Below the pieces are notes generated by a model. It saw nothing but the letters and a program-made list of their open reading frames with translations, was not told where the DNA came from and did not search any database. 64,000 bases of DNA from Bacteroidota bacterium. GTDB taxonomy: Bacteria; Bacteroidota; Rhodothermia; Rhodothermales; UBA10348. The stretch spans positions 1 through 64,000 of the forward strand of contig JAJCYQ010000050.1 in assembly GCA_029262835.1 (NCBI GenBank), in the 5' to 3' direction. The position numbers were made by a program, and so were the translations under genes. Below, piece after piece: positions 1 through 64,000 of this stretch; within the stretch, counting starts at the first letter, position 1, and the number at the start of each line of letters is the position of its first letter.

Positions 1-3000
1 GAGCCCGTCCTCGAGGAACGCAGCAAGCGTCTGCTGATCGCTCAGTCCAAGCCGCGTGAAGGGCGCGCCGCGGAACGGATACTGATCGCCCCCTCGCGCC
101 AGGAAGTCGGCAATGGCGATCGTTACGCTCGGGGCGCCAGCTACCACGGCTCCGTTTTCAATGATCACGGTTCCATCGTCGAGCACGGCCGACTGCACGC
201 GCGTGCCCGGCACGACCACTTCGCCGTCCGGGCCAAGCTCAATCGGAACACCCGCCGGGTTGTACGTAAAGCGCAGCCCGGCGACCTGGGCGAAGCGCCC
301 GGTGCCACCACCTCCGCCGACGCGCGAAACGGCGTTCTCGAGCAGCTCTTTGAACTGCGTGGCTGGAACGTTGGGCACAACCGAGAGAAAATTACCGAAG
401 GGCAGGATATCGAACGTCGTGAGCGTGCTGATCGGGCCAGCCGGCAGCACATTGTCATTGCGGATACCGCCGCCGTTCTGGAAGGCCACATCGGGCGCGG
501 GTACGCCGAATGCGGCGGCGCGTTCGCGGCTCTGCCAAAGCAGCGCATCGGCAATCAGGTTACCCAGATTCGTTTCCCGCGAACGCACCTCGGAGCGGAC
601 GCCGCTGAGCGGTACGTCACTCGTTGCTACGATGGCCTGATCCAGCGTCCTGAGCGCCTGCTCGACCGGGCCAGCCACGCTCGTGAGTACAAACGGATCG
701 GGAACGACGGCACCCGCCGTACCATCCAGTACACTCTGCTTCGCGCGCACCCGCTTCGGCCCACTGAACGACTCATTGATCTCCGAGATGCGCCCTTCGC
801 CATCGAATACCACCTGCAGCGCACCGACATACGAGTAATTGCCCGGTGTCGTCACGATGGGCACCCCGCGCCCGTCGGCATCGTCAACAAGAATCGGGTA
901 AGGACGCTCAGGGCGATCGAACGGGATGAGCAGGTCAGAGCTGTTCGCCTGCATTTCGCTGCCGCCACCGGCCACGACGATGTCCACGCCGCGAAGCGAC
1001 GCAATGAGCGCCTCATCTTCCGCTACTCCCTGCAGGTGACTGATCAGGATGATCTTGTTCACACCCTCGCTCTCGAGACGGTCCACCTCGGCCTGCACGA
1101 CAGCGCGCACATCGGCATTGACAACAGCATCACGGGGGCTCGAAATGAACGGCAGGTTGGGCGTAATGGCTCCAATAATGCCAATCCGCTCACCTCCTTT
1201 TTCAACCACGCGGCTGGGAGCAATCCGGCCGGATGCGGCGAGCGCAGCGAGCCGCACCTCTCCCGAAACGTCCAGGTTCGCCGATACGAACGGCGTGTTC
1301 GCGGCCGCCTCCACGATGTCGGCCAGGATGTCGGGCCCAAAATCAAACTCGTGGTTTCCAATGGCGGCTGCGTCGTATCCCACCGCATCGAGCACCAGTG
1401 CATCGTAGAACACGCCGTCCTGGAGACTGGCATTGAACTCAGGTCCGGCCAGGTAATTGTCGCCCGATGACACCGTCACGACGCCTCCCCGGAGGCCACC
1501 CGTGAGGCTCGCCGCGCGCCCGCGCAGTTCACGCACCTTCGCTACGAACGCCGCGGCGCCACCGAATCCCTGCTGCTCGCCACCGAGGCCCAGCAGCTGC
1601 GATTCGCCATCGTTGTTGTGCAGCACCGTCAGCACGAACGGCTCCGGAGCCGCCGTCTTCACGTTGAAGAGCGCCACCGAACCGGTGACCTCGTTCGAGA
1701 CCACGATCATGTCGTACGCCGTCGGAGAGTCGCCCGCTGGCACAAAAACGATGTCTTCCGGGCCGGAATCGCCAACCTGGGACAGCGTGGCCGCACTGGC
1801 GTTGTCCTCATCGAACAGGACGCCGAAATTGCGGCTCGTCTCGTAGGTCACGATTTTGGGGAGATACGGGTTGGTGACGTCATACACCATGACGCCCCCC
1901 ACGCGCTCGAGGCCGATGAACGCATACGTGCGACCGCCTACACGGCCAATTTCTACGGCTTCGGGTTCTGGCCCCTTGTCGTCAGAGCGTGAATCGAAGG
2001 AGTCGTTCTCATCGTTATTGGCGTTGAAATAGTCAGGCAGCGCGGCCGCAACCGTGCGCTCCAGTTCATCGCCGGAATCGAATACCAGTTGCCCCGTCGC
2101 GCCGTCCCAGATCGAGAACGAGCGGGCTCCGTAGGCGAAAATCCGGTCATGATCGCCGTCGCCGTCGTCATCGCCGTTCACCGTGGTCGTATTGAGCCGG
2201 CCCAGGTTCTCGTCCTGCTGCAGCGTGGCCGCATCGGGGAAACGCGCGCTGTCGAGCGTCAGGTCTTTGACGCGGTCTTCCTCGCTGAATCCATCATAGT
2301 CACGGGCGTCACCCTCATTGGCCGTCACAATGAACGTGCGGCCGAGCGCCGAGTACGAGGCGATGGCATCGGGCTGGTACATGCCGAGCACCGGCCAGCT
2401 GTTGAAGTTGATGCCACCATCGCGGTTCGATGCATCCAGTTCGAGCCCAAGCGCCGACCAGTCCTTGAATCCCAGCGCGCGGATGGCCAACACCTCTCCG
2501 GCTGCCAGGTCAATAACAGCCAGGGCGTTGTTTTCCTGCAGGCTGACCCAGGCCGTGCGAGCGTCAGCGCCGATGGTCACGTACTCCGGCTCAAGATCCT
2601 GTGCCACGGTCGCGCCCGGGCCGAATATCCGGACGTCGGCCGGGAGTTCGCTGTGTCGCGGTCCGCCCACGTTGAAAGCGCCGAAGCCAACCGTCGTGAC
2701 CGTTTCGCTCGTCATGTCGACAATGGTCACCGAGCCTTCGGGATCGGTCAGGTAGTCGTCCGAGGGTTCGCCTTCGTTGGCCGAAACCAGGAACCGCCCG
2801 TCGTGCGAGAACGCGACCATGTCGGGCAGTGCACCCGCTGTCCATGATGTCTGGAACGCGCCGTTCATGTCGAAGAGGACGATCTGGCCGGGCTCTGTCG
2901 CGTCGGCGGCTTCGACCGCAGCGGCCACCATGTCTCCATGGATGGCGACGCTGTTCACGCCACCACCAAATGCACCGAGCGGCACTTCGCGCACGAGCGC

Positions 3001-3267
3001 GGGTGCTGAGGGCGTACTTATGTCAACAAACGTCAGCGAATTGGCGTCAGCGTTTGTGAAAACGACCTGCTGGGAGGCGGCATGGTAGGCCACAATCTCG
3101 GCGGCGCCTTCATCAAAGACGCTGGTTTCGAAGCGACCCACGAATTCCAGGGAGATATCCTGGGTAGCGTCCTGGGCAGCGGCCGTATGGCTGGGTGCGG
3201 CCGACGGCAAGGCAATAAATACAAGCGCCGCGCAGGCGGTAAGGGCGGACAGTAAGAAACGGTTCAT
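1..3267 (-). CDS. Choice-of-anchor I / 5'-nucleotidase bifunctional exported protein (partial, C-terminus beyond window)
   Basis: The frame is open from the ATG at 3267 to base 1 (1089 codons, no stop), so only the C-terminal end is missing. The N-terminus is a signal peptide (MNRFLLSALTACAALVF, then small residues up to AAAQ). Residues about 30-520 look like the 'choice-of-anchor I' beta-propeller, with repeats such as SVAIHGDMVAAAVE and a DGDHDRIFAYGARSFSIWD stretch. From about residue 545 a calcineurin-like 5'-nucleotidase domain follows: LTVLHNNDGE, SSGDN and GNHEFDFG (about residue 636). The 5'-nucleotidase C-terminal domain then shows ETNLGNLIADA and FQNGGGIRND. The fusion is known in environmental bacteria; it is expected to hydrolyse extracellular nucleotides or phosphoesters in the periplasm or at the surface. 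No anchor is visible because the end is cut off. Confidence 0.88.
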   Translation of the reverse strand, partial: MNRFLLSALTACAALVFIALPSAAPSHTAAAQDATQDISLEFVGRFETSVFDEGAAEIVAYHAASQQVVFTNADANSLTFVDISTPSAPALVREVPLGAFGGGVNSVAIHGDMVAAAVEAADATEPGQIVLFDMNGAFQTSWTAGALPDMVAFSHDGRFLVSANEGEPSDDYLTDPEGSVTIVDMTSETVTTVGFGAFNVGGPRHSELPADVRIFGPGATVAQDLEPEYVTIGADARTAWVSLQENNALAVIDLAAGEVLAIRALGFKDWSALGLELDASNRDGGINFNSWPVLGMYQPDAIASYSALGRTFIVTANEGDARDYDGFSEEDRVKDLTLDSARFPDAATLQQDENLGRLNTTTVNGDDDGDGDHDRIFAYGARSFSIWDGATGQLVFDSGDELERTVAAALPDYFNANNDENDSFDSRSDDKGPEPEAVEIGRVGGRTYAFIGLERVGGVMVYDVTNPYLPKIVTYETSRNFGVLFDEDNASAATLSQVGDSGPEDIVFVPAGDSPTAYDMIVVSNEVTGSVALFNVKTAAPEPFVLTVLHNNDGESQLLGLGGEQQGFGGAAAFVAKVRELRGRAASLTGGLRGGVVTVSSGDNYLAGPEFNASLQDGVFYDALVLDAVGYDAAAIGNHEFDFGPDILADIVEAAANTPFVSANLDVSGEVRLAALAASGRIAPSRVVEKGGERIGIIGAITPNLPFISSPRDAVVNADVRAVVQAEVDRLESEGVNKIILISHLQGVAEDEALIASLRGVDIVVAGGGSEMQANSSDLLIPFDRPERPYPILVDDADGRGVPIVTTPGNYSYVGALQVVFDGEGRISEINESFSGPKRVRAKQSVLDGTAGAVVPDPFVLTSVAGPVEQALRTLDQAIVATSDVPLSGVRSEVRSRETNLGNLIADALLWQSRERAAAFGVPAPDVAFQNGGGIRNDNVLPAGPISTLTTFDILPFGNFLSVVPNVPATQFKELLENAVSRVGGGGGTGRFAQVAGLRFTYNPAGVPIELGPDGEVVVPGTRVQSAVLDDGTVIIENGAVVAGAPSVTIAIADFLARGGDQYPFRGAPFTRLGLSDQQTLAAFLEDGL

Positions 3268-3337
3268 GGCAAGTCATTTTGGTGAGCCACGAAACTATGC
3301 CAACCTACCCTCCGTCCGGGTTATGCCACCGATAACT

Positions 3338-3361
3338 CTCGGTAAAGGGAGTGTTACCGAG
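3338..3361 (-). terminator. Hairpin just after the permease stop codon
   Basis: Perfect 8-bp inverted repeat CTCGGTAA / TTACCGAG with an 8-base loop, starting 4 bp past the stop codon of the split permease. There is no long T-run on the minus strand, so it is at best a weak terminator or an mRNA 3'-end stabiliser. The 97-bp gap also holds the upstream region of the 5'-nucleotidase gene. Confidence 0.35.
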
Positions 3362-3364
3362 CCC

Positions 3365-4357
3365 CTACTCCATCCGCAGCGCGTGCACCGGGCGCCGGCG
3401 CCCGGCGCGGAAGGCCTGATATCCTACGGCCACGAGACACAGCACTCCCAGCCCAAGACCTCCGCCGACCACGTAGGGTACAAACACGGGAGCGGCGTAT
3501 GCAAACGAGGCCTGCCAGCGGCCTATGGCTACAAGCACGATGGGAACAGCGACCGCGTATCCGGCCAGAACAAGCGCCATGGTGCGCGCTACAAGCAGGC
3601 GCATGATTCGACTGCTCGATGCTCCGAGCACCTTGCGGATTCCGATTTCCCGTGTGCGCTGCACCGCTTCGTAGGCAGCCAGGCCAAAAAGGCCAAGTAG
3701 CGCAATGACTACCGCCAGGATCGAGAACACGCCGGTCACCTGCCCGAGCCGCACTTCCTGCTCGTACTGCCGAGCGAACCCTTCACCGAGCATCCAGGAG
3801 CGTGTCGTGTACGTTGGGTGAAACGCTTCGACCACGGAGTGGACGTGCTCCTGCACGGAGGCAGATTGTCCACGGGCAAAACGAACCGCCACGAGGCCGC
3901 CCACAGGCGTCAGCCCGTACATGATGGACCCTATTTCCTCCTGCAGGCCGTGGTGATTGTAGTCCCGAACCACGCCAATCACGACGCCGTCCGGCTTGCC
4001 CGAGCCCGGGGACGTGAACTGTTTGCCGATGGCATCTGCCGCCGATGCCCAGCCGACCTCGCGGACGGCCGCTTCGTTGATGATGACCGCTCGCTCGGCA
4101 TCGGTCGTACGCTCCGGATCAAAATCCCGCCCGGCTACGAGTTCAAGGCCCATCGTACGCAGGTAGAACGCATCCACTCCAATGTATTCCAGCGATACCG
4201 ATTCATCCTCTCCCCATCCCTCGGGAAACGAAAGCTGCCCGCGCCAGCCGTTCATGCCGGGTACGGCGACGGCCGCTGAGACCGACTCGACGGCCGGGTG
4301 TGTCAACAGCATATCGCGCAGCGTTTCCACGGACTGTCCCCGTTCGACTGCAGGCAC
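3365..4357 (-). CDS. ADOP-type ABC permease, C-terminal portion after an in-frame amber codon
   Basis: This is the continuation, in the same frame and without a gap, of the 4358-6028 reading frame. A TAG at 4358-4360 separates them and the next codon is GTG (VPAVERGQS). It holds the second periplasmic core domain and the second FtsX domain. The latter has GVFSILAVVIALLGLFGLAAY, the typical cytoplasmic loop REIGIRKVLGAS and three more transmembrane segments, ending RPVHALRME. ADOP permeases are about 800-900 residues with two such halves; both parts together give 885 sense codons. The fragment could be an independent GTG-started subunit, a readthrough product, or the tail of a pseudogene. No ribosome binding site is seen before the GTG. 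Confidence 0.7.
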   Translation of the reverse strand: MPAVERGQSVETLRDMLLTHPAVESVSAAVAVPGMNGWRGQLSFPEGWGEDESVSLEYIGVDAFYLRTMGLELVAGRDFDPERTTDAERAVIINEAAVREVGWASAADAIGKQFTSPGSGKPDGVVIGVVRDYNHHGLQEEIGSIMYGLTPVGGLVAVRFARGQSASVQEHVHSVVEAFHPTYTTRSWMLGEGFARQYEQEVRLGQVTGVFSILAVVIALLGLFGLAAYEAVQRTREIGIRKVLGASSSRIMRLLVARTMALVLAGYAVAVPIVLVAIGRWQASFAYAAPVFVPYVVGGGLGLGVLCLVAVGYQAFRAGRRRPVHALRME

Positions 4358-6028
4358 CTAGCGCGTATCGACCACCATGACCTCGTCCGCATCAAAGCCT
4401 GGCGAAGCCGACAGCATGAAGTTGATCTGGCTGTGGACGAGGAGCGTACCGAGCACCATAACCGAGGAAATCGTGAACTGAAGCACAACCAGGCCTCGGC
4501 GCACGGCGCCGCCGGCACGCGGCAGGCCGCGCCGACCCTTGAGCACGTGGACCGGGGCAAACCGCGAGAGCACCACCGATGGATACAGTCCGCTCATCAT
4601 TCCAGCCACCACCGCGCCGACAGCCAGCGCAGCCAGCCACCCGGGCGCGAGCAGGTCCGTCCACGGAAGCGTTTTGCCTGACAGGGTATTCAGGAGCGGG
4701 AGCGCCACGGCGGCTACAATGAGCGCCAGGATGGTAGCAAGCAGCGTCATGAGGATCGCTTCGAACATGAATTGTGCCACGAGCAGACCGCGCGACGAGC
4801 CGGCCACTTTTCGTATGCCGACCTCACGCGCCCGCTCCGTAGACCGCGCCGTTGCCAGATTTACAAAATTTACGAGCGCCAGGAGCAGCAGAAACGCGGC
4901 CACAAGGGCCAGCATGCGGACCAGCGCCCGCGAGCCACTCGGTCCGAGTGCGTTGCCAGCCGCCGCATCCAGATATATGTCCGTCATGGGCGTGAGGGTC
5001 AATGCATACTCCGCCCCCCAACTCCGCAGAAAGTCACCAGCATGCTCCATCGGAAGGCCGGCAATCTGCTCCTCGAGCTGCGCCGCAGAGGCGTGCTCGG
5101 CAAGCCGCACGTAATTCGTTACGTTCAGGTTCAGCCAGCCCGACGTCATCTGGCCATCAAACCACTCCGGGTTCTGGGCGCGAAGGGTCTCGAAGGAGAT
5201 GAGCATATCGAACGAGATATGGGAGCGACGTGGGCGCGGCATGATACCCGTGATGGCCATGTCGAGCGAATCGTTCATGACCAGGCGTCGGCCCAGCACA
5301 TCGGTCGTGCCAAACAGCTCCGCGGCCAGCTCCTGCGTGACGACCACGGACCCCGGAGCACGGAGCGCCGTTTCGCGATCCCCCTCCACAAGCGGAAAGT
5401 CGAACATGCGCAGAAATTCGGCGTCGGCGTAGAGCTGGTCAGGAAAGGTATATACGCCCTCGTGCCGTATCGAGAGCTGCGGATACGTCCTGAGGTAGGT
5501 GACCGCCTCGACTTCCGGGTGGCTGTCCTTCACGAGTTGGCCGTACGGCCAGCCGGTCGTAGCACCGCCCATCCGAAAAATCCGCTCCCCTTCCGTGTGC
5601 TGCGCGTCGAACTGGAGTTCATCGTGCACGTAGAGCGAAATCAGCAGAACGGCGGCCAGGCTGACCGCGAATCCGATGATATTGATGGCCGTGAAGCCGG
5701 GGTGACGCCTCATGCTGCCAACAGCGCTGCGAAGGAATGTAGCGAGCATGTCCCGCATGGCCAGCAGTTTCCGGCCCAGCATGTCACGCCGCCCCGTGCG
5801 CCCCCACTTTGTTTTACCATACTCCCGCTCGATCTCATCGTAGCCGCCAAGCCGCCTGGAGGCGAGGCGGAAGGCTTCGTCCGGCCCATAGCCATCCGCC
5901 TGCAGCTGATCCATGTGATCGAGCAGGTGCACTTCCAGTTCCTCAAGGCGATCCTCGGTAAGCGCTGAATTACGCCGCATGAACTGTCTCCACGTGGCAA
6001 GGGCCACGTCCCGCTTGAACGCGTTCAT
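4358..6028 (-). CDS. ADOP-type ABC permease, N-terminal portion (gene interrupted by TAG)
   Basis: The start overlaps the padR stop by 4 bp (ATGA), so the two form an operon. Residues 1-90 are the cytosolic ADOP N-terminal domain (helical, with FRLASRRLGGYDEIEREYG). A first transmembrane segment (FTAINIIGFAVSLAAVLLISLYV) precedes a MacB-like periplasmic domain, which is followed by an FtsX domain (LVRMLALVAAFLLLLALVNF and AREVGIRKVAGSSR). The second half begins with a further membrane segment and is cut at VMVVDTR by TAG. Homologous proteins continue straight into the sequence encoded by 3365-4357. PadR-ADOP pairs are typically drug or peptide efflux or stress-response systems whose ATPase is often encoded elsewhere; no ATPase gene lies next to it here. 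Confidence 0.8.
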   Translation of the reverse strand: MNAFKRDVALATWRQFMRRNSALTEDRLEELEVHLLDHMDQLQADGYGPDEAFRLASRRLGGYDEIEREYGKTKWGRTGRRDMLGRKLLAMRDMLATFLRSAVGSMRRHPGFTAINIIGFAVSLAAVLLISLYVHDELQFDAQHTEGERIFRMGGATTGWPYGQLVKDSHPEVEAVTYLRTYPQLSIRHEGVYTFPDQLYADAEFLRMFDFPLVEGDRETALRAPGSVVVTQELAAELFGTTDVLGRRLVMNDSLDMAITGIMPRPRRSHISFDMLISFETLRAQNPEWFDGQMTSGWLNLNVTNYVRLAEHASAAQLEEQIAGLPMEHAGDFLRSWGAEYALTLTPMTDIYLDAAAGNALGPSGSRALVRMLALVAAFLLLLALVNFVNLATARSTERAREVGIRKVAGSSRGLLVAQFMFEAILMTLLATILALIVAAVALPLLNTLSGKTLPWTDLLAPGWLAALAVGAVVAGMMSGLYPSVVLSRFAPVHVLKGRRGLPRAGGAVRRGLVVLQFTISSVMVLGTLLVHSQINFMLSASPGFDADEVMVVDTR

Positions 6029-6369
6029 GATGCCAACCTCGGCTCAAGTCCCCACAGCATGGCGAGCACCGAATCCACCTGCAGCCACTGCCTGCGCTCG
6101 CTCGCCAGCGCCCGCGTCCCCTTCGCGGTCAGCGCGTAGTACTTGCGACGCCGCCCGGACGCAGGCACCTGCCATGTGGACGCTATCAGCCCCTCGTCTT
6201 CCAGGCGGTGAAGCACCGGATAAAGCGTTCCGTCTTTCCACTGGATGCGACCACCTGAGAGGTCATGAACCTGCTGCAGGATGGCATATCCGTACGATGG
6301 ACCGCGCGAGAGGATGCTCAGGAGCAGGGGGCGCGCGCTCGCCCCGATGAGTTCTTTCGAGATGGACAT
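6025..6369 (-). CDS. PadR family transcriptional regulator
   Basis: 114 residues, the usual size for a short PadR protein. The winged-helix signature is clear: LLLSILSRGPSYGYAILQ, then GTLYPVLHRLEDEGLI (wing contact region), then GRRRKYYALTAKG. It should dimerise and repress its own operon with the downstream ADOP permease, whose start overlaps this stop by 4 bp. The gene starts 3 bp from a 50-bp palindrome (6373-6422) that almost certainly is its operator. No Shine-Dalgarno is visible before the ATG at 6369, so the message may be short-leadered. Confidence 0.92.
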   Translation of the reverse strand: MSISKELIGASARPLLLSILSRGPSYGYAILQQVHDLSGGRIQWKDGTLYPVLHRLEDEGLIASTWQVPASGRRRKYYALTAKGTRALASERRQWLQVDSVLAMLWGLEPRLAS

Positions 6370-6372
6370 GAG

Positions 6373-6422
6373 AATGGATAGAAGTTCAAGGTATAGGGCT
6401 ATACCTCGAACTTCTATCCATT
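6373..6422. promoter_or_regulatory. 50-bp near-perfect palindromic operator of the padR operon
   Basis: Outer arms AATGGATAGAAGTTC (6373-6387) and GAACTTCTATCCATT (6408-6422) are exact reverse complements. The inner arms AGGTATAG and CTATACCT are also exact, leaving one mismatched pair and a central GG. The dyad ends 3 bp before the padR start codon, so it must cover the promoter and transcription start (TATA-like boxes sit in the inner arms). PadR regulators bind such dyads as dimers; the binding itself is inferred. Confidence 0.8.
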
Positions 6423-6503
6423 GTTACAGTGCACCTCAGAAAAATCCCGGAGATCAGGCGCGTCACCTCAGGGCGCGTCATGCGCCTGGGCCATGCAATG
6501 GGG

Positions 6504-6576
6504 CGCCCTCGGGAAGATTCGAACTTCCGACACCCGGTTTAGGAAACCGGTGCTCTATCCCCTGAGCTACGAGGGC
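6504..6576 (-). tRNA. tRNA-Arg (anticodon CCU)
   Basis: Read on the minus strand, the 73 nt fold as a cloverleaf. The acceptor stem is GCCCTCG/CGAGGGC and the D arm is GCTCAGGGGATAGAGC. The anticodon stem-loop is CCGGT-TTCCTAA-ACCGG with anticodon CCT. The T arm is GGAAGTTCGAATCTTCC and the discriminator is G. CCA is not encoded. The anticodon reads AGG (Arg). Confidence 0.95.
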
Positions 6577-6651
6577 CATGCTCGCCGAACGAGATGACAC
6601 AAAATACGGCCCCGCGTGTACATGTGGCACACGCCCCCGAACATCGAGTCC

Positions 6652-7824
6652 ATGAACATAGAACAACTTCGCGCCGACACGCCCGGCTGCGCCCACATCG
6701 TGCACCTGAATAACGCCGGGGCGGGGCTCATGCCCCGCCCCGTCCTCCGAGCCGTAACGGAGCATCTGGAGCGTGAGGCGCTTTTCGGGGGCTACGAGGC
6801 CGCGGCCCGCGCCGAAAAGGACGTGCAAGCTACCTACCAGGCGCTGGCAGACCTCGTCGGCGCGGCGCCGGACGAAGTCGCGCTCGTTGAGAATGCGACC
6901 AAGGCGTGGGGCACCGTGTTCTACGGCATGCCCTTCAACGAGGGCGACAAGGTCATCACAACGCATGCATCCTACGCATCGAACTACTTGGCCATGTTGC
7001 AACTCCGCCAGCAGCTCGGTATCGAGATTGTGGTCGCGCCCTCCGATGCGGCCGGGCAGGTCGACACGGACGCCCTCGAGCGCTGCATCGACCAGAAAAC
7101 CCGCCTGATTTGCCTCACGCACATTCCAACGAACTCCGGTCTCGTGAATCCGGCCGCCGATGTGGGGCGTGTGGCGCGCCGGTACGGCATTCCCTATCTG
7201 CTCGATGCCTGCCAGTCGGCCGGGCAGGTGGATCTGGATATGGATGCCATTGGCTGCGATTTCCTCTCCGGCACGGGGCGCAAGTATCTGCGTGGACCCC
7301 GCGGGACCGGATTTCTCGTCGTGCGGCGCGAGCGGATGGACCTGATCACGCCCCCAACGATTGATCTGCGCGCCGCGACCTGGACGGCCACCGACTCGTT
7401 CGAGCTGCAGGGCTCGGCGCGGCGATTCGAGTCCTGGGAGGGGTATGTGGCCGGAAAAATAGGGCTCGGCGTGGCCGCAAGGTATGCGCTTGACCTCGGC
7501 ATGAAGCGCGTCGAAGAGCGGATTGCACAGCTCGGCGAGGGGCTTCGCGAGCGGCTCGGCGCGCTCCCTGGCATTACAGTGCACGACATCGGGCGTCAGA
7601 AAGGCGGCATTGTGACGTTCTCGCACCGCTCAGTCAGCGCCGACGCCATACAGCAGGCGCTTGCCGCGGAGCGCATCAACGTGCACACGTCCGGCCCCGA
7701 ATGGTCGCGGCTCGATGCCGAAGCCCGGAATTTACCGCTCATGGTGCGCGCATCCGTCCATGTCTACAACACGGAAGAAGAGCTGGACCGGTGCGCAGAC
7801 GCCGTTCGCCGGCTGGCGAGTTGA
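6652..7824 (+). CDS. Class V aminotransferase-fold PLP-dependent enzyme (cysteine desulfurase/selenocysteine lyase-like)
   Basis: 390 residues starting at MNIEQLRADTPGC; an upstream ATG at 6616 would add 12 residues unlike the family. It opens with VHLNNAGAGLMP, typical of class V enzymes of the CsdA/isopenicillin-N-epimerase-like branch. PLP contacts are visible as NATKAWG and LTHIPTNSGLVNP. DACQSAGQVDLDM carries the aspartate that contacts the pyridine nitrogen. Lys211 in SGTGRKYLRGPRGTGFLVV should form the internal aldimine. The substrate is not evident: it could be a desulfurase-like or an epimerase-like enzyme. It stands alone, 51 bp before a transporter gene. Confidence 0.85.
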   Translation: MNIEQLRADTPGCAHIVHLNNAGAGLMPRPVLRAVTEHLEREALFGGYEAAARAEKDVQATYQALADLVGAAPDEVALVENATKAWGTVFYGMPFNEGDKVITTHASYASNYLAMLQLRQQLGIEIVVAPSDAAGQVDTDALERCIDQKTRLICLTHIPTNSGLVNPAADVGRVARRYGIPYLLDACQSAGQVDLDMDAIGCDFLSGTGRKYLRGPRGTGFLVVRRERMDLITPPTIDLRAATWTATDSFELQGSARRFESWEGYVAGKIGLGVAARYALDLGMKRVEERIAQLGEGLRERLGALPGITVHDIGRQKGGIVTFSHRSVSADAIQQALAAERINVHTSGPEWSRLDAEARNLPLMVRASVHVYNTEEELDRCADAVRRLAS

Positions 7825-7875
7825 CCGGCTCGGCTGCACCTGCTACATTTCGGCCTCACCCGCCACCGGCCTGCC

Positions 7876-9159
7876 ATGCCTCACGCCCAGACGTCCCGAT
7901 TCGCCACACCGGCGTGGGCCCTCTACGATTTCGCCAACTCGGCCTTCACGACCCTCGTGGTGACGTTCATCTATGCCACGTATTTCACGAAAGGCATTGC
8001 GCCGGATGAGACTACGGGCGCGGACCTCTGGTTCACGGGCATCACGATTTCAGGTCTGATCGTCGCTCTCGTGTCCCCGTTTCTGGGCGCACTCGCCGAC
8101 CAGGGCGGCCACCGCAAGCGGTTCCTGTTCACCAGTACGGTCGCCTGTATCCTGCTCTCGACGGCCCTCTATTTTCCGGGACCGGGCGATGTCATGGCCG
8201 CCCTCGTGATCTTTATTGCGGCGAACGTCGCCTTCGAAATGGCTGGCGTATTCTACAATGCCTTCCTGCCCGACGTGGCACGGCTTTCGCGCATTGGCCG
8301 CGTGTCCGGCTACGGCTGGGCGCTCGGCTACGTCGGCGGCCTGCTGTGCATGGTCGTCGGACTCGTCCTCTTCGTCAATCCCGACCCACCGCTTTTCGGG
8401 CTGGATGCGGACCAGGGCGAAAATATCCGCGCCACCAATCTGCTGGTCGCCGCCTGGTATGCCCTCTTCAGCATCCCCCTGTTCCTCTTCGTCCGCAACA
8501 AGGAGGTTACCGATGCGCCGCGCATGCGCACCATCATGCGCTCCTCCTGGATCGATGTCCGCCGCGTGTTCGGCGACATACTGCGCTACCGGCAGGTGTT
8601 CCGCCTGCTGTTGGCCCGCCTCATCTACAACGATGGCCTGATCACGGTCTTCGGCGCGGGCGGGGTCTACGCCGCTGTGGTTTTCGACTTTTCGTTCCAG
8701 GAAATCATGATCTTCGGCATTGTGCTGAACGTAGCGGCTGGCACGGGCGCCTTCGCACTCGGCTTTCTGGATGACGTGCTCGGCGGCAAGCGCACCATTC
8801 TGATCTCCATTGTCGGGCTGTCCATTGCCACGCTCATTGCCGTCGTGAGCCGCAGCGTGTTCTGGTTCTGGGTGGCGGGCGTCGGAATTGGACTACTTGC
8901 GGGCCCCAACCAGAGCGCCAGCCGATCCCTTCTGGCGCGGTTTACCCCCGAGAATCACGAGAATGAATTTTTTGGCTTTTTCGCGTTTTCTGGTAAGTTT
9001 ACGGCCTTCATCGGCCCGTTCCTGCTCGCCAAAATGACCCTTATTTTTGACAGTATGCGGTTCGGCGTCGCGGTCGTGCTGGCCATGTTCGTGATTGGCG
9101 GCGTTCTGCTCCTCCGGGTCGATGAAACAGAAGGCATCGCCCAGTCCGGCCGCGCGTGA
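7876..9159 (+). CDS. UMF1-family MFS transporter
   Basis: 427 residues and about 12 hydrophobic segments. The N-terminal motif TPAWALYDFANSAFTTLVVTFIYATYF is diagnostic of the UMF1 family (Atg22-like major facilitator proteins). The MFS loop 2-3 signature is LGALADQGGHRKRF. A conserved GPNQSASRSLLARFTPENHENEFFG segment lies in the C-terminal half. Bacterial members are putative effluxers of small molecules, and no substrate can be read from the sequence. Confidence 0.9.
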   Translation: MPHAQTSRFATPAWALYDFANSAFTTLVVTFIYATYFTKGIAPDETTGADLWFTGITISGLIVALVSPFLGALADQGGHRKRFLFTSTVACILLSTALYFPGPGDVMAALVIFIAANVAFEMAGVFYNAFLPDVARLSRIGRVSGYGWALGYVGGLLCMVVGLVLFVNPDPPLFGLDADQGENIRATNLLVAAWYALFSIPLFLFVRNKEVTDAPRMRTIMRSSWIDVRRVFGDILRYRQVFRLLLARLIYNDGLITVFGAGGVYAAVVFDFSFQEIMIFGIVLNVAAGTGAFALGFLDDVLGGKRTILISIVGLSIATLIAVVSRSVFWFWVAGVGIGLLAGPNQSASRSLLARFTPENHENEFFGFFAFSGKFTAFIGPFLLAKMTLIFDSMRFGVAVVLAMFVIGGVLLLRVDETEGIAQSGRA

Positions 9160-9200
9160 CGCGCTCGGGCGCGGTTGAATAATCAAACTCCACCTGCACC

Positions 9201-10346
9201 ATGTCAGCTACCGTATCGGACATCCTCGGCGTTCTCGAAGCATGGGCACCAGCGGCCACGGCCCAGTCCTACGACAACGTGGGGCTGCAGGTGGGTCGCC
9301 GCGGCGCCGACGTAACGCGGGCCGTCGTGGCGCTCGACATGACGCCCGATGTGCTCGAGGAGGCGGAAGAAATGGGCGCCGAGCTCATCGTGACGCATCA
9401 TCCCCTGCTCTTCAAGGGCGTGAAGCAGCTGACAGGCGGGCCCCTGGTCCCGGAACTGGCGCTCCGCCTGGCAGAATCACGCATTGCGCTCGTCAGCGCG
9501 CACACGAATCTGGATGCGGCCCGTGGCGGCGTAAACTTCGAGCTCGCCGGGCGGCTCGGCCTCAAGAATGTCACCTTCCTGACGGGTATGGACGGCGCGC
9601 TGCGCAAAGTAGTGGTCTTTGTGCCTGAAGAAGATGCTCGTCGTGTCCACAGCGCCATGGCCGATGCCGGCGCCGGGCGCATCGGCGCGTACGAAGCCTG
9701 CGCCTTCCAGGCCCCGGGCAGTGGGTTTTTCCGGGCGGGCGCTGGGACGAACCCCGCTGTGGGATCGTCTGGCGACCACCTGGAACAGGTCGCGGAGGTC
9801 CGGCTCGAAATGGAAGTGCCTTCGTGGCTTGTTCCGGACGTCGTTCGCGCCATGAAGGCCGCGCATCCATACGAAGAAGTGGCGCACGACATCTATGTGC
9901 TCGACCGGGAAAGCCGCACCGCCGGGCTCGGCGCCGTAGGCGAACTCGCAGCACCAGAGCCGCTCGAGGCGTTTCTGGACCGCGTCTGCACGGCGCTTGG
10001 CACGGAAGCCGTGCGCTACGCCGGGAGCGACGATATGTCCATTCAGCGCGTCGCCGTCTGCGGTGGCTCCGGATCCTCATTCCTGCCGGCCGCGCGCGCA
10101 GCCGGCGCCGAGGCCTACGTGACGTCCGATGTGACGTATCACACATGGTTTGACCTCTTGCGGGGGGATGGATCGCTCCCGATGGCCATGATCGATCCTG
10201 GCCATTACGAGTCTGAACGCTGCACAGAGGATCTCCTCGTCGAGCGCCTCACCGATGCCTTTCCGGACGTGACGTGGCATGTAACTACGACGCGGACATC
10301 TCCCGTTAAAAACTGGATCGGTTCACGATATCTGCAACGAACTTAA
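9201..10346 (+). CDS. Nif3-like dinuclear metal centre protein (GTP cyclohydrolase I type 2 family)
   Basis: 381 residues. The metal-binding motifs are visible: VTHHPLLFKG in the N-terminal half, HTNLDAARGGVN, and DPGHYESE near the C-terminus. The protein is longer than E. coli YbgI because of an inserted PII-like domain (about residues 125-245) containing AAHPYEEVAHDIY, as in the long Nif3 forms of Bacteroidota and Firmicutes. The family forms hexameric rings with a dimetal site; its physiological role is still unclear. The CT398-like gene follows 53 bp downstream, a gene order that is common in this lineage. Confidence 0.92.
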   Translation: MSATVSDILGVLEAWAPAATAQSYDNVGLQVGRRGADVTRAVVALDMTPDVLEEAEEMGAELIVTHHPLLFKGVKQLTGGPLVPELALRLAESRIALVSAHTNLDAARGGVNFELAGRLGLKNVTFLTGMDGALRKVVVFVPEEDARRVHSAMADAGAGRIGAYEACAFQAPGSGFFRAGAGTNPAVGSSGDHLEQVAEVRLEMEVPSWLVPDVVRAMKAAHPYEEVAHDIYVLDRESRTAGLGAVGELAAPEPLEAFLDRVCTALGTEAVRYAGSDDMSIQRVAVCGGSGSSFLPAARAAGAEAYVTSDVTYHTWFDLLRGDGSLPMAMIDPGHYESERCTEDLLVERLTDAFPDVTWHVTTTRTSPVKNWIGSRYLQRT

Positions 10347-10399
10347 TGGGCGCCGCGCAGTTACCCTGCAGTCTACCGAAGAACGAGAAATTAACGACT

Positions 10400-11158
10400 A
10401 TGGCACCTACCGCGACCGAAACAACCATTGCCGATCAGTTGCAGGCCCTTGTCCGCCTGCAAGCCGTGGACAGCAAAATTGACCGCATCAAGAAACTGCG
10501 TGGTGACCTGCCCGACGAAATCCGGGACATGGAGGACGAAAAGGAGGGTCTTGAAACGCGGATCCAGAAGCTCGAAGACGAGAAGAAGGAGAATGATGTG
10601 GCGGCCAAACAGGCCGAAAATGACGTCACGGAGGCTGAAGGGCTGATCAAGAAATACGAGGAGCAGCAGCTCCAGGTCCGCAACAACCGCGAATACGACG
10701 CTCTGACGAAAGAAATCGAGGCCCAGCGCCAGCGTATTGTAGATGCACAGGCCCGCATGGTCGAACTTGAGGCGGCAGGCCCCGTCCAGGAACTCGCCGT
10801 CGAGGAAGCCAAGACCCGTCTGGCGGAAATCCAGGAAGTCCTTGACTCGAAGCAGGCTGAGCTGTCGGAAGTCCTCAAGGACACAAAGAGCGAGCAATCT
10901 GCCTACGAGAAGCTGCGCAAGGACGCCGAGAAGAGTGTCGATGAGCGGTATGTCCGGGCGTACAACCGCCTCCGCGGGCGCCTGCGTGACGGCCGCGCCG
11001 TCGTGCCGCTCGAGCGCGGAGCGGCAGCCGGCTTTGCCGTTCCTCCCCAGCGCCAGCTTGAAATCCGCAAAAAGAACCGGATCATTGTGTGCGAGCACAC
11101 CGGACGCATTATTGTAGATGGGGACCTGTTCGATGAGGTCTCCACGGAAGTAAAGTAA
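10400..11158 (+). CDS. CT398-like coiled-coil protein with degenerate zinc ribbon
   Basis: 252 residues from the ATG at 10400 (MAPTATETT). An upstream ATG at 10346 overlaps the nif3 stop and adds no conserved sequence. Residues about 10-170 form a long charged coiled coil. The C-terminus (PPQRQLEIRKKNRIIVCEHTGRIIVD) is the zf-RING_7/CT398 module, but only one of the four expected cysteines remains: the first CxxC is replaced by AAAGFA and the second reads CEHT. Loss of these cysteines is seen in other Bacteroidota members, as far as I recall. Homologues are linked to secretion or flagellar export factors in other phyla; the function here is unknown. Confidence 0.85.
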   Translation: MAPTATETTIADQLQALVRLQAVDSKIDRIKKLRGDLPDEIRDMEDEKEGLETRIQKLEDEKKENDVAAKQAENDVTEAEGLIKKYEEQQLQVRNNREYDALTKEIEAQRQRIVDAQARMVELEAAGPVQELAVEEAKTRLAEIQEVLDSKQAELSEVLKDTKSEQSAYEKLRKDAEKSVDERYVRAYNRLRGRLRDGRAVVPLERGAAAGFAVPPQRQLEIRKKNRIIVCEHTGRIIVDGDLFDEVSTEVK

Positions 11159-11196
11159 GGCGCTGTCGGGCGGCGTCGTTGGGCGGGCCCAGAATT

Positions 11197-11636
11197 TGCC
11201 AGCCGGATCATCGCGCCGGAGCGCCTCGCGCGGCCATTGGCCGTTCGCGGCGGCTCCGGTGAGGAAAGTCCGAACACCATAGGGCACCGTGCTTCCTAAC
11301 AGGAAGGCACTGCTTCGCGGCAGTGACGGCACGTGCAACAGAAAGCAAACCAGCCGATGGTTTCAGGGGCCTCCGGGTCCTCGAAGCTCAGGCAATGGGT
11401 GAAATGGTGGGGTAAGAGCCCACCGGCGCTGCGGGTAACCGGAGCGGCCAGGCAAACCCCATGGGGTGCAAGGTCAAGCAGCATCGCTCCTGCAAAGGAT
11501 ATGGCGGCCCGTCGAAGTGCGATGCGGGTAGACTGCTCGAGGCTGGTGGCGACACCAGTCCCAGATAAATGATGATCTCCCTGCCGCGCACCGCGGCCGC
11601 CGGCAGGCAGACAGAATTCGGCTTACAGGCTGGCAA
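11197..11636 (+). ncRNA. rnpB: RNase P RNA (bacterial type A)
   Basis: The universally conserved 5' core GAGGAAAGTCCGAACACC lies at about 11259-11276. The conserved 3' core ACAGAATTCGGCTTACAG is at 11611-11628. The ends pair as helix P1: GCCAGCC (11198-11204) with GGCTGGC (11628-11634). The length of about 440 nt is normal, if on the long side. It is followed at once by an intrinsic terminator. RNase P RNA is the catalytic subunit that removes tRNA 5' leaders. Exact ends are inferred from P1. Confidence 0.95.
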
Positions 11637-11642
11637 TGCCGC

Positions 11643-11673
11643 AAAAGGGCGTCCGAAAGGGCGCCCTTTTTTT
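11643..11673 (+). terminator. Intrinsic terminator of rnpB
   Basis: Perfect 9-bp stem AAAAGGGCG / CGCCCTTTT with a 10-base loop, continuing into a run of seven T in total. It lies 7 bp after the P1 helix of rnpB. Confidence 0.9.
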
Positions 11674-11819
11674 GTGCTTTGTTGGCGCGAAGATTTTGCC
11701 GGGGCAGTGAGTCGGCCGATGGGGCGTCGTGGCGCGGGCCCTAGCGCGGCGGGGGCAGGCGGGCGCGCGACGGGCCAGCGCGACGTACTGACCGTCGCCC
11801 TCATATACCGTCGCCGGGT
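11674..11819. other. Gap after rnpB without a gene
   Basis: GC-rich stretch between the rnpB terminator and repeat A1. I see no codon structure, no RNA gene and no clear regulatory site in it. Confidence 0.5.
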
Positions 11820-12101
11820 CATAAGGGCGAAATGTCGCGATTAATCTGCGTTAACGACTATTTATTAACACTTTATTACAATTACCATTTTTCCAGGATG
11901 TCGCGAGCATGTCTGACGTGGCGCGAGCGGCTCCAGGATGTCGCGAGCGTGAATCGCGACAGCTCACGGCTGCTCGCGCCACCTCGCGGCCAATCACGAC
12001 AGCTCCGCAGAGCTCGCGCCAGCTCGGTCAACGGCGCCATTATTATAAGGATTTGTTATTTCTGCACTTGCCGAAATGCATCGCGACATTTCGACCTTAT
12101 G
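11820..12101. repeat. Dispersed repeat family A, copy 1 (TIR-bounded, modular palindromic element)
   Basis: A 282-bp element bounded by 22-bp inverted repeats, 11820-11841 and 12080-12101, that match at 21 of 22 positions (core CGAAATGTCGCGAT). Behind the left TIR is about 55 bp of AT-rich DNA. The centre (11893-12026) holds at least three direct copies (like AGGATGTCGCGAGC) and four inverted copies (like GCTCGCGCCACCTC) of one motif, roughly GANNTGKCGCGAGC. The TIR is itself a variant of that motif. A second copy lies at 25526-25830 in the same orientation. No transposase and no convincing target duplication are seen. It sits in the convergent gap between rnpB and secG. Confidence 0.8.
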
Positions 12102-12257
12102 CCCCAGAGACCACGCACATACGCCTGCGAAAGATGTGGCAGCCGATTGCGAGCTGATATCAAGCGGCTTTGAGGCCAACATCGAGCGGCTCTCAGGCAA
12201 AGACCGGAAGTGCCTGGCAAAAGAACCGGCTGAGTAGACGAAAGCGTTCGCGTGATC
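12102..12257. other. Gap between repeat A1 and the secG palindrome
   Basis: 156 bp with no supported gene. A short plus-strand frame running through A1 ends here with a CERCG-like stretch, but its codons are dictated by the repeat and I do not accept it as a gene. Confidence 0.4.
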
Positions 12258-12291
12258 GTGATATACTATAGATATATCTATGATATATCAC
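12258..12291. repeat. AT-rich 34-bp near-palindrome downstream of secG
   Basis: The arms GTGATATA (12258-12265) and TATATCAC (12284-12291) are exact, the centre TAGATATATCTA is a perfect palindrome, and only two base pairs mismatch overall. It lies 5 bp beyond the secG stop codon in otherwise GC-rich DNA. It could act as a bidirectional terminator or mRNA 3' hairpin, though no T-run follows. Confidence 0.6.
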
Positions 12292-12296
12292 AGCGA

Positions 12297-12692
12297 TCAG
12301 TTGTCGCCCGAGCCGCTGTCTGTGCCGCCGCCTTCCTGACCCGTTCCGGCTCCCGCTGCGCCTTCAGCGCCGCCGTCGAGCTGCTCGCCAGCTGGCGGGA
12401 GGATGGGTGCCTGCTGCTGGGTCTGCACGCCCTGTTCCTGGATGACCGAGCCCTGGTTGCCCGTGCGGTCGATAACGAAGTTCGACAGGATGCACAGCAC
12501 GATGAAGGCCGTAGAAAGTACCCACGTGGCCTTTTCCAGGAAGTCGGGCGCCTGGCGCGATCCCAGGATCTGGGTCGTAGCACCGCCCGATGCAATACCC
12601 GCCAGTCCACCACCAGTACCGGCCTGCAGAAGTACGGCCAGTGTCATCAACACGGCTATCACGGAAATCAGAACGATTATGAGAGTAAACAT
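12297..12692 (-). CDS. secG: Preprotein translocase subunit SecG
   Basis: 131 residues. Two transmembrane helices (MFTLIIVLISVIAVLMTLAVLLQ and VLSTAFIVLCILSNFVI) flank the conserved cytoplasmic loop GGGLAGIASGGATTQILGSR. The C-terminal 50 residues are a low-complexity, acidic and Gln/Gly-rich tail (QTQQQAP, GGAEGAAGAGTGQEGGG), as in other Bacteroidota SecG proteins. SecG assists SecYE during protein export. It lies 92 bp after rsmE in the same direction and is probably co-transcribed. Confidence 0.93.
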   Translation of the reverse strand: MFTLIIVLISVIAVLMTLAVLLQAGTGGGLAGIASGGATTQILGSRQAPDFLEKATWVLSTAFIVLCILSNFVIDRTGNQGSVIQEQGVQTQQQAPILPPAGEQLDGGAEGAAGAGTGQEGGGTDSGSGDN

Positions 12693-12784
12693 GCTCTACC
12701 TGTATGGCTCGCGAAGTAGTGGTCGAGATAGTGGGAATCGGGTACAATTCTTACAGTCGGTCAAGATACGACCAAGACAGCGCC

Positions 12785-13594
12785 TTACTCAAGTGACATA
12801 ATGATGAAACCTGCAGCGGCCATTGCCGCCGTTTCGGCGCGCAGCCTGCGCGGTCCGAGCCAGATGGGCCTCCACCCGGCCACTCGCGCCTGTTCTACTT
12901 CCTGGTCGGTGAATCCACCCTCAGGCCCAACAAGAAGCGTAATTCGAAGCGGATCCACTGTGGTTCCGTCCGCCGCATTCCCGTCCGCCGCATTCCCAAC
13001 CGCCTCCCGGAGCATCTCACACTCCGCGCGCAGGTGATTGGCTACGGAGCCTGCCTCGTGCGCAACAAGCCCCACTTCGCCCGGCTCCAGGTCTTTTATG
13101 ATGGATGCGAAGGATTCAGCCGCTTCGAGCGCTGGCAGCCAACTGCGACCTGACTGCTTGAGCGCGGCGACGAGGATATTCTGGCACCGATCCATGCGCA
13201 GCCGGGAGCGCTCGGTGCGCGCCGACTCCAGAGGCACAATGCCCGATACGCCGAGCTCCACTGCCTTTTCGAGAAAGGTTTCGTAGCGTGCCGCCTGTTT
13301 GATCAGGCCAAGGGCCACACGCAGTTGCACCTTCGGATCGGTACCGGGCGAGAGCCGCTCAAGCACACGACCCACTGCCTGCTTTTTGGCCATGACCTCC
13401 ATTTCCACGCGAAAAAGCCCACCTTCGCCGTCGGTGATGAGCACTTCGTCGCCCACGCCGACGCGGAGCACGTGCAACGCATGGTGCGCCTCCTCTCGCG
13501 GGAAAACGACCCGCTCGGGCTCCCCTGTTTCCATTCCGGCCACGAACGAATTGGGCGGGCAGTAGAACGTATGTTTGGCCGGTTTATCGCTCAT
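12785..13594 (-). CDS. rsmE: 16S rRNA (uracil(1498)-N(3))-methyltransferase
   Basis: 269 residues. The N-terminal PUA-like domain shows EEAHHALHVLRVGVGDEVLITDGEG. The SPOUT methyltransferase domain has KAVELGVSGIVPLESARTER and the knot motif LLVGPEGGFTDQEVEQA, ending LGPRRLRAETAAMAAAG, all typical of RsmE. The enzyme methylates U1498 of 16S rRNA. An in-frame 15-bp duplication (GNAADGNAADG, 12970-13000) sits in a loop before the knot, one of several such minisatellites in this window. Confidence 0.95.
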   Translation of the reverse strand: MSDKPAKHTFYCPPNSFVAGMETGEPERVVFPREEAHHALHVLRVGVGDEVLITDGEGGLFRVEMEVMAKKQAVGRVLERLSPGTDPKVQLRVALGLIKQAARYETFLEKAVELGVSGIVPLESARTERSRLRMDRCQNILVAALKQSGRSWLPALEAAESFASIIKDLEPGEVGLVAHEAGSVANHLRAECEMLREAVGNAADGNAADGTTVDPLRITLLVGPEGGFTDQEVEQARVAGWRPIWLGPRRLRAETAAMAAAGFIIMSLE

Positions 13595-13648
13595 AATTGT
13601 TGAAGACGGGTTCCGTGGTCACAGGTTCGATGGCCGCGGGTTCGATGG

Positions 13649-15460
13649 TCAGAGGGCGAACGACAGTCCGACGTGGATGCGTCCATTGGTGAGGGCATCT
13701 TCCTTGTTGATGGCATAGCTCAGATTCATGAGGCCCGCTCCGGTTTCCACGACCATGCCGAGGCCGGCGCCAGGAAAGACCTCGGCGAGCCCGGTCTCTT
13801 CGCGCGCCACGTATCCGACGTCGACAAACGCGAAGGCGTACGATACGGTCTCAAACGCAAAGCGCCACTCGGTAACAGAGCGGAGCGCCGTATCGACCAG
13901 GAATCGATCCTCGTCATACCCACGCAGCGACTGTGCACCTCCAAAGCGGACAAGTTGGCTTGCGTCCAGGTTCTCGCCTCGCACAAGCGCCGCATCTCCC
14001 CCTACGACGAGCGTACTCCGCTCGGCAACCGGCACGAACCCGCGGACGCGGCCGGTCAGGCGTTCCATGCGGCTGACCGTTGCCGCCCGCCGATCGCCGC
14101 GCTCAATGAGCGACGTGAAGGTCACGCCCCGGTGCGGCTGCAATTCGTTGTCGATGCGCCGGAAGGTGATTTCGACGCCCCAGAGCGTGGCATCGCTACG
14201 TGCGATGCCCTCGGCCAGACCGCCCTGCCCGGGCCGCGTGACCTCGCGCGCCAGGCGGACGCCGAGTGACACCTGCTCATCGAACCGGTAGCCGAGGCCA
14301 GCGCTCCAGGTCCGGTTCGAAAACGTGGAATCCTGCTGCAGGCCGTCGAAACCGACGCGCGCGGTGATAGGAAGGTTGACGACGGCAGGATCGCTCACGA
14401 GGACGCGGGCCGCGCTGACCTGCCCCGGCCGGCGATCGAGCTGCATATCCATCGTGCGACCCGCTCCGAAGGCGTTCAGCAGGCTGATGTGGCCGCCCCC
14501 AACGAGGGTCGAACTTCGGTTGTCGGTTGCGGGCAGCACGCCCACGACCAGATCAAACTGCCCCGGCGGAAGCGGCTCGACAGGCACTACGATGCGCGCC
14601 GTGGAATCGGACGTGACTTCGAAAAACGGTCGCCCGGCGCGCCCCACCCCCGGCGTCTGCTGCGCCCGCCGCCGCAGCGCATCCAGATCCATCCCGGCCG
14701 CCGGCGTGCCCGCTTCAATCCCCGTCATCTGGCGAATAAAGCGCTCATTGCTACGCGTATCGCCCTGGAACTGGATGCCATCAATGGTCGTCGCGCGGCC
14801 CGGCTCGGCCTCGATATGGACGTCGAAACCGCCTGGTCCCGGCTGGATAGATGCGATGCCGACGCGCGCGTTGAGAAAGCCGCGCTCGGTCAGTACGCGC
14901 AGCGATGCGGCAACGAGGTGGTCGAGCAGGGCCTGCGTGAGCGTATCGGCCGGCTGGACGTCCGGGGCGAGCGCTCCGCCGAACGCATCTCCGCCAAGCG
15001 CCTCTCCGCCAATCCCGTCTTCACCAAGCCCCTCTCCGCCAAGCCCCTCCATGCCGCTCCACGACAGCCTGCCGATGCGTGCGGCATCTCCCGGGTGCAT
15101 CCATACGGTCCGCAATGCGCGATCGAGCGAGTCAATTCGGGCAAAGAAATAGCCCCGCTCCTGCATGTGGCGCGTCAGTTCCCGGCGCCACAGCATTCCC
15201 GGCCGGTCAGGCGTGACGACGGAGCCTGGCCAGGGCTCGGCGGCCCCGCCAACAACAACAGTCCATCCGGCGGCCTTCGGTGGCTCGGCGACCTGCGGTG
15301 CGGCATCCTGTGGCGTGACGACATGTGGCGCTGCACCGTTTGGCGCGGCGGCGGCCACCGCCGCTGAAGGCACGGAAGGCGTCAGCCAGAGGCCCGCCAT
15401 CAGTACCGCCCCGGAAACGAGTCGGGCTGCTCGGTGTATTCGTGGTCGGATCGATGACAT
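13649..15460 (-). CDS. BamA/TamA-type (Omp85) outer membrane protein
   Basis: 603 residues from MSSIRPRIHRAARL (ATG at 15460); the frame is open further upstream but that part has no signal sequence. An N-terminal signal peptide is followed by an Ala-rich segment and a region with a 15-bp tandem repeat (GLGGEGLGEDGIGGEALGG). A POTRA-like domain (about residues 205-275) carries IDGIQFQGDTRSNERFIRQMTG. The C-terminal barrel has GLGYRFDEQVSLGVRL, ESLRGYDEDRFL-like SLRGYDEDRF and VDVGYVAREE, ending GLSFAL. SLRGYDEDRF is the Omp85 L6-type motif. The protein has only one clear POTRA domain, so it is more likely a TamA/FhaC-like translocator than BamA. It is divergent from mutY. Confidence 0.82.
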   Translation of the reverse strand: MSSIRPRIHRAARLVSGAVLMAGLWLTPSVPSAAVAAAAPNGAAPHVVTPQDAAPQVAEPPKAAGWTVVVGGAAEPWPGSVVTPDRPGMLWRRELTRHMQERGYFFARIDSLDRALRTVWMHPGDAARIGRLSWSGMEGLGGEGLGEDGIGGEALGGDAFGGALAPDVQPADTLTQALLDHLVAASLRVLTERGFLNARVGIASIQPGPGGFDVHIEAEPGRATTIDGIQFQGDTRSNERFIRQMTGIEAGTPAAGMDLDALRRRAQQTPGVGRAGRPFFEVTSDSTARIVVPVEPLPPGQFDLVVGVLPATDNRSSTLVGGGHISLLNAFGAGRTMDMQLDRRPGQVSAARVLVSDPAVVNLPITARVGFDGLQQDSTFSNRTWSAGLGYRFDEQVSLGVRLAREVTRPGQGGLAEGIARSDATLWGVEITFRRIDNELQPHRGVTFTSLIERGDRRAATVSRMERLTGRVRGFVPVAERSTLVVGGDAALVRGENLDASQLVRFGGAQSLRGYDEDRFLVDTALRSVTEWRFAFETVSYAFAFVDVGYVAREETGLAEVFPGAGLGMVVETGAGLMNLSYAINKEDALTNGRIHVGLSFAL

Positions 15461-15635
15461 GGAACCAGTATACCCACTGCAGGCCGTTTTGACCCCGGAA
15501 GACCCGCCCGTGAAGAACTCCCGTATGCCCGATGAGGAGCCGCACCGGATTGCAGACGGCGAGATCGGCAGGCATTCTGCCGACAACGGCGGGCATCCTA
15601 CGAACGAGGGCGGGCATCCTACCGACGAGGGCGGG

Positions 15636-16724
15636 ATGGCCGAGCCGCACGGCGCCTTTCGGCGCGCTCTCGCCGAGTGGTTTGAACGCGTGAAGCGCCC
15701 TCTGCCCTGGCGCGAAACTTCCGATCCGTGGCTCATCTGGATGTCCGAAGTGCTCCTCCAGCAAACACGCGTCGAGCAGGGCCTGCCCTACTTTGAAGCG
15801 TTCGCAAGCGCCTACCCGGCGGTCGAGGACCTGGCGAGCGCCGAGCTCGACGACGTGCTTCGCCTCTGGGAGGGACTCGGGTACTACGCCCGGGCGCGAA
15901 ATTTCCATGCGGCCGCCCGCCAGGTCGTGCGAGATCGAGGCGGCGAACTCCCTTGCACGCGCGAGGATTGGGAGCGCCTTCCCGGCATTGGCCCCTATAC
16001 GGCCGCCGCCATCAGCAGCCTGGCGCACGGCGAGGCGGAGGCGGTGGTCGACGGCAACGTAACGCGTGTCATTACGCGGCTTTTTCGGGTCGATGCGGAC
16101 GCCGCGCGGGCCCCGGCGCGAAGGCTCGTGGATCGCCTGGCGCAGGAGCTGCTCGATACGTCAGACCCCGGACGCCACAACGAAGCCATGATGGAGCTCG
16201 GCGCGACGGTCTGCCTGCCCCGCTCGCCCCGCTGCGACGCGTGCCCTGTCAGCGCGTGGTGCCAGGCCGCAGCCGCTGGAGACGCGGAGCGCTATCCGGT
16301 CAAGAAAAAGAAGGCGCCCACCCCGCACTATACTATTGCCGTGGGCCTGCTGCGTGATGCATCGGGCCGCTTTTTCGTACAGCGCCGGCCGGAATCGGCC
16401 ATGCTCGGCGGACTGTGGGAGTTTCCGGGGGGGAAGTGCGAGGAAGGAGAACCCCTTGCAGAGGCGCTTGTCCGGGAGTTCCGCGAGGAAACGGGTGCGA
16501 ATGTGGTTGTCGGTGAAAGGGTCGCTTGTGTAAAGCACGCCTATTCGCATTTCAGGATCACACTGCACGCCTTTCTGTGCCAGTTGGACTCTGGCTCGCC
16601 AATGCCGGCAACCGACCTGCCATCCAGGTGGGTTGAGGCCAGTGGGCTCTCGTACCTGGCCTTTCCGCGCGCCAATCGGCGGATCATTGATGCGCTCACC
16701 TCGTTTCCTGGGCCATGGACATAG
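15636..16724 (+). CDS. mutY: A/G-specific adenine glycosylase with C-terminal NUDIX-like domain
   Basis: 362 residues from MAEPHGAFRRAL, chosen because the family starts about 15 residues before PLPWR and GAGG lies 8 bp upstream. ATGs at 15525 and 15459 are in frame but add only Gly/His repeats. Catalytic Glu is in VLLQQTRVEQG, the helix-hairpin-helix is LPGIGPYTAAAI, and catalytic Asp is in VVDGNVTRV. The 4Fe-4S loop is CLPRSPRCDACPVSAWC (spacing 6-2-5). The C-terminal MutT-like domain recognises 8-oxoG, with GGLWEFPGGKCEEGE and REFREETG present. The enzyme removes adenine mispaired with 8-oxoguanine. Its stop overlaps the next gene. Confidence 0.95.
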   Translation: MAEPHGAFRRALAEWFERVKRPLPWRETSDPWLIWMSEVLLQQTRVEQGLPYFEAFASAYPAVEDLASAELDDVLRLWEGLGYYARARNFHAAARQVVRDRGGELPCTREDWERLPGIGPYTAAAISSLAHGEAEAVVDGNVTRVITRLFRVDADAARAPARRLVDRLAQELLDTSDPGRHNEAMMELGATVCLPRSPRCDACPVSAWCQAAAAGDAERYPVKKKKAPTPHYTIAVGLLRDASGRFFVQRRPESAMLGGLWEFPGGKCEEGEPLAEALVREFREETGANVVVGERVACVKHAYSHFRITLHAFLCQLDSGSPMPATDLPSRWVEASGLSYLAFPRANRRIIDALTSFPGPWT

Positions 16725-17431
16725 ACATTCTATTCTGGCTGTTGATTGCCGCGCTGCCCATTATTTCCGGTTTTCTGGAGAAACGCCGGAAGCAGCAAGG
16801 ACCGCACCAGGACGCGGACATGGCGGACGCCGGGGAGAGGGGCTCGGCCGACGGCGTGAGGGGCTCGGCGGCCGGACGCGTGGCCCGCCCAGCAGACCAG
16901 CACGATCCCGAACTCGGCTCGGCGCTCGAAGAAATTCGCCGGGTGTTGGCGGGCGAAACCGAGCAGCGCCGGGAAGAGCCCACGCCGCATTGGGAGCAGC
17001 GCCGCGTCGAACCTGCGCCCCGCCGATCCGCACCAGCGCCGCCCAGGGAACAACGCCCGGAGCTGCCCGAGCCGCATTGGGAGCAGCGCCGTGAAGAGCC
17101 CGCACCGCATTGGGAGCAGAAGTCCAACAGGCCGAGCGAGTGGCGAGATCAACAGGAGGCCCGCCGCGCGGAGAGAAGTGCCCGTGAGTCGCACAAGCCG
17201 CAACCCGCCCTGGACGATCCGCTCCCCCACAGCCCTCTGCTGGCGTCGCCTGAAAACCTGATGCACCTGCCCATGCCGAGCGCATCCGGGAAAATAGAAG
17301 TGGAAGAGGCGCTCACGACGCGTTCATCGCGTCAGCACGTCCCCACGACGCCCAAAGAAATTCGGCACGCAATCATCCTGGCCGACGTGCTCGGCACGCC
17401 ACGGTTCAAGAACCGCCATCGGCCATTTTAA
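16715..17431 (+). CDS. Hypothetical membrane-anchored protein with charged PHWEQ repeats
   Basis: 238 residues. The ATG lies 10 bp before the end of mutY (overlap), so the two are translationally coupled. One N-terminal transmembrane segment (DILFWLLIAALPIISGFL) is followed by a basic stop (EKRRKQ) and a long, disordered, charged region. That region has near-repeats of EPxPHWEQRRxEP (about residues 88-145). The last 25 residues (TPKEIRHAIILADVLGTPRFKN) look folded and conserved. The pattern of one N-terminal helix, a variable linker and a short C-terminal AIILxEILGxPxAxR-like motif is common in small Bacteroidota envelope proteins; no function is known. Confidence 0.75.
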   Translation: MDIDILFWLLIAALPIISGFLEKRRKQQGPHQDADMADAGERGSADGVRGSAAGRVARPADQHDPELGSALEEIRRVLAGETEQRREEPTPHWEQRRVEPAPRRSAPAPPREQRPELPEPHWEQRREEPAPHWEQKSNRPSEWRDQQEARRAERSARESHKPQPALDDPLPHSPLLASPENLMHLPMPSASGKIEVEEALTTRSSRQHVPTTPKEIRHAIILADVLGTPRFKNRHRPF

Positions 17432-17434
17432 AGG

Positions 17435-17462
17435 GCCCTCTCGTCGGCGCCCTCTCGTCGGC
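17435..17462. repeat. 14-bp tandem duplication
   Basis: GCCCTCTCGTCGGC occurs twice in a row, directly after the stop codon of the 16715-17431 gene and running into repeat B1. Confidence 0.8.
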
Positions 17463-17573
17463 GCAGGCTGAGCCTTTATAATCCAGGAACGTGATATATG
17501 CGGTTCTGACCAGCCCCACCAAAGACGCAGGCTCAGGTTTCAAAGTCTGAAGGATGAGCCTGCGTCTCTGGCC
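17457..17573 (+). repeat. Dispersed repeat family B, copy 1 (hairpin element)
   Basis: About 117 bp that recur at 26000-26116 on the opposite strand. The core is a hairpin with a perfect 13-bp stem, AGACGCAGGCTCA (17523-17535) and TGAGCCTGCGTCT (17555-17567), and a 19-base loop with an inner TTCA/TGAA pairing. A third GCAGGCT motif sits at the 5' end, and an ATGCGGTTCTG box lies between. It starts 25 bp after the stop codon of the preceding gene, in the same orientation. Confidence 0.8.
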
Positions 17574-17735
17574 AATGTGGCCCACTATGGACTACCGATG
17601 TATGTGACTGTGTCGATTTTGACAGGATCAGGTTTCAACTGCTGGCGCAATACGGCACCAGGACGCGGCGCGACCAGCACAGCACAACCAGCACAGCACA
17701 ACCAGCACAGCACGATCAGCACAGCACAGCCAGCC
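17574..17735. repeat. 14-bp tandem array and non-coding gap
   Basis: Positions 17673-17728 hold four 14-bp units of the form ACCAGCACAGCACA with small changes in the third and fourth. The surrounding bases have no supported gene. The array ends just before the stop of the convergent membrane-protein gene. Confidence 0.75.
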
Positions 17736-18245
17736 CTACACGGCCAGCGGGTCGTCGGCTACTGGCTCTTCGCCTCCTTTCTTGAACATCTTGGCACCGA
17801 TGGCGCCTCCAATAGCGCCCATGGCCACGATGACAAGCGCACTGATTGCGAGCGTCATCATGTTTTCGCTCAGCCAGCCGCCGACCGTAAACGGCTTCTC
17901 GATCTGGGCGAGCATCATGTCGTACTGCTCGGGAGGCATGTTCTCGCCAAATTTATCCAGCATGTACTCGTTCACCGCGAGATCGTGGCGAATGCCCATG
18001 GACATGAGAACGAGCGTCAGGATATTCCCGACGAAATAACCGACAAGACCGGCGAGTGCACCCATGCCCGCGCCTTCCCCGGTCTTGATCGTCAGCTCGT
18101 TGGTCGACGTATAGTGCCAGACGGCCGCCATGGCGCCCGCAATGACACCCAGGCAGCAGAGGAGGTTGATGAAACCGAGATAGGATGTGCTGAGCAGTCC
18201 GGTAATCAGACCGCCGAGCAGAATGGATTGTTTTTTATCAGGCAT
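17736..18245 (-). CDS. Small polytopic membrane protein of unknown function
   Basis: 169 residues from MPDKKQSILLGG (ATG 18245), overlapping the upstream DUF2085 gene by 8 bp. Four hydrophobic segments are visible: GGLITGLLSTSYLGFINLLCCLGVIAGAMAAV, MGALAGLVGYFVGNILTLVLMSM, then after a loop MMTLAISALVIVAMGAIGGAIGA. The NLLCCLGVIAG motif followed by a Gly-rich GAGMGALAGL helix is recurrent in Bacteroidota and Rhodothermota envelope proteins. Operon position with DUF2085 suggests an integral inner-membrane role; I cannot assign a function. Confidence 0.75.
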   Translation of the reverse strand: MPDKKQSILLGGLITGLLSTSYLGFINLLCCLGVIAGAMAAVWHYTSTNELTIKTGEGAGMGALAGLVGYFVGNILTLVLMSMGIRHDLAVNEYMLDKFGENMPPEQYDMMLAQIEKPFTVGGWLSENMMTLAISALVIVAMGAIGGAIGAKMFKKGGEEPVADDPLAV

Positions 18246-18714
18246 GGCGCGAGTTAGTGGGTTTTTTTGAAGATAGCGTTTCGTCGCCAATGGCGAAAGC
18301 AAGGAGGTATCCGGCGGTGACACCGAAAATGGCCCCGGTCAGTATGCGGGTAAACGGCGAATTTGTTACCCACCCTACCGCATCCATCCCCCAATCCAGT
18401 CCCATCGGAAGAAGCGCCGCGGCGAAGACGAGCGGCATGCGACGTCCGAGCCAGCCGGGGACGGACCGGAACGCTCCGTAGAGCAGCGCGCCGAGCGGCA
18501 GCCCCCAGTAGAGACCAGCATCCCGGTGGCAAATGGCCCACTGGATGCCCGCGGTGTGCGGTGAGCGGTCCGGCAGCTGATGGCATACGGGGCTGAACAT
18601 CTGCATGATGACATCTCGAACGGCGGGCGGAAACATCGGCGCAAGCGTCGGCAGCGCGGCCAGCAGCACGAGCGCCGGCACGAGCCAAAACAGGAAGGTC
18701 TTCGGTCTGTTCAT
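18238..18714 (-). CDS. DUF2085 family membrane protein
   Basis: 158 residues with about four transmembrane helices. The DUF2085 signature is present as CHQLPDRSPHTAGIQWAICHRDAGLYWG: paired Cys-His motifs, CHQxPxRS and CHRD. The conserved cysteines and histidines suggest a metal or redox site, but no member has a well-established role that I can name. It is translated together with the next gene through an 8-bp overlap. Confidence 0.85.
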   Translation of the reverse strand: MNRPKTFLFWLVPALVLLAALPTLAPMFPPAVRDVIMQMFSPVCHQLPDRSPHTAGIQWAICHRDAGLYWGLPLGALLYGAFRSVPGWLGRRMPLVFAAALLPMGLDWGMDAVGWVTNSPFTRILTGAIFGVTAGYLLAFAIGDETLSSKKPTNSRHA

Positions 18715-18852
18715 GATTTTTTTACGCCGGGGGCGCCTTACAGTCCTTTTAAGGTACCAACCGCATGGAACTGGATTCGATTGAATCTGGTTGAAAGAGA
18801 CTGCGATGGGCCCCAGATCAGGTCCTTATTCGCCTCTTTTTTTGAAGCTGCG

Positions 18853-18879
18853 TTGGCACTCACCGTATGAGAGTGCTAA
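18853..18879. promoter_or_regulatory. CIRCE operator (HrcA-binding site)
   Basis: TTGGCACTC, nine bases, GAGTGCTAA. This matches the CIRCE consensus TTAGCACTC-N9-GAGTGCTAA with one change in the left arm. It lies 49 bp upstream of the groES ATG, the standard position. hrcA is not in the window. Heat-shock control of groESL by HrcA is inferred from the site. Confidence 0.95.
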
Positions 18880-18928
18880 AACGTCATTCACTCTCTCACA
18901 TACAGTAAGCAATTGGAGGATTCCAACT

Positions 18929-19219
18929 ATGGCTAACATCAAACCATTGGGCGATCGCGTGGTGGTCAAGCCCGTGCCGGCAGAAGAAAAAACGGCAAGC
19001 GGCCTGTTCATTCCCGATTCGGCCAAGGAAAAGCCGCAGCGGGGCACCATCCTCGCCGTGGGCCCGGGTAAAGTCGAGAACGGCACCAAGGTCGATATGA
19101 CCGTCAGCGAAGGAGACACGGTGCTCTACGGAAAATATTCAGGCACGGAAATCACGCTCGGCGACGATGACGTGCTGATCATGCGCGAATCGGACATTCT
19201 CGGCATCGTCGAAGACTGA
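18929..19219 (+). CDS. groES: Co-chaperonin GroES
   Basis: 96 residues from [13 protein letters not shown]. The start is set by a strong Shine-Dalgarno GGAGGA at 18915-18920 and by homology, not by the longer upstream frame. The mobile loop ([18 protein letters not shown]) that contacts GroEL is complete, and the C-terminus is [17 protein letters not shown]. GroES caps the GroEL ring during folding. The operon continues with groEL after 58 bp and is under CIRCE control. Confidence 0.98.
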
Positions 19220-19235
19220 TCCCGCCTTTCTCTGA

Positions 19236-20951
<1,716 letters not shown>

Positions 20952-21023
20952 GCCGCGCCCTCTCGCGTCTGATCCAGGATCAGGCGCGCGAACATGCCGA
21001 GGCCTCCAGGTAGGCTTCAAAAC

Positions 21024-21068
21024 GAAACAGGGGCCGGGCTCGAAAGAGCCCGGCCCCTGTTTTATTCT
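21024..21068. terminator. Strong terminator of groESL, shared with the convergent gene
   Basis: A 15-bp GC-rich stem, ACAGGGGCCGGGCTC (21027-21041) and GAGCCCGGCCCCTGT (21046-21060), closed by a GAAA tetraloop and followed by TTTTATT. On the other strand AAAC precedes the stem, giving TTTCG after it, so it may also stop the 21101-22084 transcript. Confidence 0.92.
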
Positions 21069-21100
21069 GGAATCACGTCTACTTTAGGGCCTGTGGAAGC

Positions 21101-22084
21101 TTATGCCTGGGTAAGTTGCTTCAACGTTTTTGCAAAACCCTCTACAGACTTAGAGCGAACGGACGCCCGGAACAGCTCCTTGCAAACGGACATATCCTTC
21201 TGGGCCGTGACGCCGTCAATCACGGACTGGGGTATTGAACCAAACCGGAGATTTAAAGCAACAAGAATATTCTCATGGGCCTCCTGTAAACGTCCCTGCT
21301 CCAATCCCTGCTCCCGACCCTGCTCCAGGCCTTGCTTCATTCCTCGCTCGAGACCGATCCTCTCAAAACTTGTCACATATGCCATTTTCCTATCCTCCTC
21401 TGAATGTGCCAGAATCGTATGCAATTGCCGATCCAGTTCGTCAGGCAACCTCACGGCCCAATCAATGAATTTCAGTAACTGCCGCTTCTGCGTCTGCGGC
21501 GCGTCCAAATAATATAGGCCCCGCATGGCCTGAAGTTTCCAGTGCCCCCGCTCTGCCATATCGTCCGCGGTCTCATCGACCTTCAGCAGCGCCAGCGTCA
21601 GAAGCGCGAATGGACTGCTACTGGATTGCAACTCATCTATGCGCGCTTGAAAATCCAACAACTTTGTCATCGGGTAATGGAAGGACAACCTGCATCCGAA
21701 AATCTCGTGCCGGTACTCGTCTGGTCGCCAGCCCGGATCACTGTCCGCCAGCAGTGCCAGGCTTGTCACGCCACATTTGTAGCGATCAACAAGGCGGTAG
21801 TAGTACGTCCACATCCTCCGCGCAAAGTCGCTGTCCCGCTGGCTCTGGACCTCAATATGAACAAGAACCAAGGCCTCATCTCCATCCAGGCGGCGAACTT
21901 CAACGAGTTTGTCAACGAACCGACTTCCCGTTTTATTGTCCCGATTGATTTTTGACAGTTCCTTGTCGCGCGACCTGAAACCCGCAGACCAGTCAATTCC
22001 CGCATATACGTTTGGGAAGTACAGGGCCATGAAGTGTTCAAAAAACACCTCGATAGTTTCTTTCCAGAATCCGTCCTCTGCCAT
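21101..22084 (-). CDS. Rpn/PDDEXK_2-type nuclease-like protein (putative transposase-associated)
   Basis: 327 residues. The N-terminal half carries the PD-(D/E)XK-like core of the Rpn/PDDEXK_2 group: a FFEHFMALYFPNVYAGIDW lead-in, FVDKLVEVRRLDGDEALVLVHIEVQSQRD with the Asp and the ExQ catalytic motif, and RMWTYYYRLVDRY. The C-terminal part is helical, with a repeated Glu/Gln-rich coiled coil (MKQGLEQGREQGLEQGRLQEAHE). Rpn proteins promote recombination and are common, often multi-copy and laterally mobile. The codon composition is less GC-rich than the neighbouring genes, which supports transfer. It stands alone and is convergent with groEL. Confidence 0.8.
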   Translation of the reverse strand: MAEDGFWKETIEVFFEHFMALYFPNVYAGIDWSAGFRSRDKELSKINRDNKTGSRFVDKLVEVRRLDGDEALVLVHIEVQSQRDSDFARRMWTYYYRLVDRYKCGVTSLALLADSDPGWRPDEYRHEIFGCRLSFHYPMTKLLDFQARIDELQSSSSPFALLTLALLKVDETADDMAERGHWKLQAMRGLYYLDAPQTQKRQLLKFIDWAVRLPDELDRQLHTILAHSEEDRKMAYVTSFERIGLERGMKQGLEQGREQGLEQGRLQEAHENILVALNLRFGSIPQSVIDGVTAQKDMSVCKELFRASVRSKSVEGFAKTLKQLTQA

Positions 22085-22181
22085 CCGATACCTGCCATGT
22101 CTATAAACACGCCCCAGTAGTGGGGCCGGTCAAAACGCTCCACATAGACCCGGCGATATCGAATGCGTAACTCTCCCAGCG

Positions 22182-23885
22182 TCAGGTCGGCCCCGACCAC
22201 TGGATTTTGTAGAGGTCGCGTCGCCGGTCCAGGTAGTTTCGAACCGAGCCTTCATTCTGCAGCACGTTCAGTTTTTCCAGGTCCAGGTCCACGATCAGCG
22301 TCATTTCCGTGTTCGGCGTCGTCTCGGCCATGATGGCGTCGTGCGGGAACGCGAAGTCTGACGGCGAGAACACCGCCGCCTGCGAATACTGGATGTCCGC
22401 CCCATCCACCTTCGGCAAATTCCCGACGCTGCCGGCAATGGCGACGTAGCACTCGTTCTCGACCGCCCGCGCCTGCGCGCAGAGCCGCACGCGCAGGTAC
22501 CCGTTCTTCGTATCCGTCCAGAACGGCACGAAGAGCATCTGCATGCCCTCCTCCGACTGCAGGCGCGCGAGCTCTGGAAACTCCACATCGTAGCAGATCA
22601 AAATCCCGATCCGGCCAAAATCCGTGTCGAATACCTTGAGCGCATCGCCGCCCTGCATAATCCAGGCGCGCTTTTCGTGCGGCGTGGCGTGGATTTTGTA
22701 CTGCGTTTCAATGGTCCCATCGCGCCGGCAGAGATAGGCCACGTTGTAGAGATCTCCCTCCTCCAGGACCGGCATGGACCCGGCAATCACATTGATGTTG
22801 TACGATACGGCGAGCTTCGCCACCGCCTCCACGATCTCATCCGTGTAGGCCGCCAGCGCCTTGATCGAATCGACCGAATCGTAATGGTGCGAAATGCCCA
22901 TCAGCGCCGCATGGAAGAACTCCGGAAACAGCGCCAGATCGCACTGATAGTCGGAGAGCGCATCCACAAAAAATTCCACCTGCTGGATGAGTTCGTCGAC
23001 CGATCCCACAGACCGCATTTGCCACTGCACGCACCCAATCCGTGCGGACGTTTTCGGCGCGCCGATGAGCGGCGTTTTCTCTGGGTCGTAATAGAGGTTG
23101 GTCCACTCGAGGAGCGTCGCATACCCCCGCGACTCCCGGTCTTCGGGCAGATAGCCCTTGAGCACGCGCTTGACTTCGAACTCGTTGGAGAGCTGGAACG
23201 TCAGAATCGGATCGTAGATCAGCTTGCGACGGACCTGCTCAATGTAGGCCTGCGGCGACATCTCAGCCGCGTATTTCTGGTAATTGGGGATGCGTCCCCC
23301 TGCGACGATGGCCCGAAGATTCAGGCTCTGGCACAGCTCCTTGCGGGCCTCGTAGAGCCGTCTTCCGAGCCGCATGCCCCGGTATTCGGGTAGCACGAAG
23401 ACGTCGACGCCGTAGAGCACGTCGCCCTGCGGATCGTGCGTCGTGAGGTAGGCATTACCCGTGATTTCGTCGTACGTGTGCTGGTCTCCGAACTTGTCGT
23501 AATCCACAACGACCGACATGGCGGCCGCCACGACGCGGCCGTGATCCTCAATGCAGATTTGCCCCTCGGGAAACACGCCGACCTGCGCCAGAAACTTCTT
23601 CTTCGGCCATGACCCGTCGAGGTTCGGGTAGACCGCATCCATGATGTGCTGCACATCCGGATAGTCATCCGCGCGGAGCTGGCGCAGGAGCAGCTTGTGC
23701 TCGGGCTCGTAGTCCGGGGATGGGATGGGGTCGGCCGGGTCGGGATCAGCCGGGTTGGGATCGGCCGGGTTGGGGTCGGCCGGGTTGGGGTCGTTCGGTT
23801 TTTCGGACACGTTGGCGCTCGGTGCGGGTTGAATGGTGGAGCCTGTGCGAAATATACGGAGTCCGCGGCCACGAGCTGTCAGCAT
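22182..23885 (-). CDS. Bifunctional GNAT acetyltransferase / carbon-nitrogen hydrolase
   Basis: 567 residues from the ATG at 23885; an ATG at 23918 would add 11. A low-complexity leader of DPNPADP repeats (15-bp tandem units, 23730-23790) is followed by a GNAT domain (about residues 45-215: VFVLPEYRGMRLGRRLYEARKELC is the acetyl-CoA loop). The nitrilase-superfamily domain then carries the catalytic triad: Glu in LALFPEFFHAALMG, Lys in YKIHATPHEK, Cys in ILICYDVEFPE. This fusion is a known family in Bacteroidota and Proteobacteria; the substrate is unknown (amide or acyl transfer). The gene diverges from folK. Confidence 0.9.
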   Translation of the reverse strand: MLTARGRGLRIFRTGSTIQPAPSANVSEKPNDPNPADPNPADPNPADPDPADPIPSPDYEPEHKLLLRQLRADDYPDVQHIMDAVYPNLDGSWPKKKFLAQVGVFPEGQICIEDHGRVVAAAMSVVVDYDKFGDQHTYDEITGNAYLTTHDPQGDVLYGVDVFVLPEYRGMRLGRRLYEARKELCQSLNLRAIVAGGRIPNYQKYAAEMSPQAYIEQVRRKLIYDPILTFQLSNEFEVKRVLKGYLPEDRESRGYATLLEWTNLYYDPEKTPLIGAPKTSARIGCVQWQMRSVGSVDELIQQVEFFVDALSDYQCDLALFPEFFHAALMGISHHYDSVDSIKALAAYTDEIVEAVAKLAVSYNINVIAGSMPVLEEGDLYNVAYLCRRDGTIETQYKIHATPHEKRAWIMQGGDALKVFDTDFGRIGILICYDVEFPELARLQSEEGMQMLFVPFWTDTKNGYLRVRLCAQARAVENECYVAIAGSVGNLPKVDGADIQYSQAAVFSPSDFAFPHDAIMAETTPNTEMTLIVDLDLEKLNVLQNEGSVRNYLDRRRDLYKIQWSGPT

Positions 23886-23921
23886 GCACCGCTTCTCGGC
23901 GCCGCGCCGTAGTTTCATGGG

Positions 23922-25184
23922 ATGATACGCGCCTACATTGCCCTTGGATCGAATCTCGGTGACCGTGCTGGTACCATCCAGCAGGCCGTCGAGGCGCTGG
24001 CGCTGACAGACGGCGTCGCGCTCGGGGCCGTGTCGTCGCTCTACGAAAGCGCGGCCATGACGCTGCCCGGCTCCGATCCACAACCGGACTTCATCAACGC
24101 CGTTGTCGCCATCGACACATCGCTGACGCCGCACGAACTGCTGGCGTGCTGCCTGCGCATAGAGCAGGATTTTGGACGCCAGCGCTCGGGCGTCCGCTGG
24201 CAGGCCCGCACACTCGACATGGACATCCTGCTCTACGGAGACCTGCGGCTGCAGGACAAGGACCTGACCATACCCCACGCGGGCCTCGCATCGCGCCCCT
24301 TTTTCCGTGAGCCGCTGGCCGAAATTGCCCCCGGCCTGGCGCTCCCCGCGCCAGCCATTGAAACCGCGCCCAGCTCCGGCACTGCGCCGCCCGGAGAAGC
24401 GTATCTTGAGGGCATGAGCCTGTTTGAAAACGATATTCCGGGAGATGCGGCGTCCGGCGCCGTTTCCGGCGCGGCGGCGTCCGGTGCGGCGGCGTCCGGT
24501 GCGGCGGCCTCTGGCGCGGCGGCGGTGGATATTCCCGCGGCGCTGCCCGATAACCTGCGCTACGTGGTCATTGAGGGCGTGATTGGCGCTGGCAAAACGT
24601 CGCTTGCGCGCCGACTGGCCGAGCATTTCAGCGGCCGCCTGGTGCTAGAAGAGTTCGACGAGAACCCGTTCCTGGAGCGCTTCTATGACGACAGGCCGCG
24701 GTGGGCATTACAGACGCAACTCAGCTTCCTGGCCAGCCGGTTCCGGCAGCAGCAGAGTCTGGCCCGGCCCGACCTCTTCCACAGCGTGTCGGTTTCCGAT
24801 TACGCGTTCGACAAGGACCGGATATTTGCCCGAATAAACCTGGATGGGGACGAACTCGCGCTCTACGAGACCATGTTCACCATCATGCAGCCGACCGTGC
24901 CACGGCCTGACATGATCGTCTACCTCCAGGCATCGACCGATCGCCTCATGCAGAATATTGCCGAGCGCGGACGCTCCTACGAAGCGAATATGGAGCGGGA
25001 CTATATCGATTCGCTGAACCGCGCCTACAACGAGTACTTCTTCCACTACACGGCCGGTCCGCTGCTCATTGTGAACGCAACGCACATGGATTTCGTGAAA
25101 CAATCGGCCCATCTCGACGAAATCATACGACAGATCGCGGGCGATACGCCGCCCGGTACGCGTTATTTCAATCCGTCCCGATAG
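23922..25184 (+). CDS. folK: HPPK (FolK) fused to a deoxynucleoside kinase
   Basis: 420 residues. Residues 1-150 are 6-hydroxymethyl-7,8-dihydropterin pyrophosphokinase: AYIALGSNLGDR at the start, the RxRWxxRTLDMDILLYGD core and the IPHAGLASRPFFREPLAEIAP motif. A linker of GAAAS repeats (15-bp units, 24455-24530) joins it to a deoxynucleoside kinase (about residues 205-410). The kinase has P-loop IEGVIGAGKTSLARRLAE, EEFDENPFLERFY, the DYAFDKD (DRS-like) segment and a lid ERGRSYEANMERDYID. One polypeptide would thus serve both folate synthesis and dNTP salvage. The two are adjacent separate genes in many Bacteroidota. Confidence 0.92.
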   Translation: MIRAYIALGSNLGDRAGTIQQAVEALALTDGVALGAVSSLYESAAMTLPGSDPQPDFINAVVAIDTSLTPHELLACCLRIEQDFGRQRSGVRWQARTLDMDILLYGDLRLQDKDLTIPHAGLASRPFFREPLAEIAPGLALPAPAIETAPSSGTAPPGEAYLEGMSLFENDIPGDAASGAVSGAAASGAAASGAAASGAAAVDIPAALPDNLRYVVIEGVIGAGKTSLARRLAEHFSGRLVLEEFDENPFLERFYDDRPRWALQTQLSFLASRFRQQQSLARPDLFHSVSVSDYAFDKDRIFARINLDGDELALYETMFTIMQPTVPRPDMIVYLQASTDRLMQNIAERGRSYEANMERDYIDSLNRAYNEYFFHYTAGPLLIVNATHMDFVKQSAHLDEIIRQIAGDTPPGTRYFNPSR

Positions 25185-25187
25185 CCG

Positions 25188-25496
25188 ATGCTCCTCAAAT
25201 GGCTCCTGCTTGCCATTCTCGCCTGGTACATTTACCGGACCGGCCGTAATCTGGTGCGCGCTGCTCTCGGCCGGCCAGAAGAGCCGCTGACGGGGCGCGG
25301 CGGCGCGTTTGGTGGAGGGACGTTCGGCGGCGGAGCGTCTGACCCTCGCGGCGGAGCGTCTGACCCTCGCGGCGGGCGCGGGCGGGCGGACGCGGACACC
25401 GAACCCGTCCGGGTACACGTCAATAACGCGGCCCACTCGTCCAGTGCACGGCCTCCCGACAATCAGATCGAAGACGCCCGGTTCGAGGACGTCTGA
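25188..25496 (+). CDS. Small membrane-anchored protein (DUF4834-like)
   Basis: 102 residues, starting 3 bp after the folK-dNK stop, so same operon. One N-terminal transmembrane helix (LLKWLLLAILAWYIYRTGRNLV), a Gly-rich linker containing a 21-bp tandem duplication (GGASDPRGGASDPRG) and a conserved-looking acidic tail IEDARFEDV. The short tail resembles the YVDYEEV-like end of DUF4834 proteins. Function unknown. Confidence 0.65.
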   Translation: MLLKWLLLAILAWYIYRTGRNLVRAALGRPEEPLTGRGGAFGGGTFGGGASDPRGGASDPRGGRGRADADTEPVRVHVNNAAHSSSARPPDNQIEDARFEDV

Positions 25497-25525
25497 CTGC
25501 GTTGTGCGTAGTATGTCTCCCAGTG

Positions 25526-25830
25526 CATAAGGACGAAATGTCGCGATTTTTTTTGTTTAGTATTGTATTTATTACATCTTATTGGTAGATCATAATCCAC
25601 TGAGATGGCGCGAGCGTACTCGACATGACGTGAGCGTACTCGACATGACGCGAGCGCGCCCGAGCTGTCGTGATTCCGACTTGCGACATTCAGAGGCACC
25701 ACGCGCCACCTCAGACGGGCACGCGACATCCTGGATCTTGACCAATGGATTCATTGCTGCCCATATGTCCATGGTGCGCTGTGAGATACACAGTTTCACC
25801 TACAATGGATCGCGCCATTTCGTCCTTATG
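25526..25830. repeat. Dispersed repeat family A, copy 2
   Basis: A 305-bp element with 22-bp terminal inverted repeats (25526-25547 and 25809-25830; 21 of 22 match). The left TIR differs from copy 1 by a single base. The AT-rich left arm (TATTTATTACATCTTATTGG region) aligns with that of copy 1. The centre (about 25600-25735) has direct copies such as GACATGACGCGAGCG and inverted ones such as CGCGCCACCTC. It starts 29 bp after the stop codon at 25496. No coding capacity and no target-site duplication are evident. Confidence 0.8.
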
Positions 25831-25999
25831 CGCTTGGAAGGGTGTTGATAAACAAGCGTGCGCCTGGATGCGAGCGCGGGAATCGATGAACGGCGGCAGC
25901 TGGTATCTCGGCCAGCCAGCTTCCTGGCCAGCCAGCGGCCCGGCCGTTGAAAGCTGAGCTTGTCGATCTCGAAACACCGACATGTGGCGTTAGCGCAGG
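25831..25999. other. Gap between repeats A2 and B2
   Basis: 169 bp without a supported gene. It contains a 12-bp direct repeat TGGCCAGCCAGC-like pair (about 25911-25942); nothing else is recognisable. Confidence 0.4.
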
Positions 26000-26116
26000 G
26001 TGGCCACAGACGCAGGCTCATCCTTCAGACTTTGAAACCTGAGCCTGCTTCCTTGGCGTGACTGGCAGAACCGCATGTATCACTTGCCGGTTTTTTGAAG
26101 GCTGAGCCTGCGTCGG
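26000..26116 (-). repeat. Dispersed repeat family B, copy 2
   Basis: Reverse-complement copy of 17457-17573. A 41-nt core covering the 3' arm, the loop and most of the 5' arm is identical in both. The 5' arm here reads GGAAGCAGGCTCA, so the stem has one mismatch and one G-T pair in 13. The box ATGCGGTTCTG and the 5' GCAGGCT motif are also kept, while the linking sequence differs. It begins 29 bp after the stop codon of the glmM-like gene and points the same way. Confidence 0.8.
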
Positions 26117-26145
26117 TCGACGGCGACTATCCGACAGCTCGGTCC

Positions 26146-27597
26146 TCAACCGTCCAACAGCTCATTCATGAAGCGCTCGCCGAGGGCGGTGGCGATGTCT
26201 TTCGAGGCGGCTTCGGCGTAGACGCGCACGATGGGTTCGGTGTTGGATTTGCGCAGGTGCACCCAGCCTTCGTCGAGGTCGACTTTCACGCCATCGACGG
26301 TAGATACGCGGGCCCCGCTGTAGCGACGGGCCATCTGCTCGAGGAGCGCATCGGCATTGCGGTCGCCGATTTCAGTCTTCATTTTCACGATATGATACGC
26401 AGGCATGCGCGCGCGCAGTTCGGAAAGTCGCGCGCCCTCGGTAGCGAGGTGCTGAAGCGTGAAGGCGACCCCGACGAGCGCATCTCTCCCATAATGCAGC
26501 GCAGGCAGGATGACGCCGCCGTTGCCCTCGCCGCCAAGGACCGCGCCGCGGCGTTTCATTTCCTCGACCACGTTGATTTCACCGACCGCCGAGCGGTACA
26601 CCTCCTGCCCGTGGCGCGCGGCGACGTCCTCGATGGCGCGGGATGATGAGAGGTTGGTCACAAAGGGTCCGCTGTGATGGCGCCACCAGAAATCGGCAGC
26701 GAGCACCTGCGTCAGCTCTTCGCTCATGTAGCGTCCGCCGTCCTCGATGAGTGCCAGGCGGTCGGCGTCGGGGTCGACGACAATGCCGAGATCGGCGCCC
26801 TCGCGCTCAACGACCTGGCATGTAGTGACCAGGTTTTCGGGCAGTGGCTCGGCCGGGTGCGCAAATACGCCCGTCGGATCGCAGTTGACTTCGATGATGT
26901 TGTCGGGGGACACGCCGAGTCGCCGGAGCAGCGCCGGTATAGCAATGCCTCCCACCGAGTTGACGCCGTCCACTACGACGCGGAAACCGCGTGTGCGTAT
27001 GCCCTCGGAGTCGATTTCGGGGAGCGCCAGGATGGCATCGATATGCATGTCCAGATAGTCCCGCTGCGCGCGAGAGCCGAGCGCGTTCCACGCGGCCCAG
27101 GGAGCGGGCGGCGGCGTGGCATCACCGCCCCCAGCATCAGTTGCTGCCGCGGCCGCAGCTGCGTCAGAGCCCACTGCCGCACGCGCGATGACGTCTTCGG
27201 CTTCGGCAGGCGTCAGGAACTCGCCCGATGGCCCCAGCAGCTTGAGCGCGTTCCACTCGGCCGGGTTGTGACTCGCGCTCAGAATAATGCCGCCCGCGGC
27301 ACGCTCTCGGATGACCGCCATTTCGACGGTCGGTGTCGTGGCGAGGCCGGCATCGATAACGTCGAGCCCCGCGGCCTGCAAGGTGCTCATGGTGATTTCA
27401 GCCAGGATGGGGCCCGATACGCGCGCGTCGCGGCCCACGACGACCGCCGGTCGGAGTGCCCGAGTGCCCTGCGGGCTGCCCGCCTTTCCTCGGCACCACG
27501 CCGCGTAGGCGGCGACGAACCGGACCAGGACCTGCGGATCGAGCCCGTCGCCTACAATGCCGCGAATGCCTGAGATAGAAACAACGAGTGCCGCCAT
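26146..27597 (-). CDS. glmM: Phosphoglucosamine mutase (Bacteroidota-type GlmM)
   Basis: 483 residues from MAALVVSISGIRG. All four alpha-D-phosphohexomutase motifs are present. The phosphoserine loop is LSASHNPAEWNALK, the metal loop VVDPDADRLALIEDGG, the sugar-specificity loop GGEGNGGVILP and the phosphate-binding loop KSNTEPIVRVYAE. The enzyme interconverts glucosamine-6- and -1-phosphate for UDP-GlcNAc synthesis; a phosphomannomutase role cannot be excluded by motifs alone. It starts 7 bp after the SIMPL gene stop, so they are in one operon, and repeat B2 follows its stop. Confidence 0.87.
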   Translation of the reverse strand: MAALVVSISGIRGIVGDGLDPQVLVRFVAAYAAWCRGKAGSPQGTRALRPAVVVGRDARVSGPILAEITMSTLQAAGLDVIDAGLATTPTVEMAVIRERAAGGIILSASHNPAEWNALKLLGPSGEFLTPAEAEDVIARAAVGSDAAAAAAATDAGGGDATPPPAPWAAWNALGSRAQRDYLDMHIDAILALPEIDSEGIRTRGFRVVVDGVNSVGGIAIPALLRRLGVSPDNIIEVNCDPTGVFAHPAEPLPENLVTTCQVVEREGADLGIVVDPDADRLALIEDGGRYMSEELTQVLAADFWWRHHSGPFVTNLSSSRAIEDVAARHGQEVYRSAVGEINVVEEMKRRGAVLGGEGNGGVILPALHYGRDALVGVAFTLQHLATEGARLSELRARMPAYHIVKMKTEIGDRNADALLEQMARRYSGARVSTVDGVKVDLDEGWVHLRKSNTEPIVRVYAEAASKDIATALGERFMNELLDG

Positions 27598-27604
27598 ATT
27601 GGTA

Positions 27605-28393
27605 TTACCGCCTGAACGCGTTGAAATGGGCCTCGACCACGGCCCGAACGGTAATCGTGCCCTCGGCCCAGGCCTCCGGATTTCCGCCGCCGCTGTCTTT
27701 GGCCACCATGGCACTCTCCAGTCGCATCATGGGCTGCGGCGCGCTCACGCCGTCCTCCTTGACAGATACGACCTGCACTTCGCTGTATCCCAGCCCGCCG
27801 GCAATGGCGCGGGCTCGGCGGTGGGCGTCAACGACCGCCAGACGGAGCGCCTCAACCTCATGATCCTTCGGCGAAGACAGCATATACTGCACGCCATCAA
27901 TCCGATTGACCCCATTGTCTACGATAGATGCGACGAGTTCCGGCAATACAGCAAGGTCGCGCACGGTAATACGGACGGAGCGCACGGCTTCAAAGCCCGC
28001 CTCGACCCATCCGCGGCGATCGCTGTCCCATTCCCGGTGCGGCTGCAAGCGGACGCTCGCCACCTGCAGGTCGGCTTCGGGGATGCCCGCCGCGCGCATG
28101 GTGCGTAGAATGGTCGCGGTTTCTGTTTCGTTTTCTTCCGAGGCGGTGTTGGGCTCGGCGCTTCGGGTTACGATGGAGACGCGCACCTCGGCCTTGTCGG
28201 CGGGGATTTCTACCGTGCCTTCGCCCCGCGTCGATATGGACGGGATCTGGGCCGCCGCTGGCGCGGCGGCCCAGGTGGCGGCGCCAAAAAACAGTGCGAC
28301 GAAAAGAGCGAGCAGTGGCAGAACATGAACGCGCCGGGCCGCAGGGCTGCAGGCCTGGCGGAGAGCGGCGCATCCATCAGAAATGAAAGTCAT
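27605..28393 (-). CDS. SIMPL (DUF541) domain exported protein
   Basis: 262 residues from MTFISDGCAALRQ. The frame is open further upstream, but this start gives a signal peptide (VHVLPLLALFVALFFGAATWAAAPAAAQ). The SIMPL domain begins ISTRGEGTVEIPADKAEVRVSIVTRS. It continues with VASVRLQPHREWD, ASIVDNGVNRIDGVQYML and the C-terminal FNAFRR. It is predicted periplasmic, with Omp28/BP26-like homologues of uncertain function. It sits between asnS and glmM on the same strand. Confidence 0.87.
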   Translation of the reverse strand: MTFISDGCAALRQACSPAARRVHVLPLLALFVALFFGAATWAAAPAAAQIPSISTRGEGTVEIPADKAEVRVSIVTRSAEPNTASEENETETATILRTMRAAGIPEADLQVASVRLQPHREWDSDRRGWVEAGFEAVRSVRITVRDLAVLPELVASIVDNGVNRIDGVQYMLSSPKDHEVEALRLAVVDAHRRARAIAGGLGYSEVQVVSVKEDGVSAPQPMMRLESAMVAKDSGGGNPEAWAEGTITVRAVVEAHFNAFRR

Positions 28394-28440
28394 GACATCG
28401 TGGGTTTGATGAGGGACCTGCCGCCTGGGGGCGCTCCGGG

Positions 28441-29946
28441 TCACGGATACAACCTGTCGAGCGTACGCGGGAACGGGATGGTTTCGCGCAGGTGATGCAG
28501 GCCGCAGATCCAGGTTACGGTCCGTTCCAGGCCGAGGCCGTACCCGCTGTGCGGCACGGAGCCGTAGCGGCGCAGGTCGAAGTACCAAGTGAACACTTCC
28601 TCCGGGAGGCCATGTTCCTTGACCTGCCGCTGCAGGAAGGCCAGGTCCGTGGCGCGCTCGCCGCCGCCCACGATTTCGCCGTAGCCCTCGGGGGCGAGGA
28701 CGTCCATGCCGAGCGCGAGGCGATCATTGTCCGGGTCACGCTTCATGTAGAAGGCCTTGAACTCCTGTGGGAAGCGGTGCACGATAATGGGCCGGTCATA
28801 GTGCCACGTAATCAGCGTCTCGTCGCTGCCCCCGAAATCCGATCCCCATTCGAAGGCGTCGGCGCTGGCCTGCCACCTGGGAAGGTTGCGGAGCTGCTCC
28901 TCGATGTCCGTCAGGCGCGTCTGGATGTCGATTTCGCGCGCATCCATTTTGCGCTTTTCCCACTTCTTGGCCTGCCCGTAGCGGGCCTTGTTGTCTGTGC
29001 GCTCGGCGGCGAGAGCATCCTGCTCGTCCGTGAGCGCCGCCATTTTCTCCGTCACCATGCGGCGCGTATCGTCGGACTTCAGGAGATCGACCGCCTCGGT
29101 GTAGGTAAGGCGCGGAAAAGGGCCCGTGGCGCGCTCGAGCGGCGCCGTGTCGCGGCCAAGCACCTCCAGCTCCTCGCTGCAGTCGCGAAGGGCATCGGCA
29201 ACGATCCGGACCAGCATTTCTTCGGCCAGCTGCATGGTCATAGCCAGGTCGTAGAACGCCATCTCGGGCTCGATCATCCAGAATTCCGTGAGATGCCGCC
29301 GCGTCTTTGATTTTTCGGCCCGGAACGTAGGTCCGAACGTGTAAATACGGCCCATGGCCATGGCCATCGCTTCGCCGTGCAGCTGTCCGGACTGGGTGAG
29401 GTAGGCCTTCGTATCGAAATAATCCATCTCGAACAGCGTCGACGTTCCCTCGACGGCATTTCCCGTCAGGATGGGCGCATCCATCTGAATGAATCCCTGC
29501 TCCTGGAAAAACCCGTGGATGGACATGATGACGCGATTGCGCACGCGCATGATGGCCCACTGCCGGCGGCTGCGCAGCCAGAGGTGCCGATGGTTCATGA
29601 GGAAATCGATCCCATGCTCCTTCGGCGTAATGGGATACTCCTCGGCCTGGTGGATCAGTTCGGCGCGCGTCACCTGCAGCTCGAACCCTCCGACCTGGCG
29701 CTCGTCGGCCCGCACGAGGCCTGTCACGGCCAGGGCGCTCTCCTGCGTGGCGCTGTCGGCCGCCGTCCACGATGCGTCGTCCACCTCGCCCTCGTTCACA
29801 ACGCACTGGCACAGCCCCGTGCCGTCGCGCAGTATCAGGAAGTAGAGCCCCTTCGAGCCACGTTTGTTGTGCAGCCACCCCTTGAGCGTGACGGTTTTGC
29901 CCTCGCTCGCGGCAAGCTCACTGATATACGTATGATCCAGCGTCAT
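28441..29946 (-). CDS. asnS: Asparaginyl-tRNA synthetase
   Basis: 501 residues. The OB-fold anticodon-binding domain is at residues 10-110. Class II motifs follow: motif 1 around HGFFQEQGFIQMDAPILTG, motif 2 FRAEKSKTRRHLTEFWMIEPE, and motif 3 GYGLGLERTVTWICG. A charged helical insertion of about 65 residues (roughly 297-360, KMAALTDEQDALAAERTDNK onwards) is present, as in many Bacteroidota AsnRS. The enzyme charges tRNA-Asn. An array of eleven 7-bp repeats begins 41 bp upstream of the start codon. Confidence 0.95.
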   Translation of the reverse strand: MTLDHTYISELAASEGKTVTLKGWLHNKRGSKGLYFLILRDGTGLCQCVVNEGEVDDASWTAADSATQESALAVTGLVRADERQVGGFELQVTRAELIHQAEEYPITPKEHGIDFLMNHRHLWLRSRRQWAIMRVRNRVIMSIHGFFQEQGFIQMDAPILTGNAVEGTSTLFEMDYFDTKAYLTQSGQLHGEAMAMAMGRIYTFGPTFRAEKSKTRRHLTEFWMIEPEMAFYDLAMTMQLAEEMLVRIVADALRDCSEELEVLGRDTAPLERATGPFPRLTYTEAVDLLKSDDTRRMVTEKMAALTDEQDALAAERTDNKARYGQAKKWEKRKMDAREIDIQTRLTDIEEQLRNLPRWQASADAFEWGSDFGGSDETLITWHYDRPIIVHRFPQEFKAFYMKRDPDNDRLALGMDVLAPEGYGEIVGGGERATDLAFLQRQVKEHGLPEEVFTWYFDLRRYGSVPHSGYGLGLERTVTWICGLHHLRETIPFPRTLDRLYP

Positions 29947-29987
29947 GTCCTCTTGGCTTTGATGTAGGCGGCCCGCATCCGGACCAC

Positions 29988-30064
29988 GATCAGCGATCAG
30001 CGATCAGCGATCAGCGATCAGCGATCAGCGATCAGCGATCAGCGATCAGCGATCAGCGATCAGC
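29988..30064. repeat. Heptanucleotide tandem array, 11 copies of GATCAGC
   Basis: Eleven perfect head-to-tail copies of GATCAGC, 41-118 bp upstream of the asnS start codon. Every unit carries a GATC site. The unit is not a multiple of 3 and the array is not in a gene; it occupies the likely promoter/leader of asnS and the 3' flank of the AbiEii-like gene (stop at 30093). Confidence 0.95.
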
Positions 30065-30092
30065 GACGCAAAATACAATACGCTGCGACACA

Positions 30093-30932
30093 TCAGGCGA
30101 CCCGCCTGCAAAATTCAAGCACGATCCCGGAAATGTCGGCTCTGAGATCGTCATTATTCGAATCCACTCCGGACAGAAACCTGTCAATGGACGCTGGACC
30201 AATGCTGTCTATAGAAGCAAAGTCCTCTCTCAGCAGGCCCAACGCATCGGACACTACAGAGTGGTCAGACAGCCGGGAAACCCTCTCCACAATATCTTCA
30301 AGTCCATTCTTCCAATTTTTCAGATTGTAATGCAGATCGTATGCATCCTTCGGCTCCGCTCTGTTACGAAATGCCAGTGCCTTCAGTATAAGAAATGCAC
30401 CCGGACCGCAAACCCATATGGGTCGAGATACGCGTTCACCAGATGGCAGAGGACCATCAAGATCGATTGAAATACAGTCCTGAAATGCCAGCTCAAGACC
30501 GGGCGTGACTACTGCTGCGAAGTCACCTTCCAGATCCTGCAACCCGCCGGGAGCCGTCCCGGAGTCTGAGTATGGTATCAGAAAATCTACCGTGAGGCCA
30601 CTGTCATGTACCCAACGCTGACGGGTCGGATTTCCCTGTGCAGATACGTCATTCGCAAATCCAGCATTCCTCAACCTGCGTGATATTTCCTGGTAGCGAC
30701 TCTTTTGCAGAATGCTGATCCGAAGCCCCACGTCCAGGTCCATGGTACCGACGTGAACGTTATCGGTATCTACACCGGCAGAGTCGATCAATAGAGATGG
30801 GACGAGCCCACCTACGATCCGCACCTCTGACATCAGATCGTGAAGACGGGTTGCCACGTAGAGACAAAGCCTGCGGAGTGCAGCCGTCGTCTCCGAGTCA
30901 TAACCACTTATATATTGGGGTTTGCCCGGCAT
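30093..30932 (-). CDS. AbiEii-like nucleotidyltransferase (type IV-like toxin)
   Basis: 279 residues from MPGKPQYISG (ATG 30932), 1 nt after the stop of the antitoxin-like gene, so translation is coupled. The nucleotidyltransferase core is visible: VRIVGGLVPSLLID (GG motif), HVGTMDLDVGLRIS (DxD metal ligands) and LTVDFLIPYSD (third acidic residue). An AbiEii-type C-terminal helical part follows (AFLILKALAFRNRAEPKDAYDLHY). AbiEii-family toxins transfer nucleotides to tRNA or other RNA. The gene pair is less GC-rich than its neighbours, which suggests acquisition. Motif-level identification; exact family not verified. Confidence 0.8.
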   Translation of the reverse strand: MPGKPQYISGYDSETTAALRRLCLYVATRLHDLMSEVRIVGGLVPSLLIDSAGVDTDNVHVGTMDLDVGLRISILQKSRYQEISRRLRNAGFANDVSAQGNPTRQRWVHDSGLTVDFLIPYSDSGTAPGGLQDLEGDFAAVVTPGLELAFQDCISIDLDGPLPSGERVSRPIWVCGPGAFLILKALAFRNRAEPKDAYDLHYNLKNWKNGLEDIVERVSRLSDHSVVSDALGLLREDFASIDSIGPASIDRFLSGVDSNNDDLRADISGIVLEFCRRVA

Positions 30933-30933
30933 C

Positions 30934-31950
30934 CTACCACTTCTCGGACAGGTAGGAACGCATAACTGCACTGGCCTCAGCTGCCCGCTCAGGATGTCCC
31001 TTCAAGTCAATATAGGTCTGCAACGGACTCGCGAAATAAATACCCTCGTGTCGTTCACGGCTCCAGAAAACGCTTGTATCGCTCGGCGCGACGACCCACA
31101 CATTGGCACCCCGTGTTTCGGCCGTAAAACCCAACGTGCCCGCATTGAGAATTGCGACTGGATCGTCTACGTATACCACGGCCAGTCGAAAGGATGCAAA
31201 GGGAGCATAGTGCCAGGCAGACGATAAACCAGAAAAAGCGTAGCTCACGTCCCATTCATTGAGCTTCTGCGCAACAGTCCGTACCAAATCGGGCCCGCTA
31301 CCACTGGAATAAACGTGTCCACGCGTAATATTGTGGTCGGTCAGATTGTAGTGTTCGCGCCATTCGTCGGCGAGTAACGCCGCATCAAGAACCCGGACTG
31401 CTCCGCTCTCCAATCTCTCTACGAAACCATGATGTTCGAGTTGATCAACAACTTGACTGACCAGCGCCTTTGATACATCTGCTTTCTGGACCAGTTCTTT
31501 CTGCATATACTCGCGGACAGGAGGCTCCAGCAAAATTCGCACAATCCTGGAGCTTTTGAGCGCGAACGGATTACGAGGACGACCAGGTCTTTTGTAGAGG
31601 TTCGGTTTACCTTCTATCCGGACGTACAGATCGCCATCCCGTATCTCCGTATTTCCAGAGAGATCCAACCAGGAAATGCCAGAGTCTTTGCATCGAATCC
31701 GCGATGCGTCGCTCATGAATGGCACGACGAGTAATGGTACCGACGGACGCTCAAATGAGTCCCGAGCCCGCAGTAAGGTGCCAATACCCTTGCTCACAGC
31801 AACTGTTGATGCGGACGGTACCCACTCGAGCAGAAACGTCCGTCGTAATACGTTGATAACAGCTGCCATTTGTCGGCTGTCAGCACGCACCTCAGCGGCT
31901 TCTCCAAATATGTCATTCAGAAGAGTCTTTACTCTCTCGAGCGCCGACAT
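30934..31950 (-). CDS. AbiEi-like antitoxin / transcriptional regulator
   Basis: 338 residues from the ATG at 31950; a GTG at 31974 is possible. The middle has a winged helix-turn-helix: VREYMQKELVQKADVSKALVSQVVDQLEHHGFVERL. The C-terminal half matches the AbiEi-like module (VSYAFSGLSSAWHYAPFASFRLAVVYVDD, ETRGANVWVVAPSD, VFWSRERHEGIYFASPLQTYIDL). AbiEi antitoxins bind inverted repeats in their own promoter; a nested dyad is present at 31984-32036. It should autoregulate the pair and neutralise the downstream nucleotidyltransferase. Confidence 0.8.
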   Translation of the reverse strand: MSALERVKTLLNDIFGEAAEVRADSRQMAAVINVLRRTFLLEWVPSASTVAVSKGIGTLLRARDSFERPSVPLLVVPFMSDASRIRCKDSGISWLDLSGNTEIRDGDLYVRIEGKPNLYKRPGRPRNPFALKSSRIVRILLEPPVREYMQKELVQKADVSKALVSQVVDQLEHHGFVERLESGAVRVLDAALLADEWREHYNLTDHNITRGHVYSSGSGPDLVRTVAQKLNEWDVSYAFSGLSSAWHYAPFASFRLAVVYVDDPVAILNAGTLGFTAETRGANVWVVAPSDTSVFWSRERHEGIYFASPLQTYIDLKGHPERAAEASAVMRSYLSEKW

Positions 31951-31983
31951 CTCTGTCAGATTGTTGGGATACACAGGACTTCG

Positions 31984-32036
31984 TTCGCTATATAGGACTG
32001 TTTACCACTCTGGTAAACGAACTAATTAAGCGAACT
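31984..32036. promoter_or_regulatory. Nested palindromic operator/promoter of the AbiE-like pair
   Basis: Two inverted repeats share the same centre (32010). The inner is GTTTACCA-CTC-TGGTAAAC (32001-32019) and the outer is GTTCGCT (31984-31990) with AGCGAAC (32030-32036). A minus-strand TATATAG box (31990-31996) lies between the dyad and the start codon, so a bound repressor would cover the promoter. Confidence 0.75.
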
Positions 32037-32057
32037 CAGGTTCCATTGAGTTGGAGC

Positions 32058-33491
32058 CTATTTGCGAATGACCTGCTGCCAGTTCTGCTCCTGGATTTCG
32101 CCTGTCACGCTCGAATGCAGGAGCTCAAAGCGGCCAAACCCGTCCAGATCGGCGAACACGAACATGGACTGGCCCTCGCCTGGAATATTGTTGTACTCCC
32201 AGATCTCATATGGCGACATTCCGCGGTCGAACAGGTGGGGCTCCACGGCCGTCGGCGTCCCGTACTTCAGCAACACCTGCCCACGATCGGTTTCCCAGCC
32301 CTCGGTAAAGCTCGTTGTGTAGCGGTCGTTTGCGTACTGCACGAGCGCGTAGTAATTCTCCTGGAACTCGTTGACCGGCGTCGACGGATTCGGGTCGCGC
32401 GCCTGCCAGAAATCCATCATGAACCGCCGGCGCTCGTCCAGATCCTGGATGGATCGAAGGCGGCGCCACTCGGAATCGGCGGCAATGGCACGGATATGCT
32501 CCTGCATGCGGTCCACCTCTTCCTCGTCCATGTGCGCATACTGGCTCGATTCGAAGTCGGTCTCGACCGCCACCGGCTGCTCGACCTGCACTTCCGGGTT
32601 GTAAACAAAAAACTTGCGCGACTGCTCGGTGATGGCCTCGTTGTTTTCGTTGAGCAGCGCAATCCGCAGAAAGTACGACCCGCTCGGCAGGCTCTTGATG
32701 TTGAACGAGCCCACCAGCACATCCGGACTGCGCAGTTCGCGCTCAACGCGCCGCTGGAAGTCGGCCATGGGCTGCGGGATGTTGGCCTCCGCGATGTAGG
32801 TGAAGACCGTGTATTTCCCGGTAGATGCGTCGACCTCATCCAGGCCATACGCTTCTGCGTAGTAGAAAAGGAAATTCAGGCCGCTGCCAAAAAGCTGGTT
32901 GGCATTCGGGCGGATGAGGAGCCCGTTCTTGAAAAATGTGTCGTCCGTGTTCTGACTGGGCGTAATCTGACTGGCCAGCGTAACGTCCGATACCGAGACC
33001 GAACCCGCCTCCATGAAATTCGGCACGAGCACGTCCCGCCGCACCGACATTTCCTGCTCCATTCCGGGCGCACCTGCAGGAATGGTGGCCTGAAGCTCGT
33101 ACTCGCCGGGCGCTACGCTCGCGCGCACCTGGTGCACGAAGTGCTGCCCTTCCACGAGCGATGTCGTGTCGGGGACCATGAATGCCAGCGGCACCTGTTC
33201 CGACCATACGGGATCGGTGGGCGTGCCATCCAGCGTCGCCTGCGTGGAGCGGACCAGAGCCAGTGCGATGGGCAACTCCGCCAGGAATCCGCCGTCTGCC
33301 GCCGTGTAGGTCAGCGTTGCGGCTTCAAACGCCAGGTAAATCTCAAGCAGCGCTTCCTGCTCATCGTACGCGAACGATGCATGATCTACATCAAGCTGGA
33401 TGGGCATGGTCTGCGCGCTGGCGCTGCTGCCGACAAGAAGCAGGGCCGCGAGGGCTGCGCTACAAATGTGGAGGATATTCTGGGCTCGCAT
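32058..33491 (-). CDS. GWxTD domain-containing exported protein
   Basis: 477 residues. A signal peptide (ILHICSAALAALLLVGSSASAQ) precedes a large beta-rich region. The C-terminal GWxTD domain starts near MQEHIRAIAADSEWRRLRSI and has MDFWQARDPNPSTPVNEFQENYYALVQYANDRY. The name-giving GWETDRGQVLLKYGTP is followed by YEIWEYNNIP and FVFADLDGFGRFELLHS. GWxTD proteins are a marker of Bacteroidota, Chlorobi and Rhodothermota envelopes; their function is undefined. The gene is convergent with nothing close; the AbiE-like operon starts just downstream on the same strand. Confidence 0.93.
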   Translation of the reverse strand: MRAQNILHICSAALAALLLVGSSASAQTMPIQLDVDHASFAYDEQEALLEIYLAFEAATLTYTAADGGFLAELPIALALVRSTQATLDGTPTDPVWSEQVPLAFMVPDTTSLVEGQHFVHQVRASVAPGEYELQATIPAGAPGMEQEMSVRRDVLVPNFMEAGSVSVSDVTLASQITPSQNTDDTFFKNGLLIRPNANQLFGSGLNFLFYYAEAYGLDEVDASTGKYTVFTYIAEANIPQPMADFQRRVERELRSPDVLVGSFNIKSLPSGSYFLRIALLNENNEAITEQSRKFFVYNPEVQVEQPVAVETDFESSQYAHMDEEEVDRMQEHIRAIAADSEWRRLRSIQDLDERRRFMMDFWQARDPNPSTPVNEFQENYYALVQYANDRYTTSFTEGWETDRGQVLLKYGTPTAVEPHLFDRGMSPYEIWEYNNIPGEGQSMFVFADLDGFGRFELLHSSVTGEIQEQNWQQVIRK

Positions 33492-33650
33492 GGATCCGTA
33501 CTCGTCAGTGGGTTAACCGGCAATAAACGAAATATATCGCGTGCGCCGCATCAAAAGCGCACCGACCAGTTACTATATACAAATGAATGGTCGTTTCGCT
33601 CCGCTGTCAGGCGAGACATTGTCGACACATTGTGCGTTCGCGGCCGACTA

Positions 33651-34601
33651 TCAGACGAGGAAGAGAGTAGCCGGGACAACGGGCCACATGGCGAGCAGGT
33701 CGAGCTCGAAAACACGCCGTCCGTCCAGCCTGGCCCGCGGCCGGACGAGCAGGATCTGTGCGCCCAGCCCCGTCAGATCGAGCGCCAGCCAGAGGGCGAG
33801 GATGCCGGGCAGGGTGCTGCGTACGACGTCGAAAGGAGCGCTCGCCGCAATGGGGCCGACCATTGCAAGCGAAGCCGCCGCCGCCCCTCCCACCAGCACA
33901 GCCGCGCCGCCCGTGGCGACAAGCACACTGTACAGCTTTCTCCGAGACCACGAAGCCGTGAGCCCGGGATTACCCGCATGGATATCCCCCGCGCGGTCCA
34001 CGTACTCGGCCGCGAGCACGTTTGGCAGCAGCCAGAGCGTGCGGTAAGCGGCCAGGAGCAGAACGGGCGCCAAGGGGAAGTCGGGCGCCCAGAACTCGAC
34101 GGGCGCCTCGTACTCGACGGGCATGTTCGCGCCGTGGATGGACAACGCCGGGAGGATGACGACACCCATTCCCCAGACGGCCGCAATGACGGGGCTCCGC
34201 GCGCGGCCCAGCACCCGCTTGAGACTCCAGCGAACTGGCAGCGCATACCACAGGCCGAGCGCTCCCGCGACGCCGCCCGCCACAAGTACCGGCGCGGAGA
34301 GTGCGCCCGTCCGTTCAGGAAAACGCGCCAGCTCGAGACCGAGGACGGAAGCGAGAGCGGAAACGAGAACCAGAACGAGAACGAGAATGGCGGCGAATAC
34401 GAAAATGAGAACGGAAACTCCGCGTTCCCCTAAAAAACCAACGCGGGCCATGAAAGGCTCCCCGTCCGAGAGTTGGCCCGGTCGGCCCTGACCGCTGACC
34501 ACAACCCGGTCCCGGTTGACCTCGTCCTCTGGCCGGTGTCCAAAACCACGATCTACCATATATACCAGAAATGCTCCAGCGGCACCAGCCACAAGGAGCA
34601 T
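33651..34601 (-). CDS. UbiA-like polytopic membrane protein (N-terminus uncertain)
   Basis: 316 residues from the first ATG, with about seven or eight hydrophobic segments. The spacing and the GLWYALPVRWSLKRVLGRARSPVIAAVWGMG segment resemble the UbiA prenyltransferase-like proteins of Bacteroidota. The UbiA Asp-rich NDxxxD motif is not evident; a VDRGFGHRPEDEVNRDR loop takes its place. In-frame codons upstream to about 34705 encode a further membrane helix (SLLAGLVAAALLLSSTWILG) that fits the family, yet no ATG/GTG/TTG start exists there. The true start may be a rare codon, or the 5' end may be damaged. Catalysis is therefore doubtful. Confidence 0.55.
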   Translation of the reverse strand: MLLVAGAAGAFLVYMVDRGFGHRPEDEVNRDRVVVSGQGRPGQLSDGEPFMARVGFLGERGVSVLIFVFAAILVLVLVLVSALASVLGLELARFPERTGALSAPVLVAGGVAGALGLWYALPVRWSLKRVLGRARSPVIAAVWGMGVVILPALSIHGANMPVEYEAPVEFWAPDFPLAPVLLLAAYRTLWLLPNVLAAEYVDRAGDIHAGNPGLTASWSRRKLYSVLVATGGAAVLVGGAAAASLAMVGPIAASAPFDVVRSTLPGILALWLALDLTGLGAQILLVRPRARLDGRRVFELDLLAMWPVVPATLFLV

Positions 34602-34714
34602 TTCGTTCAGGGGAGCGCCGAGAATCCACGTGCTGGATAGAAGTAGCGCCGCGGCGACAAGGCCCGCGAGCAGACTTCGCCCTATGGATTCGACGGCGGG
34701 CAGTTCACGCGCCG

Positions 34715-36865
34715 CTACTTGAGCAGCGTCATCGTACCTGTTGCCGTCCGCGTGCCCGTCGCGCCACTTGCAATGACCTGATAGAGGTAGATTCCGGACG
34801 ACAACTCAGACGCTGATACCTCTACGTGCTGGTCCGTGCCCGCCGGCATGGCACGCGCAGGCACCGTCATCATCGTACGACCCAGCATGTCCATGACCCG
34901 CACCTCCACGTCTGCCGCTTCCGGCAGGTCGAACTCAATTCGCGTCCGGTCCACAAACGGATTGGGATACGTTCCGCGCAACAGGAACTGCCCGGGCACG
35001 GACTCATCGAGCTCCGTATCGGTTACGGAGCCTCGCGTGAGCACCGTGCTGGCTACCTGCCCAACATCAATGCTGGCGCCATCGGTCGATGCCAAAACCC
35101 AGTAGACCGTGGCCGCTGCGCCAGGCGTAGGAGCACCGACAACGGCATCCACAAAACCTGCGGCTTCGGCCACCGTGATGCTGACCAGGTCCGTCGCCAG
35201 ATCGGTGACGTCATACGCCGCCAGGATTTCTTCAAACTCGTCGTCTGCTCCCGCAAGAAGAAGTAGACGCACGTCGTCGCCATCCGGATCGGCAGGGTCA
35301 CCCGTCCAGGTGGCATCGAACAGCGGGGCGCCCGGATCTCCTGTTACATCCTCGCTGAAAGGGGCGGATACGTCGAGCACCGACGGCGAAGCGTTACCTT
35401 CGGCTGCCAACTGCCCCCGCAATTCGCCATCCGACTCTCCTACCGTATGAATGTTGACGAACACATTGCCGGCGCGGTAGGCGTCAATGAAATCCTGCGT
35501 TGTTACGCCACCGGGCAAATCGCTGTCCAGGTCAAATGTGTTCTGCGCCTCCTCGAACGACCCAGACGCGTTGTCGAGTTCGTTCTCCTGGAGCACAAGT
35601 ACGCCAGAGCCCTCCTGACCAAAAGCGCCGATACCGACCTGAGCGAAAAGGATGGACGACGTCAGTCCCTCGTAGGCCCCTGTGACAACAAGCGAGTTAT
35701 CCGATTCCGAGAATCGCGCAACCACCTCACCGAAGCCTGAGACGGCAAGGGCTGTGGGCTGATGAAAACCCAGCAGCTGACCTGAATGGGTCTCCACGAC
35801 CTGCGCCGTGATGGTGAACGGTGCCGCCTGGACAATTTCTGTGCCATCACTTACCGCCACCTGGACGGGAAAGACACCAGCTTCCGAGGCAGTCCACGAA
35901 AAGGCACCCGTCAGCGGATCGACGGATGCCCCCGTCGGACCACTCTGAAGCAGAAACGTGAGCGATGCATTGTCGGGGTCGCTGGCTGCAAACTGCCCGG
36001 TCACTTCACCGCCGACATCTACCGTGACATCCGTCATGCTCTGCGTAAATGCCGGTGGATCGTTGACGGGGCGTATGGTAATGTTCACCGTCGCCTGCGT
36101 TGCTGCCGAACCGTCGCTGGCCTCGTACGTGAATGTATCCGATGTAGTCTCGGATCCATCATGCGTATACACAAAGGAACCGTCAGGATCCAGACTGAGC
36201 GAACCGCGGGCGGGGCCGCTGAGCACAGCCGCAGTCATGTCATCCCCATCAGGATCGACGTCATTGGCAAGCACGCCCGATTCGACCCCTACGGTCAGTG
36301 ATTCACCTTCATCCACTTCATAAGCGTCGTTTTCGGGCTGAGGGGGACTGAGTACATTCAGTCCACTACTTGGTACATCAGGTTCGAACGGTACGGGAGG
36401 AGCACCTTGGCCGGGAATGGAGACGTTGATCCTCATTTCGTCCAACTGGAGAATAGCTCCACCCTCGGTACCGTTGATACTGATTTCCAGAAACACCAGT
36501 ACGCCATCGTCCGTGACGGGATTTGAGGATCCACCAAACGCTGTTACCAGGTTGTTGCCAGCTTCAAAGTTGTTGATGCTCCAGCCACAGCCACCGCACA
36601 CCTTTGGTTCAAGGATGGTTCCAACGGTTGACCTGCCTACGAATGAAAGGTTTGCCGTCGTCGAGACAACCCGAAACGAAAAGGACGTAAAGCCGGACTC
36701 CGGGATATTGGTGAGCGTGACGGGTACGACGACCACGTCATTCACTTCGCCCTGGATTTCACCGACATCAACCTGTATTTGAGCCTGTGCACCCTGAACC
36801 GGGATAAGACAGGCCAATAACAGACAAAGCAGTATAGCAGGGGAAGACCGGTAACAGAGCGTCAT
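34715..36865 (-). CDS. T9SS-exported protein: cohesin-like, Ig/cadherin-like, CHRD and sorting domains
   Basis: 716 residues from the ATG at 36865 (a GTG two codons earlier is possible). Signal peptide PAILLCLLLACLIPVQGAQAQ. Residues about 30-165 form a cohesin-like fold (IQVDVGEIQGEVNDVVVVPVTLTN; TDDGVLVFLEISINGTEG). Two Ig/cadherin-like modules follow: YEVDEGESLTVGVESGVLANDVDPDGDD, and DPPAFTQSMTDVTVDVGGE. A CHRD domain (about 365-475) has VFVNIHTVGESDGELRGQL. The C-terminal 90 residues are a T9SS type A sorting domain: YPNPFVDRTRIEFDLPEAAD, DMLGR, SSGIYLYQV and the end TGTMTLLK. The architecture is shared with the 729-residue neighbour. Predicted to be a surface or released structural protein. 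Confidence 0.87.
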   Translation of the reverse strand: MTLCYRSSPAILLCLLLACLIPVQGAQAQIQVDVGEIQGEVNDVVVVPVTLTNIPESGFTSFSFRVVSTTANLSFVGRSTVGTILEPKVCGGCGWSINNFEAGNNLVTAFGGSSNPVTDDGVLVFLEISINGTEGGAILQLDEMRINVSIPGQGAPPVPFEPDVPSSGLNVLSPPQPENDAYEVDEGESLTVGVESGVLANDVDPDGDDMTAAVLSGPARGSLSLDPDGSFVYTHDGSETTSDTFTYEASDGSAATQATVNITIRPVNDPPAFTQSMTDVTVDVGGEVTGQFAASDPDNASLTFLLQSGPTGASVDPLTGAFSWTASEAGVFPVQVAVSDGTEIVQAAPFTITAQVVETHSGQLLGFHQPTALAVSGFGEVVARFSESDNSLVVTGAYEGLTSSILFAQVGIGAFGQEGSGVLVLQENELDNASGSFEEAQNTFDLDSDLPGGVTTQDFIDAYRAGNVFVNIHTVGESDGELRGQLAAEGNASPSVLDVSAPFSEDVTGDPGAPLFDATWTGDPADPDGDDVRLLLLAGADDEFEEILAAYDVTDLATDLVSITVAEAAGFVDAVVGAPTPGAAATVYWVLASTDGASIDVGQVASTVLTRGSVTDTELDESVPGQFLLRGTYPNPFVDRTRIEFDLPEAADVEVRVMDMLGRTMMTVPARAMPAGTDQHVEVSASELSSGIYLYQVIASGATGTRTATGTMTLLK

Positions 36866-36908
36866 AAGCACAAAACGGAATGGAGTATGTGAACTGTTCA
36901 GAAACTAC

Positions 36909-36943
36909 AAAAAAAAGAGGCGCGTGTCATGGACACGCGCCTC
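36909..36943 (-). terminator. Intrinsic terminator of the 729-residue T9SS cargo gene
   Basis: On the minus strand a perfect 12-bp stem, GAGGCGCGTGTC and GACACGCGCCTC, with a 3-base loop, is followed by eight T. It begins 26 bp past the stop codon at 36969 and separates the two cargo genes transcriptionally. Confidence 0.93.
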
Positions 36944-36968
36944 CTGTAACGATAAACCTGTACTTAAG

Positions 36969-39158
36969 TTACTTGAGTAGCGTCATCGTACCCGTCTTGA
37001 CAGAGGTAGCACTGCGGCCTGTGGCCACGATCCTGTACAGGTAGATTCCAGATGAAAGGTCATTTCCGTTGACAACAATAGACCGTTCAGCACCGGCGTC
37101 GACCGTCTGAGTCGGCACAGAAATAACTTCACGTCCCAACATGTCCATCACCTGCAACCTGACTTCCGAAGTCTCCGGAAGATCAAACTGTATGGTAGTC
37201 GTTGATGTGAATGGATTAGGATAGTTACCCCGGAGTGAGAAATCGGTTGGAAGTGATCCGTCAGACTCTGTATCCGTAACCGTACCACGCGTCAACTCAA
37301 GGTCCTTTGCGCTGCCAGCAGTCCACAGGGACCCATCCGTTGAAATGACGCGGTGATGAAGCGTTACCGTTCCACCAACGTCAATGCTTCCAGGCGATCC
37401 ACCAGATACTTCGTCAAATACGTCAGCCAGATCACCGGCGCTAACGGAGAAACTGTTGGATGTACCGAGCGACTCAAGACCGATTACATCGGTGAAAGCA
37501 GCATCTGTGGAGACCTGCCAGATGTAATGGACGGCATCGCCGTTCGAATCTGAAACAGGCAACCAGCTGACCGTAAGGATGTCTTCGTTCGGATCACCCG
37601 TGATAACAACAGCGCTCGGCGCATTGATCGTAGCAGCGCCCGGTGCGCTGTTGTCAGATGACAACAATTGCCCACGTAGCTCTCCGGCCGGGTAAGCGCT
37701 TGAGTGAACGTTTACGTATGTCCCACCATTACGCAGCGCAGATATCTCTGCCTCGGAGGCACCGGACACATCAACAGTCTCGTTAAACGTGCCAGATACG
37801 GGTGAGAGAGGAAACAGAACACCTCCGTTTTCGCCTACACCGGCAATGTGAATGTGCGACGCCGTAAACGCTCCACCGAGATTCTGAAAGCTACCACTCA
37901 ATTCGAGCGTTCCCTGCTCAGCAACGAGTCGCGCGGTCACAAATCCACTGCCTACCGTGGCAGCTGGTGGAACTTCATGGAATCCGGCGAGATTTGCCGC
38001 GAGGAAATCTACTCTGATTACCGTCAGTGATGCAGACGTCTCGGTCGTGTTGACGCCATCGCTCGCCACAACAGTAACTGTGTGGGTACCGCTGTTACCG
38101 TTCGGGTCTAACGTATAGACGCCGGTTCCAGCGTCAATACTGCCAGGTCCCGACGTCAGCGAGAAGGTAACCGGATCCGTGTTGGCATCAGTGGCATCAT
38201 AATCAAACGAGAATACGCCGCTGTCTTCGAGGATTTCTGTGTCGGTCAGCTCTGCCGAGAAAACAGGAGCAAAGTTGAACGGCGTAACCGTAAGTGTACC
38301 GTTGGTGGCGGCGTACACGGGCGTGCCATCGTTGAATTCGACGTTTGTAAGTGTCAAAGCGCCACTCCCTGCTGCGGATCCAGCGGTCGCGAGCACCTTC
38401 ACCAGCACTCCTGCTCCCTCTGCCGCGCCGTCGTTCACGCCAGCACCTGCAACGCGATACGTATCTGCATCCTGATCGTTACCGGCAACATTGGTGAACT
38501 GCGACGAAACACCATCTACGGAAATGCCATCAATAGTCATTAGCGATGGATCGTAGTCCAGGTCAAACGTGAAGGAAATAACACCGTCTGCCGTCTCGAG
38601 CGGATCTTCAAGGACAATGTCGATCTCAAATTCCTGATCCGTTCCAGCAGATACGTCGTTAGCTACAATAAAGCGCGTTGCGATCGTGAAATCGGACGTG
38701 AATGTCCCGGCCGCTGCGGGATTTCCATCATTGAGCTCGAAATCCGTCAGCGTTACCGTACCCGTTGTTCCGTCTGCTCCAGTAAGTTCGAAGAGCAGAT
38801 AAACGAGTGTGCCTGAATCCGTGATCTCGGAAGTTCCCTGCCAGGTACCTCCGACACGGTCCAGACCGCCCGGACTTGAATTCACGAGAAAGCCCGCATC
38901 ACTCGACAGCGTGCCATCCGTACTGTGACCGACGAAGTTTGCACCTGCATCCGATGCCACGGTGAAACCAAACGCGCGAATACCCGCTTCATTCTCCACA
39001 TTGGAGACATTAACAGGAATAGCGACCGTCTCTCCGGGGCGGCCAGCCAAGTCGCCAACGGTAACAGCGACCTGCGCCGTTCCGATTTGGGTGCCGACCA
39101 GCAGGACCATCAGCAGAGCTGTGATCGTCTGTGTCATTCTTTTTAGAAGCTTATGCAT
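36969..39158 (-). CDS. T9SS-exported protein: tandem cohesin-like, cadherin-like, CHRD and sorting domains
   Basis: 729 residues from the ATG at 39158; the frame opens six codons earlier with a TTG. Signal peptide ITALLMVLLVGTQIGTAQ. Two consecutive cohesin-like modules: VAVTVGDLAGRPGETVAIPVNVSN (about 30-160) and DQEFEIDIVLEDPLETADGVISFTFDLDYDPSLMTIDG (about 165-280). A cadherin-like module (FAPVFSAELTDTEILEDSG) is followed by a CHRD domain (FTASHIHIAGVGENGGVLFPL, YVNVHSSAYPAGELRGQLL). The end is a T9SS sorting domain (YPNPFTSTTTIQFDLPETSE, DMLGRE, SSGIYLYRI, TGTMTLLK). It is a paralogue of the downstream gene. No catalytic domain is seen. Confidence 0.87.
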   Translation of the reverse strand: MHKLLKRMTQTITALLMVLLVGTQIGTAQVAVTVGDLAGRPGETVAIPVNVSNVENEAGIRAFGFTVASDAGANFVGHSTDGTLSSDAGFLVNSSPGGLDRVGGTWQGTSEITDSGTLVYLLFELTGADGTTGTVTLTDFELNDGNPAAAGTFTSDFTIATRFIVANDVSAGTDQEFEIDIVLEDPLETADGVISFTFDLDYDPSLMTIDGISVDGVSSQFTNVAGNDQDADTYRVAGAGVNDGAAEGAGVLVKVLATAGSAAGSGALTLTNVEFNDGTPVYAATNGTLTVTPFNFAPVFSAELTDTEILEDSGVFSFDYDATDANTDPVTFSLTSGPGSIDAGTGVYTLDPNGNSGTHTVTVVASDGVNTTETSASLTVIRVDFLAANLAGFHEVPPAATVGSGFVTARLVAEQGTLELSGSFQNLGGAFTASHIHIAGVGENGGVLFPLSPVSGTFNETVDVSGASEAEISALRNGGTYVNVHSSAYPAGELRGQLLSSDNSAPGAATINAPSAVVITGDPNEDILTVSWLPVSDSNGDAVHYIWQVSTDAAFTDVIGLESLGTSNSFSVSAGDLADVFDEVSGGSPGSIDVGGTVTLHHRVISTDGSLWTAGSAKDLELTRGTVTDTESDGSLPTDFSLRGNYPNPFTSTTTIQFDLPETSEVRLQVMDMLGREVISVPTQTVDAGAERSIVVNGNDLSSGIYLYRIVATGRSATSVKTGTMTLLK

Positions 39159-39204
39159 TGGATTGTCGCTCTTCAATAGGTGATTTGCCAGATGAAAGCA
39201 TTTA

Positions 39205-39230
39205 TGGGCGGGGCCGCATGGCCCCGCCCA
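39205..39230 (-). terminator. Hairpin after the giant minus-strand cargo gene
   Basis: Perfect 11-bp stem TGGGCGGGGCC / GGCCCCGCCCA with a 4-base loop, 11 bp past the stop codon. Only a short T-poor tail follows (TAAATGCTTT), so termination is likely but not certain. Confidence 0.65.
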
Positions 39231-39240
39231 TCATGCCTGT

Positions 39241-42200
39241 TTACTTGACCAGCATCATGCGGTCTGTTTCGACAATGGTCTTGTTGTCCATCTTGGCAAT
39301 GACCCGGTAGAAGTACGATCCCGATGCAAGTCTCGTGCCGTCCACCTGTACGGAACGTTTGGCACCAGCCTGCATGGTCTGGGTCGGGATCGACATCACA
39401 CGGCGACCGATCAGGTCGTAGACCTCAATTTCAACTTCAGCTGCCTGTGGCAGATCGAAGCTGATGGTCGTTGCAGCGTTGAACGGATTCGGATAGTTGC
39501 CATTGAGCGCAAACGTTTCCGGAAGCTCAACAACCTCCAACTCATCGACATTAGCCACCGGATTGTCGTTGACCGCGCCTTCTGCACGCAGATTGAACGA
39601 ATCGGCGGTACCAACCAGTTCGAGTGTCAGAATGGCAACCGTACCATCAGATGTCATGCTGCCGTAACCGGCCGCTGCAAGTGCCACACTGCCATCTTCT
39701 TCGTTCGTTGCACTCCGTACAATCCAACCGTCTCCAAGAGTCGATTCAATGCCTATGACCTTCGCGTAGGCCGGATCGATTGTAGTGGAAAATGAAAGCG
39801 CTCTGGTATCACCCGTGTTTCCTGTAATCTGTACAGGAATGGAGACCAGATTTCCTTCATGATTGAGATCGCCGTAAGCAATGGCTGCAGCCGGGAACTC
39901 TACGAGTTCAGACTTGCCGTTGACGAACGCATCGAAGATGAGTGCGGCGTCAAATGCATTGACCGTACCGGACGTGTTGAAGTCAGCGGCAATCGTCTGC
40001 TTGGCCGTAAGCGTCTGCAGACCGACAAAGGCGTCGAGTGTCAAGGAGGCTCCAACTTCAGTTGGCCCACCCGATCCGTCAACGTTACCCGCCACCGGAT
40101 TTACGTCTGCCGTGAACGTCGACGTGCCCGTCGCGCCCAGATCGTCCGTAGCCGTTACGGTGATGGTTACAGGAGCCGTATCGGCCGTAACGACACCGCC
40201 CGTGACGACATATGGCTGAACACCGGTCACCGTGACCGCAGCATCCGTATTGGTCGCTGTAGCAACGGACGGATCTGCACTCTCCACACTGAACGCGTAG
40301 TCCGTGGCAACTGTGCCGCCGGTGAACTCGGCCGATGCATCAACAGCCGCATCAGCTCCTTCCTCTACCGTCACATCTGCCAGACCACCTGCAGCAACGA
40401 GGGCTGCATTCACATTTACGTCGAACGTGGTTACCACGGTGTCGCCCTCGGCATCTGTAGCCGTGAGCGTAATGGTGGCCGTTCCCGTACCAACGAATGT
40501 CAGCGTGATTTCACCAGCAGCATCAACAGCCGCCGTTGCAACGGCGGCGTCTGACGTAGCCACGGCATAACCAATGGGAGCAGTACCACCAGTGGATGCA
40601 ACTGAACCATCAACGGTCTGATCGGCTGTGCCGTCATTTACGGTAACATCGGCGAGTGCCTCACCAGCGACGAATGCTTCGTTGACTGTGACAGCTACGG
40701 TAGCTGTAGCCACGGCACCAAAGATATCCGTAGCCTGCACTGTTACCGTCGATGTCCCTACTGCTACACCCGTGACAGTAAGATCGTCACCGGCCGTGGC
40801 ACCTGTGGCAACGGCTGCATCGCCATCCGTAACTGCGTAGGCATAAGTTGGTGCCGCATTGTTTGGCGAGCCACCGTCAAACACGGTCGTGAGATCAATG
40901 ACCTCGTTGTTGCCAGCGTTCAGCGTAATGGCTGCTGGGTCCGTACTGGCCAGGTTGTTCTCCAGACCAATAGCGAACAGAACGCCGTCGGCGTTGATGG
41001 CTCCAACTGCATTCCTTGCTACAAGGACAGGCTCAGTGCCTGAGACAGCAAAGTTGTCGTTGTTGGCCGGGCCGTTCGCCACCTTGATCCAGAAGTTGTT
41101 CGGGTTTCCGTCCTGACGACGAATGGCCCGTGTCTTCTCGATGTCTTCGTCAACAAAGTTGGCGAACCCGGCTGAACGATATTCCACGTCGTAATTGATT
41201 GACGGAGTGACCGTCGGCGTTGACGTTACCGACCAGTGGAAGTCTGTCGCATAGCGTCCGATCTCAAATGGATTATTGAGTTCGTCCACAGCTGCGATTG
41301 GCAGGCCATTGATGCCTCCAGCATTGTTCGCGTTGTAGGAGGCAACCAGGACAGGGTCAGCAGCCAACGTGTTCGGTGTATTGAACGTAATCGCGAACGG
41401 GCGGTAGTTCATGTCGGCATCACCTAACGGGAATTCGACGCGATCGGTGGTGTTCGGTGAAGCCGTTCCATCGACTACCGCCTGCACGTTGCCAAAAATG
41501 CTTCCGCTCGTACGAGTGAAGCCCTGGTTCGTCGTGTTCTGATGGCACAGAATGACGTTGTTGGTTCCCGTCGCAAGCGCACCATTGGTCAGCGTCAGGT
41601 TGTTTCCAATGTTACCGTTGTTTCCTGCGGCTGCTGCGTTACATACAGCACCGGCTGCATTATTGCTCGTATTAAGATTGCCACCTACAAGCGTAACGCC
41701 CGCTGCATTGTTGATGGTCACATTACCGTTGTAGAAGAGGCCTCCCGTAATCGTCTGGGCAGCACTCCCCGCGAACGCAACCGATCCACCAGCTGCTGGA
41801 GCCAGGCCACCGTTCTGTACAGCAAGTGGGTTGCCGTTCAGGTTGAGCGCGCCAAGTACTGTGAATGTGTTGCCCGACGGATCAAACACATCACCAGCAG
41901 CAACCGTCATATCCGTAGCAGACCGATTGGCATGCAATGCAACCGCCCCCGCTCCAGCGGGAGTTACTGTCACATTTGGCGTGGCGCCGGGTGCCCAGGA
42001 CTGGTTGCTCGTGGCCGTTGCGGCCGCATAGAACGTCAAGTTGTAGTTAGTGGCATCACCGAAGGTGAGCACTTCAACTACCTGGCCACCAGCGGCGTCA
42101 AAGAACGGCGTGTTTACACCTACGAGGAAGTTTCCAGCTGCTGGCAGCGTGATCGAGTTGTCGCCATCATCATTGGCGTCAATCGATATCTGACCAGCTG

Positions 42201-45200
42201 CGACATCCACAGTCGTTGCTGTAACAGCCCTTGCGTCTGCAAGCGTAACCGCCGTTTTCGTAATCAGCGAGCCAACCGTGTCGAACAACTCCAGGCCTGT
42301 CGGAAATGGATCAGCCGTATCGTAGATAACTGTTGCCGAGTTGGCTTCAGCTCCGAGCACCAGATTACCGGGAACGACACCTGCGGTGCGCGTCACCGTA
42401 TTGCCCGCTCCCGATGCATTGATCGTGAGACCACCGTTTCCATCACCCAGATTCAGCGTGCCTACGGGTGCGGCACCAGCAGACGAGATCGTCAGCGGTG
42501 CATTGAGCCACAGGAAGTCATCTACCTGCAGTACATCGCCAACAGCCACGTTGACAGCCGCCCGCACTTCAAGGTTCGGAACGGCAAGGGCATTTGCACC
42601 AATCGTCAGTGCTCCTCCGTTCATGACCAGGAAGTCTCCAGCAGGAGTCGCCGTATTGGATGCGGTTGCGGCTGTCGCCGCATAGGAACCAGCCGTAAAC
42701 GTTACACCAGCGTTTGTGATGACATCAACGCCTGTGAGGGTAACGGCACCCGCCGTATGCGTATAGAGCCCCGTCACGGTCAGCTGATCCGGATTGTTAC
42801 CCGCTGCAGCATCTCCCTGAAAATCAACGTTGGACGCATTGAGCGTGAGCGTACCTGTAATCGTCTGCGGCCCTTCGGCCTGGACCGTAGTCCCAATAAT
42901 GGTGACATTGTTGGTGATACCAGCTCCGACATTGACTGTACCTGACAGGGTCAGAGCCTGGCCACCTATCAACGCGGCGTTGATGTCTGTCAGCCCCGTC
43001 ACGGCTGTCGGTCCCGTCAGCGCAGAGCCAACGTCAACGCGCAGTCCTGGAAGGACAGCTGCGCTTGCTGCAAGGTCGATATTCGTGTCGACGTTAGTAG
43101 CCGCATCAAGTTCAAGCGAGCCACTTGATCCAAGAACTGCATTTGACACCGCGTTGAATGCAGCACCCGTCGTATGCACTGTCTGACCGTTGAAGTCAAA
43201 TGTCGGTGCAGCGCCAATTGGTGCTGTACCAACTGTGGCCCCGGCATCGATGACAGCGTCAGTCGACCACGTGAGAGCGCCACCATTGGCCACGGTCACG
43301 AGACCGTCGACACTACCCTCATCGTTGTTACCTGTCAGTGCGTTTGCATCGTCCGCTACCAATCCAAGCGTAAGGGAACCGTCCGTGTCAACGAATACAG
43401 TACCGTCGATCTGCTGGATATTTGCGAACGTGGCGGCTTCACTACCCGTGCCTGCCGCATTGTCGCCAACAATGATATTCGTCAGCAGTGCGGCGGTCGC
43501 CGGAGCAGCAGGAATGGTTGCCGTACCGTTGACCGTTACGCCTGCCGCCTGCACACTCAGGTCGGCAGTGGAAACGCCCGTAAACGAGTGCGTCTGATTG
43601 TCTCCAAGCAGCACAATCTGATCTCCTACGGCTCCGGCAAACGTACCTGCGTGCGTTACCACACCCGTTGCATTTACGTCTGCCGTGTTCGTAGCAAGAT
43701 CAAGTGTTGTGCCGGCAGCTGTGTTGACATTACCAACCGTGGCTGCAGGATTGGCCGGAAGCGTATACGCCGTACCAGTATCAACAAGGTTGAGTGACGA
43801 GATACCCGTGAGGGCATACTCCGAGCCTGCAGCGACGGCTGCACCGCCAAATATTTCAAGTACGTACGTTCCGGTAGGAGCAGTCGTATTAAATGGACCC
43901 GCAATAAGAGTAGTGGCATCTGCAGAGTTCCGACGAACCCGTGCCGTCGTACCCGTAGGCTTGATCTCAGAGCCACCTGCTATAGCAATACCGCCCGTGA
44001 AAAGCGTCAGATCGCCTGTGAACAGCAGCGTAGTAGCAGCGCCTGCACCAGGCACGGCCAGGGTATTACCACCACCCACGTTAATCAAGACGTTGGAGAT
44101 TTGACCGAGACCACTCAGCGACTGCCCCGTATTCTCAAACGAAATGGCACCGTCCTGTCCGGTCGGTGTCGAAATCGTACCATTGACCGTAGCAACGGCA
44201 CCCGCAGTACTGTGGCGCACCAGGAAGTTGCCAAGGTTGATTGCTGTATTGGCATTCGTTGTAAATGCCGCCTGGATAGCGAATGACTGCCCGAGAACAA
44301 GCGTCGCCGTTCCCGTCGTCGCGGCTGCGCGGCTCAGTGTAAACGTGTCAACCAGTGTATTCGGACCCGGCGTATAGGTCGCAGATGTACTACCGTTGAT
44401 TACGAATGCCAACGTTGCGCCACCTCCGTTTGCGACGAATACCCCGCCGTTGGATGTATCAAAATTACCGTTGACGGTAAGCGTAGCTCCAGCACTGATG
44501 GTCAGCGATCCAGCTCCCGTTACCGTACCCGATCCGAAGATGGCGTTACCTGCACCATTTACAACAACTGCACCGGAAATTGTAACAAGACCATCGACAT
44601 CATTGGTACCCGCTCCGCCGTTGAATGCAGTGGCGCCAGTGAAGCTGGCCGTACCTGCCACGTCAAAGCTACCATTCGCTGTGACATTACCAGCACCCTG
44701 TGTCAAGTTGCCGCCTACAACAACAGGGTCGTTGATCGTTCCACCACCCGTGTTGCTGAGGTTGCCACCAACTCGAAGCACGTCTGCGTCGGCGTTACCA
44801 ATGTTGCCGGTGCCCGTGTTCGTTACGTTACCAGCAACAGAGACAGCACCCGTAATGCCGCCATTTCCGCTGACTGTCAGATTACCAGCAACGTCAAAGG
44901 CGGGCGCCGCCGCGCCGGCCGAGGCCGGAACGAATGACGCACCAGAAACCACAACTGTTGACGCAGCACCCGTAATCGTCCCCATATTAACATGAGGACC
45001 GGCACCCGTAAGCGTGAACGTGGTTGCTCCGAGGCCGAGCGTTCCACCTCCGTTATTCAAAACTCCGGCTATGGACGAGCTCACACCAATGGACATGGTG
45101 CCCGTATTGGTGAGCGATATGACCGCCGTGTCGTTATCGTTCGCGTCACCCTGCCCGTCATTGGTAATGGCTCCATTGACCGTCAGCGTCCCTGCATTGT

Positions 45201-46203
45201 TAATGAGGTAGCTGAACGGTTGGAGTGCTGGCGCAGCACCTGAACCATCATTGTTGAAACCAGTGACCGTTACCGATCCGAATGTAACTGTACCGCCTGG
45301 GTTGGCGATTTCGCCTGATATGCCAGCGACATTATTTGCAGAAATCGATGCCTGGAAGATACCAGACACTGTGACGTTGCCACCACCCAGGTTTGCGAAA
45401 CGACCGTTGGTTACAGACACGCTGCTGTAATTAACCGTTCCGGCAGAGTTGTTGAGGACGTTGCCTGAAGCCGTGACCGCGTTGGAAAACGTCACGGTGT
45501 TCGCTGCGGCTGTACCAGCAATATTGACTGTGCCCGCAACCAACGCGCTATTAAACGTCAGACTTGCTGCCTGATTGACAGTTAGTGTGCCGCCATTGAG
45601 GTTAATCGGGATTTCCGTACCCGCAGACGCTACCGTCCCATTGTAGTTTGCAGTAACTGCGCCGGTATACGAGGGCGATGCTCCCGTTGCCGTACCACTG
45701 GCTACGTTTAACGTGGTTGCCACGGTAAATGCCAGTTTGCCCGCCCCGAGATTGATGACCCCATTGGTGAGTGTAAACGTGCCGCCGCCGACTGCTACGG
45801 ATCCAACCCCACTATTAAGCGCGATAGTTGCTGCGGCGCCAGGGGCGATCGTCGACGTACCGGTAAAGGTTGCGACTGTAACAGCACCAGCCTGTCGGAC
45901 TTCGACCGTCAGGCTACCCGTGCCTATGAAGTCGAAATTCTCCGGGTAGTTACCAGCTTCAATGCTGATGATGTCACCCGCCGTAGCAATTGACAGCGCT
46001 CCGTTGACACCGAGCAGCGTCTGCTTCGGACCGCTGGCACCGGAAATATTGGCCGTCGTACCGTCGAATGCGTCACTACCAGTTGTAGAAGACACGAAAA
46101 TTGTCGACTGGGCGAGCGTGGTCTGGACTCCGGTGAAGAAGACCAGGGCTGCAATCGCGATCAGTGAACGTGACATGAATTGTAGCAGTCTTGAGTTACC
46201 CAT
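39241..46203 (-). CDS. Giant T9SS-exported beta-strand-repeat protein with Ig-like, dockerin-like and cohesin-like modules
   Basis: 2320 residues from the ATG at 46203, preferred because GAGAGG lies about 9 bp upstream; an ATG at 46227 adds 8. Signal peptide RSLIAIAALVFFTGVQTTLAQ. The first domain looks like a pectate-lyase-type repeat start (IFVSSTTGSDAFDGTTANIS, GDIISIEAGNYPE). About 1650 residues of Gly/Ala/Asn/Thr/Val-rich beta-strand repeats follow, then three Ig-like repeats (about 1800-2035). A dockerin-like segment comes next (about 2040-2098; GNVDGSGG and ADFNTSGTVNAFDAALIFD), then a cohesin-like module (LVSIPVQITGNTGDTRALSF). A T9SS type A sorting domain closes it (YPNPFNAATTISFDLPQAAE, YDLIGRR, TDRMMLVK). 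Likely a long surface adhesin or scaffold. Confidence 0.85.
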   Translation of the reverse strand: MGNSRLLQFMSRSLIAIAALVFFTGVQTTLAQSTIFVSSTTGSDAFDGTTANISGASGPKQTLLGVNGALSIATAGDIISIEAGNYPENFDFIGTGSLTVEVRQAGAVTVATFTGTSTIAPGAAATIALNSGVGSVAVGGGTFTLTNGVINLGAGKLAFTVATTLNVASGTATGASPSYTGAVTANYNGTVASAGTEIPINLNGGTLTVNQAASLTFNSALVAGTVNIAGTAAANTVTFSNAVTASGNVLNNSAGTVNYSSVSVTNGRFANLGGGNVTVSGIFQASISANNVAGISGEIANPGGTVTFGSVTVTGFNNDGSGAAPALQPFSYLINNAGTLTVNGAITNDGQGDANDNDTAVISLTNTGTMSIGVSSSIAGVLNNGGGTLGLGATTFTLTGAGPHVNMGTITGAASTVVVSGASFVPASAGAAAPAFDVAGNLTVSGNGGITGAVSVAGNVTNTGTGNIGNADADVLRVGGNLSNTGGGTINDPVVVGGNLTQGAGNVTANGSFDVAGTASFTGATAFNGGAGTNDVDGLVTISGAVVVNGAGNAIFGSGTVTGAGSLTISAGATLTVNGNFDTSNGGVFVANGGGATLAFVINGSTSATYTPGPNTLVDTFTLSRAAATTGTATLVLGQSFAIQAAFTTNANTAINLGNFLVRHSTAGAVATVNGTISTPTGQDGAISFENTGQSLSGLGQISNVLINVGGGNTLAVPGAGAATTLLFTGDLTLFTGGIAIAGGSEIKPTGTTARVRRNSADATTLIAGPFNTTAPTGTYVLEIFGGAAVAAGSEYALTGISSLNLVDTGTAYTLPANPAATVGNVNTAAGTTLDLATNTADVNATGVVTHAGTFAGAVGDQIVLLGDNQTHSFTGVSTADLSVQAAGVTVNGTATIPAAPATAALLTNIIVGDNAAGTGSEAATFANIQQIDGTVFVDTDGSLTLGLVADDANALTGNNDEGSVDGLVTVANGGALTWSTDAVIDAGATVGTAPIGAAPTFDFNGQTVHTTGAAFNAVSNAVLGSSGSLELDAATNVDTNIDLAASAAVLPGLRVDVGSALTGPTAVTGLTDINAALIGGQALTLSGTVNVGAGITNNVTIIGTTVQAEGPQTITGTLTLNASNVDFQGDAAAGNNPDQLTVTGLYTHTAGAVTLTGVDVITNAGVTFTAGSYAATAATASNTATPAGDFLVMNGGALTIGANALAVPNLEVRAAVNVAVGDVLQVDDFLWLNAPLTISSAGAAPVGTLNLGDGNGGLTINASGAGNTVTRTAGVVPGNLVLGAEANSATVIYDTADPFPTGLELFDTVGSLITKTAVTLADARAVTATTVDVAAGQISIDANDDGDNSITLPAAGNFLVGVNTPFFDAAGGQVVEVLTFGDATNYNLTFYAAATATSNQSWAPGATPNVTVTPAGAGAVALHANRSATDMTVAAGDVFDPSGNTFTVLGALNLNGNPLAVQNGGLAPAAGGSVAFAGSAAQTITGGLFYNGNVTINNAAGVTLVGGNLNTSNNAAGAVCNAAAAGNNGNIGNNLTLTNGALATGTNNVILCHQNTTNQGFTRTSGSIFGNVQAVVDGTASPNTTDRVEFPLGDADMNYRPFAITFNTPNTLAADPVLVASYNANNAGGINGLPIAAVDELNNPFEIGRYATDFHWSVTSTPTVTPSINYDVEYRSAGFANFVDEDIEKTRAIRRQDGNPNNFWIKVANGPANNDNFAVSGTEPVLVARNAVGAINADGVLFAIGLENNLASTDPAAITLNAGNNEVIDLTTVFDGGSPNNAAPTYAYAVTDGDAAVATGATAGDDLTVTGVAVGTSTVTVQATDIFGAVATATVAVTVNEAFVAGEALADVTVNDGTADQTVDGSVASTGGTAPIGYAVATSDAAVATAAVDAAGEITLTFVGTGTATITLTATDAEGDTVVTTFDVNVNAALVAAGGLADVTVEEGADAAVDASAEFTGGTVATDYAFSVESADPSVATATNTDAAVTVTGVQPYVVTGGVVTADTAPVTITVTATDDLGATGTSTFTADVNPVAGNVDGSGGPTEVGASLTLDAFVGLQTLTAKQTIAADFNTSGTVNAFDAALIFDAFVNGKSELVEFPAAAIAYGDLNHEGNLVSIPVQITGNTGDTRALSFSTTIDPAYAKVIGIESTLGDGWIVRSATNEEDGSVALAAAGYGSMTSDGTVAILTLELVGTADSFNLRAEGAVNDNPVANVDELEVVELPETFALNGNYPNPFNAATTISFDLPQAAEVEIEVYDLIGRRVMSIPTQTMQAGAKRSVQVDGTRLASGSYFYRVIAKMDNKTIVETDRMMLVK

Positions 46204-46771
46204 AGACTGTGCCTCTCTTGTTTTCATCCTTGTGGACTTGATGAGTTGGTGTCGAAACGAATCACCCGGCAGGCGCCAGGTACAGTGGATTGGCCATCAT
46301 TGCCAGACGCAAAAAACCCGGTCACGCAGATTAGCTCTGCACGCCGAGATACGCGGTGGGTGGATAACCAAGATTCCAATATCAAAGCTTATGCTTTTGT
46401 AATAGTTGTATTTATGCGGAAAACAGGTCTCAGCTATACTGTAGTGCCTCATCCGCGATACGGCCATTCATACACGCCACTCTACAGTAGTACCCAATCC
46501 CGAACTGATAAAACGGCAGGTCGAGGTGGGGGTTCTGACTGCGATAGCGTTAAGAATTTCCATCAACGCCAAGATCCCCCGAAAGAACGCCATTGTCAAG
46601 TGCCGCAGCGTTAAAATACCTACCGGATCGGTCCGCCCGGGTCTCGCTCGACGCTCATCACGCTCATCATGAATAGTGAGCACTGCCGCACGTCACGCAG
46701 GCTATTTCACCCCGTTTTCAGTACCTTGTCCCCCGGTTCACAAGGATGAATGCGCTCTTTCACCCGCGCCT
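46204..46771. other. Divergent intergenic region between the two giant cargo genes
   Basis: 568 bp containing the upstream regions of both giant genes. It is more AT-rich around 46380-46440 (AAGCTTATGCTTTTGTAATAG), the likely promoter zone. The plus-strand frame is open from 46676, but its first 32 codons carry no signal sequence, so the coding start is put at 46772. I see no RNA gene and no clear dyad. Confidence 0.5.
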
Positions 46772-49700
46772 ATGACTCACAGCGTCCGATTCCTGCGGTT
46801 CTTCGCTACGGTACTCGTTCTGGTCCCGTGCTTCAGCTCGCTTGTTGCCCGTGGTCAGACAACGAGTTGCCAGATATTCGCCAACGCAAGCGATGGTGCG
46901 GACAGTCAGCCTGGAACATTGACACAACCCGTCCAGTCGCTCGAACGTGCTGCCGCCATCGCAGGCCCGGCTGCGCGCATCTGCGTTGCTGCTGGGGAAT
47001 ATTTCAGGGGCGCCGATGCCGATGGTACGACGCTGGATGTGGGATCGGGTACCCTTACGCTTGAACTGCAGGCCTTTGCGGGTGAAACCGACATTCTTCT
47101 GAGCATGCCCTCACTTGCAGTCGTCGGTCAGGGCGGCACCCTTGTGATTGCAGCCGGAAGCACAGACCGCATTTTCTTCTCCTCAGGCATTCTGAACACA
47201 GATTCACCAGATGGCATGGAGCAGTTGACTATGGAGGGGGCTGAAATCGTGGTAGATGACGTCAACGTCACCATGGGTCCCCGGCTCAAAAACGTCACAA
47301 TGCGGCAGGGTGCCTTGCGGGGTATAGCAGTGTGGGAGGCATCCCAATATCTTGTAACTTTGGAAGGGCCCGTCTCGCTCGACGCCAGCAGTCTGCCTCC
47401 GCTCAGCGGTGGCAGACTGCTGGTTTCCGGCCCTGCTCCCGTTGACATTGCGGGCGACATCAACCTTGATGACGCCCGCATGGATATCGGCTCCTCTGGC
47501 ACGCTTTCTCTCGCGGGCGTTGTCTCCATAACAACGGAAACATCAATCGTCGCGAACGGTGACGGCGCCGAACTTCGCCTCGACGACACACTGCTTCTCC
47601 AGGGGCCCGGAGGCACTGTCAACCTCCCCGTGCCAAATCTTGTCATATACAATGTAGACACTGCACAAACGCCCACCTCGGCCTGGACGCTGTCTCTCAC
47701 TACAAACCGGGGCGAACTGCGGGGTGCGGCCGCGGACAGCGATGGCCAAAGCACGCCACCCCCGTTGAACAGTTCATGGCCGCGGTTAAACCTCTCAGGA
47801 GACTGGACTGTCGGATCCTCATCGTCAAACAGCACACTTTCGACACCCGAACTGAATATTGAGTCCGGAAACGTCCTGTCCTACGAATCGATCGAGATTA
47901 TAGGCAGCGCGTTCGGTATTGCGACAGGAAGAACGCTTACCATGGACGACGCGGCAGTCATTCTCAACCAGGAGGATGTATTGGTGTCGATTGAGGGAGC
48001 CTTGCTGGGATCGGGAAGTCCGGAAGTTCTACGTCTGCAGAAGAATGGTGTGGTATCGCTCGCTGTCGGTGCCGAAATATCCGGAGCGGAAATCAGCGCC
48101 CCAACGGCACGAATTGAGAGTGACGGCGGCACAATCCATGACCTTGTCCGCGTCACGGCCGGTTCCGCGCTTGAGATCAGTGGGGTCATCGCAGGCAGCG
48201 CCAGGCTCGAGGCAGATCAGAGTACGATCACGCTTCGCGAAGATGCTCAGTGGTCGGTCTCGTCCCTCGAGGCAACTGCAACGGTGGTACACCTCCAGTC
48301 CAATTCCGGGTTGTCGGTATCAGGCAATATCGAGACGGATGCATTGTCGGGCTTTCCGACTCGCCTGGGAACTGTCGTTTTGAGCCCAACGGTTACCTCC
48401 GTCGATGCCCCGGGTCCTACACCTTTTCCAGCTGTCCTATCCACCGCCAGCAATGTTGTCATTCGCACGGGCGGACCCATGGAGTCGTTGGTCGTCACTG
48501 AGGGACGTATGGAACTGCAATCGTCCGGATCGGCTGACATTCTTGGGCCTGTCAGCATCTCAGGTGCTACACTTTTTTTTCATGCTCCCACCGAGTCCCT
48601 CGACTGGTCGTTTCGTGGAGGAATGGACGCAACAGGCGCTACTGTCCTCTTTGACGGGAGCATGCCGTATGGGGTCCGACTGCAAGGTATGCTCCGTCTC
48701 CAGAATTCGTTCATTCAGTGGCCGCAACAGGGTCTCTCGGTATTGCCAAACACGATCCTCCGACTGACCGGTCCGGACTCCATTGTACTCCCCGCAATGT
48801 CAATGGATGCTCCCCGGGGAGTCCTACAGATCGATACGCCGACGACCATACTAAGTGGGCTTGACCTGACGGATGGTCGGCTGATTATTGCAGGGAATAC
48901 CCGCCTCACTGTGCAGGGGGGCGTGCGCCGGACGAACGGCCGCTTCGAACCAGTAGAAGGAGGCATCCTGCGATTAGAGGCGCCGACCGGTTCGCCGGCA
49001 TCTGTCCGGGGTTTCTCGACATCGGTGCTGCCATCGCTCGAAATTGGTGCTGGGCAGACACGACTTGAGGAATCGGTCGTGGTACTTGGTAGCCTCACGG
49101 TCGTCGGTGGCACTCTGGACGTTGGGGCTGCTGTCGGTCTCAGCGTCTCCGACTCCGTTCGCGTCTCGACGGGAGTTTTATCTCTCGGGCTCGGATCCGA
49201 GCTGCTGGTAGCGGGTCCACTCCACATGACCGGTGGAGAGATCGTGGCTGGCGGAAGTTCAATGAATCTGTCCGACAACGTACGTATTGAACTGCAGGGA
49301 CGTCTCTCGGGCACCCTGGATATGCTCACTCTGGGCCAGTCGGGCGGCGCGACGCTTTTTTCAGACATACCACTGCGCGCGCGGAGCGTCCAGATCTTCG
49401 ACGGCAGTACAGTCTCTCTATCTTCCAGACTGAACGTGGAGTCACTGCTTGCCATCGGGTCAGATGCTTCGCTCGTTCTCGCTGACACCGTGCGCCACCT
49501 GGGATTAGGAGACGCGCCGGAGTTCATTAATCACGGCACGACTGGAGGCGACGGTACCATTGAGCTGTCCGGGCCGGACGCTGACAGCCCAGGAACTGTT
49601 CTGGTCGGCAACGGCACGTTCGCCAATATTCGTGTTGACGTACCCCCCGGAGGAGGCGACATCCTCGCCGCTCCATCCACGGAACCGCTTCGCCTTTCCG

Positions 49701-52700
49701 GTAAGATAGACTTCGTGCGTGGCGGCCTTGATCCGGGTGGCCGGGCGCTGTCCATAGCGGGGACCCCAACTCCGGTTATAACGCGGGTCATGAGTCCCTC
49801 CTCCGATGGGGATACAACGCCTGTTGGACGCGGCTTTGTCAGTTCGCTGCCGATCAGCATGGCGGCGGGTAGCCGCTTTGACGTGATATATACGGGAGAT
49901 GTCACGAGTCTCACCGGCCCAGGTCCCGAATTCGTTTCTGGTCTCGTCCAGTCACTGACAGTAGACGTCGGAGATGGGGTCAACTCACCACCTGTCTTCG
50001 GCATGCAATTCGACGAAAGCATTGATCTTCCGGGAGTATTTGAGGTCACGTCCTCCTCGCTGCTCCGTCTGGAATCGGCCGACATCGACCTGCAGGCCCC
50101 AAACCTTTCGCACGATATTTCAGGGCAGATCTCTGGTCCGGGTCGCATCTTCGTATCGGCTCCGGGTATTGTGCTCGTAGGCCGAACGGACGCTCCGTCG
50201 TCCATTGATAATCTTATTATATCCGTTCCAACTGGCTCGGCCGAAGTCAGACTTCGAGACATGAAGCGTGTCGGCTTTCTCGAGTCGTCCCTTGACCAAT
50301 TGGGCTTCGTCGGTACACGCTCCATTCGGGTGACGTCGTGGACCCATCAACGCGGCAGGGTACGCGTAGCTACAGCACTGGAGTCGTGGCGCGCGGAATT
50401 GGTTTCCGGTGATGTACGCCTCGAAACGAATTCGGATGTGGCTGTCTCATCTGGAGGACGTCTGGACCTTGGGCCAGACGTATCCTGGGAGGTGACTTCA
50501 CAGCGGGCGGACGACGCGTTTCTTACGCTTGCGCATCACTCTGAGATCAATGCTCAGACGCCCGTCGCACGGGTCCGTCTACGGTCGCAACCAGGCATCA
50601 CGTCAGGTCCCAGACTGCAGGGACCATTGGAAATCACCGAATTGCTGGACCAGGGAAGCCTCGATATCTCTACAAATGGTTTCATTCTTACGCTGCGTGA
50701 CGCAATATGGACAGTTGGAACGGGTCTGCACACATTCGCCGACGTAGGTGCGGTATTTGACCCGGTTCGCACGGGTGTTCGTCTGCAGGGCACAATTCGG
50801 CTGAAACTGGCCCGTCCGCTGCGCCTCGTCAATCTGAATCTGGAAGCCGATGTCGATTCGCTCCACATCACGTCCGTTCCAGTTGGCAGTGACCCCTTTC
50901 CGCTTCTGGTAGGTGGAAGCGCGTCGTTCGCGGGCGGTCTCCTCGATATGGGGAACAGTGACATCGTTGTCAGCAATGATGCCCCAGGGACACTGACACT
51001 CGGCATGAACGAAATTCGCGCCGGGGGCCTTGACGCCTCCACTGTGGCCTCCGAGGCCCTCCTCCTGGACGAGTCGTACGGGGAGTTCGTCCTGGCTGGC
51101 CAGAGCACCGTAACCACGTCAGGTGATCAGGTCACGATACCCTCGCTGCGACTTGAGAGGAACGCACTGATGGACCTGCCCCCATCCGTCAACATGACGA
51201 TCTCACGCCGCCTGGTCTTCGGCCAGGAATCGGCGACTCTGACAACCAGTGCACCCGGTGTCCTTCGTTTGGCCGACGGCGCGGTGCTCATTCGTAGAGG
51301 TCGTGGCACGCTCACACATGCGCCTGTACCGGAAGGTGATCTGCACGTGGCCTATGACCTGGATGACGGCTCTGTTACCGGGCATGACACCCGGTTCCGC
51401 TCACCATCTCTCACGACAGGACTGGAACTCCCGGGTGAAGTATCCTCGCTGACGATACTTGCCGGAAACAACAGTCAGGGGATCAATACGATCCTGCAGA
51501 CTTTTCCTGTACGTGTGACAGACAGGCTCAGTATGCTCAGCGGCAGTTGGATCACGGGGGAAAGTACCGTTACGCTGGCGACAGATGTCACGTATTCCGA
51601 GGGTATAGGTGACGGGGATGCACCGGCCGTATGGGTCCGCTCAAAACCACCGCAGCGAGAGGGTACCCTCCATATTGACCTGCACCTTCAGCAGACATCC
51701 ACGCTCAGCGCTGACAGGTTGTTCGGTGGCACATCAATTGGCAACTTTCAATTACGTCATCTGACGCCGGACATGACGACAACGCTCGCCACGTCACTCG
51801 ATGTCAGTACATTCAGCGTAACGGGCGAGGCTTCTGGAACGCGTCTCCGCCTCGGAGGAAGCTCGGTCACCGCGCAGGAAAGCGTCATGCTCAACGGCGT
51901 GTCAGTTGCCAGCGCTCCAGTCGCCCGTTTTTCATCGCGAGGAAGCATGTCCATTGATGGTGGGGCGGTATCGGACAATGTGTTGCTGTCCGCCGATGGC
52001 GACATGCTCCTTGACGCAGACATCTCCAACCTCGGAGTCGAGGCCGGAGCGAACCTCACAACACGTGGTTCCACTTTTGTTCCACAGCGGCTGGTGCTGC
52101 GGGCCGACACGGGCACCTGGAGCACTGCAGGCAGCTTACAGGTCCCTTCGCTGATTCGAAGCGGACCCGGGCATTCACCGGTCCATATCCGAAGTGCACT
52201 GACCAATCAGCTGCTCACGGTCAATCATCTGGAACTCACTTCAGGATCTGTTGTGCTTGACGGCATTCGCCTCCGGCTGGAGGGAACGGGCACCGGTTTC
52301 GTGCGTCAGGATGGGCACGTCACTGGCACCATCGAACGCTCGGCAACGGCCGGCAGCACGGCGCCGCTTGTGTTTCCACTTGGAATGGATTCCACGTATG
52401 CTCCCTTAACATTGACGCCCGAATCGGGCCTTCTCACGACAACCATCATCGCGGTGTCGATCGGCGAATTGCCTGTACATGACCGCAATGGACTGCCGAT
52501 TACAACTGGCGCAGGCGTAACCGTCCGCGAGGCCAGCCGAAGAGTCTGGCGTGTATCGAGCACTGTCAACTTCGCAAGCTCACAACCATTCGATATCAGC
52601 GCGTTGTTACCGCCGTCTGCTGAAGCAGTGAATGACACCGAAGCGGCACGGTCATTCATCCAACGACGCGCTGATGAAGATGGACCGTGGATGGCTGTCA

Positions 52701-53761
52701 ATGGAACCGTCGAGAGCGTCCCGACGGATGATGGACTCCTTCTTCGACATGTGGCCACCACGGGCATTCTGACACCTGTCGGAACGACGATCAGTGTCGG
52801 CCTCGGAGAACAGATTGGGCTGGAAACTGGTGCGTCCCAGCTCGCAAATCTTTCCGATGAGACCGTGGAAGTCCTCACCGGTACGTCAACAATTCGCCTG
52901 CTTCCCGGCCAGGCAACACGCATGCTTCGTGCTGGCATTCCATCCGGAGACTCGGCACCACCGTGGCGCGTAATTCGCCCAATCCCTGGCAGCTCAACGC
53001 CCGATACCACGTCAGTGCCTGTTGCCGCGTGGCTCCCCTCCCAGACGAGTGTGGCATTCGTACTCCCTTCCAATCCGGTCCCCGCTGGCACCACGTCCAT
53101 TCTCGCGTCTATATGGGAGAGCACAACGGCCAACGAGTCAGACATACGTATTGTAAATGCCTGGGCAGAGGGGCCTACGGCTCAGTTCAGCACAGTAAGC
53201 GGTACTATGCCGGTCTTCATAGGCACGGCTGGCCCCGGTGAATCGGCTCGTGGCCCCGCGTTTACGCAGCCCGGGTCCTTTTTCCTCGCTGTCCGATGGC
53301 TGGATACCGCCGTGGCTCAACAGGGATTCAGCTTGACAGCCACAGCCGTTCCCTTCCGAGCGGTTGTAGCCGTGCGCGACAGTACGGCTTATGCAATCCT
53401 GGAGGATGGAAGTGTTCTGATGCTGGCTACCGCGACCTCGGTAGAAGAGAGCCCTGGGGATCGGGGCGCCCCCGAACTCCCCACCGCGCTCCGCATCCAC
53501 CCGGTGTATCCGAATCCGGTTCGGGGCGCGGCAACGATTCCGGTCGATGTGCCGGCGGCCGCCACCGTGCGCTTAACGCTCGTTGACATGCTCGGCCGCG
53601 AGGTGCGGCGCGTGGACGCGGGAAGCCTGTCGCCGGGCCGTGGCCAGCTTATTCGGGTAGATGCGACGGGGCTCGCCGCAGGGACGTACCTGTACGTTGT
53701 AGAAGCCGCAGCGGCCGGCCAGACGTGGCGCGAAACAGGCACGATGACGGTTTTGAGGTAA
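46772..53761 (+). CDS. Giant T9SS-exported beta-strand-repeat protein
   Basis: 2329 residues from MTHSVRFLRFFATVLVLVPCF, which gives a proper signal peptide. The N-terminus repeats the theme of the divergent neighbour: IFANASDGADSQPGTLTQP, then AGPAARICVAAGEYFRGADADG, the 'distributed parallel beta-helix' opening seen in surface proteins. Around 1900 residues of Ser/Thr/Gly-rich, beta-helix-like sequence follow without recognisable catalytic motifs. Near residue 1860-2150 is a more globular segment (GTIERSATAGSTAPLVFPLGMDS). The C-terminus is a T9SS type A sorting domain: HPVYPNPVRGAATIPVDVPA, LVDMLGREVRR, AAGTYLYVVEA, TGTMTVLR. The composition is more GC-rich than that of the minus-strand giant. 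Confidence 0.85.
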   Translation: MTHSVRFLRFFATVLVLVPCFSSLVARGQTTSCQIFANASDGADSQPGTLTQPVQSLERAAAIAGPAARICVAAGEYFRGADADGTTLDVGSGTLTLELQAFAGETDILLSMPSLAVVGQGGTLVIAAGSTDRIFFSSGILNTDSPDGMEQLTMEGAEIVVDDVNVTMGPRLKNVTMRQGALRGIAVWEASQYLVTLEGPVSLDASSLPPLSGGRLLVSGPAPVDIAGDINLDDARMDIGSSGTLSLAGVVSITTETSIVANGDGAELRLDDTLLLQGPGGTVNLPVPNLVIYNVDTAQTPTSAWTLSLTTNRGELRGAAADSDGQSTPPPLNSSWPRLNLSGDWTVGSSSSNSTLSTPELNIESGNVLSYESIEIIGSAFGIATGRTLTMDDAAVILNQEDVLVSIEGALLGSGSPEVLRLQKNGVVSLAVGAEISGAEISAPTARIESDGGTIHDLVRVTAGSALEISGVIAGSARLEADQSTITLREDAQWSVSSLEATATVVHLQSNSGLSVSGNIETDALSGFPTRLGTVVLSPTVTSVDAPGPTPFPAVLSTASNVVIRTGGPMESLVVTEGRMELQSSGSADILGPVSISGATLFFHAPTESLDWSFRGGMDATGATVLFDGSMPYGVRLQGMLRLQNSFIQWPQQGLSVLPNTILRLTGPDSIVLPAMSMDAPRGVLQIDTPTTILSGLDLTDGRLIIAGNTRLTVQGGVRRTNGRFEPVEGGILRLEAPTGSPASVRGFSTSVLPSLEIGAGQTRLEESVVVLGSLTVVGGTLDVGAAVGLSVSDSVRVSTGVLSLGLGSELLVAGPLHMTGGEIVAGGSSMNLSDNVRIELQGRLSGTLDMLTLGQSGGATLFSDIPLRARSVQIFDGSTVSLSSRLNVESLLAIGSDASLVLADTVRHLGLGDAPEFINHGTTGGDGTIELSGPDADSPGTVLVGNGTFANIRVDVPPGGGDILAAPSTEPLRLSGKIDFVRGGLDPGGRALSIAGTPTPVITRVMSPSSDGDTTPVGRGFVSSLPISMAAGSRFDVIYTGDVTSLTGPGPEFVSGLVQSLTVDVGDGVNSPPVFGMQFDESIDLPGVFEVTSSSLLRLESADIDLQAPNLSHDISGQISGPGRIFVSAPGIVLVGRTDAPSSIDNLIISVPTGSAEVRLRDMKRVGFLESSLDQLGFVGTRSIRVTSWTHQRGRVRVATALESWRAELVSGDVRLETNSDVAVSSGGRLDLGPDVSWEVTSQRADDAFLTLAHHSEINAQTPVARVRLRSQPGITSGPRLQGPLEITELLDQGSLDISTNGFILTLRDAIWTVGTGLHTFADVGAVFDPVRTGVRLQGTIRLKLARPLRLVNLNLEADVDSLHITSVPVGSDPFPLLVGGSASFAGGLLDMGNSDIVVSNDAPGTLTLGMNEIRAGGLDASTVASEALLLDESYGEFVLAGQSTVTTSGDQVTIPSLRLERNALMDLPPSVNMTISRRLVFGQESATLTTSAPGVLRLADGAVLIRRGRGTLTHAPVPEGDLHVAYDLDDGSVTGHDTRFRSPSLTTGLELPGEVSSLTILAGNNSQGINTILQTFPVRVTDRLSMLSGSWITGESTVTLATDVTYSEGIGDGDAPAVWVRSKPPQREGTLHIDLHLQQTSTLSADRLFGGTSIGNFQLRHLTPDMTTTLATSLDVSTFSVTGEASGTRLRLGGSSVTAQESVMLNGVSVASAPVARFSSRGSMSIDGGAVSDNVLLSADGDMLLDADISNLGVEAGANLTTRGSTFVPQRLVLRADTGTWSTAGSLQVPSLIRSGPGHSPVHIRSALTNQLLTVNHLELTSGSVVLDGIRLRLEGTGTGFVRQDGHVTGTIERSATAGSTAPLVFPLGMDSTYAPLTLTPESGLLTTTIIAVSIGELPVHDRNGLPITTGAGVTVREASRRVWRVSSTVNFASSQPFDISALLPPSAEAVNDTEAARSFIQRRADEDGPWMAVNGTVESVPTDDGLLLRHVATTGILTPVGTTISVGLGEQIGLETGASQLANLSDETVEVLTGTSTIRLLPGQATRMLRAGIPSGDSAPPWRVIRPIPGSSTPDTTSVPVAAWLPSQTSVAFVLPSNPVPAGTTSILASIWESTTANESDIRIVNAWAEGPTAQFSTVSGTMPVFIGTAGPGESARGPAFTQPGSFFLAVRWLDTAVAQQGFSLTATAVPFRAVVAVRDSTAYAILEDGSVLMLATATSVEESPGDRGAPELPTALRIHPVYPNPVRGAATIPVDVPAAATVRLTLVDMLGREVRRVDAGSLSPGRGQLIRVDATGLAAGTYLYVVEAAAAGQTWRETGTMTVLR

Positions 53762-53792
53762 TTCCGAGCCGCGCGGCGACCCAGCCGGGCTT

Positions 53793-54644
53793 TCAGTCCT
53801 CCACGTCGAACCGGTGGGCGCGCGTTGTGTCGAAGCGGCCCAGGTCCGGGTCGTAGCGGCGCTCCTCGACCTCGAACCAGCCCTCGCCGGTCCGGACGTG
53901 GTTGTAGAAGTTTGTGCGGCGGTTCGAGCGGCGGCCGCGCGTACTGGTGGCCGTTCCGGCCGAGGCGATGACAATGCGGTGCTCGGCGGTCGCGGGGGCG
54001 CCAATTTCCCGGCCCGGTCGGGTCGTCTTGACGTGCTCGATGTGCGATACATGCAGGTGCCCGCACAGAATGAGGTCTACACCCGCTTCTGCGGCCGCGT
54101 GGAGCGCCTTCGTGGCGCCGCGCGATACGTCGTGCGGCCCAACCTCCTGCAGCAGATGCAGGTGGTGGTGCACGACGAGAATCCGGACGGGACGCGACGC
54201 GGGGGAGGCTGGCGCCTGCTGGGCGCCCAAAAACCCGTCCCGAATGGCTTCGCGGTCGCGCGGCCCGAGGCGTCCGCCCATGACCGTCCAGCCGTGGGCC
54301 GAATTTACGCCGACCACCTCGGCACCGGGAAGCGATTGCTGCGGATACGGATCGTCGCAGATGTAGCGGCGGAAGCGGCGCACGGGATCTACGAGGCGCT
54401 GACCCGGCCGCCACCAGGGGTACACGTCGTGATTGCCCGGAACCGCGAGCCACGGCGCATCGAATCGGTCTAGCAGCGCCCGCGCTTCCATGAACTGCTT
54501 GGGAAAAGCCCGCTGCGTCAAATCGCCGCTCGCCGCCACCAGGTCCACGCCCGCGCTGTTCACATCCTCGACGAGCGCATCGACCACACGCATGGAAGCG
54601 ATTTTCCCGAAGTGGATGTCTGAAATATGCGCCAAGTGCGCCAT
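53793..54644 (-). CDS. Metallophosphoesterase (calcineurin-like)
   Basis: 283 residues from MAHLAHISDIHFG (ATG 54644; a TTG two codons earlier is possible). All metallophosphatase ligands are visible: ISDIHFG (D, H), AASGDLTQRA (GD), VPGNHDVYPWW (GNHD), VVHHHLH, and LCGHLHVSHIEH (GHxH). The family includes cAMP phosphodiesterases (CpdA-like) and other phosphoesterases, so the substrate is open. It is convergent with the giant cargo gene and 55 bp downstream of the E2 gene on the same strand. Confidence 0.9.
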   Translation of the reverse strand: MAHLAHISDIHFGKIASMRVVDALVEDVNSAGVDLVAASGDLTQRAFPKQFMEARALLDRFDAPWLAVPGNHDVYPWWRPGQRLVDPVRRFRRYICDDPYPQQSLPGAEVVGVNSAHGWTVMGGRLGPRDREAIRDGFLGAQQAPASPASRPVRILVVHHHLHLLQEVGPHDVSRGATKALHAAAEAGVDLILCGHLHVSHIEHVKTTRPGREIGAPATAEHRIVIASAGTATSTRGRRSNRRTNFYNHVRTGEGWFEVEERRYDPDLGRFDTTRAHRFDVED

Positions 54645-54699
54645 TTTCAACCAGTATGCGGGTTGGCGGCCCGTGACCTGAAAGCCCGTGGAAGAATGG

Positions 54700-56106
54700 T
54701 TACAACAACATCGTCAGTGGATCTTCGAGGTAGCCGCGCACGGTGGCCAGGAATTCGGCGCCCGTGGCGCCGTCCACGACGCGGTGATCGCACGAGAGCG
54801 TGACCTTCATCTGCTTGCCGGGAACGACCTGTCCGCCGCGCACGACGGGCGTATCGCGGATGGCCCCGATGGCCAGAATGCACGCGTTCGGCGGGTTGAT
54901 GATGGCCGTGAACTCATCGATCCCGAACATGCCGAGGTTCGATGTCGAGAACGTGGATCCGCTCCAGTCCTCGGGCTGCAGTTCGCGATTGCGGGCCTTA
55001 GTGGCCAACTCGCGCTTTTCGGCGCTGATTTCGCCAAGCCCTTTGCGGTCGGCATGCCGGATGACGGGCGTCAGCAGCCCCTCGTCGACCGCCACGGCAA
55101 CGGCCACGTGCACGTCGTGGTGCAGGTGGATTTCGCCCTTGTCTTCGACCCAGGAAGCGTTGACCCACGCGTGCTTGCGGAGCGCGAGCGCGCAGGCCTT
55201 CGTGACGAGATCGTTGAACGACACCTTCGGGCCGTCCTGGGCCGCACTCGCTTCGTTCAGCTGCGCACGGAACGCGACGGCCTTCGTCATGTCGATATCG
55301 GCCGTCAGGTAGAAATGCGGACTCGTAAACTTGCTCTCGGCCAGACGGCGGGCAATGGTCTTGCGCATCTGCGAAATCTTGACAACCTCGTGCGAGCCGT
55401 CGGCAGGCGCTGCCTGCGGGGCCGAAGCGGCCGGGCGGGGTGTTTGCGCGCCGGCGTCCGAGCGGGCGCCTTCTGCCGAAGCCGAAGGAGCGGCGGCTTG
55501 GGCGGCCGGGGCCTCCTTGGCCGCAGGAACGCCGTCCGCGAGCGCCGACTCGATGTCCCGCTTTACAATACGGCCCTCTGGGCCACTTCCCGTGAGCGCG
55601 GCGAGATCAATCCCGTGCTCTTCGGCCAACTTTTTGGCGAGCGGCGAGGCCTTGATCCGGCCGCCGCCTGACGATCCGCCATCCGACGATCCTCCGTCCG
55701 CCTGCGCAGCGCTACCGGCCGAAGAACCGCCCCGCGCCGCATCTCCCGAACCAGATTCTCCCGAACCAGAGGCGGCCTCGGAGCCGGCATCTGCCCCCCC
55801 ATCCGAACCACCGGCGCCGCTATCTTCGCCGCCTTCATACTTCGCCAGAAGGTCAGAAATATCTTCCCCTTCGTCGCCCAAGACGGCAATCAGGCCGCCA
55901 ATGGGTACTTCCGCGCCTTCTTCGATGACGCGCCGGAGCAGCACGCCATCGTCGTAGACCTCGAGATCCATCGTGGCCTTGTCGGTTTCCACCTGGGCAA
56001 TCACGTCTCCAGCCGAGACGGCATCTCCTTCTTCAGCGAGCCATGAGACGACGACACCCACTTCCATGGTGTCGCTCATTTTCGGCATTTCAACAGGAAT
56101 AGCCAT
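54700..56106 (-). CDS. Pyruvate dehydrogenase complex E2, dihydrolipoamide acetyltransferase
   Basis: 468 residues. One lipoyl domain (residues 1-80) with the lipoylated Lys in VETDKATMDLEVYDDG. A Gly/Ser/Asp/Ala-rich linker contains short tandem repeats (GGSSDGGSSGGG). The peripheral subunit-binding domain reads IKASPLAKKLAEEHGIDLAALTGSGPEGRIVKRDIE. The catalytic domain has FTAIINPPNACILAIGAI and the active-site CDHRVVDGATGAEFL. It forms the core of the complex that makes acetyl-CoA. It lies downstream of the E1 beta gene in the order E1 alpha, E1 beta, E2; E3 is not in the window. Confidence 0.96.
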   Translation of the reverse strand: MAIPVEMPKMSDTMEVGVVVSWLAEEGDAVSAGDVIAQVETDKATMDLEVYDDGVLLRRVIEEGAEVPIGGLIAVLGDEGEDISDLLAKYEGGEDSGAGGSDGGADAGSEAASGSGESGSGDAARGGSSAGSAAQADGGSSDGGSSGGGRIKASPLAKKLAEEHGIDLAALTGSGPEGRIVKRDIESALADGVPAAKEAPAAQAAAPSASAEGARSDAGAQTPRPAASAPQAAPADGSHEVVKISQMRKTIARRLAESKFTSPHFYLTADIDMTKAVAFRAQLNEASAAQDGPKVSFNDLVTKACALALRKHAWVNASWVEDKGEIHLHHDVHVAVAVAVDEGLLTPVIRHADRKGLGEISAEKRELATKARNRELQPEDWSGSTFSTSNLGMFGIDEFTAIINPPNACILAIGAIRDTPVVRGGQVVPGKQMKVTLSCDHRVVDGATGAEFLATVRGYLEDPLTMLL

Positions 56107-56149
56107 AATACTTCAATTCGGGGTTGATAGGGTCGTCGGCCACAAAAGG

Positions 56150-57133
56150 TCAGTCGGCGTACATGACACGCTTGCAGGCTTCGTAGGCATCGTCTTCCTG
56201 CGGCATGTAGTAGTCAATCAGGTTCTTGGCGTAGGGCGCCGGCACGTCCTTGGCCGTAATCCGGGCAATCGGCGCATCGAGCCAGTCGAACGCCCGCTCC
56301 TGGATCTGGAACGCGATCTCGGACGAAATGCTCGCAAACGGGTTGCTCTCGTCAATAATTACGCACCGGTTGGTTTTCTTGATGGATTCGACGACCGTTT
56401 CGATGTCGAACGGCCGGATGGTGCGCGGGTCAATAACCTCGGCGCCATAGCCCTCTTCCTTGAGTCGGTCGGCCACCTTGAGGGCAATCCAGTAGCTCTT
56501 GCCATGGGCCACGATGGTCACGTCCTCGCCTTCGCGGACGACGTGCGCTTTGCCGAGCGGCAGCACATAGTCCTCCTCGTCCGAGACTTCGCCCTTGAGG
56601 CCGTACATGACCTCGCTTTCGAGGAACACGACCGGGTTTTCGTCCCGGATGGACGCCTTCAAAAGGCCCTTGGCATCGTTCGGGTTCGACGGGCAGACCA
56701 CCTTGAGCCCCGGAATGGTGGCATAGATGGATTCGGTGCTCGTGTTGTGCGTCGCGGCAAGCTGACCCGCCGCGCCGTTCGGGCCACGGAACACGATCGG
56801 TACCTTGAACTGACCACCCGACATGTAGCGGATCTTGGCCGCGTTGTTGATGATCTGATCGATCGCGACAAACGAGAAGTTGAACGTCATGAACTCGACA
56901 ATCGGGCGCAGACCGTTCATGGCCGCCCCAATTCCGAGCCCGGAAAATCCGTTCTCAGAAATCGGCGTGTCAATGATGCGTTTCGCACCAAACTGCTCGA
57001 GCATGCCCTCGGATACCTTGTAGGCTCCGTTGTATTCGGCGACTTCCTCGCCAATCAGGAAAATGCGGTCGTCCCGCTCCATCTCCTCGACCATCGCGGC
57101 GCGGATGGCTTCTCTGAACTGTAGTTCTGCCAT
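56150..57133 (-). CDS. pdhB: Pyruvate dehydrogenase E1 component, beta subunit
   Basis: 327 residues. The transketolase-like pyrimidine domain carries FLIGEEVAEYNGAYKVSEGM and DTPISENGFSGLGIGAAMNG. The C-terminal transketolase domain has VIDPRTIRPFDIETVVESIKKTNRCVIIDE and RITAKDVPAPYAKNL. It pairs with E1 alpha to bind thiamine diphosphate. The gap to the E1 alpha stop is 45 bp, and E2 follows after 43 bp, indicating one operon. Confidence 0.96.
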   Translation of the reverse strand: MAELQFREAIRAAMVEEMERDDRIFLIGEEVAEYNGAYKVSEGMLEQFGAKRIIDTPISENGFSGLGIGAAMNGLRPIVEFMTFNFSFVAIDQIINNAAKIRYMSGGQFKVPIVFRGPNGAAGQLAATHNTSTESIYATIPGLKVVCPSNPNDAKGLLKASIRDENPVVFLESEVMYGLKGEVSDEEDYVLPLGKAHVVREGEDVTIVAHGKSYWIALKVADRLKEEGYGAEVIDPRTIRPFDIETVVESIKKTNRCVIIDESNPFASISSEIAFQIQERAFDWLDAPIARITAKDVPAPYAKNLIDYYMPQEDDAYEACKRVMYAD

Positions 57134-57178
57134 GGGTATTCTGCTATTATTCGGTTTCTGGATTCAGCTCGGTCGGGA

Positions 57179-58354
57179 TCAGGCGAGGTACGGGTAATCG
57201 TCTTCTTCGTACACGTCCTCGTAGATCGTCGAGAGGTCCGGGACGGGACTGTTGTCCGCGAAATCGACGGAATCCAGGACTTCCTGCTTGACCTCGTCGT
57301 CCATGGCATCGAGCGCGTCGGCACCTGAAATGCCGTTGTCGATGATGTACTTCTTGAGGCGGATAATCGGATCTTCGTTCTGCTTGGCCTCGAGCTCTTC
57401 CTTCGTACGGTATTTCTGTGGATCCGACATGGAGTGCCCACGGTAGCGGTACGTCCGGATTTCGAGCATGCTCGGCTTGCCCTCGCGGGCCAGCTTTGCG
57501 TGGTCCTGCATGGCCTTCGTAACGGCAAACACGTCCATGCCGTCCACGAGCGCCGCTGTCATGTCGTAGCCCACCGCGTGGTGCGTGAACTGCGTCTCGG
57601 CAAACGCCCGGTGAATGGCCGTTCCCATCGCGTACTGGTTGTTCTCCACCACGAGGATGGCCGGCAGATCGTAGAGCGACGCCAGATTCGATGCCTCGTG
57701 AATGGCGCCCTGCCCCACGGCGCCGTCGCCGAAGAACGAGATGCTCACGCCGCCATCTTCCTTATACTTGTGCGCGAACGCAATACCGATGCCCACCGGC
57801 ACGTGCGCGCCCACAATGCCATGCCCCCCGAAGAAGCCGTGCTTTTTCGAGAAGTAGTGCATGGAACCGCCCTTACCTCGCGAACTGCCGTCAATGCGGC
57901 CGAACAGCTCGGCCATGCACTCGTTCGCCGTCATGCCGAGCGCCAGGCCGTGGCCGTGATCCCGATAGGCGGTGATGACCGAGTCCTGGCCGATGTTGAT
58001 GGCCGTCGCCGTGCCGGTCGAAATGGCTTCCTGCCCGATATAAAGGTGCAGGAATCCAGCAATTTTCTGCTTTCCGTACATCTGTGCGGCGCGCTCCTCG
58101 AAGCGACGCTGCAGCAGCATGTTCCGGTACATGGACATCACCGTGTCCTCATCGACACCGACATCCTTGTGACTGTAGGCACCGGCCGCGTAGACCGGAA
58201 ACGTGATATCGATCTTGATTTCCGCTGGAAGGTCGTTCGGGTTCTCGGTCCCGTTCTTCGTTCCGGTGCTTGATCCGGACCCGGCGCCAGCTTTCGAGGC
58301 GGTCGTTTTCCGGGGAGATGCGGCGGTTTTGCGGGCTTGTTTGGCCATGGGCAT
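57179..58354 (-). CDS. pdhA: Pyruvate dehydrogenase E1 component, alpha subunit
   Basis: 391 residues from the ATG at 58354 (the ATG at 58348 is equally good). An unusual basic, Lys/Ala/Ser/Thr-rich N-terminal extension of about 45 residues precedes the family core, which starts near DEDTVMSMYRNMLLQRRFEERAAQMYG. The thiamine diphosphate motif is FFGDGAVGQGAIHEASNLASLYDLPAILVVENN. The phosphorylation-loop region YRYRGHSMSDPQKYRTKEE is intact. It catalyses decarboxylation of pyruvate together with PdhB and is the first gene of the operon. Confidence 0.96.
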   Translation of the reverse strand: MPMAKQARKTAASPRKTTASKAGAGSGSSTGTKNGTENPNDLPAEIKIDITFPVYAAGAYSHKDVGVDEDTVMSMYRNMLLQRRFEERAAQMYGKQKIAGFLHLYIGQEAISTGTATAINIGQDSVITAYRDHGHGLALGMTANECMAELFGRIDGSSRGKGGSMHYFSKKHGFFGGHGIVGAHVPVGIGIAFAHKYKEDGGVSISFFGDGAVGQGAIHEASNLASLYDLPAILVVENNQYAMGTAIHRAFAETQFTHHAVGYDMTAALVDGMDVFAVTKAMQDHAKLAREGKPSMLEIRTYRYRGHSMSDPQKYRTKEELEAKQNEDPIIRLKKYIIDNGISGADALDAMDDEVKQEVLDSVDFADNSPVPDLSTIYEDVYEEDDYPYLA

Positions 58355-58478
58355 GGGGGATCGTTACATGGATAGCAAAAGATGATACGACCGCGGCACC
58401 AGACATGCGACGACGTTAACCAAGTCTTTACGTTACCTGTAATTACATGTCATGACACTCGTAGACAGAAAAGCGCTT

Positions 58479-58496
58479 CCAGGTGAAAGAACCTGG
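58479..58496. promoter_or_regulatory. Inverted repeat upstream of brnTA, candidate operator
   Basis: CCAGGT-GAAAGA-ACCTGG, 66 bp before the brnT start, in the 207-bp gap shared with the divergent pdhA gene. A second perfect palindrome, TGTAATTACA, is at 58438-58447. BrnA antitoxins bind palindromes in their promoter; assignment to this one is inference. Confidence 0.45.
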
Positions 58497-58561
58497 TTAC
58501 GTTCGTCCTGATTTCGTGTCTATCTGTTTTCTGCATACGCAAATGTGCAACCGAAACTGAT

Positions 58562-58840
58562 ATGTCGCGACTGGAATTCGAGTTTGATGTTGGCAAGAGC
58601 CACCTCAACAAGATCAAGCATGGCATCGACTTCGTAGAAGCACAAGCCATTTGGAGTGATGAATCTCTTTGCGAGGTGGTCACCAGATCGAAACGCGAGC
58701 GCAGGTTCATCGTAACAGGGCGTATCGGGGAAAAATTGTGGTCTGCCATAGTCACATACCGTTCGCGCAGAATCAGGATAATCTCAGTCCGCAGGGCACG
58801 CAATGAAGAAACCAATCTCTATAGACGCCGAAGAACTTGA
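58562..58840 (+). CDS. brnT: BrnT family ribonuclease toxin
   Basis: 92 residues. BrnT features are clear: LEFEFDVGKSHLNKIKHGIDFVEAQAIWSD at the N-terminus (the FExDxxKNxxNxxKHGhxFxxA pattern) and the C-terminal IRIISVRRARNEETNLY (the RIISaRxAxxxExxxY motif with catalytic Arg residues). In the family, BrnT is a RelE-fold ribonuclease that halts translation. The end overlaps brnA by 38 bp. Confidence 0.9.
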   Translation: MSRLEFEFDVGKSHLNKIKHGIDFVEAQAIWSDESLCEVVTRSKRERRFIVTGRIGEKLWSAIVTYRSRRIRIISVRRARNEETNLYRRRRT

Positions 58841-59069
58841 TCGACTGTTCGATGAAGGCGGCGACATTTCAGAATATCTGGGTGAGAGCAGGCTCTATTA
58901 CGGACCCAAGGGCAGTGGCCATAAGTTTTGCCGTAAACTTGAAGTGTCCCTTAACCCGGCCATTTCGAACCGTCTTGAGCAGATGGCCAATGACCGGGGT
59001 TGTGCGCCTGAGGTACTCGTTGAGCGGTGGGTAAGGGAAAAGGTGAAAGAACCGAATACAGCCATTTGA
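58803..59069 (+). CDS. BrnA-like antitoxin
   Basis: 88 residues, starting inside the 3' end of brnT (38-bp overlap), the canonical brnTA order. The acidic N-terminal part (DAEELDRLFDEGGDISEYL) would wrap the toxin. The C-terminal half (LEVSLNPAISNRLEQMANDRGCAPEVLVERWVREKV) is a ribbon-helix-helix-like DNA-binding segment. It is expected to neutralise BrnT and to autoregulate the operon. Sequence similarity to BrnA is loose; the position makes the call. Confidence 0.8.
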   Translation: MKKPISIDAEELDRLFDEGGDISEYLGESRLYYGPKGSGHKFCRKLEVSLNPAISNRLEQMANDRGCAPEVLVERWVREKVKEPNTAI

Positions 59070-59210
59070 AGGCGAGCGTAAGCTTGTCGGGCACACTCCG
59101 GAAGTACCGATTGTGACTTGACCGGAAGGACGTCGCAACCGGAACGCCCGCATGAGGTCGACGTTCGGAGCCCCTATGGATCATTTTATCCCGTTCGTAA
59201 CGTCTCCCGA

Positions 59211-59795
59211 ATGTCTGCTACTGAATCCGTACTCGATGTAGATGCCCTGCTCGGCGGAAGCCGGCAGGAATTCGAAAAGCTGGTCGTCCAGGAATCGCCC
59301 CGTCTTTTCCGAGTCATTGTCCGCATGGTGGGCGATGACGACGAGGCACGATCCATCATGCAGGAAACGTTCCTGCAGGCCTACCAGCGTCTTGACACTT
59401 TCAGACGCGAATCAAAGCTGACAACATGGCTCTACGCCATTGGAATAAACCAGGCGCGTGCCGCGTTGCGCAAAGCAAAACGAACCAGCTCGCTGGACGA
59501 CCAGGACGTGGAGCGCATGCAGCCCACCTTCACGAAGGGTATGTTCTCAGGTTCGGTCGATGCCTGGTCGCCGTTGCAGATGGCAGAACTCTCGGAGCGG
59601 AAACGCCTCGTGCACGATGCTATTTCAAAATTGCCACCCGATTACAAAGAAGTGGTTATTATGCGTGACATCGAACAGCTTTCAACGGACGAAGTAGCCG
59701 AGGCACTCAACATCACAAACGGTGCCGTGCGGGTGCGCCTGCACCGTGCACGCCAGACACTCCGAGAACTTTTGGATTCGCACATCAGGGAATGA
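59211..59795 (+). CDS. ECF-type RNA polymerase sigma factor
   Basis: 194 residues from MSATESVLDVD; the frame is open upstream but without family features. Sigma region 2 has LFRVIVRMVGDDDEARSIMQETFLQAYQRLDTF and ESKLTTWLYAIGINQARAALRK. Region 4 has ISKLPPDYKEVVIMRDIEQLSTDEVAEALNITNGAVRVRLHRARQ. The next gene overlaps by 4 bp (ATGA) and encodes its probable zinc anti-sigma factor. The 141-bp gap upstream should hold an autoregulated promoter. Confidence 0.93.
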   Translation: MSATESVLDVDALLGGSRQEFEKLVVQESPRLFRVIVRMVGDDDEARSIMQETFLQAYQRLDTFRRESKLTTWLYAIGINQARAALRKAKRTSSLDDQDVERMQPTFTKGMFSGSVDAWSPLQMAELSERKRLVHDAISKLPPDYKEVVIMRDIEQLSTDEVAEALNITNGAVRVRLHRARQTLRELLDSHIRE

Positions 59796-60079
59796 GCATG
59801 TTACTCAAACGATTCATGATGAAGGTCGCAGGTCTCCCCTCCTGCGAGCAGGTCAACAGCTTTCTTGCACTCTACATGGATGACGAACTGGCCGAGAAGG
59901 ACAGAAGCGCATTCGAGCGGCACCTGCGCCGCTGCAAGAACTGTAGCGCCTACTTCTATCAGTACAGGACGACCGTCGAACTCGTCCAGCAGGAGCGCGA
60001 ACATGATGTCGCTCTTCCCGATGAGCTGATTGAGCATACACTGGCGTTCCTGCGCCAGAGTGCCGCATACGCCGACTGA
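59792..60079 (+). CDS. Zinc-finger (ZAS-type) anti-sigma factor, soluble
   Basis: 95 residues. The ZAS motif is present: Cys18, then His44-x3-Cys48-x2-Cys51 (HLRRCKNC). No transmembrane segment follows, so unlike most zf-HC2 anti-sigma proteins it is cytoplasmic, similar in layout to RsrA or ChrR-type sensors. Redox- or metal-triggered release of the sigma factor is a family-based inference. It is translated from the overlapping ATGA of the sigma gene. An alternative ATG lies two codons later. Confidence 0.87.
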   Translation: MSMLLKRFMMKVAGLPSCEQVNSFLALYMDDELAEKDRSAFERHLRRCKNCSAYFYQYRTTVELVQQEREHDVALPDELIEHTLAFLRQSAAYAD

Positions 60080-60808
60080 TTGTCCGCACTCGTTGTCATA
60101 CCCACATTCAACGAGGCGGAGAACATCACGGGCATTGTCCGTGCCGTTCTGGCTCTTGAACCGCAATTCGACGTGCTCGTCGTGGACGACGGCAGCCCCG
60201 ACGGGACCGGCGACCTGGTTGAGGAACTGGCTCGTGAGATTTCCGCCGCCCCCAGGATTCATCTCCTGCGACGCGCGGGAAAGCTCGGGCTCGGGACGGC
60301 CTACCTCGAAGGCTTTCGTTTTGCGCTCGCGCACGGTTACGACGCCGTCTGCGAAATGGATGCCGACTGGTCCCACAACCCTGAAGACCTGCCCGAGCTG
60401 CTGGCACCTGTTGAGTCGGGCGCTGCCGATCTCGTCATTGGATCGCGCTATATCGGCGGTGTGCGTATCATGAACTGGCCACTCAGCCGCCTCATTCTGT
60501 CGTGGTCGGCGGGCGTCTATACGCGCGCCATCACGGGATTGCCCGTAAGCGACGTCACCGCCGGTTTCAAGTGCATACATCGCCGCGTACTCGAAACGCT
60601 GGACCTCGACCGGATCCGCTCGAACGGCTATTCTTTTCAGATCGAGGTCAACTACCGGGCGTGGACGGCCGGTTACAGGCTCCACGAAGTACCCATCGTC
60701 TTCACGGAGCGCACCGAAGGCACGTCAAAAATGAGCAAAGGCATTGTGCGCGAAGCGGCGTGGAAGGTGTGGGAGCTTCGACTGCGGCACATCCTGCGCA
60801 GGTTGTAG
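60080..60808 (+). CDS. Polyprenol monophosphomannose synthase-like glycosyltransferase (GT2)
   Basis: 242 residues, starting with TTG at 60080, directly after the TGA of the anti-sigma gene. GT2 motifs: [49 protein letters not shown] (DxD) and [24 protein letters not shown]. It continues [17 protein letters not shown] and [12 protein letters not shown], as in Dpm1-type enzymes. No C-terminal membrane domain is present, as in the short bacterial forms. It should transfer a sugar from a nucleotide donor to undecaprenyl phosphate. Co-transcription with a sigma/anti-sigma pair suggests envelope-stress control. Confidence 0.9.
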
Positions 60809-60936
60809 TGCCGTGCCCTACACCGACAACGCGGCGCACTTCGTATACTCCGGCATACCTGTTTTTCATGGACCGCCGCCGATGGTGGCCCATTCCGTTA
60901 CCGCAGCCACCGGCTGCCCGAACCAGACACGACACG

Positions 60937-62178
60937 ATGTACGACAACCTCAAAACCCCCTCGGCCGGCGCATCCATCCGCATGGAAAATGGAACGCTGA
61001 CGGTACCCGACAACCCGATTATTCCATTCATTGAAGGCGACGGGACGGGCCCTGATATCTGGCGCGCCGCGCAGCATGTGTTCGATGCGGCCGTCGAGAA
61101 GGCCTACCGCGGCACGCGCAAAATCGAGTGGTTCGAGGTCTACGCCGGCGAAAAAGCCAACGAGACTTTCGGCGAGTGGCTGCCGGAAGATACCCTCACG
61201 GCCATCCGGAACCACCTGGTCTCCATCAAGGGACCGCTTACAACGCCCGTTGGCGGCGGAATCCGCTCGCTCAATGTGGCGCTCCGCCAGAAGCTGGACC
61301 TCTACGCCTGCGTGCGCCCTGTGCAGTATTTCCAGGGGGTACCGAGCCCGGTCAAGAATCCGTCGGAAGTCGACATGATCATTTTCCGCGAAAACTCGGA
61401 AGACATCTACGCCGGCATTGAATTCCAGGCGGGTACAGAGAAGGCGGAGCGGTTCGCAGCCCTCATGAAAGATGCGTTCGGCGAGGAGTTCGACAAGGTC
61501 CGCTTCCCGGCCACGAGTGGCTTCGGCATCAAGCCGATTTCGGAGGAGGGCACGAAGCGCCTGGTACGCGCGGCCATCAAGTACGCGATCGACGAGAAGA
61601 AGCCGAGCGTCACGCTTGTGCACAAGGGTAACATCATGAAGTATACCGAGGGCGCATTTCGCGACTGGGGATACGAACTGGCGAAGGAGGAATTCGGCGC
61701 CGAGGAGATGGACGGTGGTCCGTGGTGCAAGCTCCCGAATGGCATTGTCATCAAGGATGTGATTGCCGATGCGTTCCTGCAGCAGATTCTGACGCGCCCG
61801 GGCGAGTACGGCGTGATTGCCACGATGAACCTGAATGGCGATTACATTTCCGATGCGCTCGCCGCGCAGGTGGGCGGTATTGGAATTGCGCCGGGCGCAA
61901 ACATCAACTACGACACGGGGCTCTCGATTTTCGAGGCCACGCACGGCACGGCGCCCAAGTATGCGGGCCAGGACAAGGTCAATCCGGGGTCGCTCATCCT
62001 CTCGGGCGAAATGATGTTCCGGTTCATGGGCTGGAACGAGGCCGCCGACCTGATTGTGTCAAGCCTGGAAAAAACGATTTCCCAGAAGCGCGTGACATAC
62101 GATTTCGAGCGACTCATGGAGGGCGCGACGCTCCTCAAGTGCAGCGAGTTCGGCGAAGCGATGGCTGGTAATATGTAG
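60937..62178 (+). CDS. icd: NADP-dependent isocitrate dehydrogenase
   Basis: 413 residues from [11 protein letters not shown]; the frame is open far upstream but overlaps the glycosyltransferase in another frame. Diagnostic motifs: [46 protein letters not shown] (with the regulatory/substrate Ser), [66 protein letters not shown] and [21 protein letters not shown]. It catalyses oxidative decarboxylation of isocitrate in the TCA cycle. The sequence is close to the E. coli-type enzyme. Convergent with the QTMAN-like gene. Confidence 0.96.
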
Positions 62179-62264
62179 ACGGCGCGGGCCAAGGCGGTTC
62201 GGCGCGGCTTGGGCTGGTTCAGTAGTGGAATGTTCAGGCGGCGCCGGGCGGGTTCAGCCTGGGC

Positions 62265-63407
<1,143 letters not shown>

Positions 63408-63452
63408 GGGTCGCGTTGGGTGCCGTTCTGCGCCGTAGGGGGCGCCTCGTCA

Positions 63453-63692
63453 TTACTTGCGGAGTTCTTCGCGGAGGGCTTCCTCTTCTTCATCGAGCGC
63501 AGGCCGCACGATTGAGACGCCGCGCACCTGCAGATACTCCCTCAGCGCGGAGTCGAGCACTTCCTCGGCCGAGATGAGCGCGTCATCGCCGGGCTTGAGC
63601 TCGATGCTGCGCGAGGACATCCTGATGGTCACGGAGTGGGGATTGGTGTTCTTGATGAGCATTCCCTTCCGCTTGCGTGCTGCCGTATTCAT
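63453..63692 (-). CDS. Small conserved-looking hypothetical protein
   Basis: 79 residues from MNTAARKRKGMLIKN (ATG 63692); a longer start at 63755 is possible but adds no charged, structured sequence. The middle is beta-rich (NPHSVTIRMSSRSIELKPGDDALISAEEVLD) and the C-terminus is acidic and helical (EEEEALREELRK). It lies 45 bp upstream of the QTMAN-like gene on the same strand. I do not recognise a family. Confidence 0.6.
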   Translation of the reverse strand: MNTAARKRKGMLIKNTNPHSVTIRMSSRSIELKPGDDALISAEEVLDSALREYLQVRGVSIVRPALDEEEEALREELRK

Positions 63693-63897
63693 GTACGTGA
63701 CTGTCTGATTATTGAGCCATAATACGGCACAGGAGGTCACGGTTTCGTGCGCCACGTGTCAATTGACGGTCAAGGCCGTGGGCCGCGCGCGGGACGGATC
63801 GCCCGGTCGCGGACTGCCCGGTCGCGGGGGCGCACGCCTCGGATAGTAGCAAATAAACAAGAACACGCACGGCAGTGGCAGAGGACGCCCGCCAGAT

Positions 63898-64000
63898 ATG
63901 GGAAATACTTTTGGAGACGCTATGGGACATCGTATAGGAGATCCTTCGGGAGATGCGAGGCCCTCCGGCCACCCGGCCGCCGAGATCGTAGGATCCGGCC
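63898..64000 (+). CDS. Possible start of a plus-strand gene cut by the window end
   Basis: An ATG at 63898 opens a frame to the last base (MGNTFGDAMGHRIGDPSGD...). Only 34 codons are visible, with a Gly/Asp-rich start and no domain. The rest of the 308-bp tail (63693-64000) shows no supported gene; it contains CG-rich direct repeats of the type GGTCGCGG near 63800-63825. Confidence 0.3.
   Translation, partial: MGNTFGDAMGHRIGDPSGDARPSGHPAAEIVGSG

Follow-up and report, generated by a model that had tools for sequence, protein, structure and literature searches.

The minus-strand frame that runs from 6028 to 3365 in the 64,000-nucleotide stretch of DNA analysed here (the window) is open save for one TAG at 4358–4360 in the assembly sequence. 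Either a nonsense mutation of recent date or a polymorphism among strains is the probable origin of this codon, and the permease gene that it interrupts is itself probably dispensable. In the proposed course of events, a change of one base would recently have created a nonsense codon in this strain and so shortened a permease that is ADOP-like, PadR-linked and not essential. Translation would stop after 556 residues, and the product would consist of repeat 1 with a single additional helix; the second part would be either unmade or lacking its first membrane helix, and the fused pseudo-dimer would be lost. We infer a mutation that is real in cells and of recent date, a dispensable gene and a product that does not work. 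As in a nonsense pseudogene, the stop is in frame and occupies a position at which relatives have a sense codon, and among the four options raised in a preliminary description of this DNA (a fresh pseudogene, a sequencing error, amber readthrough or a gene turned into two subunits) the first is the best supported. The event looks like one of an ordinary kind, involving no new reading of the code or mode of protein assembly.

The in-frame TAG is codon 557 of the permease frame and is preceded by the residues VMVVDTR and directly followed by a GTG codon. The 5′ part of the gene (4361–6028, minus strand; 556 codons) encodes permease prefix domain 1, repeat 1 and the first helix of repeat 2, and the 3′ part (3365–4357, minus strand; 330 codons and a terminal TAG) encodes the remainder of the second periplasmic domain and three helices (FtsX). 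The normal end of the permease, at 3365–3367 on the same strand, is likewise a TAG and is where the frames of two same-genus genomes, designated G002 and G003, also end. The preliminary description had reported frames 4358–6028 and 3365–4357 as joined but for this one TAG, with the same flanks, and this is confirmed; its length of 885 residues is corrected to 887 codons with the TAG position counted (556 + 1 + 330), plus the terminal stop. In annotation, the two open frames are best entered as one interrupted permease gene and not as two proteins. The gene is alone in its condition: of 57 MacB_PCD (PF12704) matches in its own genome (G000) it is the sole one with an internal stop, none of the 45 ABC_tran matches of that genome has one, and neither does any of the 108 MacB_PCD matches of G002 and G003 together.

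Comparison with relatives indicates what the codon is likely to have been. Across a search set of 41 genomes (G000 and 40 relatives), the best non-self matches among those listed are in G002 (59%) and G003 (57%), both of the same genus and stop-free, and these full-length counterparts (L010 and L011) have CAG at the codon aligned to the TAG. Three of the four genomes of the genus match the permease at 1e-180; the fourth, G001, does not, and holds nothing above 35% identity to it among the matches listed. The aligned column is highly varied, containing R, K, Q, P, N, T, D, G, S and A, with a gap in one case, across 24 relatives, G002 and G003 included, and a stop is found there in none of 29 related loci (L010–L038). 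The alignment used for the fold and for conserved columns comprised 24 of these loci, five partial or damaged ones (L020, L024, L026, L031 and L034) being left out, and one distant archaeal locus returned by a search for related loci was also set aside. Judged from the aligned sequences, a wide range of residues is tolerated at this site, and the simplest origin of the stop would be a single-base change in a glutamine codon. The CAG-to-TAG change suggested earlier is thus supported by the CAG of both same-genus genomes with full-length counterparts, and the accompanying suggestion to look for the same codon in relatives yields a TAG in one genome only.

Besides the target, at least five matches among those listed were flagged for stops. 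Four of these stops (two in G004 and one each in G029 and G020) lie at match codons 1–12, ahead of the likely start. Another match, in G022 (L026, C87:7920–10289), has an in-frame TAG at match codon 29, in the first helix, and a wider tblastn alignment counts three stops there; this gene, from a related genus, is probably a damaged paralogue in its own right. As this is the sole other match with an internal stop among those listed, and the stop lies at a different place, recurrence of a stop at the codon-557 site was rejected.

The position of the stop within the protein bears directly on what its two pieces could do. When the frame is read through, a profile search finds two MacB_PCD and two FtsX stretches in tandem, and when the TAG is taken as a stop only repeat 1 is complete, with a layout of one helix, MacB_PCD, three helices and FtsX; the FtsX stretch of this repeat ends at residue 489. 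Hydropathy identifies eight helices (114–138, 368–386, 425–443, 459–486, 513–531, 767–785, 808–835 and 848–866). In an AlphaFold2 model of the read-through protein (mean pLDDT 82.9, pTM 0.72, 25 sequences), a helix at 507–540 is followed by a strand at 550–554 and a helix at 560–574, and residue 557 sits in the loop between the last two. The helix at 507–540, the first membrane helix of repeat 2 (4409–4510, minus strand, derived from the residue numbers), is therefore encoded upstream of the stop, which comes 17–26 residues beyond it, depending on whether the model (507–540) or hydropathy (513–531) is used. Both predictions place the stop inside the second periplasmic domain and not between the repeats. 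The earlier statement that the TAG falls exactly between the two halves accordingly gives way, since repeat 1 completes its FtsX stretch at 489 and codon 557 comes after the opening helix of repeat 2. In a split transporter the break would lie between two complete topological units; here it lies at 557, after helix 507–540.

Read through, the protein matches positions 5–803 of the 803-position ADOP model TIGR03434, with two MacB_PCD and two FtsX stretches, although at 309 bits (E 6.4e-92) it does not reach the curated cut-off of 622.3. Because of this shortfall the permease is best described, from its sequence, as an ADOP-like relative and not as a formal ADOP member, and it differs further from ADOP in that its gene is interrupted by a TAG. 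It also contains permease prefix domain 1 (NF038403), with a match above cut-off, and the regulator encoded upstream scores 91.9 against the PadR model TIGR03433, below its cut-off of 101.8. By fold, the read-through model comes closest to E. coli YbbP of YbbAP (9ge6), with MacB (5gko) as the next protein; the superpositions are loose (TM-scores 0.41 and 0.35 by query length), and MacB-type repeats are a shared feature. The best sequence-profile matches to solved structures are 3is6 and MacB. Fused permeases are described in one review as carrying two interceding helices (PMC5985334), whereas hydropathy and the model here give eight helices with none between the repeats. No ABC_tran match is found in the window, the nearest on the contig being at 65.6–66.2 kb.

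The genomic setting suggests that loss of this gene would be tolerated. The gene for the PadR-family regulator (6025–6369, minus strand) lies directly upstream and shares 4 bases with the start of the permease gene, and the syntenic site is marked by a tRNA-Arg (CCT) gene (6502–6576, minus strand) and a class V aminotransferase gene (6616–7824, plus strand). Genes for tRNA-Arg(CCT), the aminotransferase, MFS and NIF3 cluster in G001, G002 and G003 as well. The PadR–permease pair adjoins this cluster in G000 and G002 and is absent from it in G001 and G003, whose sites (about 4.1 and 4.5 kb) gave chance-level similarity only (best blastn E 0.022; best permease tblastn over 11 residues, E 0.52). 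G001 and G003 are the closer species, at 75.9–93.4% identity to G000 over three neighbour proteins, against 63.9–76.5% for G002. Because the pair is missing from the same site in these two closer genomes of the three compared from the genus, it is probably dispensable as far as gene content can tell; given so patchy a distribution, there would be nothing remarkable in losing it by mutation.

The G003 copy of the permease lies elsewhere, on contig C53, with a PadR gene of its own. Trees of the permease, from which two loci that run off their contigs (L012 and L017) were left out, pair G002 with G003 with a support of 99 for the whole protein, 67 for the first part alone and 100 for the second part alone, unlike the neighbouring genes, which pair G000 with G001 and G003. 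The G003 copy may therefore have moved or be of outside origin, and may not be a strict orthologue. The only counterpart at the same site is the G002 copy. In G001 and G003 the spot beside tRNA-Arg(CCT) (3365–6501 of the window; L152, L153 and L154) holds other frames, one of which is about 435 codons long with a similar start in both genomes; this spot may be a variable site.

Beyond the stop, the gene shows little sign of decay. The 330 codons that follow contain no further lesion, and GC at the three codon positions is coding-like, at 0.73/0.47/0.72 after the stop compared with 0.68/0.44/0.76 before it. Of the columns conserved in at least 95% of sequences, 21 of 24 past the stop and 44 of 47 ahead of it are retained, and the lesion consequently looks young. 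A part that is still coding-like and largely conserved also counts against the preferred reading of a recent nonsense mutation, as it would equally fit a gene in use.

After the stop, G000 has 65 unique amino-acid changes versus 19 and 26 in the other two lineages, and before it 81 versus 58 and 66 (Fisher p 0.0013); a repeat count with a separate alignment gave 65/19/26 after and 81/58/67 before (p 0.0009). The G000 branch is also the longer (0.469 versus 0.346). The best change point for the rate shift is at residue 639 and not at 557, and columns conserved in outgroups exhibit no shift (19:20 versus 17:15, p 0.81). Controls were drawn from 29, 34 and 31 frames of at least 650 codons in G000, G002 and G003, which form 10 reciprocal-best-hit triplets, the target included. 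Among the 27 lineages of the nine control triplets of intact paralogues, several of which, with their uneven identities, may fall short of strict orthology, three show a shift toward the second part that is similar to or larger than that of the target (2-fold or more, p<0.05), one of them in G000. With dS near saturation (1.4–2.5), dN/dS was not used. The excess of changes past the stop in G000 thus hints, at most, at relaxed constraint on the sequence.

The main rival to a recent nonsense mutation, although an unlikely one, is that the TAG is an error of consensus or assembly, or the minority allele of a mixed population captured in the contig, with the gene intact in most cells. The genome is a draft of 103 contigs, 97.63% complete, the frame is clean apart from the TAG, and errors of this kind are known to give rise to apparent pseudogenes; Cooley and Wright attribute many apparent bacterial pseudogenes to assembly errors and report that these vary with coverage (PMC11017572). 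Against this, the absence of any other internal stop from the MacB_PCD and ABC_tran matches of G000 indicates that the assembly is not generally error-ridden, and a single change from the CAG of the relatives is what ordinary mutation produces. Much less probable still is a functional split, in which re-initiation at the GTG beside the stop would provide a second subunit. That GTG does adjoin the stop, and both pieces match FtsX above cut-off, but with the stop inside the second periplasmic domain, the opening helix of repeat 2 stays with the upstream piece, which argues against two working subunits. Started at the GTG, the second piece would possess three helices, and its periplasmic N-terminus would have neither a signal nor a helix for export. 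Moreover, inspection by eye finds no clear Shine-Dalgarno-like sequence at the normal distance, and this column is free of stops in all 29 related loci, so that this option of the preliminary description is very unlikely.

Readthrough of a leaky TAG, tolerated or regulatory, would yield a little full-length permease beside the truncated form. Such a reading draws on the clean downstream frame with its retained conserved residues and on precedent, given that many in-frame bacterial stops are presented by Belinky et al. (2021) as not yet marking pseudogenes (PMC7918605). A worked example in that study is likewise a TAG at a CAG position, but the stops described there are common to two or more species and the present one occurs in one genome only. 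It is shared with neither G002 nor G003, and TAG also terminates the permease gene itself. No CUA anticodon is present among the 42 tRNAs found in G000 (Rfam tRNA model, anticodons by ARAGORN), a set that is incomplete, since Ile-GAT and Ala-TGC are absent and tRNAs are therefore missing from the assembly; the search for suppressor tRNAs proposed earlier thus returned none. The RF1 frame is open over 371 codons and that of RF2 is open too; "1 TGA" flagged in the RF1 match proved to be no interruption. PylS reaches at best 31.5 bits in G000 against a cut-off of 178.15, and among control genomes 13 of 14 give some match and one exceeds the cut-off. By a rough heuristic pick, TAG ends six of 31 long non-overlapping frames of the window, the internal TAG counted among them. 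The 100 nucleotides past the stop fold in an ordinary way (z 0.58; matched or bettered by 144 of 200 shuffles), and a promoter and terminator scan gave nothing clear (1 versus 0.7 and 4 versus 2.3 expected). Overall, tRNAs, release factors, PylS and stop usage contain nothing in favour of recoding, and with no stop at this column in the 29 related loci the amber readthrough put forward earlier appears quite improbable.

A maintained leaky TAG, for which the 556-residue product would work alone, perhaps as a homodimer, with occasional readthrough giving the fused form, is very improbable; this product does comprise a complete MacB-like unit plus one helix. Should the TAG prove fixed in many strains with the downstream part under constraint, it would be one more tolerated bacterial nonsense codon.

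Several other features of the window can be described. An open frame of 1091 codons on the minus strand (1–3273) reaches the start of the contig and has a signal-peptide-like start; it has no match within the four neighbourhood loci compared. Two adjacent frames of opposite orientation, 39241–46227 (minus strand, 2328 codons) and 46676–53761 (plus strand, 2361 codons), probably encode very large secreted or surface proteins, the former with a Por_Secre_tail sorting domain above cut-off (36.4 versus 27 bits) and the latter with a match to it below cut-off (22.5 bits). An RNase P RNA of bacterial class A lies at 11195–11641 on the plus strand.
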